Of a DNA stretch of 64,000 nt, positions 1 through 64,000 are shown piece by piece. Below the pieces are notes generated by a model. The model made no database searches and was not told the origin of the DNA. It saw only the letters and a program-made list of their open reading frames with translations. Where the stretch lies: NCBI GenBank assembly GCA_036245805.1, contig BTRK01000004.1, positions 42,992,907 through 43,056,906 of the forward strand, written 5' to 3'. The stretch comes from Pristionchus mayeri (Eukaryota; Nematoda; Chromadorea; Rhabditida; Neodiplogasteridae). Each line of letters starts with the position of its first letter. Position 1 is the first letter of the stretch. The position numbers and the translations under genes were made by a program.

Positions 1-3000
1 TCGAGGGGCGCTAGCAATGGACTAGTATCACATCAGTAGACCTCCCACGTTGAACTTTGTGACCTCTTTCTTTCAACTTACATCTAAATGCATTTATTTC
101 AATCAACTGGAAATTAGAGATGAACGACAGGAACTGCATTATACTTTGATTGGGGAAGTATTATTGTTAGATATATACATATGATTTGAGCCCTATTATT
201 GTAAGACATATGGCGTGTAGAGACAGAGAGAGATCAGGAGTGTTTTGTCTTCATTACTACATCTATTACAACAAATAAGCAAATCGTGTTTATGCATGAC
301 TGCAATTAGACTTTGCTCGAGGTTTTCTTTTCCGACTTTGCCAAGCATTATTTCATGGGAAGGTCATTCAATTATCTCGTGTAGGGAAGCGAGTACTCCA
401 ATGATAGTACTTCTCGGGTGGGCTGGAAATTATCTCCTCATTTTGTACACTCACTAGTCGATATGATCCGTGAGAGAACACGAAAAACATAGAAAGACAT
501 TGCCCGTTACGCTAACCATAATTATGTTGCCACTTGTAAAGGGAATTTAGATCTGTTATCACGGTGCTAATGAGGAACTAATAGGGCCCAGCTGTACATG
601 TAATGTTTAATCGCTATCAAGTATAATGAGTAAGCATTAGCGCACGAGTGGTGTCTCTACAAGCGGGCCTACGACAAAGGGCGCGTCAAACGTTATCAGT
701 GAGAGGAGGACGGATGGAAGAGTGCGCAGGAGGAGTTGAAGAGATTCAGGATAGTAGAGAGAATAGGGGAGAATGGAGCAGAAAGGTCCGGGTCAATTGT
801 TAGTGAATCATGACGATCAATATCCTTAGCCAGTAAGGATAGGGCATATCACATGTTACAAAGTGACAGGTCGCAGTTGTATGCAACATAATGACTGAAG
901 AATTAGAATAAACAGAGACGGTAAACAATTGCCGCAAGTTGCGTCAGTTATTCAGTAACGATCGCTCACTTTCATGTGAAGGTAGGGTGAGGCATATAAA
1001 AGTTGTCAGGAATAATCCACTTATCGTTTATAAATTACAATTTTCCAAAAAAATGGGAAAACTAGTATTGCGTGAACGAGGCCGCCAAATACGTCCTTAA
1101 CGAGCGCTCTTCTCGTATTTTCTTGAAACGTAATATTTCAAGAAGTAGCGAGATAATGGAGCGTCTAGTTATTTACCTTTAAATTCACCCGGGGAAAGCG
1201 CGCTGTGCCCTCAAAGTCAGAGGAGTAGTGCAATAGAACCGTGCGCCACTACGGTGTGGAAACAATATGAACCGCCCCCTCCCCCCTGTGAAGCATCGGG
1301 TACGATGGAGAGGTGGTTTGACCCGAACTATTGCACTGGCCGAATGCATCTTATGGAGAATACCGCCCCATCCTCATCTGATCAACTATTCCTGGCATGT
1401 TATTGATTGGTTGAGTTATCCCGGGGGAGATATTTTGGAGCTGTCTATTGAGCTGCTGGAGATGCATATTGATCAAGTCAAAATATCGACATGTTCAAAT
1501 GTTTCCGTCATCCTATCATAGTATTGACATGCAAGCGAGGTTGTTGGGAACGATTTTTTGGGAAAATTCGGAATTTCGAACCAATTAGCATGATGCTGAG
1601 TTCGAACGATTTTTTGGAAATCGAGTGGACGAGGAACGGTAGTGGGGATATCGCGATCCTTCTTTCGCTAATGTAATCCGAGTACATACTGTAAAAGTTA
1701 GAATCTGCGACGGTCGACTGTTTTATCTATAAGTATTTCTACCATCCAATTCACAACCGCACTGAATCTTTTTGCGAACAGTGACAAGGCAATTTCACGA
1801 TATTTTTTTCGGGAATAAAGATAATTTTAGACTGAATTTATTATGAATTAGCGAGAAAGGTAAATATTAAATGTCTTCTCCGCGCACTCTGACGAATTGA
1901 TCATGTGTCTCGCGTGACAATGCAATAATTAGCAATGTGAATCTCTTTTAGATAAATTAGTATTTCAAACACAGATAGTAGGTCAAGCATTGAGTTCCTT
2001 GGTGGTATCTAGAGTTTGTAATCCGTGTCACAGTCTCGTCATTCTTCACAGACTCTAGACTGGCCGAATGGCGAGAGAGTGTATAGACCGTATAGACCGT
2101 GTTATCGTTTATGGAACTCGAGTGCTATCTAATATGTGGGTGTGGACAAGTAAGGGGGTACGACGCAGCTAGGAAGATCCAAAAGAAATTTGCAAAAAAA
2201 AAAATTTCCTTGTTTGGATCCGATCTCCATTGATACATGAACTTGCGCTACCTCAAATTACCCACTCCCTTCGCTCTCAGCCGGTGCGACTAGGGCGCGG
2301 TGAAACCGATATTTTAGAATGAATCGGCGATAGTTTCATTCTGAGTAACCGGGAGGGTCGACTGAAATTTAGAGGGTCTCCCATTCATATTTTGACAATT
2401 TTACTGGGGATGGAGGGAGCTCCGCTCCTTCTTCTCTTTACTCGCTTTTCTGATTATTTTTGCTGATAGCTTTTCTCGCATTTCTTGAGATATAGAGATG
2501 AGATGAGATCTTGCCAAACTGTCCGAGTAGTCATTTTGATACCCCAGAGGTAAGATTAAGCATTTTTATTGACCTAACCGCATTTAGGAAATATTCTTTG
2601 TGCTCCCTTGATTGAAGTGTTACTAACTTGGAAGTTACGATGAAGTCAAGAAGAAGCTGAGACTGAAGAGAAGACAGGCTGAAGAAATGGTATATGAATG
2701 CTGATAAAGCACGCGACGCGCACAATAGATAAGTATAGTGTGATTTCATTGCATATAATATTGATACTATTCGCTGTGGTCGTCGGTATTTGTCATGTTA
2801 AAAAATGAGTGTCTTCTTGTATAAGAGCAATTTTGAGTGATAATCAAGAGAGAGGAATAGGGTTGGAAGAATGTCGACAGATAAGGAGAGTGGAAGGAGG
2901 AGAGGAAGGGGGCTGGTGTAGAATAATGCATTCCTGTAAAAAAATTTTTCAAAAATATGATAGTTGAAATTCAAATTGAACAGCTATTGGTAGCAAGGCA

Positions 3001-3712
3001 TAGAGGATTTTTTTCTAAGCTAAATATCAATGTTGACGCGAGTTGTGAACTTGTTGCCCACGTGTCCAGTTGTCATGCCCACGCAATTCCGGCACTAGGC
3101 AATTCCGGCAAAGTTTCACGATTCTCCGTCTCACGCTTAACTGATTTTCCTTCTCCTTTTTTGCTTCTTACTCAAGATGCGAGAGAGTTCCGGAGAACTT
3201 TTGCATGCGCGGCTCAACAATTACTTTTCCAATAAAACACGAATTTACGCGAGCTCACAGATCACAGCCCTTCGAGAAGCAATGCGCGCGCCTTTTGCGA
3301 CACCTATTTTTGAACCTCACGCAAAGAGTGTGACTATCGGATTGAAATTATGTGAGTTGAACGTTATGTGAGAGTGGTTTTGAGGTTGTTCAAACTTTTT
3401 TAGCAGACTTATGACAACCGGATTGGTATGGCTGCACAAGAACTACTCCCATCATTCTTTTCACTCTTCCATTGATTTAATAGGCATCCATTCTAATCTA
3501 GGTCCGGGTATCCTCTTGCTCGCATTTGATATTCCTTGTCCAAAAATAGCCTGCGCTATCATCATTTCTTCTCATTCCCCTTATCTGAATCGGTTGCTCA
3601 CAATAAATCAGGTTAAGAGTGTTCTCTATTATCATTTATTTCTCTTCACTATATTTCTTTGATAATCAGCGCATCCATATCATTGCGTTACGTGGCACAT
3701 ACACACGGCACT
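1..3712. other. no supported gene
   Basis: I find no exon chain or recognisable protein domain in this stretch. One open frame at 1267-1521 (+), 84 residues, lacks splice signals and resembles nothing I know. A short hairpin lies at 2175-2220, where GATCCAAA is answered by TTTGGATC around a poly-A loop. Purine-rich tracts are common (for example 700-780). Treated as intergenic or long-intron DNA. Confidence 0.5.
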
Positions 3713-3892
3713 GGGTCGGATGATCACCGTCGGATGATAACCTACTGGATGATTACCAAAAAATGGACCCTTTTGTAGGGCTTTCACAGAAGGTTCCCAA
3801 AGTGTCAAAATGATTCTATGAAAGTTCTTCAGAAGGGTCCATTTGTTGGTTATCATCCAGTAGGTTATCATCCGACGGTGTTCATCCGACCT
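3713..3892. repeat. foldback MITE (about 180 bp)
   Basis: The left arm (GGTCGGATGATCACCGTCGG onward) is matched in reverse complement by the right arm, which ends CCGACGGTGTTCATCCGACC, over about 58 bp with few mismatches. The inner arms both contain a GGGTCC-like motif beside an AT-rich block. No coding capacity. Typical of a small non-autonomous DNA transposon. I could not define a target-site duplication with certainty. Confidence 0.75.
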
Positions 3893-4518
3893 ACACACAT
3901 GTGCGAACTCGAACTTGATCTTACATTCCAAGCCATCATAAACTTGTTTTTGTGGTTGTATAATCCGTTTTACAGCCGTCAGGGCTCATCAGGAATTTGG
4001 TATTCTGTATGATGATCACCTTGGTGTGATTCTTTGGCCCTTAGATATGCCCAATTTAGAAGTCCCTTTGAAAATGAATGAGAAGGGTGGGGTGAAGACT
4101 AGAACAAGAGTGCATATAGATTGCTGATGGGAAGCCTTATTTTCACAATTGACAGTGATTGAATTCGATAGTTTCTAAAATGGCGATCAGTGTTTTACCG
4201 CACTGTGATCTCTCAATTCAAACATTTTCATCTATCAAATCTACGGGCAAATGAAGAATATTTACTTTATAACACCTAATTTTTTTTTTCGACAACATCG
4301 TTCATGTATCGAGGGGGCGAGAGGTTATAGATAGATTATAGGTCAGTTAGCGGGCGAGTAGACTAAGTCGGTATTATATACAGGACGGATAGTTGAGTGA
4401 GGTCGTATTTCGATAGGGTCAAGTAAGCGAATAAGGGGAGGCGGGGCTTAGCAGGGCATGTCTTTGAACCGGAAGAGTGATGGATCCGAGGGATAATAGG
4501 CTGGCCATGGATAGGTAA

Positions 4519-5021
4519 TCAGATTCGTTGGATCTTCTCTGCCACGCACACTTGGTTGTTCTTCGCGATTTGCTCACGCTCCATCGTCTTGTAGTCGAAG
4601 TTGCACGAGTGCGCAGTGTCGTAACGGTGATCGCCGCAGAAGAGACCCCCACAGCGACACGAGAACCCGGTGAGTCCGACTCTCTTCTTGCACTGTCCGC
4701 ATCTGTTCACTTTCTTGGCAGGGGGGCCGACCTCGGGAGTGGGAAATGGAGACGCCTCCTCCAGACACACCGCTGGACTCTCATTTTGTTCTACTCCAAG
4801 AGAATCACTTGGGCGGTCACAGCTGCAGATTCCAACTTGGCGACCTGGTCTTCAGCCATCACCACGGGAGCAGGCAGGGTGGGGCTGATTCTGGCCGTGT
4901 CCTGCTGTCTCTGGATGTGGTCCTTGTAGCACTTGCTGCAGTATCCCTCAGTCGCAGCTGCGCCGAAGAAGCCGCATCCGGACATGCAGAGAGTGGTCTG
5001 GGGCTGTTGTTGATTCTCCAT
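4519..5021 (-). CDS. A20/AN1 zinc-finger stress-associated protein, frameshifted between the domains
   Basis: Proteins with an N-terminal A20 finger and a C-terminal AN1 finger (ZFAND5/6 type) bind ubiquitin chains and act in stress and proteasome pathways in the cytoplasm. Read on the minus strand, the ATG at 5021 gives a leader, then an A20 finger with C-x3-C and C-x2-C ([15 protein letters not shown]), then a variable linker ending in a stop at 4791-4793. The AN1 finger ([20 protein letters not shown], then [14 protein letters not shown]) and the canonical family C-terminus AEKIQRI lie in a different frame that overlaps the linker and stops at 4519. Joined, the product would be about 165 residues, close to the family's usual 170-210. 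No convincing intron explains the shift; the only phase-correct option has an ATGAG acceptor. So I infer a 1-nt frameshift, either a pseudogene or retrocopy or a base-calling error. Family assignment is secure; integrity is not. Confidence 0.85.
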
Positions 5022-7262
5022 TACGATGAGTGTGTGGGTGGGACTGGCGGGAATAAAATCGAATCGATCACGCGGGATCAAAAATCACTCGGATGCAGTC
5101 GGGTACAACCGGTTAGAAGGTAGCGTTCCTTGTAGGAGACGAGACTCGAATCGGATGAGAACGGGAAAAGTTAAGGCGGTAGAAGAGATCTCCTCTCACC
5201 GAACCTCAAGAGGGGAAATGGGTAAAATGGAGATCAGGTTTGAAAACATCATTTTCCATCGCCTAGTAATGCCTTACTGTAGCGTGCTTAGACGTTAAAC
5301 ATGCTTATTTGGGGAATAATTGCTGCTAAAGCGCGAGGAAACCGTAAAATATCATGCAGAGACGCAGCGTAGGAAAAGACAGGATTTTGTCTGCCGCTCT
5401 TGCCTAGCTCAATTTCGTAACACTATTTGACCGTATTTTCGGGTTACCAATTGCAAATTTCGACTGTTTCGGACATGACAGTTGCCTTTAGATCACAATC
5501 AGCTTGAGATCAAGCATTATATTAATAAAATTTTTAAAAAAATTAAAAATTAAAATTTCGAAATTGCTGGTCGAGGGAGTGCGGGAAATGGATATTGCCG
5601 CTAGTAATGCACCATTCTGCACACTTTTCTTGAAAACAGGACGCTAAGCCGACCGGGATGTATAACTCATTGCGTCATCACTTAAAGAAAAAAAAAAAAA
5701 ATATGAATGCAAAACATACGAGCGAATGTCCCCCCTCCCTTTGTGAGGCAACCAGTGGGAGAATGCGAGACGAGTGCGAGGGGCAGCGATGGCGGGACAG
5801 TGACGAGATAAGAAGCAGGTGGGGAGAGGAGAGGAGTTAAAGACAACATTTATAAGATCGAAAAAAGAATCAATAGTATGTTGCCTAAATCTGATCTCGA
5901 GCTGCATGGAAGAAAGGGTGCTAATTTAGTGCGCTTGCAGACACCCATTTTACTTTGATCGTTAATTTCTGTTAAACTGATATTCAGAATTTCCGCGAGC
6001 AGTTGCCTGAGATTCTTGATGAGCAAGTTCCAATTGGAAATCCTAATTTATGCATATTTGACGATATACAGATTCTAAAGTGTATTTGTGCATACTGTAA
6101 GAAGCCGAAACGTAGGGTAGGGAGAGGCGGAAGCGTGCTCTCCTGCCTTGCGCTCTCCCTACCTCTCATTTTGAGATCCTGTACAGCCTGATTGTGAGTG
6201 TTCGAACGAGGATTTTCAGTATGTTGAGGCATGAATATTGTCATTATTTCCGGACTTTGATCATGAATAGAGATGGGAGAACTTTTATAGTTTCACCGGG
6301 ACGATGGAGTACTGTAATTTTGCAGATCACACTTTTCGCACTTTGCTAATCTTCAATCGAGTTTCCGCTGAGCGCAGAGGTTCCATTTCGAGTCGAAGAA
6401 TTTGATAGCTAGCTGAGTCCATCAGCTATGAATCACCATCAAACACAAAACAGAGTGTGATCGCTGACCGTGAAACGTAATCAGATCGGCCGAGTGGGAA
6501 ACGAGAGTGCGCGAGGGGTTGCGAGGGAGCAGACAGATAAGATACAGACAGCTGGATCGAGCCAAGTTGTGAGTGATCAGCCTGGGAGTTCGCATAACAT
6601 AAGACAACTGGATAACTATCGATAGAGGTACATTACTAAATTTAAAAGCATGGGAGTGTGAGGGCGCCGCAGAATGATGGAAAGTCGCCAGGCTGAGTCA
6701 CTTGAGGGGCGGGAAATTCTTAGTCCTGACAAGGAGAATAGGTCTGGCGACTGGAGGGCAACCGAATGATTCCGCTCAAATGAACATTGACCTAGCAGTG
6801 ATCGCCCGCGAGTACAGCCTTATAAGAGAAAGCACATATACTTTTGAGCATTACCTTCGAAATAAACTTAAATAGAGACTGACTAATTTGAAGAGATTGA
6901 TTGCTTCTTGCTTCTACTGGTCCTGGCCAAGTACTGATCTATACCACCCTACCTAATTACGCTACGAGCATTACAATATCCTCTTCTCAGGGCAACTCGA
7001 GATGTGTGATTTTCACATGGAGTTCAAAATGGACAGGCAACGAACAACAGGGAGTCCAAGAGGGAGTCCGGGCAGACAAGCAGCTCTAACGGGAACAAGC
7101 ATTTTCAAATTTTGGATTGATGTCAATTGATCTAGATCGTAGTTCATGACGGTAAAACTTCAATCCTAGAAATCCGTAAGACGACTTATCAGAGCACTGT
7201 ACAAAATCGACTTATATCTAGCAAAGGAACATTAAATGTCATGAAATACTCTCCCATTACAG
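5022..7262. other. intergenic, one weak candidate exon
   Basis: No confident gene. At about 5985-6073 (+) a stretch following a TATTCAG acceptor reads NFREQLPEILDEQVPIGNPN and stays open further. It is too short to assign and has no clear partner exon. An A-rich hairpin-like segment lies around 5520-5560. Confidence 0.35.
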
Positions 7263-7339
7263 ATCCAGGATGGAATGTACAAGCGGACTTGGATCTCGAG
7301 AGTCTAAACCCTCGTCGTTTGGTGGGAAAATATATTAAG
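7263..7339 (+). CDS. candidate internal exon, unknown protein
   Basis: A good acceptor (CCCATTACAG) and a GTTAGT donor bracket 77 bases. These translate to PGWNVQADLDLESLNPRRLV followed by GKYIK. Composition and splice signals look like a genuine internal exon, but I do not recognise the family and found no flanking exons with matching phase nearby. It may be a gene fragment left in transposon-rich DNA. Confidence 0.35.
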
Positions 7340-8118
7340 GTTAGTTTGTGGTCCCACAAAATTCGCTTAATGTTATTTAAAGAAGAGCAAGGAAAGAGGT
7401 GTTGGGCTGAATCACGGCGTATGCAGATCACACTCACTTACAATTATAATATATCTTGAGAGCTTTGGGAAGCTTGTTCCCATCTATTCGCTAAAAGGGC
7501 TGCGCGTTGAGCCAATTTGGCCAACGTCCATCCTTTTTCATGTCTGGGGGAGGTATGGGGCTTTATTCGAAAGAAATCGAATGCAACGCGAATTATTGAG
7601 GCAATATTGCAAAAAATAGTCGCTGTTCCAAAAAACTAATCGCCTAAAAACCAAAAACTAAACCGCGGCAAAAATGCCCAACCAATCACCATTCTTGCCG
7701 CTCATAGTCCCCTCTCACCACCTTCCCTCTCATCTTCTTCTCAACTATTTCTCCCTACTCTGCTACCGTGCGAGAATTGAAAATTTCATATGACTGGTTG
7801 AGTAGAATTACCACTTTAATCTTATTCCTCTACACTTCTCTCAATTGTTTCACTAGCATCCATTCCTGAGCTGACGAGCTTAATGTGACGGACGGAGGAT
7901 GGTGGATAGGCGAATTCGACACAATGATCGGTAGTTGAGCATTAAGCGCCAACGGTAGTGTAAATTTATCGAAACAAGAAACAAACATGAACAATTTATG
8001 CGACATATAGCGCGAAAACATATGAACTGACACCTTCTAGAATGCGTTCAGGACTCTCGTACGAGAAATGGTATTTGTAATGCGGATGCATCAACAACTG
8101 AACATGAATGGGTTTCCA
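7340..8118. other. no gene seen
   Basis: Nothing supported. The DNA is AT-rich with pyrimidine tracts near 7700-7760. Confidence 0.4.
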
Positions 8119-8851
8119 CTAAGCACGAGGAGTTGGCCCATAAATCTCGACGCGAATGCATCCTTCGTTCTCCATTTTGAACCTGGAATTGTTAAAATGA
8201 TGTTCCATCTGCATCACCCAAATCGTCACTGTCCGTAACCGATCAATGCAAATAATTTTTTCTCTGATTGCATCGCAACATATAGGTAGGATAGCGTATA
8301 CTTCTAGAAATCGCTGATTAATAATTAGGGATGTGGATAAGCGCGTTAAGTGTGGTTACAAACAAAAGAGAGAGGCCGGAATGGGGCGGAAAATCAGATG
8401 TGACCATTAAGGATTGGGAGATTAATGTGAGGGTACCGTCGAAAAGATTGGGAAAATCAATTTCAATGTAGAATGATGATGGTTGAGTGAATGCTTTACG
8501 GCGGACAGAATAATATGGCGGAAGAATGCCGAGTAATCACTTGAGACGCCGAAACATGGAGATAATGACATAGATTTGGTGAAAATGGATTATTGAAGAG
8601 GGGACTCACCGCTTCTCTGATCAGGCTCCATCTTATTATGCTTCTGAAGGAACGCGATACGGGAAGATGAGTCGGATCTGAACGAGTGTGACAGGGAAAG
8701 AAGGCGCCAGATCCTCACGGTAAAGCATTAAATATTGAATACACACAGCGTTTCGCCTGTTCTCCTTGCTCTGCCGTGTCTCCACTCTTTCCTCTCGGCG
8801 CCACGATGCGCGTGCTATCTTCCCGCTTACCACATCTCGTTCTCCTCTCAC
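8119..8851 (-). CDS. two candidate exons of an unknown gene, related to the exon at 12889-13153
   Basis: On the minus strand an open segment runs down to a GTGAGT donor at 8609. It contains LVQIRL and, after a small frame change, FLQKHNKMEPDQRSG. This aligns with LVQIRLHFALLELYNLLSDD from the exon at 12889-13153, and both end at the same donor context, so the two are paralogous gene pieces. A 3' exon follows a TTCCAG acceptor at 8182. It can be read FKMENEGCIRVEIYGPTPRA with a stop at 8119, or in a second frame that stays open longer. The upstream exon carries a stop in the frame that matches best, so this may be decayed. No function can be assigned. Confidence 0.35.
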
Positions 8852-10523
8852 AACAAGTAGTGTACGGTATCGCCGAAAGTATATTTTACAGTCAACCAGA
8901 TCGTTTCTAACTTTTGACAGCGCGATAAATGTCCTGACAAAGTGCGAAGGAACTTGATGTGGTGTGAATCCTTAGTCCTAATTATCAAAATATAAACAAT
9001 GTATATGCTATTAACTGTACAGAATATGTAATTCCATTTCGTATTCTCGAACAGCACTAATTTCCCAACCGATAAGCCTCCTCCCTCCCTTCCCTCCCCT
9101 CTCCCTCGTTCTCTTTTCTAGTATCCGACACCGATCGCTGTCTTTCGTAGTGGCGAGATGATGACTATTTTATTTCGCGCTTGCCATTTATGTAGATCAG
9201 GATTCTTTTTTTTTGAATTTCCAAGTGAAAGCAGTTGTAGCTCGTTGTACTAATCCCCACATAGTGGTCCGCGATACATGATTATCTAAAATCGAGGTAT
9301 TTACTTCCTTATTTTCGAAGTAAGATAACCGAGGGAACCGTCTCAGGACCCGGGGTGACTGGATCTTCTACTCATAAAACTCTCCCTCACTCAGCTCTTT
9401 CAATTCTTACGCGTAAATCTCATGTTTCAAAGTTATTGTTCTGTTTTCGGTAGCCTGCATTCATCATCATAGACTTATATTTACCATATGTCCGCATAGT
9501 CGCTAAATTAATTAAGCACGGCGGCAGTGCGCATATGACGCCGTATTTCTAAGGCTCGAACAAACGTTGGAACAGCGGTTTTTCGAGAACGTGGTTTCTG
9601 GGGTTGTTTTCCATGCTAATGACGATGGTCACCTTCATTTAGCATAATTGACATCTCATAGCGCACTATGGCGTCCATCCGAACAACGAAGTTTCTGGAG
9701 CAATTTTTATCTAGAATAAAAATTGCGCCAGAAACTTGAAAATTGTTTTTCTTGTGTAATTTTTAGCGCTCTTTAAAATAGAATAAATGTCATCTTCATT
9801 TGAAAATGTATTCATCGGTTTCTCTACCAAATGTATGCCTAAACCTCAAAAGTGCAATTAGCCGCTTATAGGGCGTACATATCATAATGTCGAAAGGCCT
9901 GAAAACAAATTTGGTGCAACTCTGAGTATGGGATTTTGAGTTATGATCTTTGGATATTCTCCTGTGCTCAATTCTCCTTGTTCACCATCCCCGTGCAACG
10001 GAACAACAAGACTCTTACGCTCACCGAAAGCATAGCCACTTTGGCTCAGTTGGTTGTGAGTTAGCCACTCCCCTCGACATAAGGAGTTCGATGCCGCCCA
10101 GTGTCACACTTTTGCATCTTTTTCATGTTACATTTTGCCATGTTTTTATCAACATTACATGGACTGGGGCTGAAAGCAACATGCATTAGATCCCAATTAA
10201 ACAATGCGCCCGCTTTCACGGTTTATATTAGGTTGATTCAAAAGTTTCTCCCTATTTTATTTTTAAAATTATCTCGAGCCATAGTTGCCTGACCGGAATT
10301 TCCATTTAACACAAGTAGTGGACATATAGATAGATTGCACTCGCCGGACCGAATCGATTATGGGACGCCTATTGCGGCAATAAATAAAGAAAACGTCAAA
10401 ATCTCAAAATATGATGATTTTTAGGTGTACTTTGCTGGGCCCTACCATTTGAATACGCGCTAACAATTGGGAGCAATATTAGAAAATAAACTAACAGAAA
10501 ATTGATCTCATCCATTTTATCAG
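8852..10523. other. no gene seen; one hairpin
   Basis: No exon chain is visible. A 20-bp hairpin at 9691-9735 (GTTTCTGGAGCAATTTTTAT against its complement) is the only clear structure. A pyrimidine-rich block lies at 9075-9120. Confidence 0.4.
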
Positions 10524-11727
10524 ATGGTCAACGCTCCCACACTTGCTTCGCCTTCCATCTCCGTCGACGAGGCTTTCAAACGCGAGAAAGAAGAAGCACG
10601 CCAGGCAGAGTTCGCCGTATCGAGATGCCGTGACGCATCTCGGCAAGCGAAAGAAGAGGTGATTTTGCACTATTTATAGGCCGATCGTACTATAGATCAA
10701 TTGTAATAAATAGTTACAGTAATTATGTATACCATAACATGAGATAGTGTGATATAATGTTTGGTTATAGTTTTGTTTTCCAACCGCATCGTTGGAAAAC
10801 ACACAAAAAATGATCACTTAATGCATCTGAATTCGGTTGAATATTTTGACGATTCTAACCTAGACCTACAAGACTGTACAAGCTGTGAGCGAGGCCTACG
10901 AGAATCTCGAGCGAACGAAGGGCATTGTACGCAATTTGGAGCGGAAGATGAAGCACCTCGAAGAGTGCAAGATGAAGCATTTTTGTTTTAATTATGCACT
11001 CTTATTTTATGAATTCATCTGGATCTAGATGTGTATTAAAATAACTATTCACCATATTTTAATCAGACGCGCCCGCATTTCCACGGAGCCAATGACAAAG
11101 GCAGAAGAAGCGCTTATGGGGCTCATCAAAGTAGAGAGAGCCCTTCTCATCGCGCAAGAAAGAAGGTTAGTGTGTCAAAAGAAAGCAATTAGTGATGTAT
11201 ATTTATCAACAACAGCTGACGGAATTACAGAGTGGAAGCCGCGGAGCTGCGCGCTCTTAAAGCCATGCAAATGCTCGCGCTTACCAAATCTGCAGTGGAG
11301 GATGCAGAGAATGCGGCGGAAAAATGCGCGTGAGTAATCAATGCTTAATTTTTCCACATAATTTTATATCACGCGTATCGTTATGAGGCATCCATGTGTC
11401 TCCTTCAGAAATTAAACATATTTGCAGATATTTCGAGCGTGTTGCCTACTCGAGATTCTGCGGTGTCTGCCAAAAGGACAACCGCCGTCGCCGCTCCGTG
11501 TTCTCAAAGTGTGGCCACGTTTTCTGCACTCGGGTAAGAGACAATAATGAAAGTTGACAATGCTAAATGTCTTGAACAATGTCTGGATTGAACGATGTCG
11601 TTGTTCAATATTTTACTTGCAGTGCGTCAAGCGTCTGCAGAAAGACAGTACGTCGCTCGTCAAATGCCCCTACTGCGGACACACAACAGGCCACGTAATC
11701 CTGCGTGAGACGGAGGCACATACCTAG
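10524..11727 (+). CDS. coiled-coil RING-finger protein (probable E3 ubiquitin ligase)
   Basis: Six exons give an uninterrupted 214-residue frame: 10524-10658, 10864-10964, 11067-11165, 11231-11329, 11428-11533 and 11623-11727. All phases agree. The second donor (GTGCAAG) is weak; the others are good. Residues about 10-140 are charged heptad-like sequence (KREKEEARQAEFAV, YENLERTKGIVRNLERK, VEDAENAAEK), predicted coiled coil. The C-terminus is a C3HC4 RING: CGVC, then SKCGHVFCTRC, then KCPYC, with x12 spacings. The start is the first ATG after a TTATCAG acceptor, which might be a splice-leader or intron site. Such proteins usually pass ubiquitin from an E2; the target is unknown. Exons 3-6 are duplicated at 18850-19510. 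Confidence 0.8.
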
Positions 11728-12888
11728 GTAAATTTCAGAAACGCGTGGCATGATAGTGCACGCAGTATGTTCTTAGTATGTTATTTTTGCTAAATTACTA
11801 ACACAGCACCTTTCAAAGATTCGCTTTCAGGCATACTGACTCGCACACAACCAACTGCAGCGAATTAACATCCGCCGACGTCAACTACCATCTACCGTAT
11901 TCCTTCTGTCATACTGCCACCGTTCTTCTATGCCCCTCCCCCGCTATCCATTCCTTGATTAAGGGTCGTTTATCTTCAGGGTTCTGAGTACGCATGTAAA
12001 CCCGTTGAACATCGTATAATGGTATTTTTGTTAAAATTTTTCCTAACTGCATTGTCCAAATTACCCGGTACGATAATCGTAACGATATAGTTAAAAACAA
12101 CCAGATGATACGTTCTCATATGCGTAATATGACACTATGAACGTCAAATACGAAATTTCGGGATGGCTTGAATGATAATATTCATATTCAATATGCATCG
12201 GTTATCTGCAAATTAGCATGTTTCATTTCGATCATTTTATGCAAAGTTAGCCATAATTTCCGGAAGTAGGTGATAATTTGATTCGAATACCCAAATTATC
12301 GAACGAGTCGCATAGCGTTGGCAATATGAGGCGCAGAGGACAATGTGCCCGCTGCGACTACCCTCGCATAATTGCGCAATCGAAAAAGGGGGAGGCGTAT
12401 TGATCCCTCTACCCGCGGCTAGGGCGCATGAGATGGCATGTGCAGATAAGGTGAAAGGAGAGACGAAACGAGATATTTTGTTCAAGCGAGAGAAGCGAGG
12501 AAAGAAAAGTTAATACAAAGAGCAATTGTAAATAAAAATTAGCACGGAAGGTAAATAAGACTTGCGAACAACTGTAACTTTATTTCCCGCTTTTTAAGTT
12601 ACATCTATTATGCATACTCTAATTTGTTTTTTTTTATGTCACGTAGTGCCAGAAGATGCAGGTTACCTTGGTAAATACCTATAGGAAGTAAAATCTAGGA
12701 TCCAGTCAGAGGTAGTAAATTGATAGGTATCGAAGCGATCATAACGAAGGATCAAGAATAAATTTTGAAGTATGATGATTGTGTGCGGCGAATAATATAA
12801 CGCAGGGATACCGAGGAAGCACGACTTAGAAACGGCGGATGAGAATAAGACGCTTTGGTAGAAAATGATTAATGATGATTGAACTCAC

Positions 12889-13153
12889 CGACTCCCTGAT
12901 CATCTGACAGCAAATTATACAGCTCGAGGAGCGCGAAATGTAGACGAATCTGAACGAGGGGATCTAAGCCCAGGGCTGATTGCTGCATGAGGGCGCGCAA
13001 TTGGGGCAACATTTTCGCCCGCTCCTTCTCTCTACTTTCTCGTATCTCAACCATCTTCCCACTTGCCTCTCCTATCGCCTGCATTCTCCAATCGTCACAT
13101 ACTATCTCCCCTCTCGTCACTTCTCTCACCTCGTTTCTCCTCTCATCATACAC
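12889..13153 (-). CDS. candidate exon of an unknown gene (copy 1)
   Basis: A minus-strand frame begins MYDERRNEVREVTRGEI, continues through a Lys/Glu/Arg-rich helix and ends LALLELYNLL-like sequence just before a GTGAGT donor at 12888. The charge pattern suggests an alpha-helical protein. It is related to the piece at 8610-8851. No family recognised; an identical copy lies 7783 bp downstream. No confident 3' exon was found. Confidence 0.35.
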
Positions 13154-16100
13154 AGCCTACTGTACCCCATTTCATTATTTTTCTTGTGAACGTAACGGTA
13201 AAGTTGGTGGTTATAAGCTGTTGTCTAACTACATCGAAATGATCGATTCTGGCTCATTTGCCTTATACGATGCGCATTTTCGTAGACTTTTCTCATTGCT
13301 TACCCTATGAGAGACGTCGATGACGGTATTTTCCAATCCGCAATGATTCTGTAATTTCCTCTCCTGAACGAGCTAAATATACGCGTCAATCGAATAATTT
13401 TCAATCTAATACAGTAGCGCTAATAGTCTACTTAAAGGGCGAATCGGGGGTCGTCTCAACTTTCAGGCGGCCTAAAACCTTCAATATATATATATATTTT
13501 TGGGCAATTTTTGCCTGTGGGTTTCTCTCAACAGTCCAAAACGATCTGCGAAATCTCACTTCCAAATTATTGATTGTCCTGAGAGTCATTCGAGTCTCTC
13601 TCCCCTCTCCTCCCCTCATTTCCCTTCAACACCGCTCCTTCGTGACATGGAGATCGAGAATGAGAAAATATAGGGAAATGGGGGAGAGGAGGGGAGAGAT
13701 ACTCGAATTATGACCCCTTTGTACATAGCTTTAAATCAATATTTTGCAAAATGTATTTCACAAATCGATTTGCACTGCCGAGAGAAGCAAACAATTGCCC
13801 CAAAAACGCGACCAGTCGCCCCGGCTCGCCCGTTAGGGCGGTGATTGAGCGGGACTGTATGTCTCAAATGGTGTAACAGGACCGGCAGCGAGTGAATGTA
13901 CAATCTCCAATGATACGACGGAACATTGATAAGAGCTGGCGGAATTTTGAAATTGAGGGACTGCAAATCGCAGCCCACGATATATTTAATTGTTTCTAAA
14001 TCGCCCAGTTTGTTTGTTTTTATACAAACAAATCATGGGAAAGTGATCGAAAAATACTGTTTTTAGAAAAATCGTTATCAAGAAACCGTGCAATGGTCGA
14101 ATTTCGAAATTGTTCTTTGCGAGACGATGTGCGTCGACTTTCAAAATTTTTATTAAAATTATTATTACTTCCCCTATTCCTTTCTTTCCAAAACAATGCA
14201 TTTCCATTTATTTTAAATATTGTTTTCTGAAATGCAACTAATGGGCAAGGATTCGAGGGATTTGTTCAAGAAGAAAGAAAGTAATACAATATTGTATATC
14301 ATGAGAAGCGAGAAAGCTCTGTCAGATTCGAGATCCCATTGCCAAAGCTCGTAGAAATATAAAAAAAAATAATTTAGCCTATCTAGATAAGAGAACAAGA
14401 TAGGGGAAAGGAAGGGAAAGGCAGATGCCGCAAGGGCCGCGAGTGATAACAGACTAGATCGATTCCCTTCTCTAACGCATATATTCTTACCTAACACCAC
14501 TCAAGAAGTGAGTGTGCAGATAGACGCACATTTAGGATGACACTGCCCACTCATGTGATTAATATATCAGGCTGTAACATAAGTTTTGTCGCGTCTAATC
14601 TCTTATGCATTTTAACCTCAGAAATTCTTCGAATTAATTTAATCTCAATTTCGTTATTCATCATCAGTGAGGGACTTCGTACCCTTTCTTACGCGCTTTA
14701 CTTCAGTCCTGTCAAGGCAGTTAGGGAGGCAGATTAGTCAGGCAAAGTTGTACTAAGATCAGGATTACAAATCATTTTCACGCATCCGCTCTTCGTGAAA
14801 AGGGGGAATTATACCTATTTAGTGTGATTTGCTTAAAGTACTACATACGGGCATAATTTTGAACCACTCACGGATAATGACAAACGAAAAGCGTTCTAGA
14901 AATTTAGACGAGTTTGTATAATGTGTATTGTAGGTGACGGTCGCGAAAACTTTTGCACTCCGAATTTTCTTCTCAATAGATATCGAGATCCAAATAGGGG
15001 TGGAATATAGTTCACCCAAAGTGAACAGTATACAGACAAAGTTTGGGGTAGATTGGATTCTGTTGAGAAAAGTGGCTCCATTCAGAACGATGGTATGTAA
15101 ATGAAACTACTGAAATTGGCACTTTGTTCAAATTCCTACCTCACACACATGTTCAATATCTGATTTATTGTGTCCATCCGAACCATCAACCCTTCCCTTG
15201 GGATAATTCTACTTGGGATAATTTTGGAAATCAATAGCTTTCGAATGACAATCTTTAATTCGAAACACCTAAACTTGCTTTTTTTGGTAAAATTGTGTGC
15301 GAATTGAATTAATGAATATTCAAATTTTCCACAAGAAGAGTGTTCACCTGTTTAATGATAAATTAGACCTCCATGAGTGGTAATTGGAACGCACTTATGT
15401 TAGTCAGTGTTGTTGTAATTCTGGATTCAGAAGAGTTGGTCAAGTTGGCTATGAATCAGCGGCTAACCTTACACTCAGTGAAGTATATCTTTGGTTCCGC
15501 TCAACATAGCATCATATCAGGCATATATTTTGAAAGAGCAATGACGGGGCATATCACCATGCTGTAAAAGTTTGGTTCATTATTTGTCTCTGCGAACTAG
15601 CACCCGATCAAACAAATTAATAAAATTTGCACCAAATTTAAATCAGTTCATATTAATATTTTTCGCATAGCCAGCGTGGGCAGTTCAGCTCTACCATATG
15701 GTTTGAATGTGTATGCATACCCCAAACATATACTAGGAGGTCAGGTATTGGGAATGATTGAGAAGTATCCTTCATGGAAATATTGTGTACCTCCGAAATG
15801 CGACAAAACTTATGTTACAACCTAATAGATTGATAGATCATATAATGAAGTGGTATGTGGCATCATATCAGAGGTCTTCTGAGAGATCACAGGATGTGAT
15901 TTACAAAAAATTGAAACTGCTTCAATCGGGTACCCATTAACGGTATTGATGTATATGAGGGTAAGTAACTTTTTTTTAAAGTTGTAGAGCCGTAAATTGC
16001 GCACAACCTAAAAGCCGGCTCTCGAAAAATCAAAAGTTTTACAGGTCATAATTCCTTTCATTTTTGAGATAGAGAGTCGCTTAAAAACAGAAAGAACCGC

Positions 16101-17165
16101 CTCGAAGAGCTAAACAACTTTTATGTTGAAAGCAACACGATTGGACGAAACAGAAATATAGATAATTCTAAAAATGCGATTTTTGATATTTTTTTCGTAG
16201 TTTTTCGGGTGTCTCCGAAAAAAAAATCTCATGGATCGATGAGATCTTTATGAATTCGTAATCTACAAAATGAATTTAGATGCCATTTGCAGCCTCCAAT
16301 GACTTTCCAATTTTGCATGGGAGTCAATCTGGGACATATAAACGTGATTATATGCGAAAATTACGAAAATTGAAAAATTTTAAAATTTCGATTTTCCGAC
16401 CATTTTGACCGAAAAAAATCGAAATTTTAAAATTTTTCAAATTTGGTAATTTTCATATTCTGAACTAAACAAGCGCAGCTAGTTGCAAACTGTAGGGGTC
16501 GAATAATCACCTAGTCATAACTCAAATTATGTCGCCTCCTGACCGATTGACTGAATGAGATAATGTATGAACAGAATGGACAGTGACATGCGTGCCTAGT
16601 TCGGGCGCTAAAAAAATATGCCATTGCATTCGCTGCACTCCGCGTACATGGCGATTGCAGGATGTTCATATTGAGGGGTTATACAACAATTTATTATTCT
16701 TATTTCTCACAGATACTAGATTCAAGCATGCTTAGCTACTCACAAAACTCTTCTCGTGGCGATTTGCTCCATCTCGCGATGAACTGCTAGAAAATTTCCT
16801 AAAAAAATATATGTTTACTATACTATCTATCAGAATACTATCAGAGTTCAGGATCGCACCATTCGTCACATAAAGTTTGTGGAAATTTTCGGAAAGATGG
16901 TAGATTTTGGAGCTTGCAAAAAACTGATAAAACATACGCTAATAAATGATTCGGTTAGTTGTGTTAGTTCTTGAACGCAAACAACCAACCGCCTTACGAT
17001 GGAAATATTTTGAGCTTACTATATTTCGTCAAACTCATTCTGAAGCTTTATATCCCATATCCCTTATAGATTCATATCCCGAGCTATTGGCAGCCATTGG
17101 TGGAGTGCAACTTATGAAGACTACCGACCTATCATCTTCTGAGCGTTTCCGCTTGATAAGATAAA

Positions 17166-17260
17166 TTGATTTTTTGTGAAGTCGTCGGTATTCTTAGTAG
17201 AAGCGATCGAATGTTCTACGATGCTCATGCAATGAGTTCCCCGGTGTATTATTTCATCAT
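17166..17260 (-). pseudogene. gene fragment related to 43515-43612 (copy 1)
   Basis: The reverse complement contains CATTCGATCGCTTCTACT followed by AAGAATACCGACGACTTC. This closely matches the candidate minus-strand exon at 43515-43612, whose translation includes HRAAFDRFHEEYRQLQ. Here the corresponding frame is HRRTFDRFY with an in-frame stop, so this is a decayed paralogous fragment. Copy 2 is at 24949-25043. Confidence 0.4.
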
Positions 17261-18559
17261 TTTTTTAAAAATTCCTGCAAATCCTCATGTTGCCAATTTC
17301 AACTGGCCTCATAATCCTTGGTTCTGCTCTCCTCTTTCCTTGCCTTACTGACCATTCATGGCAGCTTTGTGCGCCTCCGCATCTCGCTTGATTTACTAAG
17401 CTCATTTTAGTCTCACTCAGATCACGATTCGCATTTGATCTTTCCCTGACTTACTTCAAGAACTGCACTGGCCATGGCACAACTTTTCGATTCGTTTCTA
17501 CAAGTGATGCCATTGTTAGATGACGCACTCCCCCCGTCTGCATATTTCGAGTAGGGATGGTTGTGCAATGACTCGCTGCATTCAACAAATTCCTCCATCG
17601 ATCTGATCGGCGAGAGATCACGCGAAATGAAGAGATCATTTCCTCCCCAGTTTCGCGGCTATTCGAGTGATTAGTGTTGACAGTGAGACGCAATGCTCCT
17701 GACGACTTATCCTGACGGTCTGGAAAAGAAATCAAGGAAGAAGGGAGAATGCATGCAGTGGAGAGACTGTGAGATGGTGTTCATGAGAAAGAGAGAAAGG
17801 GAGCGGTGAGGCGTGAGCAGAGTAAGGTTACGGGGAGTGTATGACGTTGATAGCATGAATGAATGCATAGGTGGGAATTAGGAAATACTTATTGGCCAGT
17901 GATAGATTGCATGCATTTTATTCTTGCTGATTCGACAGAGGTGCCCATTAGCATCTGTGTGTGTTATTGATGCCTCACTTCCTCATTCTTATGCATTTCC
18001 AGTGATTCAAAGGATAATTGGATTTCTGGATTCAATGATATGCTTGTCGGGAAGGAGAGAGGGGAGGGAGAAGGGGGGGGGAGAGTTGATATCAGGTGTG
18101 CGCTCTACATTGATTCTTCTGTAGCACACAACGAGGCGGAGCGAGGCGGTTGGTTAGTATCCACAGCTTTCCAGGTGTCATTTCACTTATCCACACTGTA
18201 GTTGATGACTGTTTCACAACGCCCGTCAGTTACAAGAACTGTACTCATACGCTTAAATGTGTTTTCCTTTTAGGAAATTGAATTTTGTACAGGAATGCAC
18301 CAACTAGGGTTTCATCCATACAATGTTTATTCCCAATCATTCTCCCGCTCTCTGGGGAGGTCTCATGCGGCTCCTTACACAAGAGTGATGGCAGGTGCGA
18401 GCAATAAGTACAGGGCTGTAAGTGTTTCCGCCCTCTTATCACTCGGTCAAGAGTGCGTGCCCCTTTTGGACTCCACCGTATCACTCGTCGCGGCAGAGCG
18501 ATGCGGCTGAGTAGTTCTGAATTTTACATTAAACATTAGTTAGTAACCTTAATTCTATA

Positions 18560-18847
18560 TTAAGAGACCGTCCACGAAAGAACGTAACAACTAAGCAGGG
18601 GTCCACGGATGGCTAAAAATTCGATAATTCTCAAACTTTTTTTCTGAAGTGTGGGTTCCGAGTGCTGATTGACGGCCGCAATGACTAAGGCTAGGGGTCG
18701 ATTTTGAAAAAGTTACAGGTACCCCCCATTTTGGAGGTCGAAAAAGTCGATATCAGAATGACAGTTTAGAATGACACGTGAAATAGATTTTCTGGTGTAT
18801 TTTTACGCGTAGAATACGAATTTCGATATCTGAATGCGAGAAAATGC
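18560..18847. mobile_element. truncated left arm of the TTAA foldback element
   Basis: This is the first 284 bp of the foldback element that is complete at 26347-27693, cut at GAGAAAATGC by the duplication junction. It shows that the downstream breakpoint of the tandem duplication lay inside the transposon arm. Confidence 0.85.
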
Positions 18848-18849
18848 AG

Positions 18850-19510
18850 ACGCGCCCGCATTTCCACGGAGCCAATGACAAAGGCAGAAGAAGCGCTTAT
18901 GGGGCTCATCAAAGTAGAGAGAGCCCTTCTCATCGCGCAAGAAAGAAGGTTAGTGTGTCAAAAGAAAGCAATTAGTGATGTATATTTATCAACAACAGCT
19001 GACGGAATTACAGAGTGGAAGCCGCGGAGCTGCGCGCACTTAAAGCCATGCAAATGCTCGCGCTTACCAAATCTGCAGTGGAGGATGCAGAGAATGCGGC
19101 GGAAAAATGCGCGTGAGTAATCAATGCTTAATTTTTCCACATAATTTTATATCACGCGTATCGTTATGAGGCATCCATGTGTCTCCTTCAGAAATTAAAC
19201 ATATTTGCAGATATTTCGAGCGTGTTGCCTACTCGAGATTCTGCGGTGTCTGCCAAAAGGACAACCGCCGTCGCCGCTCCGTGTTCTCAAAGTGTGGCCA
19301 CGTTTTCTGCACTCGGGTAAGAGACAATAATGAAAGTTGACAATGCTAAATGTCTTGAACAATGTCTGGATTGAACGATGTCGTTGTTCAATATTTTACT
19401 TGCAGTGCGTCAAGCGTCTGCAGAAAGACAGTACGTCGCTCGTCAAATGCCCCTACTGCGGACACACAACAGGCCACGTAATCCTGCGTGAGACGGAGGC
19501 ACATACCTAG
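18850..19510 (+). pseudogene. 5'-truncated RING gene copy (exons 3-6 only)
   Basis: Exons 18850-18948, 19014-19112, 19211-19316 and 19406-19510 duplicate the last four exons of the gene at 10524-11727, with one synonymous change. The RING finger is intact. The duplication breakpoint replaces exons 1-2 and the promoter with transposon sequence. An internal ATG at 18875 could start a shorter protein with half the coiled coil and the RING, so expression from a new promoter cannot be excluded. Otherwise it is a truncated copy. Frame and splice sites are otherwise unchanged. Confidence 0.8.
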
Positions 19511-20671
19511 GTAAATTTCAGAAACGCGTGGCATGATAGTGCACGCAGTATGTTCTTAGTATGTTATTTTTGCTAAATTACTAACACAGCACCTTTCAAA
19601 GATTCGCTTTCAGGCATACTGACTCGCACACAACCAACTGCAGCGAATTAACATCCGCCGACGTCAACTACCATCTACCGTATTCCTTCTGTCATACTGC
19701 CACCGTTCTTCTATGCCCCTCCCCCGCTATCCATTCCTTGATTAAGGGTCGTTTATCTTCAGGGTTCTGAGTACGCATGTAAACCCGTTGAACATCGTAT
19801 AATGGTATTTTTGTTAAAATTTTTCCTAACTGCATTGTCCAAATTACCCGGTACGATAATCGTAACGATATAGTTAAAAACAACCAGATGATACGTTCTC
19901 ATATGCGTAATATGACACTATGAACGTCAAATACGAAATTTCGGGATGGCTTGAATGATAATATTCATATTCAATATGCATCGGTTATCTGCAAATTAGC
20001 ATGTTTCATTTCGATCATTTTATGCAAAGTTAGCCATAATTTCCGGAAGTAGGTGATAATTTGATTCGAATACCCAAATTATCGAACGAGTCGCATAGCG
20101 TTGGCAATATGAGGCGCAGAGGACAATGTGCCCGCTGCGACTACCCTCGCATAATTGCGCAATCGAAAAAGGGGGAGGCGTATTGATCCCTCTACCCGCG
20201 GCTAGGGCGCATGAGATGGCATGTGCAGATAAGGTGAAAGGAGAGACGAAACGAGATATTTTGTTCAAGCGAGAGAAGCGAGGAAAGAAAAGTTAATACA
20301 AAGAGCAATTGTAAATAAAAATTAGCACGGAAGGTAAATAAGACTTGCGAACAACTGTAACTTTATTTCCCGCTTTTTAAGTTACATCTATTATGCATAC
20401 TCTAATTTGTTTTTTTTTATGTCACGTAGTGCCAGAAGATGCAGGTTACCTTGGTAAATACCTATAGGAAGTAAAATCTAGGATCCAGTCAGAGGTAGTA
20501 AATTGATAGGTATCGAAGCGATCATAACGAAGGATCAAGAATAAATTTTGAAGTATGATGATTGTGTGCGGCGAATAATATAACGCAGGGATACCGAGGA
20601 AGCACGACTTAGAAACGGCGGATGAGAATAAGACGCTTTGGTAGAAAATGATTAATGATGATTGAACTCAC

Positions 20672-20936
20672 CGACTCCCTGATCATCTGACAGCAAATTA
20701 TACAGCTCGAGGAGCGCGAAATGTAGACGAATCTGAACGAGGGGATCTAAGCCCAGGGCTGATTGCTGCATGAGGGCGCGCAATTGGGGCAACATTTTCG
20801 CCCGCTCCTTCTCTCTACTTTCTCGTATCTCAACCATCTTCCCACTTGCCTCTCCTATCGCCTGCATTCTCCAATCGTCACATACTATCTCCCCTCTCGT
20901 CACTTCTCTCACCTCGTTTCTCCTCTCATCATACAC
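20672..20936 (-). CDS. candidate exon of an unknown gene (copy 2)
   Basis: Identical in translation to the candidate exon at 12889-13153, carried here by the tandem duplication. Same caveats: no recognised family and no defined partner exons. Confidence 0.35.
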
Positions 20937-23900
20937 AGCCTACTGTACCCCATTTCATTATTTTTCTTGTGAACGTAACGGTAAAGTTGGTGGTTATAAG
21001 CTGTTGTCTAACTACATCGAAATGATCGATTCTGGCTCATTTGCCTTATACGATGCGCATTTTCGTAGACTTTTCTCATTGCTTACCCTATGAGAGACGT
21101 CGATGACGGTATTTTCCAATCCGCAATGATTCTGTAATTTCCTCTCCTGAACGAGCTAAATATACGCGTCAATCGAATAATTTTCAATCTAATACAGTAG
21201 CGCTAATAGTCTACTTAAAGGGCGAATCGGGGGTCGTCTCAACTTTCAGGCGGCCTAAAACCTTCAATATATATATATATTTTTGGGCAATTTTTGCCTG
21301 TGGGTTTCTCTCAACAGTCCAAAACGATCTGCGAAATCTCACTTCCAAATTATTGATTGTCCTGAGAGTCATTCGAGTCTCTCTCCCCTCTCCTCCCCTC
21401 ATTTCCCTTCAACACCGCTCCTTCGTGACATGGAGATCGAGAATGAGAAAATATAGGGAAATGGGGGAGAGGAGGGGAGAGATACTCGAATTATGACCCC
21501 TTTGTACATAGCTTTAAATCAATATTTTGCAAAATGTATTTCACAAATCGATTTGCACTGCCGAGAGAAGCAAACAATTGCCCCAAAAACGCGACCAGTC
21601 GCCCCGGCTCGCCCGTTAGGGCGGTGATTGAGCGGGACTGTATGTCTCAAATGGTGTAACAGGACCGGCAGCGAGTGAATGTACAATCTCCAATGATACG
21701 ACGGAACATTGATAAGAGCTGGCGGAATTTTGAAATTGAGGGACTGCAAATCGCAGCCCACGATATATTTAATTGTTTCTAAATCGCCCAGTTTGTTTGT
21801 TTTTATACAAACAAATCATGGGAAAGTGATCGAAAAATACTGTTTTTAGAAAAATCGTTATCAAGAAACCGTGCAATGGTCGAATTTCGAAATTGTTCTT
21901 TGCGAGACGATGTGCGTCGACTTTCAAAATTTTTATTAAAATTATTATTACTTCCCCTATTCCTTTCTTTCCAAAACAATGCATTTCCATTTATTTTAAA
22001 TATTGTTTTCTGAAATGCAACTAATGGGCAAGGATTCGAGGGATTTGTTCAAGAAGAAAGAAAGTAATACAATATTGTATATCATGAGAAGCGAGAAAGC
22101 TCTGTCAGATTCGAGATCCCATTGCCAAAGCTCGTAGAAATATAAAAAAAAATAATTTAGCCTATCTAGATAAGAGAACAAGATAGGGGAAAGGAAGGGA
22201 AAGGCAGATGCCGCAAGGGCCGCGAGTGATAACAGACTAGATCGATTCCCTTCTCTAACGCATATATTCTTACCTAACACCACTCAAGAAGTGAGTGTGC
22301 AGATAGACGCACATTTAGGATGACACTGCCCACTCATGTGATTAATATATCAGGCTGTAACATAAGTTTTGTCGCGTCTAATCTCTTATGCATTTTAACC
22401 TCAGAAATTCTTCGAATTAATTTAATCTCAATTTCGTTATTCATCATCAGTGAGGGACTTCGTACCCTTTCTTACGCGCTTTACTTCAGTCCTGTCAAGG
22501 CAGTTAGGGAGGCAGATTAGTCAGGCAAAGTTGTACTAAGATCAGGATTACAAATCATTTTCACGCATCCGCTCTTCGTGAAAAGGGGGAATTATACCTA
22601 TTTAGTGTGATTTGCTTAAAGTACTACATACGGGCATAATTTTGAACCACTCACGGATAATGACAAACGAAAAGCGTTCTAGAAATTTAGACGAGTTTGT
22701 ATAATGTGTATTGTAGGTGACGGTCGCGAAAACTTTTGCACTCCGAATTTTCTTCTCAATAGATATCGAGATCCAAATAGGGGTGGAATATAGTTCACCC
22801 AAAGTGAACAGTATACAGACAAAGTTTGGGGTAGATTGGATTCTGTTGAGAAAAGTGGCTCCATTCAGAACGATGGTATGTAAATGAAACTACTGAAATT
22901 GGCACTTTGTTCAAATTCCTACCTCACACACATGTTCAATATCTGATTTATTGTGTCCATCCGAACCATCAACCCTTCCCTTGGGATAATTCTACTTGGG
23001 ATAATTTTGGAAATCAATAGCTTTCGAATGACAATCTTTAATTCGAAACACCTAAACTTGCTTTTTTTGGTAAAATTGTGTGCGAATTGAATTAATGAAT
23101 ATTCAAATTTTCCACAAGAAGAGTGTTCACCTGTTTAATGATAAATTAGACCTCCATGAGTGGTAATTGGAACGCACTTATGTTAGTCAGTGTTGTTGTA
23201 ATTCTGGATTCAGAAGAGTTGGTCAAGTTGGCTATGAATCAGCGGCTAACCTTACACTCAGTGAAGTATATCTTTGGTTCCGCTCAACATAGCATCATAT
23301 CAGGCATATATTTTGAAAGAGCAATGACGGGGCATATCACCATGCTGTAAAAGTTTGGTTCATTATTTGTCTCTGCGAACTAGCACCCGATCAAACAAAT
23401 TAATAAAATTTGCACCAAATTTAAATCAGTTCATATTAATATTTTTCGCATAGCCAGCGTGGGCAGTTCAGCTCTACCATATGGTTTGAATGTGTATGCA
23501 TACCCCAAACATATACTAGGAGGTCAGGTATTGGGAATGATTGAGAAGTATCCTTCATGGAAATATTGTGTACCTCCGAAATGCGACAAAACTTATGTTA
23601 CAACCTAATAGATTGATAGATCATATAATGAAGTGGTATGTGGCATCATATCAGAGGTCTTCTGAGAGATCACAGGATGTGATTTACAAAAAATTGAAAC
23701 TGCTTCAATCGGGTACCCATTAACGGTATTGATGTATATGAGGGTAAGTAACTTTTTTTTAAAGTTGTAGAGCCGTAAATTGCGCACAACCTAAAAGCCG
23801 GCTCTCGAAAAATCAAAAGTTTTACAGGTCATAATTCCTTTCATTTTTGAGATAGAGAGTCGCTTAAAAACAGAAAGAACCGCCTCGAAGAGCTAAACAA

Positions 23901-24948
23901 CTTTTATGTTGAAAGCAACACGATTGGACGAAACAGAAATATAGATAATTCTAAAAATGCGATTTTTGATATTTTTTTCGTAGTTTTTCGGGTGTCTCCG
24001 AAAAAAAAATCTCATGGATCGATGAGATCTTTATGAATTCGTAATCTACAAAATGAATTTAGATGCCATTTGCAGCCTCCAATGACTTTCCAATTTTGCA
24101 TGGGAGTCAATCTGGGACATATAAACGTGATTATATGCGAAAATTACGAAAATTGAAAAATTTTAAAATTTCGATTTTCCGACCATTTTGACCGAAAAAA
24201 ATCGAAATTTTAAAATTTTTCAAATTTGGTAATTTTCATATTCTGAACTAAACAAGCGCAGCTAGTTGCAAACTGTAGGGGTCGAATAATCACCTAGTCA
24301 TAACTCAAATTATGTCGCCTCCTGACCGATTGACTGAATGAGATAATGTATGAACAGAATGGACAGTGACATGCGTGCCTAGTTCGGGCGCTAAAAAAAT
24401 ATGCCATTGCATTCGCTGCACTCCGCGTACATGGCGATTGCAGGATGTTCATATTGAGGGGTTATACAACAATTTATTATTCTTATTTCTCACAGATACT
24501 AGATTCAAGCATGCTTAGCTACTCACAAAACTCTTCTCGTGGCGATTTGCTCCATCTCGCGATGAACTGCTAGAAAATTTCCTAAAAAAATATATGTTTA
24601 CTATACTATCTATCAGAATACTATCAGAGTTCAGGATCGCACCATTCGTCACATAAAGTTTGTGGAAATTTTCGGAAAGATGGTAGATTTTGGAGCTTGC
24701 AAAAAACTGCTAAAACATACGCTAATAAATGATTCGGTTAGTTGTGTTAGTTCTTGAACGCAAACAACCAACCGCCTTACGATGGAAATATTTTGAGCTT
24801 ACTATATTTCGTCAAACTCATTCTGAAGCTTTATATCCCATATCCCTTATAGATTCATATCCCGAGCTATTGGCAGCCATTGGTGGAGTGCAACTTATGA
24901 AGACTACCGACCTATCATCTTCTGAGCGTTTCCGCTTGATAAGATAAA

Positions 24949-25043
24949 TTGATTGTTTGTGAAGTCGTCGGTATTCTTAGTAGAAGCGATCGAATGTTCT
25001 ACGATGCTCATGCAATGAGTTCCCCGGTGTATTATTTCATCAT
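24949..25043 (-). pseudogene. gene fragment related to 43515-43612 (copy 2)
   Basis: Duplicate of the decayed fragment at 17166-17260, with one substitution nearby. It lacks an open frame of useful length. Confidence 0.4.
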
Positions 25044-26346
25044 TTTTTTAAAAATTCCTGCAAATCCTCATGTTGCCAATTTCAACTGGCCTCATAATCC
25101 TTGGTTCTGCTCTCCTCTTTCCTTGCCTTACTGACCATTCATGGCAGCTTTGTGCGCCTCCGCATCTCGCTTGATTTACTAAGCTCATTTTAGTCTCACT
25201 CAGATCACGATTCGCATTTGATCTTTCCCTGACTTACTTCAAGAACTGCACTGGCCATGGCACAACTTTTCGATTCGTTTCTACAAGTGATGCCATTGTT
25301 AGATGACGCACTCCCCCCGTCTGCATATTTCGAGTAGGGATGGTTGTGCAATGACTCGCTGCATTCAACAAATTCCTCCATCGATCTGATCGGCGAGAGA
25401 TCACGCGAAATGAAGAGATCATTTCCTCCCCAGTTTCGCGGCTATTCGAGTGATTAGTGTTGACAGTGAGACGCAATGCTCCTGACGACTTATCCTGACG
25501 GTCTGGAAAAGAAATCAAGGAAGAAGGGAGAATGCATGCAGTGGAGAGACTGTGAGATGGTGTTCATGAGAAAGAGAGAAAGGGAGCGGTGAGGCGTGAG
25601 CAGAGTAAGGTTACGGGGAGTGTATGACGTTGATAGCATGAATGAATGCATAGGTGGGAATTAGGAAATACTTATTGGCCAGTGATAGATTGCATGCATT
25701 TTATTCTTGCTGATTCGACAGAGGTGCCCATTAGCATCTGTGTGTGTTATTGATGCCTCACTTCCTCATTCTTATGCATTTCCAGTGATTCAAAGGATAA
25801 TTGGATTTCTGGATTCAATGATATGCTTGTCGGGAAGGAGAGAGGGGAGGGAGAAGGGGGGGGGAGAGTTGATATCAGGTGTGCGCTCTACATTGATTCT
25901 TCTGTAGCACACAACGAGGCGGAGCGAGGCGGTTGGTTAGTATCCACAGCTTTCCAGGTGTCATTTCACTTATCCACACTGTAGTTGATGACTGTTTCAC
26001 AACGCCCGTCAGTTACAAGAACTGTACTCATACGCTTAAATGTGTTTTCCTTTTAGGAAATTGAATTTTGTACAGGAATGCACCAACTAGGGTTTCATCC
26101 ATACAATGTTTATTCCCAATCATTCTCCCGCTCTCTGGGGAGGTCTCATGCGGCTCCTTACACAAGAGTGATGGCAGGTGCGAGCAATAAGTACAGGGCT
26201 GTAAGTGTTTCCGCCCTCTTATCACTCGGTCAAGAGTGCGTGCCCCTTTTGGACTCCACCGTATCACTCGTCGCGGCAGAGCGATGCGGCTGAGTAGTTC
26301 TGAATTTTACATTAAACATTAGTTAGTAACCTTAATTCTATATTAA

Positions 26347-27693
26347 GAGACCGTCCACGAAAGAACGTAACAACTAAGCAGGGGTCCACGGATGGCTAAA
26401 AATTCGATAATTCTCAAACTTTTTTTCTGAAGTGTGGGTTCCGAGTGCTGATTGACGGCCGCAATGACTAAGGCTAGGGGTCGATTTTGAAAAAGTTACA
26501 GGTACCCCCCATTTTGGAGGTCGAAAAAGTCGATATCAGAATGACAGTTTAGAATGACACGTGAAATAGATTTTCTGGTGTATTTTTACGCGTAGAATAC
26601 GAATTTCGATATCTGAATGCGAGAAAATGCGAAATAAAAAAGTTTAGCTCGAAAAACCACTTTTTCGTCAAAATAATCGAGTATATCGATCTGAAAATGT
26701 CCCAGGTCTCGATACGTTTTTCATAATTTGCGTAAAAACTTATGCATAATGTGAAATTTGCAGAATTTAAAAAAAAAAGACTTGAGATATTGCGATCCAA
26801 ATTATGAAAAATACGTCAAATTGATGAACATGGGTTCGCATGGCCCCGAAAATGTTCGCCCCCTGTAGCCCTACTGGTCTCAAAACAATTCGTCATGTCT
26901 TATACAATCATCTTAATCAACTTTTAGGCGGCAAAGTCATATAGAAAATAAATTTGAAAAAGTCAAAAACTCGAAAAATTCAAAAAATGTCCAAAATTGA
27001 TCTTGGCAAAAATGATGTCAAACCTGCTTTTCATGCTTTTCTCTAACATCAAAATTCGGTTTCTACGTATGGAAAAATGCCGGGAAACCAATTTTTAAAA
27101 AAATGATATTTTTGGCCCTCGAACAGAGGCTGAACATATGAAATTTCATATTTGTGATTTTCTCGCTTTTTCGAAGTAGAAATATGATGGAGATGATTGT
27201 ATAAGACATAGCGAATTGTTTTTAGATCAGTATAGCTACAGGGGGGGCGAAAATTTTCGTGGCCATGCGAACCCATATTCAGCAATTTGACGTATTTTTC
27301 ATACTTTATACATATCTTTTTACGTAGATTCCGAAAATCGTATCAAGAATGTGCACCTCGGAAATTTTCAGATCGATATACTCGATTATTTTGACGAAAA
27401 AGTGGTTTTCGAGCTAAACTTTTTCATTTCGCTTTATCTCGCACTCAGATATCGAAATTCGTATTCTACGCATGAAAATACACCAGAAAATCTATTTCAC
27501 GTGTCATTCTGAGATATCGACTTTTTCGACCTCCAAAATGGGGGGTACCTGTAACTTTTTCAAAATCGACCCCTAGCCTTAGTCATTACGGCCGTCAATC
27601 AGCACTCGGTACTCACACTTCAGAAAAAAAGTTTAGGAATTATCGAATTTTTAGCCATCCGTGGACCTGTTACGTTCTCTCATGGACGGTCTC
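26347..27693. mobile_element. 1.35-kb foldback DNA transposon flanked by TTAA
   Basis: The two halves are reverse complements for about 540 bp from each end. Both termini read GAGACCGTCC inward and sit directly against TTAA (26343-26346 and 27694-27697). The arms share long blocks such as TGGGGGGTACCTGTAAC and, further in, GTATATCGATCTGAAAAT. The centre (about 26930-27150) is AT-rich. No transposase frame is present. TTAA flanks are typical of piggyBac-type targets, but the termini are not classic piggyBac ends and TTAA could belong to the inverted repeat, so class is uncertain. Confidence 0.8.
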
Positions 27694-27697
27694 TTAA

Positions 27698-28584
27698 TTA
27701 TATATTTTATTGAAATTAGTGATTTCTCAGGTTTGCTCCCATCTGCTGCAGTCGATCCATCGAGATTTCGTTTTGAGCGAACATTAGTCGAACGCGCGTT
27801 TGTGGATCCTTACAAAATGTTTGACATTATTTTTTTGATTTTATTGAGAGAAAATGACCGAAACTAGCTGGTTTCCAAAATGACTGAAACATCTTGAAGC
27901 CAACATATTCTCAATAGATCTCGACATAGTTAAATATTTTACACTTATATAGTTGTTCTCTAGAATGACGGATAGTTGGAAAAATCAACAGGGTTCCCTC
28001 TTTCCTATCACTCGGTTAAGAGTGCGCCCTGTCACGCATATTTTTCGGCTTCCTCTCATCTGCTCTAGTTGATACCTTTTTTTAATCGATTTGCGCGATT
28101 CTTCATCGAGCACACATTCTTGGACCAATTCGAGGGAAAGGTTAGTATTTATTCTATAATTTACAGCAACAAGGAGGAAAATTCCCTATGTTTGGTCAGT
28201 TGTAAAGACAGTTGAAAGCATGTTTTCAATAGTTCTACCGTGGTTAATTTAATACCGATATTTTAGTAGTGATATCGTTCTTGCAAACAACTAGCGAACT
28301 GACAACGGGTCTTTCGCTATCTTATCGCATCACTCGATCAATAGTGAGCCTCGCTTGAACTTTCAGCAAGTATGTGATGTGGCAGTTAGGTGCAATTGTG
28401 CACGCTAAAGAAGGGGTAAGACGAAGGGATGCTAGGCAGTCCCACCACGAAGATATTGCGCTCGCAATGGGATGCTGTAGCCAAATTACCCCAAGAACGA
28501 GGCGAAAATTATGTAGAATAAGTGAAACATAAACGAGCTAGCCACAACCCTGCGCTGTCAATGAACTTTGCGCGTATGTAAATA
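27698..28584. other. no gene seen; short degenerate repeats
   Basis: No exon structure. A motif ATCACTCGG(T/A)(C/T)AA-AGTG recurs at 28006 and 28324 and also at 18440 and 26223, suggesting remnants of an old repeat. AT-rich. Confidence 0.35.
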
Positions 28585-28853
28585 TCGTCCCGAATTAAAA
28601 TTCCGCTACGAATGACTCGATGTTTGCGATTGTAACAAACTTTTTGTTACAAAATTTGGTAACACTCAAAACACACTTTCATGGGTCATGTTTGTATTCA
28701 TTCGATGCGTAATCATCGCGTCTTTCGATAAATATCACTTAAAAATTTTAATAATCAATAGTTTAGCCGATATTTATTTTTTTATAAAATAAAATCAGTT
28801 TGTGACTGTCATGGCAACATTTTGCAGCACTTGTGCCCGGCTTGGCCTACGAC

Positions 28854-29139
28854 TTTTTCTTAATCGCGAAATTACCGCGTTTCCCCTCGGTTTTCCATGT
28901 TTATGTTGCAATTTTTACTTGTTTTGTGTTTCAGGGTTCTTCTAAAATTCGAATAGATATTATGCGGAGTAAAAGAAGACCTCTTTCAAGAGGAGGCCAC
29001 TAAAGAATGGTAAGTTAAGTTTTACCCTTCACTTTCCTCTGTTTTTGATCAATGTGTGGCCTTTTTTCTTTCCAATTATTTCTTAAATAATGCCAAAATG
29101 CTGTCAGTTCGTTGTTCAGGCGTCCTCTAGGCGACCAGA
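28854..29139 (+). other. segment unique to the left arm, with a possible exon
   Basis: Missing from the right arm, where CCTACGAC joins directly to CAGAAAACAG. CGAC occurs at both edges here, so the right arm probably lost it by a deletion between 4-bp repeats. Within it, 28935-29009 is bracketed by GTGTTTCAG and GTAAGT and reads SSKIRIDIMRSKRRPLSRGG before a stop. It may be an exon of an element or host gene whose next exon is the Gly-rich segment. Unassigned. Confidence 0.4.
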
Positions 29140-29214
29140 AAACAGTCTTTCATCAGTTCATCGTCAGCAAAATGAGAAGCAGTGGATCAGATAGATAGTG
29201 GGTTATTTTGTAAA

Positions 29215-29528
29215 TATGTGAATATTTCTCTGATTTTGAGTCGTCCTTGAACAATTTTCAGTGGCGGTGGATCCGGGTACAGTAGCGGAGGTCGTAGTGG
29301 CGGAGGCTACGGAGGTTCAGGTTCTTGGCCGATCGCGATGGCTGAGGGAAGACGCTTGCGGTCAGTTTTAATTGCATATTTGTTTCCAATTCGAGTCCTA
29401 GCAATAGTTAAGGATATATTGCTCCTAGTAATTGTACAAGGCTATATTGCTTAGTCCTAGTAATTGTAAATTAGATTTTTGGTCATCAGCTAAAGCATCG
29501 ATAAAACTAAAAACTTTATTCATAGTCC
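29215..29528 (+). repeat. Gly-rich 310-bp module, copy 1
   Basis: A module repeated four times around the palindrome, in alternating orientation. It includes an exon-like segment (29262-29360), preceded by ACAATTTTCAG and followed by GTCAGT, that reads GGGSGYSSGGRSGGGYGGSG. Such Gly/Ser/Tyr-rich sequence resembles RGG or keratin-like low-complexity regions. It ends at TTCATAGTCCTTTGG, where transposase sequence begins. It acts as the inverted repeat of the inner element; a captured host exon is one explanation. Confidence 0.7.
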
Positions 29529-30327
29529 TTTGGAGTGGCTCCCTCCCAGCTGATGCCCCCCCCCCCAAATCATAAGCTGCAATGATAAAGGTAAGAATGA
29601 CAAAGAAGTAGAGGAACGTACACTGGGTGGATGCTTGAAGCGGGGCTTCACTCTGCGGGAGTTATCCCCCTTGAGGATATAGACGTAACGGCCCTTCACT
29701 CCAGATTGAACCATAGATTCGTCAGTGAAGCAATGGGAAGTGAACATCGTTCCCATGTCGAGATGGAGACGGCAGAAAGAATAGCGAGGGGCGCGATTCT
29801 GTAGGCGCACCGAATGGCCGTATCGCAGATTGCCCTTGTGCAGGCCAACCTCCATTCGGATTCGTTTCACCACCGTGACAGTGAGCTGAAATTTCTCAAT
29901 GATAACCTTGTGATTACGGTAGTGCTCATTAAGGTTACGGTAAGTGGTTTATGAGTAATAGATTACGGTAGTTGTGAATAAGGGGCTCACATTCTCATTG
30001 AAGAGCTCGGCGATCTGCTTCGCAAGATCAGATGGCTTCGTCTGCGAGTCCTCCAGATATGCTTCTCGGATGAGGTCGAAGATGGGAATGATATTTTCCT
30101 CATCGACGATAGAGGAGGGCTTGTAGGGCTTTACTTTATCGTAATCCTTGGTGAGAACGTGGCGCACTTGAGATCTTGAGACCTGTGCATCGTCTAATCC
30201 TCAATGAACGAATAGAAAATGGTACCTTCGTCTTGCCTATCGCATGGCATCTCCTCATGATCTCCCCACTAGTGAATCCAGCATCATTCCATGCTACCAC
30301 CTTATCCTTCCAAGTTCTCTCTGACAT
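29528..30327 (-). pseudogene. Tc1/mariner-like transposase, 3'-truncated (left copy)
   Basis: Mirror copy of the transposase at 35138-35937. Exons on the minus strand: 30226-30327, 29991-30182, about 29622-29885 and from 29576 down. It encodes the N-terminal helix-turn-helix region (RTWKDKVVAWNDAGFTSGEI), the linker RYGHSVRL and the first catalytic Asp in FTDESM. It stops at the conserved WGG block, where the sequence passes into the Gly-rich module after a run of C. The second and third acidic residues of the DDE triad are absent, so it cannot catalyse transposition alone. The start is the ATG after a short 5' region shared with the divergent companion gene. Confidence 0.8.
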
Positions 30328-30526
30328 CCTGAAACGATCAATAACACAAAATATTTGATGGAAATTAAACTATTATGTGAATAAAGCACTTCTATCTCGG
30401 TATTTCAAGTGATTTTTTCATCTGATGAAATGCACCTTCACCTGTCTCGAGCTCACTCAGTCGTCTCTTCACCTATTCTGTGTTCATGTATTGTCTCTCG
30501 TTATTGTATGCTCCTTTATTTCCAGG
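30328..30526. promoter_or_regulatory. divergent intergenic region of the palindromic element (left)
   Basis: This 199-bp gap separates the transposase ATG (30327, minus strand) from the companion-gene ATG (30527, plus strand). Any promoters for both genes must lie here or overlap it. No defined motif is recognised. The companion start is preceded by TATTTCCAG, so its 5' untranslated region may be spliced or trans-spliced. Confidence 0.4.
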
Positions 30527-32203
30527 ATGTACTACTGCCTCCTTAAAGTTGGAGACGACTACGTCGTGTGTGATCGACAGGAGATCAAGGGACCGGAGCT
30601 GGCATGGGGACCTGTCCAAGTGAAGAAAGAGAAGACATTGGTGGCTGCCACTTACGTCAATGGAGGGAATAAGAGAGAGATGGAGGGAGAGAAGAAGAGA
30701 TATGAAGAGGGACTGTTGAATCCTCCTCGTAAGATACAACCTCTCGTGAGTCAACTTCGATAGTCATTTCCGATCTCACTCAGAATGATTGACCTTGATC
30801 TTTTGAGTTCTCTATCGGTAAAGCGTGTGATGAGAGTGGAGAGGATGAGGAGATGGAGGAGGATGGAGAGCAGCCTCTCTCTAAGCGTCCGACTCGGGCT
30901 GCTGCAATGCGCCCCATCAAGAGGGAGCCCTCTCCTTCCCCTACTGGGAAGAGAAAGAGTGCAGCAGCAAGGGCGATTTCTCTTCCTCCGACGGGACTCC
31001 CTCTCTCTGCCAAGCCTCCCAAGAGTGCATCTCCCGCTGGCTCTCCTACTGTACCCACGCCCTCGCCTACCGTACCCACCTGCTCTACCGTACTCTCTAC
31101 TACTCCTTCCCCTCCAGGGATGCTTATGATATCTTCTTTTTTATCATTTGGACAATAAGAATAGATCACTACATAGGCACGGTGACCCTCGATATGATCT
31201 TCGCCAAGATTTGTGAGGTGCACACTGATGTGCAGAAGTTGGCGGTGCGAGTGGAGCGTGTGGAGAAGAAGCAGCGGGATATCGTGAATGACACCGTCGG
31301 CATTCGCCATGAGGTTAGGATTCTAAATTATCCTTCAGAATTGACGGAAAAACGTTTTCAGACTAAGGAAGTGGTGGAGAGCTCGAAGAGGGCTGAAGAT
31401 AAGATGGAAGCACTAATTTCGGTAGTGCAGGTACTCAGGGAGAGACTGCCCCCTCCCTCAAAAAGTCAGTCATATTAAGCATAATTTCGTTCGAGTACAA
31501 ATGTCTAGGAGTGAAGTACGGTATCTACGAGGGACTCACGGAGGAGAGGGTCGATGCTCTCGACGACGAGGACGACAATTGCCTCGTGTTCGCTGGCAAC
31601 CTCGATCGGCTCCTCTTCAAGAAGTCTCCTCTGCCCCATCAACAGAGAGACCAGGACAAGGTCAAATGGCTGATCGAGGTGAGGGGGTTACAATACATAC
31701 TATAGATAGTGATAAAAATAAGGGTAATTACTCTTGGTTATCAGGTGGTCACTCATCGTCGATGCCAAGGACCTGGAAGGGAGAAGAGACGCATGAAGAC
31801 CCAGATCCCCCAGAGGATCAATGTGAATGCCAAGCGAGTGGCTGATCGACTGGAGAGAAGAGAGGAGGAGAGAATGAACGAGCTGTTCCACTCTCAATCT
31901 AGGAATAGGCCCTCCCCCTATACTCCTCCCACTCTCATCTCAAAAACTCGAATTGCCTCTCGCACTGTCCTCGCTAACCCTTCAATGTCGACCACCCCTT
32001 CTCAGAAACAGTTCATTAGACCTCATACCCCTTCCCTTTCCTCCGTGACTCCCTCTCAATATCGATTGGCTATGAGACAACAGTCCACTCCCAATTACAC
32101 TATCCCCTTCCAGTCTCGAGTGAGATCGATCAGTCCCTTCGACTTTGAGGAAACCCCCTCCTCCTCCTACTATAACGAATATATTCACGAAGCGTTCATC
32201 TAG
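30527..32203 (+). CDS. transposon companion protein: N-terminal small domain, coiled coil, BEN-like C-terminus (left copy)
   Basis: Six exons: 30527-30745, from 30808 (3' end unresolved, about 31100), 31177-31313, 31362-31464, 31509-31678 and 31745-32203. Phases agree except at the unresolved donor. Residues 1-73 form a small module (YYCLLKVGDDYVVCDRQEIK). Next come an acidic then Ser/Pro/Lys-rich stretch with KREPSPSPTGKRKS (likely nuclear signal) and a coiled coil (VQKLAVRVERVEKKQRDIV). Then comes a globular block (GNLDRLLFKK, DQDKVKW, INVNAKRVADRL) resembling the BEN DNA-binding domain, and a Ser/Thr/Pro-rich tail. The order matches the gene at 57447-59360, which also has an intron just after the DKVKW block. 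BEN assignment is by pattern and is tentative. Function in transposition (DNA binding, targeting or repression) is inference. Confidence 0.7.
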
Positions 32204-32397
32204 ACATTTCTGTTGTTATTGGTCCAAGTTCCAACATTCTATGTTATGAGTTCAGAATAATAAACATTGTTCTCTATTAAATAATCTTTTACTAGGAAAC
32301 ATTACAATTAAACGAGCAAAAAATACAAGCCTTAAATCTGGACGAAGTCGCTGGGCCGAACGAGGGGAAACTGAAAAATGCATGATTATAGAATCCA

Positions 32398-32712
32398 AAG
32401 GACTATGAATAAAGTTTTTAGTTTTATCGATGCCTTAGCTGATGACCAAAAATCTAATTTACAATTACTAGGACTAAGCAATATAGCCTTGTACAATTAC
32501 TAGGAGCAATATATCCTTAACTATTGCTAGGACTCGAATTGGAAACAAATATGCAATTAAAACTGACCGCAAGCGTCTTCCCTCAGCCATCGCGATCGGC
32601 CAAGAACCTGAACCTCCGTAGCCTCCGCCACTACGACCTCCGCTACTGTACCCGGATCCACCGCCACTGAAAATTGTTCAAGGACGACTCAAAATCAGAG
32701 AAATATATATTA
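32398..32712 (-). repeat. Gly-rich 310-bp module, copy 2
   Basis: Inverted copy of 29215-29528 at the inner edge of the left arm. It shares GATGCCTTAGCT with copy 3, while copies 1 and 4 have GATGCTTTAGCT, exactly the pairing expected for a palindrome. Confidence 0.85.
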
Positions 32713-32752
32713 GAAATATATATTTGAAATATATATATATGAAATATATATA
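32713..32752. repeat. AT-rich palindrome centre
   Basis: About 40 bp made almost entirely of ATATAT and GAAATAT blocks joins the two arms. It is the likely loop of a foldback or the site where an end was joined or copied. Confidence 0.85.
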
Positions 32753-33067
32753 TAATATATATTTCTCTGATTTTGAGTCGTCCTTGAACAATTTTCAGTG
32801 GCGGTGGATCCGGGTACAGTAGCGGAGGTCGTAGTGGCGGAGGCTACGGAGGTTCAGGTTCTTGGCCGATCGCGATGGCTGAGGGAAGACGCTTGCGGTC
32901 AGTTTTAATTGCATATTTGTTTCCAATTCGAGTCCTAGCAATAGTTAAGGATATATTGCTCCTAGTAATTGTACAAGGCTATATTGCTTAGTCCTAGTAA
33001 TTGTAAATTAGATTTTTGGTCATCAGCTAAGGCATCGATAAAACTAAAAACTTTATTCATAGTCCTT
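32753..33067 (+). repeat. Gly-rich 310-bp module, copy 3
   Basis: Direct-orientation copy at the inner edge of the right arm, running from the AT-rich centre to TTCATAGTCCTTTGG. Confidence 0.85.
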
Positions 33068-33261
33068 TGGATTCTATAATCATGCATTTTTCAGTTTCCC
33101 CTCGTTCGGCCCAGCGACTTCGTCCAGATTTAAGGCTTGTATTTTTTGCTCGTTTAATTGTAATGTTTCCTAGTAAAAGATTATTTAATAGAGAACAATG
33201 TTTATTATTCTGAACTCATAACATAGAATGTTGGAACTTGGACCAATAACAACAGAAATGT

Positions 33262-34938
33262 CTAGATGAACGCTTCGTGAATATATTCGTTATAGTAGGA
33301 GGAGGAGGGGGTTTCCTCAAAGTCGAAGGGACTGATCGATCTCACTCGAGACTGGAAGGGGATAGTGTAATTGGGAGTGGACTGTTGTCTCATAGCCAAT
33401 CGATATTGAGAGGGAGTCACGGAGGAAAGGGAAGGGGTATGAGGTCTAATGAACTGTTTCTGAGAAGGGGTGGTCGACATTGAAGGGTTAGCGAGGACAG
33501 TGCGAGAGGCAATTCGAGTTTTTGAGATGAGAGTGGGAGGAGTATAGGGGGAGGGCCTATTCCTAGATTGAGAGTGGAACAGCTCGTTCATTCTCTCCTC
33601 CTCTCTTCTCTCCAGTCGATCAGCCACTCGCTTGGCATTCACATTGATCCTCTGGGGGATCTGGGTCTTCATGCGTCTCTTCTCCCTTCCAGGTCCTTGG
33701 CATCGACGATGAGTGACCACCTGATAACCAAGAGTAATTACCCTTATTTTTATCACTATCTATAGTATGTATTGTAACCCCCTCACCTCGATCAGCCATT
33801 TGACCTTGTCCTGGTCTCTCTGTTGATGGGGCAGAGGAGACTTCTTGAAGAGGAGCCGATCGAGGTTGCCAGCGAACACGAGGCAATTGTCGTCCTCGTC
33901 GTCGAGAGCATCGACCCTCTCCTCCGTGAGTCCCTCGTAGATACCGTACTTCACTCCTAGACATTTGTACTCGAACGAAATTATGCTTAATATGACTGAC
34001 TTTTTGAAGGAGGGGGCAGTCTCTCCCTGAGTACCTGCACTACCGAAATTAGTGCTTCCATCTTATCTTCAGCCCTCTTCGAGCTCTCCACCACTTCCTT
34101 AGTCTGAAAACGTTTTTCCGTCAATTCTGAAGGATAATTTAGAATCCTAACCTCATGGCGAATGCCGACGGTGTCATTCACGATATCCCGCTGCTTCTTC
34201 TCCACACGCTCCACTCGCACCGCCAACTTCTGCACATCAGTGTGCACCTCACAAATCTTGGCGAAGATCATATCGAGGGTCACCGTGCCTATGTAGTGAT
34301 CTATTCTTATTGTCCAAATGATAAAAAAGAAGATATCATAAGCATCCCTGGAGGGGAAGGAGTAGTAGAGAGTACGGTAGAGCAGGTGGGTACGGTAGGC
34401 GAGGGCGTGGGTACAGTAGGAGAGCCAGCGGGAGATGCACTCTTGGGAGGCTTGGCAGAGAGAGGGAGTCCCGTCGGAGGAAGAGAAATCGCCCTTGCTG
34501 CTGCACTCTTTCTCTTCCCAGTAGGGGAAGGAGAGGGCTCCCTCTTGATGGGGCGCATTGCAGCAGCCCGAGTCGGACGCTTAGAGAGAGGCTGCTCTCC
34601 ATCCTCCTCCATCTCCTCATCCTCTCCACTCTCATCACACGCTTTACCGATAGAGAACTCAAAAGATCAAGGTCAATCATTCTGAGTGAGATCGGAAATG
34701 ACTATCGAAGTTGACTCACGAGAGGTTGTATCTTACGAGGAGGATTCAACAGTCCCTCTTCATATCTCTTCTTCTCTCCCTCCATCTCTCTCTTATTCCC
34801 TCCATTGACGTAAGTGGCAGCCACCAATGTCTTCTCTTTCTTCACTTGGACAGGTCCCCATGCCAGCTCCGGTCCCTTGATCTCCTGTCGATCACACACG
34901 ACGTAGTCGTCTCCAACTTTAAGGAGGCAGTAGTACAT
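33262..34938 (-). CDS. transposon companion protein with BEN-like C-terminus (right copy)
   Basis: Mirror image of 30527-32203. The ATG is at 34938, the first exon is 34720-34938 and the stop is at 33262. Every open segment listed for the left copy is present with identical translation, so both copies appear equally intact. Its transcription points toward the palindrome centre, so transcripts of the two copies converge and could anneal into double-stranded RNA. Confidence 0.7.
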
Positions 34939-35137
34939 CCTGGAAATAAAGGAGCATACAATAACGAGAGACAATACATGAACACAGAATAGGTGAAGAG
35001 ACGACTGAGTGAGCTCGAGACAGGTGAAGGTGCATTTCATCAGATGAAAAAATCACTTGAAATACCGAGATAGAAGTGCTTTATTCACATAATAGTTTAA
35101 TTTCCATCAAATATTTTGTGTTATTGATCGTTTCAGG

Positions 35138-35937
35138 ATGTCAGAGAGAACTTGGAAGGATAAGGTGGTAGCATGGAATGATGCTGGATTCACTAGTGGG
35201 GAGATCATGAGGAGATGCCATGCGATAGGCAAGACGAAGGTACCATTTTCTATTCGTTCATTGAGGATTAGACGATGCACAGGTCTCAAGATCTCAAGTG
35301 CGCCACGTTCTCACCAAGGATTACGATAAAGTAAAGCCCTACAAGCCCTCCTCTATCGTCGATGAGGAAAATATCATTCCCATCTTCGACCTCATCCGAG
35401 AAGCATATCTGGAGGACTCGCAGACGAAGCCATCTGATCTTGCGAAGCAGATCGCCGAGCTCTTCAATGAGAATGTGAGCCCCTTATTCACAACTACCGT
35501 AATCTATTACTCATAAACCACTTACCGTAACCTTAATGAGCACTACCGTAATCACAAGGTTATCATTGAGAAATTTCAGCTCACTGTCACGGTGGTGAAA
35601 CGAATCCGAATGGAGGTTGGCCTGCACAAGGGCAATCTGCGATACGGCCATTCGGTGCGCCTACAGAATCGCGCCCCTCGCTATTCTTTCTGCCGTCTCC
35701 ATCTCGACATGGGAACGATGTTCACTTCCCATTGCTTCACTGACGAATCTATGGTTCAATCTGGAGTGAAGGGCCGTTACGTCTATATCCTCAAGGGGGA
35801 TAACTCCCGCAGAGTGAAGCCCCGCTTCAAGCATCCACCCAGTGTACGTTCCTCTACTTCTTTGTCATTCTTACCTTTATCATTGCAGCTTATGATTTGG
35901 GGGGGGGGGGGGGCATCAGCTGGGAGGGAGCCACTCC
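35138..35937 (+). pseudogene. Tc1/mariner-like transposase, 3'-truncated (right copy)
   Basis: Exons: 35138-35239, 35283-35474, 35580-35843 and from 35889, all in phase (34, 64 and 88 codons, then about 16). The 88-codon third exon has the same length as exon 3 of the intact transposase at 56677-56940, with shared RYGHSVRL and FTDESM motifs. After LMIWGG the reading enters a run of G (35899-35914, longer than the C run in the left copy), continues GISWEGATP-like in another frame, then meets the Gly-rich module. The catalytic residues that normally follow (the D of QDNAP and the E of SPDLNP-x-E) are missing. Tc1-type assignment is secure; activity is not expected. Confidence 0.82.
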
Positions 35938-36250
35938 AAAGGACTATGAATAAAGTTTTTAGTTTTATCGATGCTTTAGCTGATGACCAAAAATCTAATT
36001 TACAATTACTAGGACTAAGCAATATAGCCTTGTACAATTACTAGGAGCAATATATCCTTAACTATTGCTAGGACTCGAATTGGAAACAAATATGCAATTA
36101 AAACTGACCGCAAGCGTCTTCCCTCAGCCATCGCGATCGGCCAAGAACCTGAACCTCCGTAGCCTCCGCCACTACGACCTCCGCTACTGTACCCGGATCC
36201 ACCGCCACTGAAAATTGTTCAAGGACGACTCAAAATCAGAGAAATATTCA
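35937..36250 (-). repeat. Gly-rich 310-bp module, copy 4
   Basis: Outer copy in the right arm, inverted relative to copy 1, joined to the truncated transposase at CCACTCCAAAGGACTATG. Confidence 0.85.
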
Positions 36251-36604
36251 CATATTTACAAAATAACCCACTATCTATCTGATCCACTGCTTCTCATTTT
36301 GCTGACGATGAACTGATGAAAGACTGTTTTCTGGTCGTAGGCCAAGCCGGGCACAAGTGCTGCAAAATGTTGCCATGACAGTCACAAACTGATTTTATTT
36401 TATAAAAAAATAAATATCAGCTAAACTATTGATTTTTAAATTTTTTGTGTGATATTTAGCGAAAGACGCGATGATTACGCATCGAATGAATACAAACATG
36501 ACCCATGAAAGTGTGTTTTGAGTGTTACCAAATTTTGAAACAAAAAGTTTGTTACAATCGCAAACATCGAGTCATTCGTAGCGGAATTTTAATTCGGGAC
36601 GATA

Positions 36605-37485
36605 GTCTGTGAAACTTCGGATAAAGTGATTCATAATCGAGCTACCGGCTTCTATTACATACACATAGTGGATAATTGAACTAATTTTTCGTGTTACTCC
36701 TTCTTTAACTAGCGATCGGTGTATGTGCGCATTCTTATTTTTATTTTCGATTATCCTTTAAACATACTCGGACCAGTATTGTTGATAATTCTGGTCCCCT
36801 TTGATCATGACCTTATCACGAGATCATCACTACTCGCGACTCATTCTCTCCTAATTTTAATTTTCCGTATTCTCATTCCTAATTCTCCTCGACTCATTCG
36901 TCGACGGCAAAATTAAGTGTCGAACCAAAATATCTAATTACTTGTTCGTGTCCTCCTCCCAGATACAGTTTGCATAATTCACCAGCTCTTCTTAATCGAG
37001 TATTCGTAAGGTCTCCTGATCTTCGAGAATTTCTCTCTCTCCCTCGCTCTCAGTATTCTTCCAGATTACCACTCAAATCTACGGCTCCTCCCTTCCCATC
37101 CCATCCAGGATGCACACACTGAGCATGTGCCGGAATCCGTCCGTAGAGGTATTCGAAGTCTATAGTTTGAGCAATGTCCTCGGTGTAGTCCAAGTTGCAA
37201 GAGTCGCGGTAAAGAAGATGCGTTGGCTTAGCATCTGGAGGCCGGTGGTTCAATTCATCCAAATGGTTTTTTTCGCTCCTCTGCCTAATTGAAGTGTACT
37301 TTGGAATCGTGATTAAGTGAGTTGTTTCTTTCTATAAATGAATTGAGTTGAGCATTTTGAATTGAGCAACTGTGGTTCAACATAGGGGAAATCGTTGAGG
37401 TGATGAAGGTGATTGCTCCAATTCTGCCGACAGTTCGACTGCACGATACTCACTCATTCTCCTCTTTCGTACCTTCGTGCCGCAG
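36605..37485. other. no gene seen
   Basis: No supported exon. Upstream exons of the importin gene that starts at 37486 would be expected here but none was recognised. Confidence 0.4.
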
Positions 37486-37584
37486 ATTGTGCGACATGAT
37501 GGGCAAGGGCTCGGCGCCGCTGCTCACTCTACTCAGAAAAATGTACATTCGTTGCATCAACGAGTACGGTTAGTACTAGTATTT

Positions 37585-37700
37585 CAAATTTCAGGCATTT
37601 TTGAGCCGTTTGCGTATGCGTTTTACGCGCTCTGTAGCGCACCTGAAATATACTCGAAAATAAGGCTAAGGCTAAGTTAATTGAAGATTTAAACCCTAGT
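37585..37700. repeat. intronic dispersed repeat, copy 1 (GCGCACCTGAAA family)
   Basis: It begins TTTCAGGCATTTTTGAGCCG and contains TGTAGCGCACCTGAAATATA, then AAACCCTAGT. Related copies lie at 39953-40083, 41436-41545 and 42797-42862. Family described in the findings. Confidence 0.6.
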
Positions 37701-37770
37701 TATTACATCCATCTCTTAATTTTGTACCATTCTTAGGCACCACAAACACATACAATACAGTAGAACACTT

Positions 37771-38316
37771 TCGCGGGGGCGGATAAAACGTAAACAGACA
37801 AAACGTAAACGGATCACAGTTCGCTGGGAATTCGAAGTAGAAACTTGGAAGTTGTTTCATTGTTATCAGTAAGTGCTCCAGCATATCACCCTGTTCAGCT
37901 CCTCTAACAAGGCGTTATTGATTTTCACTCCTCACCAATGACCAGGGGATCATGGTTCAAAATTGAGCTTTGGAGGAGAAGATCGTGGTTAGAAATACAC
38001 CAACTTCAGTGAGCAATCGATATTCCAGTACCCCAGTAACTACTATAACTAAGTGAAATATGCATTGGTTGATTTCGGTATTTGATGTTTATCTAACCAC
38101 AATTTTCCACTCAAATTCTCAATTTTTAACCATATACATAGATATGGAGAAAAACTCAAGTTCGCCTTGTAAGAGGAGCTGAGCAGGGTGATATACTGGA
38201 GCACTTACTGCTAACAATGAAACAACTCCCAAGTTTCTACTTCGAATTCCCAGCGAACTTTGATCCGTTTACGTTTTGTCCGTTTACGTTTTGCCCCCCC
38301 CCCCCCCCCCCCCACT
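37771..38316. mobile_element. foldback MITE in importin intron 1
   Basis: Arms of about 140 bp are inverted: one has ACAAAACGTAAACGGATCAC and AGTGCTCCAGCATATCACCC, and the other carries the complements. The right arm ends in a 20-nt C run (38294-38313) where the left has five G. A half-copy of the same family is at 50733-50872. No coding capacity. It lies inside the first intron of the importin fragment. Confidence 0.8.
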
Positions 38317-39780
38317 TTCGCGCATGATCTGTTCTTGTGAATATGCAAACGAAGAAATTTAATTCACCAGCCCAAATAAAAAAAAATCAAACTTTATCAG
38401 ACTTTAGCAAATTATCAAACGCGCATCTTCGAACGCACATAATTTGCTCCCCGAATATTTATCATTCCATTTCCATCCCAGAGGAGTTGTGCGATCGAAA
38501 ATTAGGGAAAATATCCTAGAAATGAGTGAGCTCGATGAGAAAGGGGAGGGGCCAAGGAGTGCTCATCGGTCTATTTTTCACTACTCTATATTCAGTAGTT
38601 GCCAGCTTCAATTTTGTCTGCTAAAATTGCCCTATTTGCTTAGGTTTCGCTCCTTACACCGATGAGATCTCCTCTGCGATTCTCTCGGTCCTCAACGTGT
38701 GCATTACTTACCAAGGAGCACATCTATCTCGAGTGGCGAACCGAATCCTGCCCGACGTCCTTTCGATTCTGCAGCCGAAAGGAGTCGAGGCGATGAGAGG
38801 GTTGTGGAAGGCATACTGGAAGACACTCCGGAGACTCATCAAGGAAGACCCGAGGAGAGAACTCATTCAAGACTACATCGAATCAGTCGGAAAATGCGTC
38901 GAGATACTGGTAATGGAAGTGAGCCAGATACATGTGTTTAGTTTATTTATATATTCATTTTGTTTATTTATATATTTCTCATATGCAGTGAAGGCCCCCC
39001 ATTGTGGAATCTCAAGTCAAATTTTTAGGGAGTGACTGTGGATGGTATGCATGAGATTGGGGGGATGATAAGGGAGCAAATGGAAGAAGAGAAGAGAGCA
39101 ACCAGTTGGGAGATTAGAAAATAACGATCTGCTCGAAGGAATCGAATACCTCGTCGGAAAATTATTCATAGTAAGTATTAATTGGAAAAATAGAAAATAT
39201 TTTTGCACAAATATTTACAAAACAACAATTGTCTCTAGTAACTGGCTTGAGATTACCGCATTGAAGGCAACGGGGACATCCTTCTGTCACTATCTCCGTC
39301 CATCGATGCCCCTCCTCTTCACTCTGATTGACTCCTCTATCATCAAAGTCTGGGGTGTCAAACTCATCACTCACCTTTGCACATTCGCCCCTGACGTATG
39401 TTCCCAAAAGAGTTCGTAATTCGACAGGTCGAGGCACTGTGTGAAATGAGAACTAGATCAGATGAGAACTATGACGTCATGTAAAAAGGCTGAAGGACGG
39501 CATAGTTCTCATCCGATATTGTGCCGTGAAACAGACGATAACCCGAATCACGAACTCTAGTTCCAAGGTCATCTGGAAAAGATTTAAGAGTTGTTTTCAG
39601 ATGGCTCTCTACTATCGCCCACAGATACTGCAGCTCCTCATCCCGCTCTTCCACGACGAAATCCATGCAAATCGAGTAGCAGCATCGCACTTTCTCGCTA
39701 GCATCTCTGTAAGCAATTCCGAAAAAAAATGTAGACTCTTATTGGAAACCTGCTGGAAAGAATATATGTATCAAGATCTT

Positions 39781-39805
39781 TAATAATAATAATAATAATA
39801 ATAAA
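39781..39805. repeat. (TAA)n microsatellite
   Basis: Eight uninterrupted TAA units in the intron before the exon at 39840. Confidence 0.9.
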
Positions 39806-39952
39806 TTATTTTGCATTTTCATCACTCATTTCCATGCAGAAAATCGATCGTCGAGAGTGGAAGGGATTGGCAGTTGAATCGCTCAAATCTCTCTATGAAA
39901 TGATCTCTCGTCCTGATGCGAGAACGGACGAGTACAACAAGGTATGTTTTCA

Positions 39953-40083
39953 ATTTTCAGGCAATTTTTTGCGTCTTTTTCGAATGTGTTCCATTTGCGC
40001 TATATAGATCATCTATGTACCGCACCTGAAACAAATATGAAAATGAGCCTAAATGACCTGAAAATTTAAAATAAACCCTACAA
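39953..40083. repeat. intronic dispersed repeat, copy 2
   Basis: It has the family layout: TTTTCAGGCAATTTTTTGCG at the start, TGTACCGCACCTGAAACAAA in the middle, and ATAAACCCTACAA at the end, immediately before the acceptor at 40087. Confidence 0.6.
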
Positions 40084-41435
40084 TAAGGCAACGGACAATG
40101 GAATCTCGAGTATCTGCCTGATTCTCAAGAACTGCGGAGAAGCGATAGTCGGCAGGGAGAAGTACAACCACGTAAGACAAGTAGAACTATCTTATTGGAA
40201 AATCTCGCCAGCTATCTAGTGCATCAGGAACATACAAAACACGATTAAGTTAACAAAAATGTTTGAATAAGGTTGATCATACGGCAAGTGATCATGTTGT
40301 GTTTTGCAACGAAACCTCCTAGGCACTGAAGAAATTGCTTGTCTTCCTGCCCATCAGAGATGACGGAGAACAGGCAGGACACGTCTACGGATTCCTAGCT
40401 GATCTCATCGAGGTATCCACTAGCGCTCGCTGTTCTTCTCTCCATTTTCCATAATTGCAAACAGTATCTCAACAGATTAAGAGACTATTAGCCAAATGTC
40501 GAACTCAATTATCGATTTCATTTAAATATTTTATCCATTCCTCACGCACCATTTCATCATACTGATTATAGGCTGGCAATCAAACTATTCTGGGCGAACC
40601 GAACGTCAATTCGCCTCGTCTGCTTGCCATACTCGTCAGGGTGCGGTATTAGTGTTTCCTTTTTTGCTTCCCCTTTCAACATTTTCCTCTAGCTCTCGTC
40701 ATCCCGCTTCCTGAGAAGAGCCATTTCTTGCGATGTTGGGTTGGCAAAATACAATCTGTGCATACCGGTCGATCGCGTGCAATGAAAACGGAATGAATTT
40801 TAATGAAAACTTCCCTCTCACTTTCTGGGATTAGAGAGTCGAGACTAGACTTTGAAAGATAACATTTTACTAACAATATAACTAGTCGCCAACGAATTTC
40901 TCAACCACTCATTCTCCTCTCACAACTGTTACGAAAGCGATCTGACAACTAGTTGTTTATTTATAATTTATTTTTACGAGCAGTTATTATCGAAACGTGG
41001 AGAGTGGGGAGATAAACAATTATTGAACGCACAATTCGAATTGAATTGAAGTGCACAATTGTAAACAACTAGTTATAAAGATTGTGTTAACTAGTTGTCT
41101 CGCGCGTAACTAGTTACGAGACCGCTAAATAAGCAGTTGTGAATTCAGAATGAACAACTAGTTTGTTTATTTTTCGAAGTCTAGTCGAGACTCATTTGTC
41201 CAACACTAATGCGAAGCCAACACTATTTTGGATCTCTAGGAGTTCCAATTCGTTGTTATTAATTCGAAGAATTAGAGATTCTAACTCCTCAAATTCTAAA
41301 TCGTTACCCAGGCCCTCCACTTCGACATCTTCAGCACTGAGCACGGAGACTACGATTTGAAGAAACGGCTGAAGAAAATCATCCAGGAGATGGGTGCAAG
41401 GAGTATTTTTCAAGTGTTTAGGCCAATCTTAGGTA

Positions 41436-41545
41436 ATTTCTTTGAGGTGCTCTAGATAGCTGATAATCTCATGAGCTATGTAGCGCACCTGAAACATAAC
41501 TGAAACCAGAAAAAAACCTGAAAACTGAAACCCTATTGAGCAGAT
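41436..41545. repeat. intronic dispersed repeat, copy 3
   Basis: It contains ATGTAGCGCACCTGAAACAT, then AACCTGAAAACTGAAACCCT. It occupies the start of the last intron of the importin fragment. Confidence 0.6.
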
Positions 41546-41856
41546 TGATCAATTGATCAATCAATCAATATGAGCACTTATTTAAGCACTTATTGAAAAT
41601 TTGAGCACTTATTGTCTGGCATGATAAGTTGGTTGATTGATCAGATTGACGGGAACTCCCCTCGTTTCGCACACTATCTCGTCGTTCAAACGAAGCGCTC
41701 TGCCATTAATAGAGAGCGATTGTCTACAATTAATTGAGAATTAAAACAATAATAATTTCAAATAAGAAAACAATTAAAAAAAATAAATATATAATTAATT
41801 CAGGAGAGCGTGTGTGAAATGAGGAGAACACGCTCTGCCATTACTAGAGAGCGGCT

Positions 41857-42013
41857 GGCACTTCTTCGATATTTGGCTCACCCGCCCCACCCTTTCCCCT
41901 ACCCACTCATTTCTAGGTATATCTCCCCGTTTTCGGTCACACAGACCCTTTGCAATGAGGAGGGACTGAGCAATGACAGGGAGAGGGGGTGGGTCAAATA
42001 TCGAAGAAGTGCC
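41857..42013. mobile_element. 157-bp MITE with 8-bp target-site duplication (hAT-like)
   Basis: The terminal inverted repeats GGCACTTCTTCGATATTTG and CAAATATCGAAGAAGTGCC bound the element. Direct GAGCGGCT repeats flank it (41849-41856 and 42014-42021). The neighbouring tandem copy at 41697 shows the same site without the insertion. An 8-bp duplication is characteristic of hAT elements; the internal sequence codes for nothing. Confidence 0.85.
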
Positions 42014-42059
42014 GAGCGGCTGTCTAGAATTAATTGAGAATTAAAAACAAATAATTAAA

Positions 42060-42132
42060 AATATATGTATATATATAATTAATATATGTATATATATATA
42101 TATATATATAATTAATATATGTATATATATAA
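42060..42132. repeat. TA-rich microsatellite
   Basis: Runs of TATATA and TAATTAATATATG make up this tract just upstream of the last importin exon. Confidence 0.85.
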
Positions 42133-42243
42133 TTAATTCAGGAGACGGACTGCTTTTACGAATGGGTGGAGAGAGCAGAATTCAATAACGACGAATATGA
42201 AACACTAGAGAGACTCATCGGAGATAATCCAGACGATGAGTAG

Positions 42244-43234
42244 ACAGTTCCATTTCGAGTAAAGAGGTCTTTCCTAACACATCCTCACACTCTTGAGAAG
42301 TGAATCGTGACGATAAAGGCCTTTCCAATATCTAATACTTTGAACTTCTGTTAAACGTTGAGAAAAGAGTACCATTTTCGTGTCTACAGTCTGTGTTGAG
42401 AACCCTCCAATCCATCGAATAAATTCGCATCATTCCTTTGTTGTAAACCGTTCCCGGCCGTTCTTGGATATTTCGCCTTCTTGTCCCATTTTCTTCGCTT
42501 ATCACTTTTTTTTACACGATCTTCGCTTATCACTTATGTAATTTCAGGACTAAATATGCAAGTCGGGGGGACTTGCATATTTGTCTCCCCCCCCCCGACT
42601 TGCCCCCGGATTTCCAATAAGCGAACCCCCTCTCTCTCTCTACACACTCTTCCGTCTCCAGTAACCCATCTGAGTACACGTCTTCCCCCAATGGTAGATA
42701 TTTTTCTGAATATCTAGATCATTCCCCCCCCATTGCAGCCAGCATCCATCGCAAATATCTCTCAACTATGATATCTTATTGAAAAATGTATATTTTCAGA
42801 TATGTTTCAGGTGCGTCATATAGCGGTTTATGTTGCGCACCTGAAACATATCCGAAACTGGAGCTAATATTTTCCATTAAGCCAACCCTGCTCCCAACAA
42901 AATGGGAGTCACCAGTATCCTGTCGAGTATTTCCAATACTCTCTCACCGCTCGACCGGTCGAGAGAGTATGCGAAATGAAGATACGATTACCCGAATATC
43001 GCACTCTAGTATCCAGTACATGGGCCTTGGGCTTCGATTTATTAATGATCTGATAGAAGGTCTTTAGAAAATGTGACACACAATTGAGAGAACGTATTTT
43101 TTGATTATAAAGAAATTTTTGTTACTGACACGGTTCTATCACTCGTTTTTTTTTCACTTCGTACATTGGATTGCAACGTGTTAAGAAGCATTTATTCCGC
43201 TACTTACTCCATTTCTTTTACATACTGACATCAA
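42244..43234. other. importin 3' region and non-coding DNA
   Basis: AATAAA-like sequence at 42418-42424 (CGAATAAATT) may serve polyadenylation. A hairpin around 42555-42605 (GCAAGTCGGGGGG and its complement) and a palindromic fourth copy of the dispersed repeat (42797-42862) are present. No further gene recognised. Confidence 0.45.
42797..42862. repeat. dispersed repeat, copy 4 (palindromic form)
   Basis: ATATGTTTCAGGTGCGTCAT faces GTTGCGCACCTGAAACATAT, forming a near-perfect hairpin of the repeat core. Confidence 0.7.
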
Positions 43235-43612
43235 TTATGTTTTGCTGCTCCCGGGATTATGCTCTCGGCGAGCTTCTCAATCGCTCGATGAACTGCGACA
43301 TCCGGAGCCACGAATTCCCTGTAGATAAAATTGAATTGGAATCAAACTGAATATGATCAGAGCTCAGGAATGCATCACTGGTGTCATATTTTTGAGATTA
43401 GCATGAAAGCGATGGATTCGTGCAAAATACTGCCTGCGTAAAATACGCTCCCCCCAAATGTTAATGCAGGAAGACAATATTTGTGGGTGACTGTTTCGGT
43501 CCTTGAGCACATACAGCCTACAGAATCACGATGAGGAGATTTCGAGCTTCGGCGAACTGATGCTGAAGTTGTCGGTACTCTTCATGGAAGCGATCGAAAG
43601 CTGCACGATGAT
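43235..43612 (-). CDS. two candidate exons of an unknown gene
   Basis: On the minus strand, a segment at about 43515-43612 reads HRAAFDRFHEEYRQLQHQFA (helical, Gln/Glu-rich) and ends near a GTGATT donor. A second, 43235-43319, follows an acceptor ATCTACAG and reads EFVAPDVAVHRAIEKLAESI before a stop. Phases do not join directly, so an exon may be missing or the gene may be damaged. The first piece has a decayed relative in each tandem copy (17166, 24949). No family recognised. Confidence 0.35.
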
Positions 43613-43737
43613 TCTAGAGAACGGGTCTGGATTTGGTTGAAATATAGAATTCCTATGGTTCCAATTATAAGATTTAACCTCGGTTACCTTTTTAAGGTGC
43701 GCCAGTAATTGTAATCTGCATCCGCTTAAATTAGAAC

Positions 43738-44828
43738 AATCGGCTTGTTTAATCTGTCAGAAATGTGCGAGAAAAGTTGCGTAAAAAGTTGCGTAAAAAG
43801 TTCGCGAACTTCTGATTCTCTCCTGTTCGTGTACTCTCTCTCTTTCTCTAACCAGGTCGTTGAAAAGTTCACGAACTTTTCGACGAACTATGTTCGAAAA
43901 TCATACTTTTCTTTTGTTTTACTTATTTTTATAAACTATTTTTGCTTTTAACTTATGACTTCTTATAATGACAACCTTCCCTTAGCTGGAATAGCTTCAG
44001 AATACAGCGTAGTGAAAGTAAAAACGGTTGGAGTAATTTTTTCGAAAATGGGTCACCACTTTCCCCACCCTGTAATGTCAAGCTATTCCATCAGAGGAAA
44101 GGTTGTTCTTATAAGCAGTCATAAGTTGAAAGCAAAAATAATTGATAAAAATAAGTAAAACAAAAGAAAAGTACGAATTTCGAACATAGTTCGTCGAAAA
44201 GTTCGTGAACTTTTCAAGGAGCTGCGTGAAAAGTTAGAGAAAGGCGAGAGAGCACGCGTTCTTGAGAGAGGGAAAAGGAAGCAGTGATTGTTTACTTCCT
44301 TTTCCCTCTCTCAAGAATGCGTGCTCTCTCGCCTTTCTCTAACTTTTCACGCAGCTCCTTGAAAAGTTCGTTAAAAACCGGCATTAATTCGTTCGAAATT
44401 CGTACTTTTCTTTTGTTTTACTTATTTTTATCAATTATTTTTGCTCTTAACTTATGACTGCGTATAAGAACAACCTTCCCTCTGATGGAATAGCTTGACA
44501 TTACAGGGTGGGGAAAGTGGTGACCCATTTTCGAAAAAAATACTCCAACCCTGTTTACTTTCACTACGCTGTATTCTGAAGCTATTCCAGCTAAGGGAAG
44601 GCTGTCATTATAAGAAATCATAAGTTAAAAGCAAAAATAGTTTATAAAAGTAAGTAAAACAAAAGAAAAGTATGATTTTCGAACACAGTTCGTCGAAAAG
44701 TTCGTGAACTTTTCATCGACCTGGTTAGAGAAAGAGAGAGAGCATGCGAAATGGAGAGAATCAGAAGTTCGCGAACTTTTTACGCAACTTTTTCTCGCAC
44801 ATTTCTGACAGATTAAACAGGCCGAATA
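43738..44828. mobile_element. 1.1-kb nested foldback element
   Basis: Outer arms: GGCTTGTTTAATCTGTCAGA at the left is answered by TCTGACAGATTAAACAGGCC at the right, with symmetry around 44288. The centre is itself a hairpin (AAAGGCGAGAGAGCACGCGT and its near-complement). Each arm contains a further inverted pair of about 170 bp (TTTTGTTTTACTTATTTTTA and TAAAAATAAGTAAAACAAAA), giving four copies of that block. No transposase is present. Confidence 0.85.
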
Positions 44829-44958
44829 TGTGCACGCACGCATTTCTGAGAAAATGGAGAATAATAGTTTGATTGCACATTTTTAGAACTGTTCAAACGT
44901 AATAAATGTTGACTATAAATTGAGTAATGCGATTGTAGAGCATACTGTTATATTTTGG

Positions 44959-45137
44959 TCACAAATTGGCTCCCAGCAGCCGCATGAGTGCTTCATATTG
45001 ACCTGAAATAGGGTGCAACGTAGCAAGAAATGACTCCATTCTGCGAGCACTCTCAAAGGTCCGATAATATAAAGCAAATAGACGATTTCGCATGAACTAC
45101 CTACCTTGGATATGAGCCTTCGCATAAAAGATAGCAA
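44959..45137 (-). CDS. candidate 3' exons of an unknown gene
   Basis: Minus strand: a short exon after CGCATTTCAG (about 45099-45137, donor GTAGGTAG), then an open segment reading SARRMESFLATLHPISGQYE and ALMRLLGANL before TGA at 44959-44961. The acceptor between them would be TTTGAG, which is weak. A helical C-terminus is plausible. No recognised family and no upstream exons identified. Confidence 0.3.
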
Positions 45138-46175
45138 AGTGGTCCTGAAATGCGGGATTTTACTTTATCGCGGAAGAACAAAGTATGATAATACAAACTA
45201 ATTGTATAACAAAATTATCAAAAGCAACAATGGACGCATAAATAGTCGAGATATCCATGTGATCTGCAGCACAACGTATCAATGGAGCTAAGAGCACCCT
45301 TACGTACGTAAAATAATTTACCGTAAGGTAATGGTAATATCTAGTGGGAAACTACGCCTCTCTTAGAAGTTCCGGTATATTCAGAAAATATTCGCATTTT
45401 GGTTTCACAAATACCATCAAAATCATAGTTCCCACGCCTCATCCGTCCGAATGCTAAAGGTTATGGAAGGGTCATAATTTCGACGTTTTGCATGCATTGA
45501 CCATCGAAATCATGAATATGACCCATCATCTGACAGAGTGCCACTGGTTACATTATGTTGCTGTTACTTTAGACGAAAGACATTGATGATTTACATTCAT
45601 TTCCTGGTAAAATCATTAATCTGACCCAGCGTCTGACGCAAGGAACTCGGTTACAGTAGTGTTTCGCTACGGTAGTAATACTGCATAGTTGATTTCCATC
45701 CATCCACCGATGAAATCATGAGTCTGACACACCATCTGACCCAACGCCACTTCCGGGTTACTGTACGAGCACTCACAAACGAACACCACTTTTTTGATCG
45801 TAAAAATTTTTCTTCTGGAAATTTTTGAAATCTTTTTAGTGTAAAGATCTTCTAATTTGATTGCACAGAAACTATCAAAATCTCGCTCGAATCGGAAGCG
45901 CCAGTCCTAAAAGCTTTCAGTTTATGGTATATGTAGCAACTAGCGGGGAACTACGTTCTGTCTGAAGTAGGAAGCAACACTTATGTTTTATGAGCTTAAA
46001 ATAACGGACTCATGATTTGGATACACTTCTCTCAGTTTTAAAAATTTTTAGTCATACTTGTGCCCCAGCGAATAATATCTGACACAACGCAAATTTTGAC
46101 CTACCGCGAGCATACTGTATTCTGCCTATCGTACCCGAGCTTCTTATAGTGTGGAAAAACGTTTATACTACGATA

Positions 46176-46231
46176 GGCATCGAACCCCAAACTTCGTGTA
46201 TGCCAGTCAATCGCGTTAGCCACTCGGCCAT
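46176..46231 (-). repeat. tRNA-Ser-like SINE head, unit 1
   Basis: The minus strand reads ATGGCCGAGTGGCTAACGCG (A-box and D-arm as in tRNA-Ser) and later GGGGTTCGATGCC (B-box). Anticodon-arm pairing is poor and the acceptor stem is absent, so it is not a functional tRNA gene. Confidence 0.7.
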
Positions 46232-47074
46232 CATAAAATTATAAAAGTTAATTCAAAAATTTTCAAATAATAGGTCACTCATTATTTACCAAAGAAACAA
46301 CTTAATTGCTGCGTTTTTGAAAAAGTTATGAATGCGCTCCAGAGAATAATGGTTGCTCTACCGCTAAAATCGCCATTTCATCGCGATGTATTGGCAATTT
46401 TGCCTAATTTTCGACGGTCAATAGTTACTCAGGACTTGATATGCATCAGCTTTCTGAACAATTGTAGAAATGAAATGTAATTTTTGCGAGAGAGGGCAAA
46501 ATGAACACGGACACACGCACGCACAGACGTACACACACTACTTTTTGGTATTTTTCTCGTCTCTTTGCCCATAAACTCGGTCTTTTTTTCCGCGTGAAAT
46601 GTCTTGTCTTGCCGACGGCCACCTGCGTCAGCTTTGAAATTGGAAGTATGTTGTGTGGTTTTCGCAGGGCAGAATGTCCGTCCAATGTGGATACTGTAGA
46701 AACAAACATTTTTGGGCGTCCTGAAAAAATGCCGAGGGGACCAAAGCTGGACTTGTGCCTAATGGGCATGTGCCCCGTTGCTGCTCCCAGCGCCCCAACT
46801 AGCGGGGAACTACGTTCTGTCTGAAGTAGGAAGGAACTACGTTCTGTCTGAAGTTTATGAGCTTAAAATAACGGACTATTTGTACGTTTTATGAGCTTAA
46901 AATAACGGACTCATGGTTTGGATACAACTCTTTCAGTTTTAAAAATCTTTGTAATATGTATGACTCAGCGAAAAATATTTGACCCAACGCGAATTTTGAC
47001 CTACAGTAATCCCTAATTATTTCCCCACCATTACCAAGCTTTTCGAAGCGTGGTAAAAAGTTTTGACGCCTGCG

Positions 47075-47134
47075 GGCATCGAACCCCCAACTGGGTTTTT
47101 CTCAGTCCATCGCGTTATCGAATCGATCGGCCAT
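47075..47134 (-). repeat. tRNA-Ser-like SINE head, unit 2
   Basis: The most decayed of the four: the A-box region is interrupted (GGCCGATCGATTCGATAACG), but GGGGGTTCGATGCCC keeps the B-box. Confidence 0.6.
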
Positions 47135-47430
47135 GATAAAAATACAAAAGTATATCCAAAATTTTTTAAATAATAGGATGGTCAGGATTTACCAAAGAAA
47201 ACATTTAATTGTTGCGTTTTTGAAAAAGTCATAAAGTTGCTCTAACGAAAATTAGTTGACCCACCGGACTTTTGCAGTGTACGGTAATAGATCGATCCGG
47301 GGTTTTGCCGTTTTCTTTAGCCAAGCCAAGCAAGTGTAAATGCACTTTTGGATTGTGGATAGTGCGCACGGTTTTCGCGGAAATGACGCGAGTTGCACAG
47401 ACGGACAAAGTCACGCATGTTTTTTTGGCC

Positions 47431-47680
47431 TCCTGAAAATTTTGCCGAGGGGACCAAAGCTGGACTTGTGCGTAATGGGCATGTGCCCCGATGCCGCTCC
47501 TAGCGCCCCCACTCCCACATCCCCACAAACCCTCCAACAAAAAAGCTTACGGGTTACTGGTAATGTAGCATAGCAATAGCAATTCGAGCCAAATGTGCCT
47601 TTGCACACCTTTCCGCATTGAGGACACACATATGTACTGCCCGAGAAGAATTCTAAATTATAATTAATTATGTAAATTAG
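47431..47680 (-). repeat. 250-bp repeat, copy 1
   Basis: From TCCTGAAAATTTTGCC to ATTATGTAAATTAG, almost identical to 50431-50680. On the minus strand a short frame reads YVCPQCGKVCKGTFGSNCYC, a CxxC-x3-C pattern reminiscent of zinc fingers seen in retroelement proteins. The His ligands are missing and the frame is short, so coding is doubtful. Confidence 0.75.
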
Positions 47681-48400
47681 AAAAAAAGCTTACGGGTTAC
47701 TGGTAATATAGCAACTAGTGGGCAACTACGCCTCTTTTAAAGTTCCCTGGCTATTTAGAAAATAATTCCATTTGGATGTTGCAAAATGCCTGCAAAATCA
47801 TAGTTCTCACGCATTTTTGCATCCATCCGCAGATGAAATCATGAATTTGACCCAGCGTCTGACCCAGCGCACTGGGTTACGGTAGGCTTTGGTTACTGTA
47901 GTAGTACGGTATTGATGTTTTGCAACGACCATCCGATGAAATCATGAGTCTGACACAACATCTGCTCCAACGCCACCTCCAGGTTACGGTACGCGCACGG
48001 ACAGACCAACACCTATTTTTTGGTCGTAACAATTTTTCTTCTGGAAATTTCTGAAATCTTTTTCGTCTGCTGACCTTGTATTCCGGATGGGGGCATACTA
48101 TCAAAATCTCACTCGAAACGAAAGCCCCAGACAAAAACCCTTTCAGCTTATTGTATCTATAGCAACTAGCGGGGAACTACGTTCTGTTTCAGGCGGGGAA
48201 CTATGCTAATGGGCTTAAAATAACGGATTCATGACTTGGATACACTTGTAAATATTCGAAAAAAAGTTACAAATTCGACAGTCATATGTATGGCCCATCG
48301 AATAATATCTGACCCAGTGCTAATTTTGACCTACCGTAATCACAAATTATTTTCCCACCATTCCCTGGCTTTTGGAGCACGGCAAAACCTTTTGACGCCG

Positions 48401-48459
48401 ACGAGCAACGAACCCCCAACTTTGTGTTTGCCAGTCCATCGCGTTAGCCACTCGGCCAT
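48401..48459 (-). repeat. tRNA-Ser-like SINE head, unit 3
   Basis: The minus strand begins ATGGCCGAGTGGCTAACGCG and continues ATGGACTGGC. The B-box is GGGGGTTCGTTGC, with one change from consensus. Confidence 0.7.
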
Positions 48460-48896
48460 GATAAAAATATGAAATATGTTTCAAATTTTTTAAAATAATA
48501 GGACGGTCATTATTTACCAAAGACACAATTTAATTGCTGCGTTTTTCAAAAAGTCATGAATGCGCACCTTTGAAAATTAGTTGACCCACCGGACTTTTGG
48601 GGTGTACGGTAATCGATCGATCCGCGGGTTTCGGAAAATGGTTGGGTCGGCCATACAAGTTACATCACATATTCAGATTGCAGGAAGGCTTCTTGGTTTT
48701 GGAGCAAATGACGTCACCTGAACACACGGACACCTATTTTTTTAAATATCCTGGAAGGGACCAAAGCTGGACTTGTTTCTGCTGGGCATTAGCCCCGCTT
48801 CCGCACCCAGCGCCCCCACCCCCGCGCCCCCACAAACCCTCCAGCAAAAAAGCTTACGGGTTAATGGTAATGTAGCAACTAGCGGGCAACTACGTC

Positions 48897-49408
48897 TAAA
48901 TCATAAATCTGACCCAGCGTCCGACCCAACGCCACGGTATACGGTAGCTTTTGGTTACGGTAGGACTATGGTAGTGATGTTTTTCATCGATCCGCCGACG
49001 AAATCATGAATTTGACCCAGCGTCTTACCCAGTGTCATGGGTTACGGTAGCATTCGGTTACTGTAGGAGTACGGTATTGAAGTTTTTCTTCGATTCGCCG
49101 ACGAAATCATGAATCTGACCCACCGTCTGACCCAACGCCATGGTATACGGTAGCTTTCGGATACTGTAGGAGTACGGTATTACAGTTTTCCTTCGATTCG
49201 CCGACGAAATCATGAATCTGACCCACCGTCTGACCCACCGCCACGGTATACGGTAGCTTTTGGTTACGGTAGCATTTTCATATTGATGTTTTGCATTGAT
49301 CCGCCGATGAAATCATGAATATGATCCAGCGTCTGACCCAATGTCACGGTATACGGTAGGTAAGGATTACGGTAGACATACGGTATTGATCTTTAATGTC
49401 GATCGGCT
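48897..49408 (+). repeat. minisatellite, about 5 units of 100-115 bp
   Basis: Each unit contains GAAATCATGAATCTGACCCA, CGTCTGACCCAACGCCA, TATACGGTAGCTTTTGGTTA and a GTACGGTATTGA block. Units begin near 48897, 49000, 49105, 49211 and 49310. Single diverged units also lie near 45500-45780 and 47830-47990. Confidence 0.8.
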
Positions 49409-50055
49409 GAATGACTTGATTTACGTAACAAAGATATGAAGTATGTGTTTTGCCTCAAAAAATCATAAGATTGCCCCACCGAAAAAGATCTGATCGAGTT
49501 GACTTACAGGGTATACGGTAATCGATTGGATTCTGGTAGGGTGGAAAATGCTAGTCAGGCCATGCAGGCCTTACAGCATGTTTGGATTGCAGAGGCCTTT
49601 GGTCATTATCGCAAGAAGTCGGAAAGCCCAAAAGTACAGTACCGACGGATACACAGACAACGGGAAAACGATTTTTCGAGATTTTTCCATTTTCCTTTAA
49701 AATTTTTTCACATGTTAAGTATCTGCAGACCATACAGGCCCATTGCGCACACGATCCCAAACATGCCATCCCCTCACCTCCTCCAGATCAAAAAAGCTTA
49801 CGGGTTAAGGTAATATAGCAACTAGCGGGCAACTACGTTCTGTTTCAAATTATGCGAATGGGCTTAAAATAACGGACTCATAACTTGGATACACTTCTGT
49901 AAATACTCGAAAAAAGTTACAAATTCGACAGCCAAATCTGTGACTCATTGAATTATATCTGACCCAGCGCTAATTTTAACCTACCGTAATCACAAATTAT
50001 TTTCCCTATTATTGCCTGGCTTTTCGAAGCATGGCAAAACGTTTTGACGCCGACG

Positions 50056-50111
50056 GGCACCGAACTCCCAACTTTTCGTTTTCCAGTCCATCCCGTTAGC
50101 CACTCGGCCAT
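50056..50111 (-). repeat. tRNA-Ser-like SINE head, unit 4
   Basis: The A-box ATGGCCGAGTGGCTAACGGG is preserved; the B-box is GGGAGTTCGGTGCCC. Confidence 0.7.
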
Positions 50112-50430
50112 GATAAAATCTTGAAATATTTTTCTAAAAACATTAAATTCAAGGACAATCATGATTTACCAAACAAACAATTTAAATACGCCGTTTTTCA
50201 AAAAGTCGTAAAGTATTGCGAAATAGGTTGCTCCACGGAAAAATATCTGACCGAGTTGACTTTCAAGGAATACGGTAATCGATTGGGCCGAAATTCTGGG
50301 AATATAGTTGATGCGGCCAAGCAAGTCGATCAGCACTATTGGATTGTGGATAGAGTGCGAGGGTTTTGGTGGCGAAGAAATGAGTGGCTACCGTAACCTG
50401 AACAGACGGAAAAACCTTTGTTTTTGGACC

Positions 50431-50680
50431 TCCTGAAAATTTTGCCAGAGGGACCAAAGCTGCACTTGTGCGTAATGGGCAAGTGCCCCGTTGCCGCTCC
50501 TAGCGCCCCCACTCCCACACTCCCACAAACCTTACAACAAAAAAGCTTACGGGTTACTGGTAATGTAGCATAGCAATAGCAATTCGAGCCAAATGTGCCT
50601 TTGCACACCTTTCCGCATTGAGGACACACATATGTACTGCCCGAGAAGAATTCTAAATTATAATTAATTATGTAAATTAG
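50431..50680 (-). repeat. 250-bp repeat, copy 2
   Basis: Second copy of 47431-47680, with a handful of substitutions. It carries the same cysteine-rich minus-strand frame. Confidence 0.75.
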
Positions 50681-50732
50681 TGACGGATAGAGAGTACGCT
50701 TAATTCCTAAAACATCATTATGGCGTTCACAC

Positions 50733-50872
50733 GGCGGGGCAGCAAAGCGTAAAACGACAAAACGTAAACAGACCACAGCTCCTGTGGAAATCAACTTAGA
50801 AAATCGGGATCTGGTGCATTGTTATCATTATGCGATCCACCACACCACCCCGATTAGATCAACTAACTAGGC
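50733..50872. mobile_element. half of the AAACGTAAAC foldback MITE
   Basis: GGGGCAGCAAAGCGTAAAAC and ACAAAACGTAAACAGACCAC match the left arm at 37771. The following block (ATTGTTATCATTATGCGATC) matches the inner arm. The second arm is absent, so this is a solo arm. Confidence 0.65.
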
Positions 50873-51545
50873 GAAATATCTTCTGTAACCCCCTTCATAA
50901 CTCCTACCTCTATCTAAATCGTAGCATTGTCTTGGCGGATGCACATATGCGGGATAAGCAACATGATGATCTGCCTCCTCAGCTGTAGCTGTTGCTACCG
51001 CGACGTCCACACCGATGGACGATTTCTTAAAAGTGAGTACAAAGGTGCATACAGTTTGATCTAATAATATATATCACGCCTCTCACGTAAGAATCGAACT
51101 GAATTGAAAATTTTTCGGATTAGGCCGAAAAAAGAGTGCATGATGTTTTTTTCACTGATGAGTGGGTTTATCTCGATCAGAGAGCTCCTGAAAAACTCGT
51201 TTGCGTACGATCATTCCGAAAGCCCTGGTACCGGGTCGTGGTTTCTGGTACCCACCTTTCAGCTTGATTATATCCGTTCCCCTTCACTTTGAGCAAAAAT
51301 CGTCCTCTGAGAGACCCCCGCTAACTTTTTGAGCTCTATCGATGTATACAAACTAGAACTCATGAAAATGACTTTGAACAATGATATATTCAGGGCACCT
51401 TTTCTAAAAATCATAGGTAAAGACGCAAACGAAATTCATGGAGTGGAAAGTAGAGGTCGAGGGCTTTAAAATGAGTGGTTTGCGGTATTCAGAACATCGC
51501 CTGCAGGCAAGTTATATAGCTTTGAAATTTCGAGTTGATTTGAAG
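50873..51545. other. no gene seen
   Basis: No supported exon or repeat. A GTGAGT donor-like site at 51031 follows a short open stretch (MDDFLK), too little to call. Confidence 0.4.
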
Positions 51546-51928
51546 TAGTGTTGCAAATCCGAACGAACCCGATTTCGAACAGACGTAATGAAGAATGAGT
51601 GGGAAATTGTTCAACTTTGTTCAATTTCGGACGAACGTTCGGATTGTTCGGATTCGTTCGGTTTTAATTGAAGGATGTCTTTCAATCTTGAAACATAGCC
51701 GAATACAAGTCCCCTCGAAACACTTGGAAAAAAGGTGAAAAAGCGGGGGCACGTTGTATTTGGTTATGTTTCACGATTGAAAGATAGTCTTCAACTAAAA
51801 CCGAACGAATCCGAACAAACCGAACGTTCGTCCGATCAGACAAAGAAAGTCGAACAAGGGGGGAATTAGGTTGACCGATCATTCTGTTCGAAATTTGTTC
51901 GAATTGTTCGTCCGTTTTCGCAACACTA
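51546..51928. mobile_element. 383-bp foldback MITE with TA ends
   Basis: It starts TAGTGTTGCAAATCCGAACG and ends CGTCCGTTTTCGCAACACTA. The inner arms share GAACGTTCGGATTGTTCGGA and CTTTCAATCTTGAAACATAG with their complements. TA at both edges fits Tc1/mariner-type targets. No coding capacity. Confidence 0.8.
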
Positions 51929-52391
51929 ATTTGAAGTCATTTCATTAGAGGCATACCGCGCGCTTTTCACAATGAAGTGAAGAATGAGTGGAGGGTCGAC
52001 CATCGACTGTTAATTTCAAATATGTTTCTGTCATGTTTTAACTGAACTATGACAAGCTTTATTCGTAACACATTTGAAACATATTTTACATTAAGAGACC
52101 GGATCGGTAAGACTCGACCATAATAGCCACCCCCCGGCCACGGCCCCCCGGAATGGGAACCAGGCCACCATACTTTGTGCATGTAGACCCCTTGGTCCCT
52201 TGTTGCAGAAAGGGCCACTTATTTATCGATTTCGTTGACATGTACTAAAATACAAGGCTTCAAAGTCAAAAAATCGAAATTTCATAATTTCTGAACGGAA
52301 AAGGATAGACTCAAAATCTCTTTTGCATTACACTAGATATGCCCAATAACCAAAATTAAGCTACCCTGATCGAATCTCATCCAATTGTATT
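51929..52391. other. no gene seen; solo TTAAGAGACCG end
   Basis: At 52091 the sequence TTAAGAGACCGGATCG resembles the terminus of the foldback element at 26347. It is not followed by a recognisable arm; possibly a related but divergent element fragment. Confidence 0.4.
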
Positions 52392-54189
52392 ATCGTGCAC
52401 CGAGTCCACATTGAAGAAACATGTTCCATAATGTTCCATAGTGGAACGTTTTTTTCCATGTTTTTCCATTTTCGAAATTCTATATTAAAATGGATGAACT
52501 GATGGCTGTATTTGTGTGCGGAGCTTCAATACTTTATTTTTAATCGATTTGTGTGAAAAAAGAAGAGAAAATATTCATTAATTTATTATTTGAGCTATTT
52601 CAGCAAAAAATCCTATAATTGGCATTTTGCGATCGCTAAAAGTTTACTACAGAGCAGGTTACGGTACCCACTGGTCTTTCGTGAGTTGTTCTCTTTTATC
52701 TTTGCCTATTCCCGCATTCACTTTTTTCGGAGTTTCTAATCAATAATTCACTGCTTTCTATTGATTATTTGCTGCAATTCCATGTCCTCATATCACCACC
52801 AGAGTATCCGCCTCTGTTCAATGCCCTGTTCGCTCTCAAAAACCGCGTCATTTAGCTAACTTCATTGTTTAATTGCAATTGCTCTGTTTTTGTGTTCATA
52901 TATTGGACGCCCATGCATGTTTCACTGCCCACTACTATTACTTAGCATGCGCCGTGTTCGTGTTTAGTCGATATTCAAACTTTGACTCTGGGAAAATCGA
53001 TTTATAGTATGTTTTTTTTGAGGCCACTTTTTAAGCGTGGTTTGCTTGCTCTTCGCCAAGTTGTTTTCCCCTTATTGTTCGATTTTCGTGCTGTTTAAAT
53101 TTAAATATTCTAGGATGAACCGCACTCTTGGATTCCGTCGCCTCGCTGTCCGCGCCACCCAGCAGACGCGCGCCTCCTCTGGCAGTTCACGCCCGCCGAC
53201 AGCACCATGACCACCTGGAGAAAGGTACGCCTCCTTGACGTTACATTATTAGTCCATTCCATCCCTGGTCAATCAACGTATTTATTCATTTCGCTTGGTT
53301 ATGTATAATAGCTTGATTAATTGACTGGAACCGTAAAATTATCACTATTAGTAAGGGAACGCCGTCAAGAAGTCGCAGTTTTTAAATAAATGCTCGAATT
53401 TAATGTAATTCCGTTCCAGATCTTCTACGTCGCTTCTCTCCCGTGCCTCGCCCTCACCATGTACGCCGCCTTCACGGTATGCTTTATTTTATTTGATTTT
53501 TTATAAAAGTTGTTTTTATATTGGGTGAAACCACCTTTATGTTGTTGTTATCCTCAAATTTTTTAATGCCCTCTTGCACTTCTTACGGAGACAGCTTCAA
53601 AATAATGTTGTTACACTGCTGCATTTTGCAATATAGGTGATTCTATCATATTCCTCTTTTCCAGGACCACGCGAAGCACGGGAGTCAGCTAGCCCTACCT
53701 CAACGTGCGCAACAAGGTTATTTTTCATTTATTTATTTAAATTTGTGCGGTTTGCTCACTTTCGAGAAACGATTATGCACGTTCGTAACCTTATTTTTAT
53801 GAGAGAACTTGAAACGTCCTTGTTATTGTCCGTTGGTGTGCACAAGCTGTTGATAGAGAAATAAGTTGCAAGCAACCATAGTCATAGTTACTGCATTTTG
53901 TTTGAATCTTTATCTAATCTGCATTAATCCTACTCCGTTTGCAGCATTTCCCTTGGGGCGACGGCAACCACTCCCTCATCCACAACAAGAGCGAGCAGCG
54001 CGTGCCCGGAGTGGGCTTTGAGGAGGACCGCAAGCACCACTAGAGGAGCAACGAGTAGATAGAGGTGAGTTGCTTATCGTCTTCCATTAACGCGTGACCC
54101 TACTCGCATTGCTGTTCTACTTTCTTTGGAACATAAATCTAATTAGTGAAACATTAAAATTACTGGGACTTGACATCGTATTGTATTTA
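52392..54189 (+). repeat. left arm of the host-gene inverted duplication (1.8 kb)
   Basis: Reverse complement of 60258-62062, starting at ATCGTGCACCGAGTCCAC and ending at ATTGTATTTAG, where the Tc1-like element begins. It includes a 5' flank, the whole cox6A-like gene and 145 bp beyond its stop. The arms differ at scattered single bases. Confidence 0.93.
53115..54043 (+). pseudogene. cytochrome c oxidase subunit 6A, frameshifted (left copy)
   Basis: Subunit 6A is a nuclear-encoded, single-pass inner-membrane component of mitochondrial complex IV. Exons: 53115-53224, 53420-53476, 53665-53716 and 53945-54043. Exon 1 opens with a basic presequence-like leader (MNRTLGFRRLAVRATQQTRA), exon 2 is the membrane helix (FYVASLPCLALTMYAAF), and exon 4 holds the diagnostic HFPWGDGNHSLIHN block. 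Two single-base shifts break it. In exon 1 the leader frame stops before TTWRK, which lies in the next frame; exon 1 is 110 nt rather than 111. In exon 3 DHAKHGS and PYLNVRNK are in different frames, with an in-frame TAG. Splice sites remain good. The ATG follows a TATTCTAG acceptor. Both inverted copies share both lesions, so they predate the duplication. Confidence 0.85.
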
Positions 54190-54283
54190 GTCCCCCCAAT
54201 GTGACCCCCCAATGTGATTAGGAGAACATCCGATTATTTTGGACTGATTTATTTCCCGCATTCCCTCTCTTGTTGTTTAGTAT

Positions 54284-54458
54284 GATAACTAGGTTATTAT
54301 ATGTTATCAAATCACTGTTATTGCTTCGGCAATTTCATTGTATTTGTAAATTAGTAAATTCTTTACGCTATTTTTTTTAGTTTGAGCCTCGGGGACACAA
54401 GCACGGATTCCAGTTAGACTACACATTGTGCAATAGGCAAATTAGGCGATCGTGTACA
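54284..54458 (+). repeat. terminal-repeat segment, direct copy 1
   Basis: TATGATAACTAGGTTATTAT through GGCGATCGTGTACAT, repeated in direct orientation at 55676-55848 and inverted near 59485-59675. It marks the original subterminal inverted repeat of the element. Confidence 0.85.
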
Positions 54459-54595
54459 TCCCATCTATTTAACGTTTCTCAGAACCTTGGAAGACATTGG
54501 GACCATTACGATGGAAAAAAAAGACGATACAGTAACATAATTCACAGAATTAACAGCGACGACCTTACTATGGGAACATCTATAATGGAGAGTAG

Positions 54596-55555
54596 GGCTT
54601 AGAGTTGCAAATATTCTCTGCTACCCTCTCTCTGGATAGGGGGATTCTCTACCGGGTATCCTCCCATGTTCTCTCCCGTGTGATCTCCTTCGTCAGCCAC
54701 ATTGTCCACTCCTTCTGGACCTTCTTCCTCATCCTCGTCCATACCATTCTCCCCTCCTATCTCCTCAATCCCCTCTCCCTCCACTTCGTCCATCTCAATC
54801 CCATTCTTTTCGAACTGTATTCTTCTTAGTGAAGCGTATGAATTGAGTCGCTTCCTCACTGCTCCAATGGCGATCATCTCTCCGTCCTTTCCCCTCAGTC
54901 CAATTCCGAATCTACGGAGGTGGAGAAGACACTGCAAGGAGAATGGTATGTAAAAGGTGAGCCTTTTTTTTTTAAAAATAACTTAACGTCTTACATTCTT
55001 CAGCCAGTTCCATTTGACTTGATCTCTGTCTTTTATAGAGAGTCTTCGCTCTTTGAGAGTGAACAAGCTCTTGTCGAGCGCGTTCGCAAACGACAAGAGT
55101 TCTTTGTTGTTCTCATCCATCACAGCCACCTCTTCCATCGACAGGTACTTGTAGACAAAGTCTGTAGGATACTTTTGACTTACAATAATACTAAGTAGAG
55201 AACCTTTTGGTGGGGCAGGCATCATATCCTTGATTGTCTCCGTGCCTTGCGCGGCCTTCTGAGCATTTGCTACTATGGAGGGAGTAGCAGATGCCACTTG
55301 GCGAACCTAGATGTACAGAGTAATGATATTATAACGAATTCATTTGCATTCTCTGCTATTCTGGATTCCAGTGTGTGCTACAGTACTGAGCATAGCTCGC
55401 TGTCCCTCAACTGCATCGGCGATCTCATCAGCTTGACCCTCCAGGCGGTCGATTCTGGCATTGACTTTTCTCATGCCGTCGTCGAATTTCTTCTCGAGTG
55501 CCTTCATCTGCTTCCCGAGAGTGCTCCCCATCGCCTGCACTGCTGCGAGCACTGA
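54596..55555 (-). pseudogene. companion-gene 3' exons in the left inverted end
   Basis: Carries companion exons 6-8 (coiled coil, BEN-like block, acidic tail) without exons 1-5. Two residue differences from the full gene are visible: RLEGQAD versus RPEGQAD and RDQVKW versus RDHVKW. It lacks a start and is probably silent, unless transcribed inward from the flanking host DNA. Splice sites are retained. Confidence 0.8.
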
Positions 55556-55675
55556 AGAAAAAGTTTGACTTCTCCCTTTTTCTCTCTCCCTGAATCGGCT
55601 ATTGCCCAGCATGTAGGTAGATCACTTATAAATGAAACGCTCCATATCATAAACAAAGGAATTCTTTCAGATTGC

Positions 55676-55848
55676 TATGATAACTAGGTTATTATATGTT
55701 ATCAAATCACTGTTATTGCTTCGGCAATTTCATTGTATTTGTAAATTAGTAAATTCTTTACGCTATTTTTTTTAGTTTGAGCCTCGGGGACACAAGTACG
55801 GATTCCAGTTAGACTACACATTGTGCAACTTAGGCGATCGTGTACATT
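55676..55848 (+). repeat. terminal-repeat segment, direct copy 2 (original left subterminal repeat)
   Basis: The same 173 bp as 54284-54458, lacking the outermost 90 or so bp of the element. It shows where the original left end was before the inverted copy was added. Confidence 0.8.
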
Positions 55849-55972
55849 AGGTCACATCGTAGAAACATCTTTATTGCAATTTTTTGACACATCGGCGACA
55901 AACGATTACGATAGAGATTCGACGATATAACAATTGATAGATTCATCGTGAAAACAGTAGATAGAATGTAAA

Positions 55973-57363
55973 CTAGTCTTTAACGGGCTTTCCATCTACT
56001 TCAATGACTCTTCTCATTTGGGTGTGCACATGTCGAATGTAATTTTGGCATTTATCGGCAGTGAGCACGTTCGTCCAGAACTCGTTGATTCCCTCTACTA
56101 GGTGGGGCACGTTAGTGGGTTTCCAAGTCGTCTTGAGATATCGCTTCATTTCTCCCCAGACCAACTCCACAGGATTGAGGTCTGGGGATTCTGCAGGCCA
56201 GTCCTCTGTCTTCAATGATTAGGGTTATTTTTATATCTCTCAACTAGAATCACAATGTTTACTTTCTTCACGTTCTCTACCGAGTGCCCTTTATCATGCA
56301 GATCAGAAATAGTACCTCGATCTCCTCCCTTTTGAGGAACTCCTTGGTTATGTTTGCTTTATGACAGGGCGCATTGTCCTGCACCAGCAATGACTTCCCT
56401 CCGAAGTTCTCCCTAAAACGTGAGTCTTTTCTTCGGATGTAGTTACATTTTGTTTTAGTATTTCCGATAATTCAGACTATTATGAGTATTTATACGATAC
56501 TTACACACCTTTCCCACTCCACGTATCCGTCCCTGAGGATCTTGCAGTACTCGACTGCATCGACTCGGCATGAACCATCAAGGACAACCAGGTTGGTCGG
56601 GCCTTTCCAAGAGATCCCACCCCACACAAGCACCTCAATCAGACACATTTAATTCACAATTGAGATATACTCCAACCTTCTGAGGGTGCTTGAAGGTACT
56701 TTTGATGCGTCTATCCCTTGCCGTAGACAACACCCAGACCTTCCTTGAGTTGGAATCGAGTTGAATCATCGATTCATCCGTGAAGATGTGCTTCCGGAAG
56801 GTACAGTTCTCCTCGATTCGTGCCTTGCACCAGTCGACTCGAGGTTGGCGATTCGCCAGACGGACTGAGTGACCATATCTCACGTCCAGATTGACATAGC
56901 CAATCTCCTTCCTGATCCTTTCCACTGGGTACTCGGATAGCTGAAATAGAAATAATTGGGAAAACAAGTGATTGTGTGTACCTGCAGGCCGAATTCTGTC
57001 TCGATGGATTGGAGAAGAGACGAGAGAGTAATCTCGTCGTCGTCCTCGTACATCTTCGCGATGTGAGACCGAACGGCATGGTACAGATCGGGAGGGATGG
57101 TCTCAGGTCGAGGACAGTAGTCCTTCTCCAGCTTGGGTGGGAGGGCAAGAAGACGCTGAATGGTCGTCGGGGAGACCACATGGCCCATGGCAAGAAGGCG
57201 CCTCGACATTTCCGTATAAGGGATTCCTTGATCATCCCATCCCACTAAGCAGTCCTTCCATGTCTTGTCCACGTTCTGTTCAAATTATTAATGTTCACGT
57301 GTGAAAGGAGATGATAAAATGTCGATGCTAAATACTCACAATGCTTGCCAGGGATTGCGCCAT
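55973..57363 (-). CDS. Tc1-like DD34E transposase, apparently intact
   Basis: Cut-and-paste transposase. Six in-phase exons on the minus strand: 57340-57363, 56982-57275, 56677-56940, 56505/56508-56633, 56316-56408 and 55973-56209, giving about 346 residues, the usual Tc1 length (about 343). The N-terminus has a paired helix-turn-helix region (KTWKDCLVGWDDQGIPYTEM, then VVSPTTIQRLLALP). The catalytic core shows D1 in FTDESM, a WGGISWKGP block, D2 in VQDNAPCHKA and E in SPDLNPVELVWGEMK. Counting across the exon 5/6 junction leaves exactly 34 residues between D2 and E, the Tc1 signature, which also supports that splice choice. The start is ATG at 57363 (MAQSLASI, then the acceptor TTGAACAG). 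It is divergent from the companion gene with 83 bp between starts. No lesion seen. Confidence 0.88.
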
Positions 57364-57446
57364 TGTAAGATGAACTCGTTTCCAACGAAGAATGGAGAGT
57401 ACCTGGAATGTGTACATAGAGATGAGTATGCAGCATTGTTTCATAG
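57364..57446. promoter_or_regulatory. 83-bp divergent promoter region
   Basis: The only DNA between the transposase ATG (minus strand) and the companion ATG (plus strand). Both 5' regions must overlap here, so expression of the two genes is likely coupled or mutually limiting. No core motif was identified. Confidence 0.45.
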
Positions 57447-59360
57447 ATGTCGGTTATTATGCTTATCGATGGGGATTTCGAACTAGTCGACCGCAGTTCT
57501 CTCAAGAAAGGAAGTGTCGAGGGTCTGGGCGAGAAATGCTACTTCGAGTATCACGGTGTGAGAAAGGAGGGCATATTCTGCCAGGGAGGTGTCCATAAGG
57601 CAATGGAGAAGGAACTGGGAAACTGGAGAGATGGGATAAAAACGATCGACAATCAACGGAAGAAGAAAGATCTGGTTAGCCAATTACAAAGTGATATTGA
57701 ATGAACGGTTCGCAGAAGCGAACTGTCATCGTTCGGGGAAAGTCGGTGGAAGTGGCGGTGAGAGAGAAGAGAGAGAAGAGGAAGAAGGGATCAGGTAGGT
57801 CGTTCCTTCCATCACAAATCGCACGTGAAATATCAGATGATGATCTAGTAGCAGTGGAGAAGAAGGTCAAGGTTGTTAAAGGTAAGTTTTCACTCTCGTT
57901 TTGTGCTAGAACTGTGAATTCAGGGGGAGCAGGGACAATGAAAGGAGAGAATGTGAGGCCTTCCCGATCTGCAGGAGGTTAGATTTTCGAATATTGCACG
58001 GTTTCTGGAGAGGTAGTATTCAGGAGATGGAACTGGTGATGATCTCAGTGGTCTTTCCCAGATGATGGTCAGATTGAATAGTGGGGAATCCACAGGAGAT
58101 GGACGACCAGGTTAAATGAAATGATAATTTATCTCAATACAAGACATAGATTCGTCGAAATCTCGGAAAGTGGGTCGGAGTGTGGAGAGGGCATCGAACC
58201 GGAGCCCGACCCCTGTGCTGGAGGACGATTCGGAGGAGGAGGAGGGAGCTGCACCCGATCTATCAGGACTGAGCGGGGACGGAGCAATCTGTAAGAATTC
58301 CTTTGTTTATGATATGGAGCGTTTCATTTATAAGTGATCTACCTACATGCTGGGCAATAGCCGATTCAGGGAGAGAGAAAAAAGGAGAAGTCAAACCTTT
58401 TCTTCAGTGCTCGCAGCAGTGCAGGCGATGGGGAGCACTCTCGGGAAGCAGATGAAGGCACTCGAGAAGAAATTCGACGACGGCATGAGAAAAGTCAATG
58501 CCAGAATCGACCGCCCGGAGGGTCAAGCTGATGAGATCGCCGATGCAGTTGAGGGACAGCGAGCTATGGTCAGTACTGTAGCACACACTGGAATCCAGAA
58601 TAGCAGAGAATGCAAATGAATTCGTTATAATATCATTACTCTGTACATCTAGGTTCGCCAAGTGGCATCTGCTACTCCCTCCATAGTAGCAAATGCTCAG
58701 AAGGCCGCGCAAGGCACGGAGACAATCAAGGATATGATGCCTGCCCCACCAAAAGGTTCTCTACTTAGTATTATTGTAAGTCAAAAGTATCCTACAGACT
58801 TTGTCTACAAGTACCTGTCGATGGAAGAGGTGGCTGTGATGGATGAGAACAACAAAGAACTCTTGTCGTTTGCGAACGCGCTCGACAAGAGCTTGTTCAC
58901 TCTCAAAGAGCGAAGACTCTCTATAAAAGACAGAGATCATGTCAAATGGAACTGGCTGAAGAATGTAAGACGTTAAGTTATTTTTTTTTAAAAAAGGCTC
59001 ACCTTTTACATACCATTCTCCTTGCAGTGTCTTCTCCACCTCCGTAGATTCGGAATTGGACTGAGGGGAAAGGACGGAGAGATGATCGCCATTGGAGCAG
59101 TGAGGAAGCGACTCAATTCATACGCTTCACTAAGAAGAATACAGTTCGAAAAGAATGGGATTGAGATGGACGAAGTGGAGGGAGAGGGGATTGAGGAGAT
59201 AGGAGGGGAGAATGGTATGGACGAGGATGAGGAAGAAGGTCCAGAAGGAGTGGACAATGTGGCTGACGAAGGAGATCACACGGGAGAGAACATGGGAGGA
59301 TACCCGGTAGAGAATCCCCCTATCCAGAGAGAGGGTAGCAGAGAATATTTGCAACTCTAA
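57447..59360 (+). CDS. transposon companion protein with coiled coil and BEN-like domain, intact
   Basis: Eight exons: 57447-57674, 57716-57881, 57924-57977, 58024-58110, 58150-58290, 58408-58568, 58653-58964 and 59028-59360. All phases agree, giving 493 residues without a stop. Order: N-terminal module (MSVIMLIDGDFELVDRSSLK), a basic stretch (VREKREKRKKGS, likely nuclear signal), Ser/Gly-rich linker, acidic patch (DDSEEEEGA), a coiled coil (KQMKALEKKFDDGMRKVNAR), a globular BEN-like block (ALDKSLFT, KDRDHVKW, IGAVRKRLNSYASLRR) and an acidic tail. Same architecture as the gene at 30527-32203, including an intron directly after the VKW block. BEN domains bind DNA and recruit chromatin factors, so a role in end binding, target choice or element silencing is possible but inferred. 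Exons 6-8 lie in the inverted end. Confidence 0.8.
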
Positions 59361-59758
59361 GCCCTACTCTCCATTATAGATGTTCCCATAGTAAGGTCGT
59401 CGCTGTTAATTCTGTGAATTATGTTACTGTATCGTCTTTTTTTTCCATCGTAATGGTCCCAATGTCTTCCAAGGTTCTGAGAAACGTTAAATAGATGGGA
59501 TGTACACGATCGCCTAATTTGCCTATTGCACAATGTGTAGTCTAACTGGAATCCGTGCTTGTGTCCCCGAGGCTCAAACTAAAAAAAATAGCGTAAAGAA
59601 TTTACTAATTTACAAATACAATGAAATTGCCGAAGCAATAACAGTGATTTGATAACATATAATAACCTAGTTATCATACTAAACAACAAGAGAGGGAATG
59701 GGGGCAATAAATCAGTCCAAAATAATCGGATGTTCTCCTAATCACATTGGGGGGTCAC
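58284..59758 (+). repeat. right inverted end of the element
   Basis: The source copy of the left inverted end: companion exon-5 tail, exons 6-8, 3' region and terminal repeat, ending ATTGGGGGGTCAC then TA. Confidence 0.9.
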
Positions 59759-59760
59759 TA

Positions 59761-60257
59761 ATTGGAGGGAGGGGAGGGGAGGGGGGGGGGGGATTCCTTT
59801 ATCCTCGTCGAGTGATCCGAGACTGCCTGGAACAAATATTGTTTGGATTGCATGAATTTTTCTAATGAGGGAAATTGTTAGGTAGTAGTCACAATCGTGT
59901 TCAGCTTATCACACCTTTACAATCGAATGAAAGATTGTAAGCAACTCACTCTCCCTTCCCATCTACCAGGCAAACCCACGTTTCAAACTTATAATAAATA
60001 AACAACTGGACCATTTTATCGCAATTAGTTACTGCTATGTGTTTTATACACGTAAGAAAAAGTAAACAAAAAAAATGTGTAACGAACTAACCAGTGGTGA
60101 ATCCGAATCCGCGCGTGCGCTTCGTCGTCGTGTCGTCGACGTTGATCAGCTCGCGCCCATCTTAAAGCAATGCAATTAAGTTGATAAATTGCGAATGAGT
60201 AGTAGAGAGTGCTCCCTTTTAGAAAAATAATCGCATCAAGATTCTTGATTCAATAAT
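59761..60257. other. unpaired segment between the element and the right host arm
   Basis: This has no counterpart on the left. It begins with a G-rich run (GGAGGGAGGGGAGGGG) next to the element end and contains the candidate exon at 60092-60160. It is presumably the original host DNA downstream of the cox6A-like gene. Confidence 0.6.
60092..60160 (-). CDS. candidate exon, unknown protein
   Basis: Minus strand: the acceptor GCTTTAAG precedes 69 bases reading GRELINVDDTTKRTRGFGFT, then a GTTAGT donor. It lies about 250 bp downstream of the right cox6A-like copy in the same orientation, so it could be a following gene or an extra exon. Not recognised. Confidence 0.35.
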
Positions 60258-62062
60258 GGACTAAATACAATACGATGTCAAGTCCCAGTAATTTTAATGT
60301 TTCACTAATTAGATTTGTGTTCCAAAGAAAGTAGAACAGCAATGCGAGTAGGGTCACGCGTTAATGGAAGACGATAAGCAACTCACCTCCATCTACTCGT
60401 TGCTCCTCTAGTGGTGCTTGCGGTCCTCCTCAAAGCCCACTCCGGGCACGCACTGCTCGCTCTTGTTGAGGACGAGGGAGTGGTTGCCGTCGCCCCAAGG
60501 GAAATGCTGCAAACGGAGTAGGATTAATGCAGATTAGATAAAGATTCAAACAAAATGCAGTAACTATGACTATGGTTGCTTGCAACTTATTTCTCTATCA
60601 ACAGCTTGTGCACACCAACGGACAATAACAAGGACGTTTCAAGTTCTCTCATAAAAATAAGGTTACGAACGTGCATAATCGTTTCTCGAAAGTGAGCAAA
60701 CCGCACAAATTTAAATAAATAAATGAAAAATAACCTTGTTGCGCACGTTGAGGTAGGGCTAGCTGACTCCCGTGCTTCGCGTGGTCCTGGAAAAGAGGAA
60801 TATGATAGAATCACCTATATTGCAAAATGCAGCAGTGTAACAACATTATTTTGAAGCTGTCTCCGTAAGAAGTGCAAGAGGGCATTAAAAAATTTGAGGA
60901 TAACAACAACATAAAGGTGGTTTCACCCAATATAAAAACAACTTTTATAAAAAATCAAATAAAATAAAGCATACCGTGAAGGCGGCGTACATGGTGAGGG
61001 CGAGGCACGGGAGAGAAGCGACGTAGAAGATCTGGAACGGAATTACATTAAATTCGAGCATTTATTTAAAAACTGCGACTTCTTGACGGCGTTCCCTTAC
61101 TAATAGTGATAATTTTACGGTTCCAGTCAATTAATCAAGCTATTATACATAACCAAGCGAAATGAATAAATACGTTGATTGACCAGGGATGGAATGGACT
61201 AATAATGTAACGTCAAGGAGGCGTACCTTTCTCCAGGTGGTCATGGTGCTGTCGGCGGGCGTGAACTGCCAGAGGAGGCGCGCGTCTGCTGGGTGGCGCG
61301 GACAGCGAGGCGACGGAATCCAAGAGTGCGGTTCATCCTAGAATATTTAAATTTAAACAGCACGAAAATCGAACAATAAAGGGAAAACAACTTGGCGAAG
61401 AGCAAGCAAATCACGCGTGAAAAGTGGCCTCAAAAAAACATACTATAAATCGATTTTCCCAGAGTCAAAGTTTGAATATCGACTAAACACGAACACGGCG
61501 TATGCTAAGTAAGAGTAGTGGGCAGTGAAACATGCATGGGCGTCCAATATATGAACACAAAAACAGAGCAATTGCAATTAAACAATGAATTTAGCTAAAT
61601 GACGCGGTTTTTGAGAGCGAACAGGGCATTGAACAGAGGCGGATACTCTGGTGGTGATATGAGGACATGGAATTGCAGCAAATAATCAATAGAAAGCAGT
61701 GAATTATTGATTAGAAACTCCGAATAAAGTGATTTCGGGAATAGGCAAAGATAAAAGAGAACAACTCACGAAAGACCAGTGAGTACCGTAACCTGCTCTG
61801 TAGTAAACTTTTAGCGATCGCAAAATGCCAATTATAGGATTTTTTGCTGAAATAGCTCAAATAATAAATTAATGAATATTTTCTCTTCTTTTTTTCACAC
61901 AAATCGATTAAAAATAAAGTATTGAAGCTCCGCACACAAATATAGCCATCAGTTCATCCATTTTAATATAGAATTTCGAAAATGGAAAACATGGAAAAAA
62001 TGTTCCACTATGGAACATTATGGAACATGTTTCTTCAATGTGGACTCGGTGCACGATATCGA
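60258..62062 (-). repeat. right arm of the host-gene inverted duplication (1.8 kb)
   Basis: Inverted partner of 52392-54189. Small differences (for example GCGTGCCCG versus GCGTGCACTGC context near 60447, and CCCTTATT versus CCCTTTATT near 61380) show the arms are not identical. Confidence 0.93.
60408..61336 (-). pseudogene. cytochrome c oxidase subunit 6A, frameshifted (right copy)
   Basis: Exons on the minus strand: 61227-61336, 60975-61031, 60735-60786 and 60408-60506, mirroring the left copy and carrying the same two frame lesions (exon 1 of 110 nt; TAG in the exon 3 homologous frame). One codon in exon 4 differs (CACTGCTCG against CGCTGCTCG context). Because this arm keeps the longer 3' flank, it is probably the ancestral location. 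No intact cox6A is present in the window; a working copy must exist elsewhere if the animal respires normally. Confidence 0.85.
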
Positions 62063-64000
62063 GTGTCTGATCATAAATTTCGGTTTTTGCTCAAAACTAT
62101 TACCATATGGAAAAACCAGGCCGGCTTACTATGCATAAAATATACCTTTATGAACACTGCATCAAAATTTCAACTTGAAAGGTCAATTCATTTTACATGT
62201 TTTTTATCACTAATGCTCAAATGTGTGAAATTTTAGCTTTTTCATTCTAATCTTCTTCGTTTATACCGAGTCGAAGCACAAGTGATGAAAAAATAGACTA
62301 CAACATGGGAGAACGTGAAAACACATCGAAACACCGGATTTTGAATCGTTCGAAAAATGGCGGTTTTAGAAATCTCGATTGTATTCAAATTTGGGCATGT
62401 CAAAGTGTGGATTTTCAAACCCAAGAAGATGCGCCTACCACTAAAACTAAAGAACACTTCCACCTAAATAAGAAAATTGACATATAAGGTTCTGTGCAAA
62501 TTTTCAGGTCCGGATATTTGTCACCGAACATTGCAAAAGTGATCACGTCGACCAAAATTTTTTTTCTCCTGATACTTTGCATGTTGTATATCACCAATCG
62601 CTTCCGTGCCACTCCCTTTCCCCCTCTCGCCGCCATTTCTCTCTCTGACAAATCTAATTAATGTTGAATTGTTGGAGCCCTGAAAGGTGCGCGAATTTGG
62701 AGATGTCGCCCTTTCTGATACAGTAAGTTTGGCTTTCTTGACATCGTTAATTAAACTAATTATGTGTATCAAAGTTTGAAACTTCAGTATCTGCAACACC
62801 CAACCCCCTTGACCAGAGTTCCCTTAGCAGTCGTGCGTTCTCGGTAGCAGAGCTATGTGACCGTCGGTCGGATCATTGTGCATTTCGGTTCCCTTTGGTC
62901 ACGAGGTTCTTTCGAGAGTCGCTGCAATATAGACAGTTCAAAATGTTTGTTGCTCTGACAAGCGTCTGTAGGCACAAAAAATAGTTTGGATGTCGATCAA
63001 AAATCGTCCGCACACAGCCTGTCAAACTGGATGAAATTGCGGCGGACGTATTCTGATGAGTTCTCACCAGAAAAATCAAATATTTGTTGTGAAGCGTAAC
63101 CAATTTTCAGTTTTAAAGTCAATATTTATTGATAGAGCTTAGGGAAGCTCGAAACCTAGATCGAAAATGGAAAATCGGCTTCCTGAGAACTCTTGGCCGA
63201 TGTATGCTCTATCGACTGATGTATTTCACTGATCAGCAACTTGTGATCGGATAGAGTTATTTAAGCTTTAAGTTTAAAAAAAGCTTCGACAGTAAATTGA
63301 ATATGTTTCAAAAGATATATTTGATTTTCGTGTTTTGAATGGCGTTAAAGCTGACAAATTATTATGTTTCATCAATGATATTTGTCAGGGGAATGATTAC
63401 GAGAGCGAACAAAGAAAGACCTCGTCTGCCACACAAATACGCCTTTACATCCATTCTGACAGGCTGTGCCACATTTATAGTCAATCAATTTTCCTTTTTA
63501 CTTCATGGTAGATAAAAAATTACATGTTACAAGACTATACGGAAAGCGATTCTCCATTAAAAAAAACCCGATTCGCGCGTTAGCTTCCTATCATTCAAGG
63601 AGAGGGAGAGGCTAATGACAATATGAATATACTGGTGATTGTGTGATCTAGAGATGAGAGCAGAGCATGAATTCGAGTCATTCACCTATATATATGCATC
63701 GTTTACTTGTGTTTAATGCATAATCGCACATCAAACACACTCCAACTGTATCCTCAAATAAGAAAATTTTCGATCACTTTCCTTTTTACTTTCATCCCTA
63801 TTCCGCGAGATTGAAGCAGGCGAATCAGACTATGGTTTCCTTTGTGAGGAGACTACCCAGACCTGACCAGAACAGCTCACGGCGTATTACTGTGTCTTTT
63901 CAGTTCTTCCTTTCACTTGACCGCACTTCCTCCCACACTTACCGTCTTCCTTCGCTCTTTCGACATAGAGATATATCGCCGAAAGTCAAAGAGTGGAGTA
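62063..64000. other. no gene seen
   Basis: I find no exon chain. Open frames on both strands are short and of low-complexity composition. Pyrimidine tracts occur at 62600-62640 and 63890-63960. Confidence 0.4.

Follow-up and report, generated by a model that had tools for sequence, protein, structure and literature searches.

A DNA window of 64,000 nt from Pristionchus mayeri (assembly GCA_036245805.1, contig BTRK01000004.1, positions 42,992,907 to 43,056,906 of the forward strand) was found to possess a Tc1-like transposon, termed E1, in which the transposase gene is accompanied by a second gene (the companion), and this pair is present in five diverged element families of the same genome (E1, E2, F3, F4, and F5). 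The companion evolves under purifying selection. On sequence and by analogy, these elements are best read, with good probability, as a lineage of Tc1/mariner that has kept a second protein with an accessory or regulatory role. Positions given without a prefix are those of the window (1 being its first letter); L001 to L044 denote loci fetched from P. mayeri, C1 to C5 followed by a number denote places on contigs outside the window, and genome-wide copy counts refer to this single assembly.

Table 1. Features of the E1 and E2 elements in the window.
Feature	Position	Strand	Basis or remark
Whole E1 element with flanking TA	52391..62058		Homology of other copies begins and ends there; element proper 52393-62056, 9.66 kb; ends TCGTGCACCGAG
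E1 outer left arm	52393..54193		Inverted copy is 60258-62056, 98.8%
E1 extra inner left arm	54191..55676	-	Inverted copy of 58283-59770, 99.0%
E1 internal piece of original left arm	55676..55847	+	Direct repeat of 54281-54459, 95.5%
E1 transposase gene, 6 exons, 346 aa	55973..57363	-	DDE_3 match; DD34E with the splice chosen
E1 divergent intergenic region, start codon to start codon	57364..57446		83 bp, from both gene models
E1 companion gene, 10 exons, 465 aa	57447..59360	+	Gene model, extra intron 58756-58797
E1 right arm	59500..62056		Copy comparison and arm comparison
E2 element with flanking TA	28583..36604		Ends TCGTCCCGAATT; 8.0 kb, 7.2 kb palindromic at 99.7%
E2 transposase, first copy, truncated	29531..30327	-	Match to P0013 stops at residue 209 of 291
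E2 companion, first copy	30527..32203	+	Gene model and sequence match
E2 companion, mirrored copy	33265..34938	-	Sequence match
E2 transposase, mirrored truncated copy	35138..35938	+	Sequence match

The predicted E1 transposase matches the Pfam family DDE_3 (PF13358; E=2e-18, 67.1 bits against a cut-off of 28.6), and a match to HTH_Tnp_Tc3_2 (E=6.1e-5, 23.7 bits) did not reach the cut-off of 31.5. The spacing between the second D and the E is 34 residues as counted by eye (36 under the alternative splice). With its Tc1-like DDE_3 domain, DD34E spacing, TA target and terminal inverted repeats, E1 is, as judged from its sequence, a cut-and-paste element of the Tc1/mariner superfamily of the DD34E Tc1-like type. 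An earlier note on this DNA had described an intact Tc1-like transposase divergent from a companion across 83 bp, and both gene models agree with that description. Protein searches identified related transposases in other Pristionchus species and in strongylid nematodes; for the companions (shared 5-residue words required, 7994 candidates scored per search) P. mayeri matches alone were returned.

The element borders had previously been placed at 54190 and 59758, both of which proved to be internal breakpoints and were rejected as element ends. Homology is uninterrupted across 59758 in each of the eight other copies compared (L021, L022, L023, L025, L026, L030, L031, and L034) and runs to limits near 52391 and 62058, and the E1 ends consist of TA followed by TCGTGCACC in 25 of the 25 E1-type ends examined. 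At 54190 a 487-bp stretch corresponding to 59771-60257 is missing from the left arm, which then carries on as right-end sequence in inverted orientation; this inner left arm contains a partial inverted copy of the companion 3' exons, and its inner part was not seen in the left arms of the same eight copies. A complete left arm matching the right arm (~2.55 kb) was found in L022, L023, and L024. The TA target site duplication was judged from the TA at the element ends: a TA stands at each end in the window E1, in five further E1 copies and in a single copy of each of E2, F3, and F4; in the latter three the TA is followed by TCGT at both ends. Inverted arms were ~1.0–3.6 kb long in the nine elements compared. 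A COX6A-like, host-like sequence was observed in the E1 arms (PF02046, E=0.02, under its cut-off). The left flank of L027 is identical to that of L028, so these two may be one insertion assembled twice.

A diverged element at 28.6–36.6 kb had also been reported, with the same pair of genes, and here the divergent pair was recovered but the element, E2, turned out to be a palindromic copy (99.7% identity over 29132-36337). E2 is not an independent intact element, since it is largely a palindrome and both of its transposases are truncated, each ceasing to match before the second catalytic Asp and thus being without the second D and the E. In a two-sequence BLASTP run with filters off, the E1 and E2 companions match each other at E=4e-9; for the transposases the match is 40% within the aligned segments. 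Near-identical palindromes can arise from sequencing chimeras, and that of E2 is of the kind which these can create. Even so, it is extremely improbable that the palindromes and the pairing are an assembly artefact of chimeric reads, as large contigs carry the pair at dozens of places whose flanks differ, and the main arms diverge by 0.3–2.6% within elements.

The genome contains dispersed near-identical copies of the two-gene elements. Twenty E1-type loci were fetched (20 of the 24 places listed outside the window), and all 20 hold both genes, adjoining and on opposite strands, although in one of them (L022) both are truncated. When the window exon borders were transferred, both frames were open in 13 of the 20, as they are in the window copy. 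Among the matches listed, 64 of 77 transposase loci lie within 5 kb of a divergent companion when compared with the 92 companion loci picked; a search with the F5 companion adds nine linked loci (coordinates matched by eye), bringing the count among the matches listed to 73 of 77 and leaving C5:18632335, C4:13858416, C2:38981594, and C3:40734374 unlinked. The layout in F3 (L041) and F4 (L042) is that of E1, with arms of 1.44 and 1.03 kb, respectively. Both genes are also present in F5 (L044), where element ends and terminal inverted repeats were looked for and not found.

Looked at from the companion side, 28 of the 92 loci are without a transposase among the matches listed. Nine of these were shown on reading to have one, one is an E1-type place outside the 20 fetched and 18 are of other types, of which five carry a transposase-deletion junction and 13 are neither linked nor explained. 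Two of the ten E2-type places outside the window in L001–L020 showed no transposase in the 3.2 kb covered (C1:28741530 and C1:28754537), and the F5 companion search gave one place, C4:33372951, without a known transposase among the matches listed. The earlier note had considered that companions might prove to be mainly single-copy host genes without a transposase. The opposite was seen: they are multicopy and, those 13 loci aside, most of those listed adjoin transposases.

In the E1 companion, which has 465 residues in place of the 493 first proposed and an extra intron at 58756-58797, an N-terminal small domain, a basic stretch, a coiled-coil-like stretch (by eye), a C-terminal helical block and an acidic tail can be distinguished. 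Comparison of the window copy (E1a) with L030 (E1b) gave a dN of 0.045 and a dS of 0.25 (dN/dS 0.18), and dN/dS was 0.166–0.188 over the four pairs tested; introns diverge by 8.0–8.6%. Between F3 and F4 the helical block has a dN of 0.20 and a dS of 1.36. That the companion began as a host gene, captured and now carried along as a passenger, is highly improbable. The COX6A-like sequence in the arms means that capture may happen in such elements, but the constant position and orientation of the companion in five diverged families and its dN/dS of 0.18 do not fit a passenger, and no clear case of a single-copy host homologue was found among the companion matches listed, 13 loci being unexplained.

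The helical-block exon stands apart, with a dS of 1.05–1.20 between E1a and E1b against 0.12–0.31 in the other parts of the companion. This high dS suggests that the block may have been exchanged among lineages. Such exchange would suit a companion that faces the host, as a chromatin or anti-silencing protein keeping the element expressed in the germline, and so would a BEN-like C-terminal block, BEN proteins being chromatin factors. That role is unlikely, as the block is under purifying and not diversifying selection (dN/dS 0.11–0.15) and the BEN assignment found no support.

The BEN-like block had been proposed from the letters alone, and BEN identity is not established by the sequence and model comparisons. 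Pfam scans of the E1, E2, F3, and F4 companions gave no BEN (PF10523) match at E<=10 (with filters that drop most matches above 0.1), and a PDB sequence search gave no BEN support. A companion profile compared with three BEN chains scored 14.3, a value that 3 of 150 shuffles matched or exceeded; this comparison aligns the companion 'RDQEKLEWLIKVV' with 'LDPGKIQDIIFAV' of 4ix7 (RE55538p, Drosophila Insensitive). The structure model is of low confidence (mean pLDDT 41), and its fold comparison, with no BEN chain among the 10 matches listed, tells little about the fold. The likeness to 4ix7 and 4x0g (Bsg25A) is that of a helical C-terminal block as seen by eye, with no significant sequence or profile match. 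Pfam and PDB sequence searches recognised no domain of known function in the companion, and no zinc-finger or kinase domain was found, so that DNA binding is something we infer.

A derivative without most of the transposase was identified from its deletion junction at seven places on four contigs (99–100% identity), which speaks for mobility of the elements. A companion match is listed beside each of the seven, and L043 was read and confirmed. These derivatives, and the window E2 which keeps its companions with truncated transposases, could be repressor-makers if the companion represses the element or regulates its copy number, a role known for the truncated KP product of the P-element. This possibility is real but somewhat doubtful: transposase deletions are common in DNA transposons, the companion was read at one of the seven places, and a transposase-deleted derivative shows movement in trans, not selection to keep the companion.

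Classical Tc1/mariner transposases are in use as genetic tools because they are textbook single-protein systems, and the inverted repeats of Tc1-like elements usually measure tens to hundreds of bp. The P. mayeri elements share with the DD34E group the DDE_3 transposase, the TA target site and terminal inverted repeats, and differ in their second conserved gene (at those 73 of 77 listed transposase loci), in their kilobase arms and, in the window copy, in the introns of both genes. PIF/Harbinger elements have a DDE_Tnp_4 type transposase, a TWA or TNA target and a Myb-like second protein; with a transposase of another superfamily (DDE_3, target TA), the P. mayeri elements are comparable to them in way of working. 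PIF/Harbinger and its kin are two-gene DNA transposons composed of a transposase and another protein (PMC5543537, PMC9179366). A likeness by description is also found in the ciliate Tc1/mariner elements TBE of Oxytricha, in which two accessory proteins are under purifying selection (PMC12242761). These are a precedent for an accessory protein beside a Tc1/mariner transposase; the P. mayeri elements differ in their animal host and in having one companion, in which no zinc-finger or kinase domain was found. No two-gene Tc1 element of animals and no BEN protein inside a transposon was met in the titles and abstract openings covered, where a single paper on P. mayeri mentioned a transposon, and the text of PMC9297572 has no mention of a second ORF, two genes, two ORFs, BEN or a companion.

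In the preferred reading of a conserved accessory or regulatory protein, the DD34E transposase would cut at the ends (TA followed by TCGT) and insert at TA. The divergently transcribed companion would work in the nucleus, where it would probably bind DNA and oligomerise. It would act either together with the transposase or at the ends and promoter region of its own element, as an accessory or regulatory factor analogous to the PIF/Harbinger second protein or the ciliate TBE accessory proteins. Very likely the companion serves the transposon's machinery or its control, as the earlier note had proposed, because it belongs to the element, recurs in five families and is under purifying selection; that it acts in transposition or in the control of transposition is what we infer. 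The further proposal, that transposition in this animal lineage depends on, or is set by, the second element-encoded protein, has close to an even chance of being correct; it would describe a system in which both proteins are obligate, with inverted arms of kilobase length, in at least five families of one genome, recently mobile and with companion-keeping transposase-less derivatives spread.

Several related Tc1-type families of one roundworm genome thus carry a second conserved gene, for which the ciliate elements are a precedent. A conserved second gene beside the transposase in several families suggests that two proteins, not one, may run or control these elements. A Tc1/mariner clade that has conserved a second protein, and whose host belongs to a tractable nematode genus, would offer a direct way to ask what an accessory protein adds, whether end recognition, copy-number control or escape from germline silencing, and the several families and the open frames in many E1 copies make this question testable.

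The gene pair of the window element (E1) in Pristionchus mayeri, a diplogastroid nematode, lies within C4:42992907-43056906 of a 290.8-Mb assembly. A Tc1-like transposase and a second gene, the companion, were both modelled on opposite strands with 83 bp between their start codons, which upholds the pairing described in the earlier note; both reading frames are predicted splice models. In a Pfam scan the transposase matched DDE_3 (E=2e-18), with a Tc3-type HTH match below threshold. Its best matches in a protein search were from P. mayeri, P. pacificus, P. entomophagus and P. fissidentatus, followed by hookworms and other strongylids. All nine companion introns are GT...AG in the window and in the copies L027, L030 and L039; a nine-exon companion model was replaced by the ten-exon one once copies were compared.

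Features of the window and of related loci
Feature	Position	Strand	Description
Transposase, Tc1-like	57363-55973	minus	six predicted exons, 346 aa
Companion	57447-59360	plus	ten predicted exons, 465 aa
Helical-block exon with high dS	58798-58964; L030 6679-6843		dS about 1.1
E1 inverted arms	52391-54193; 60258-62058		98.8% identical
COX6A-like gene remnant	53022-54043; mirror in 60258-62058		PF02046 E=0.02, below cut-off
Possible targeting-peptide exon	near 53116		judged by eye
Partial copy of companion 3' exons	54602-55576		inverted, in left arm
Unit of E2 palindrome	29222-29534; 32394-32706; 32759-33071; 35935-36247		313 bp, four copies; includes glycine-rich coding-like stretch
Inverted repeat around F5 pair	L044 146-207; 4228-4289		62 bp, 90%
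Tandem duplication	11061-18847; 18843-26630		head-to-tail, 7.8 kb, 99.95% identity
Another palindrome	43740-44825		1.1 kb
Related direct repeats	45341-50680		cluster

The element had been placed between 54190 and 59758, but window self-comparison revealed inverted arms flanking it. In eight E1-type copies compared with the window (L021, L022, L023, L025, L026, L030, L031 and L034), homology starts at window 52387-52391, stops at 62058-62064 and is uninterrupted through 59758 in all eight. TA followed by TCGTGCACC is present at all 25 E1-type ends inspected: the two of the window copy itself (~52391 and ~62058), the two of each of five other copies, and the left end of 13 more (L036, L038 and the majority of E1b right ends fell outside this set). 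The positions 54190 and 59758 are therefore internal and should be dropped as borders. The window copy's left arm has no counterpart of 59771-60257. It has acquired 58283-59770 in inverted form, including part of the companion 3' exons, which accounts for the apparent ends. Arms of ~2.55 kb, 98.9-99.7% identical to each other, are found in L022, L023 and L024. Read-through transcription of the inverted 3' exon copy could yield double-stranded RNA that targets the companion. With the COX6A-like remnant in both arms, the window element holds two inverted copies of host-like sequence.

Among the matches listed by a companion search, 26 are to the last exon. Two of these fall inside the window, and 20 of the other 24 places were fetched for reading. 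An opposite-strand transposase match adjoins the companion in all 20 of these E1-type loci; both genes are truncated in L022, and L027 and L028 share a left flank and so may be one insertion assembled twice. With the window's exon borders transferred, both frames are open in 13 of the 20 and the transposase alone in one more. Searches with the E2-type companion and the F4 transposase revealed further families. Among the matches listed (one row per locus; best-scoring candidates, not a census), a divergent companion was found within 5 kb of 64 of 77 transposase loci, and a listed transposase beside 64 of 92 companion loci. The other 28 companion loci comprise nine of E1 type which have a transposase when read, one E1-type place never fetched and 18 of other types. 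Five of the 18 have a transposase-deletion junction, and the remaining 13 are explained by neither a listed transposase nor a junction; for two of them, a companion pair at C1:28.74-28.75 Mb, no transposase was found within the 3.2 kb examined. Nine of the 13 transposase loci left unlinked belong to family F5, whose single locus read (L044) shows a divergently oriented companion built of the same parts. A search with the F5 companion gave nine N-terminal matches, each adjoining one of the nine F5 transposases, and two weaker ones, at C4:33372951 and C5:31660030, where no transposase is known. With F5 added, 73 of the 77 transposase loci among the matches listed have a divergent companion.

A derivative with most of the transposase deleted was read in L043 (junction at L043 2572). 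This junction occurs at seven places on contigs C1, C2, C3 and C6, with 99-100% identity over 201 bases. Each of the seven has companion matches listed nearby, L043 being the one read. The dispersed open-frame copies and the shared deletion derivative point to movement in trans.

The pair occurs in five widely diverged families: E1, with its subfamilies a and b, E2, F3, F4 and F5. Transposase identity between E1 and F3 or F4 is 30-33%, and between E1 and F5 29% and 53% in two segments. TA followed by TCGT and then a similar CCGA-containing sequence stands at the ends of E1, E2, F3 and F4. The arms are 1.44 kb in F3 and 1.03 kb in F4, and E2 is a nearly full palindrome; no F5 ends were found within the 5 kb read. 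The 62-bp repeat in L044 resembles ribosomal protein L14 coding sequence and is perhaps another captured host fragment.

Comparison of the companions of E1a (window) and E1b (L030) gave 65.8 synonymous changes per 310 sites and 47.2 nonsynonymous per 1085 (dS 0.25, dN 0.045, ratio 0.18). Other pairs gave similar ratios (window and L027, 0.18; window and L039, 0.19; L021 and L030, 0.17), and companion introns diverge from the window by 8.6% (L030) and 8.0% (L027). Between E1a and E1b the exon of the C-terminal helical block has a dS of 1.05-1.20, compared with 0.12-0.31 in other companion parts, as if swapped with another lineage; its ratio is still 0.11-0.15. When L030, L027 and L039 are compared with the window in steps of 100 bases, identity is 94-100% in the transposase half (55950-57349) and mostly 90-98% in the companion half, falling to 73-84% at the helical block. 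Recombination among lineages best explains this mosaic. For the F3 and F4 versions of the block, dN is 0.20 and dS 1.36, near saturation.

The companion's N-terminal domain is recognisable across families (42/76 residues identical between F3 and F4, 35/73 between F4 and E2). After it come a charged region, a stretch that by eye resembles a coiled coil, and the helical block, in which a W is invariant in five sequences. The block had been called BEN-like, a label that is unproven. No Pfam match lay above cut-off (chance-level ones, E 0.05 or worse), PDB sequences gave no match (best E 0.27 and 0.86), and the companion profile scored 14.3 against three BEN chains, equalled or exceeded by 3 of 150 column shuffles (reversed control 9.8). 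An AlphaFold model of the companion protein P0050 from three sequences had a mean pLDDT of 41 with a helical C-terminal part. BEN identity is a possibility and not a result.

These are two-gene, TA-bounded Tc1-like elements with a companion under selection. The companion would be a nuclear factor acting on or with the transposase and the element ends; that it instead represses the element, or controls chromatin, are both live alternatives. The TBE elements of ciliates form a related system; their accessory proteins are under purifying selection, which the paper describing them calls surprising for Tc1/mariner elements (PMC12242761). No description of such a two-gene variant was found in the literature searched. 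The P. mayeri elements are a genuine variation on the Tc1/mariner plan.
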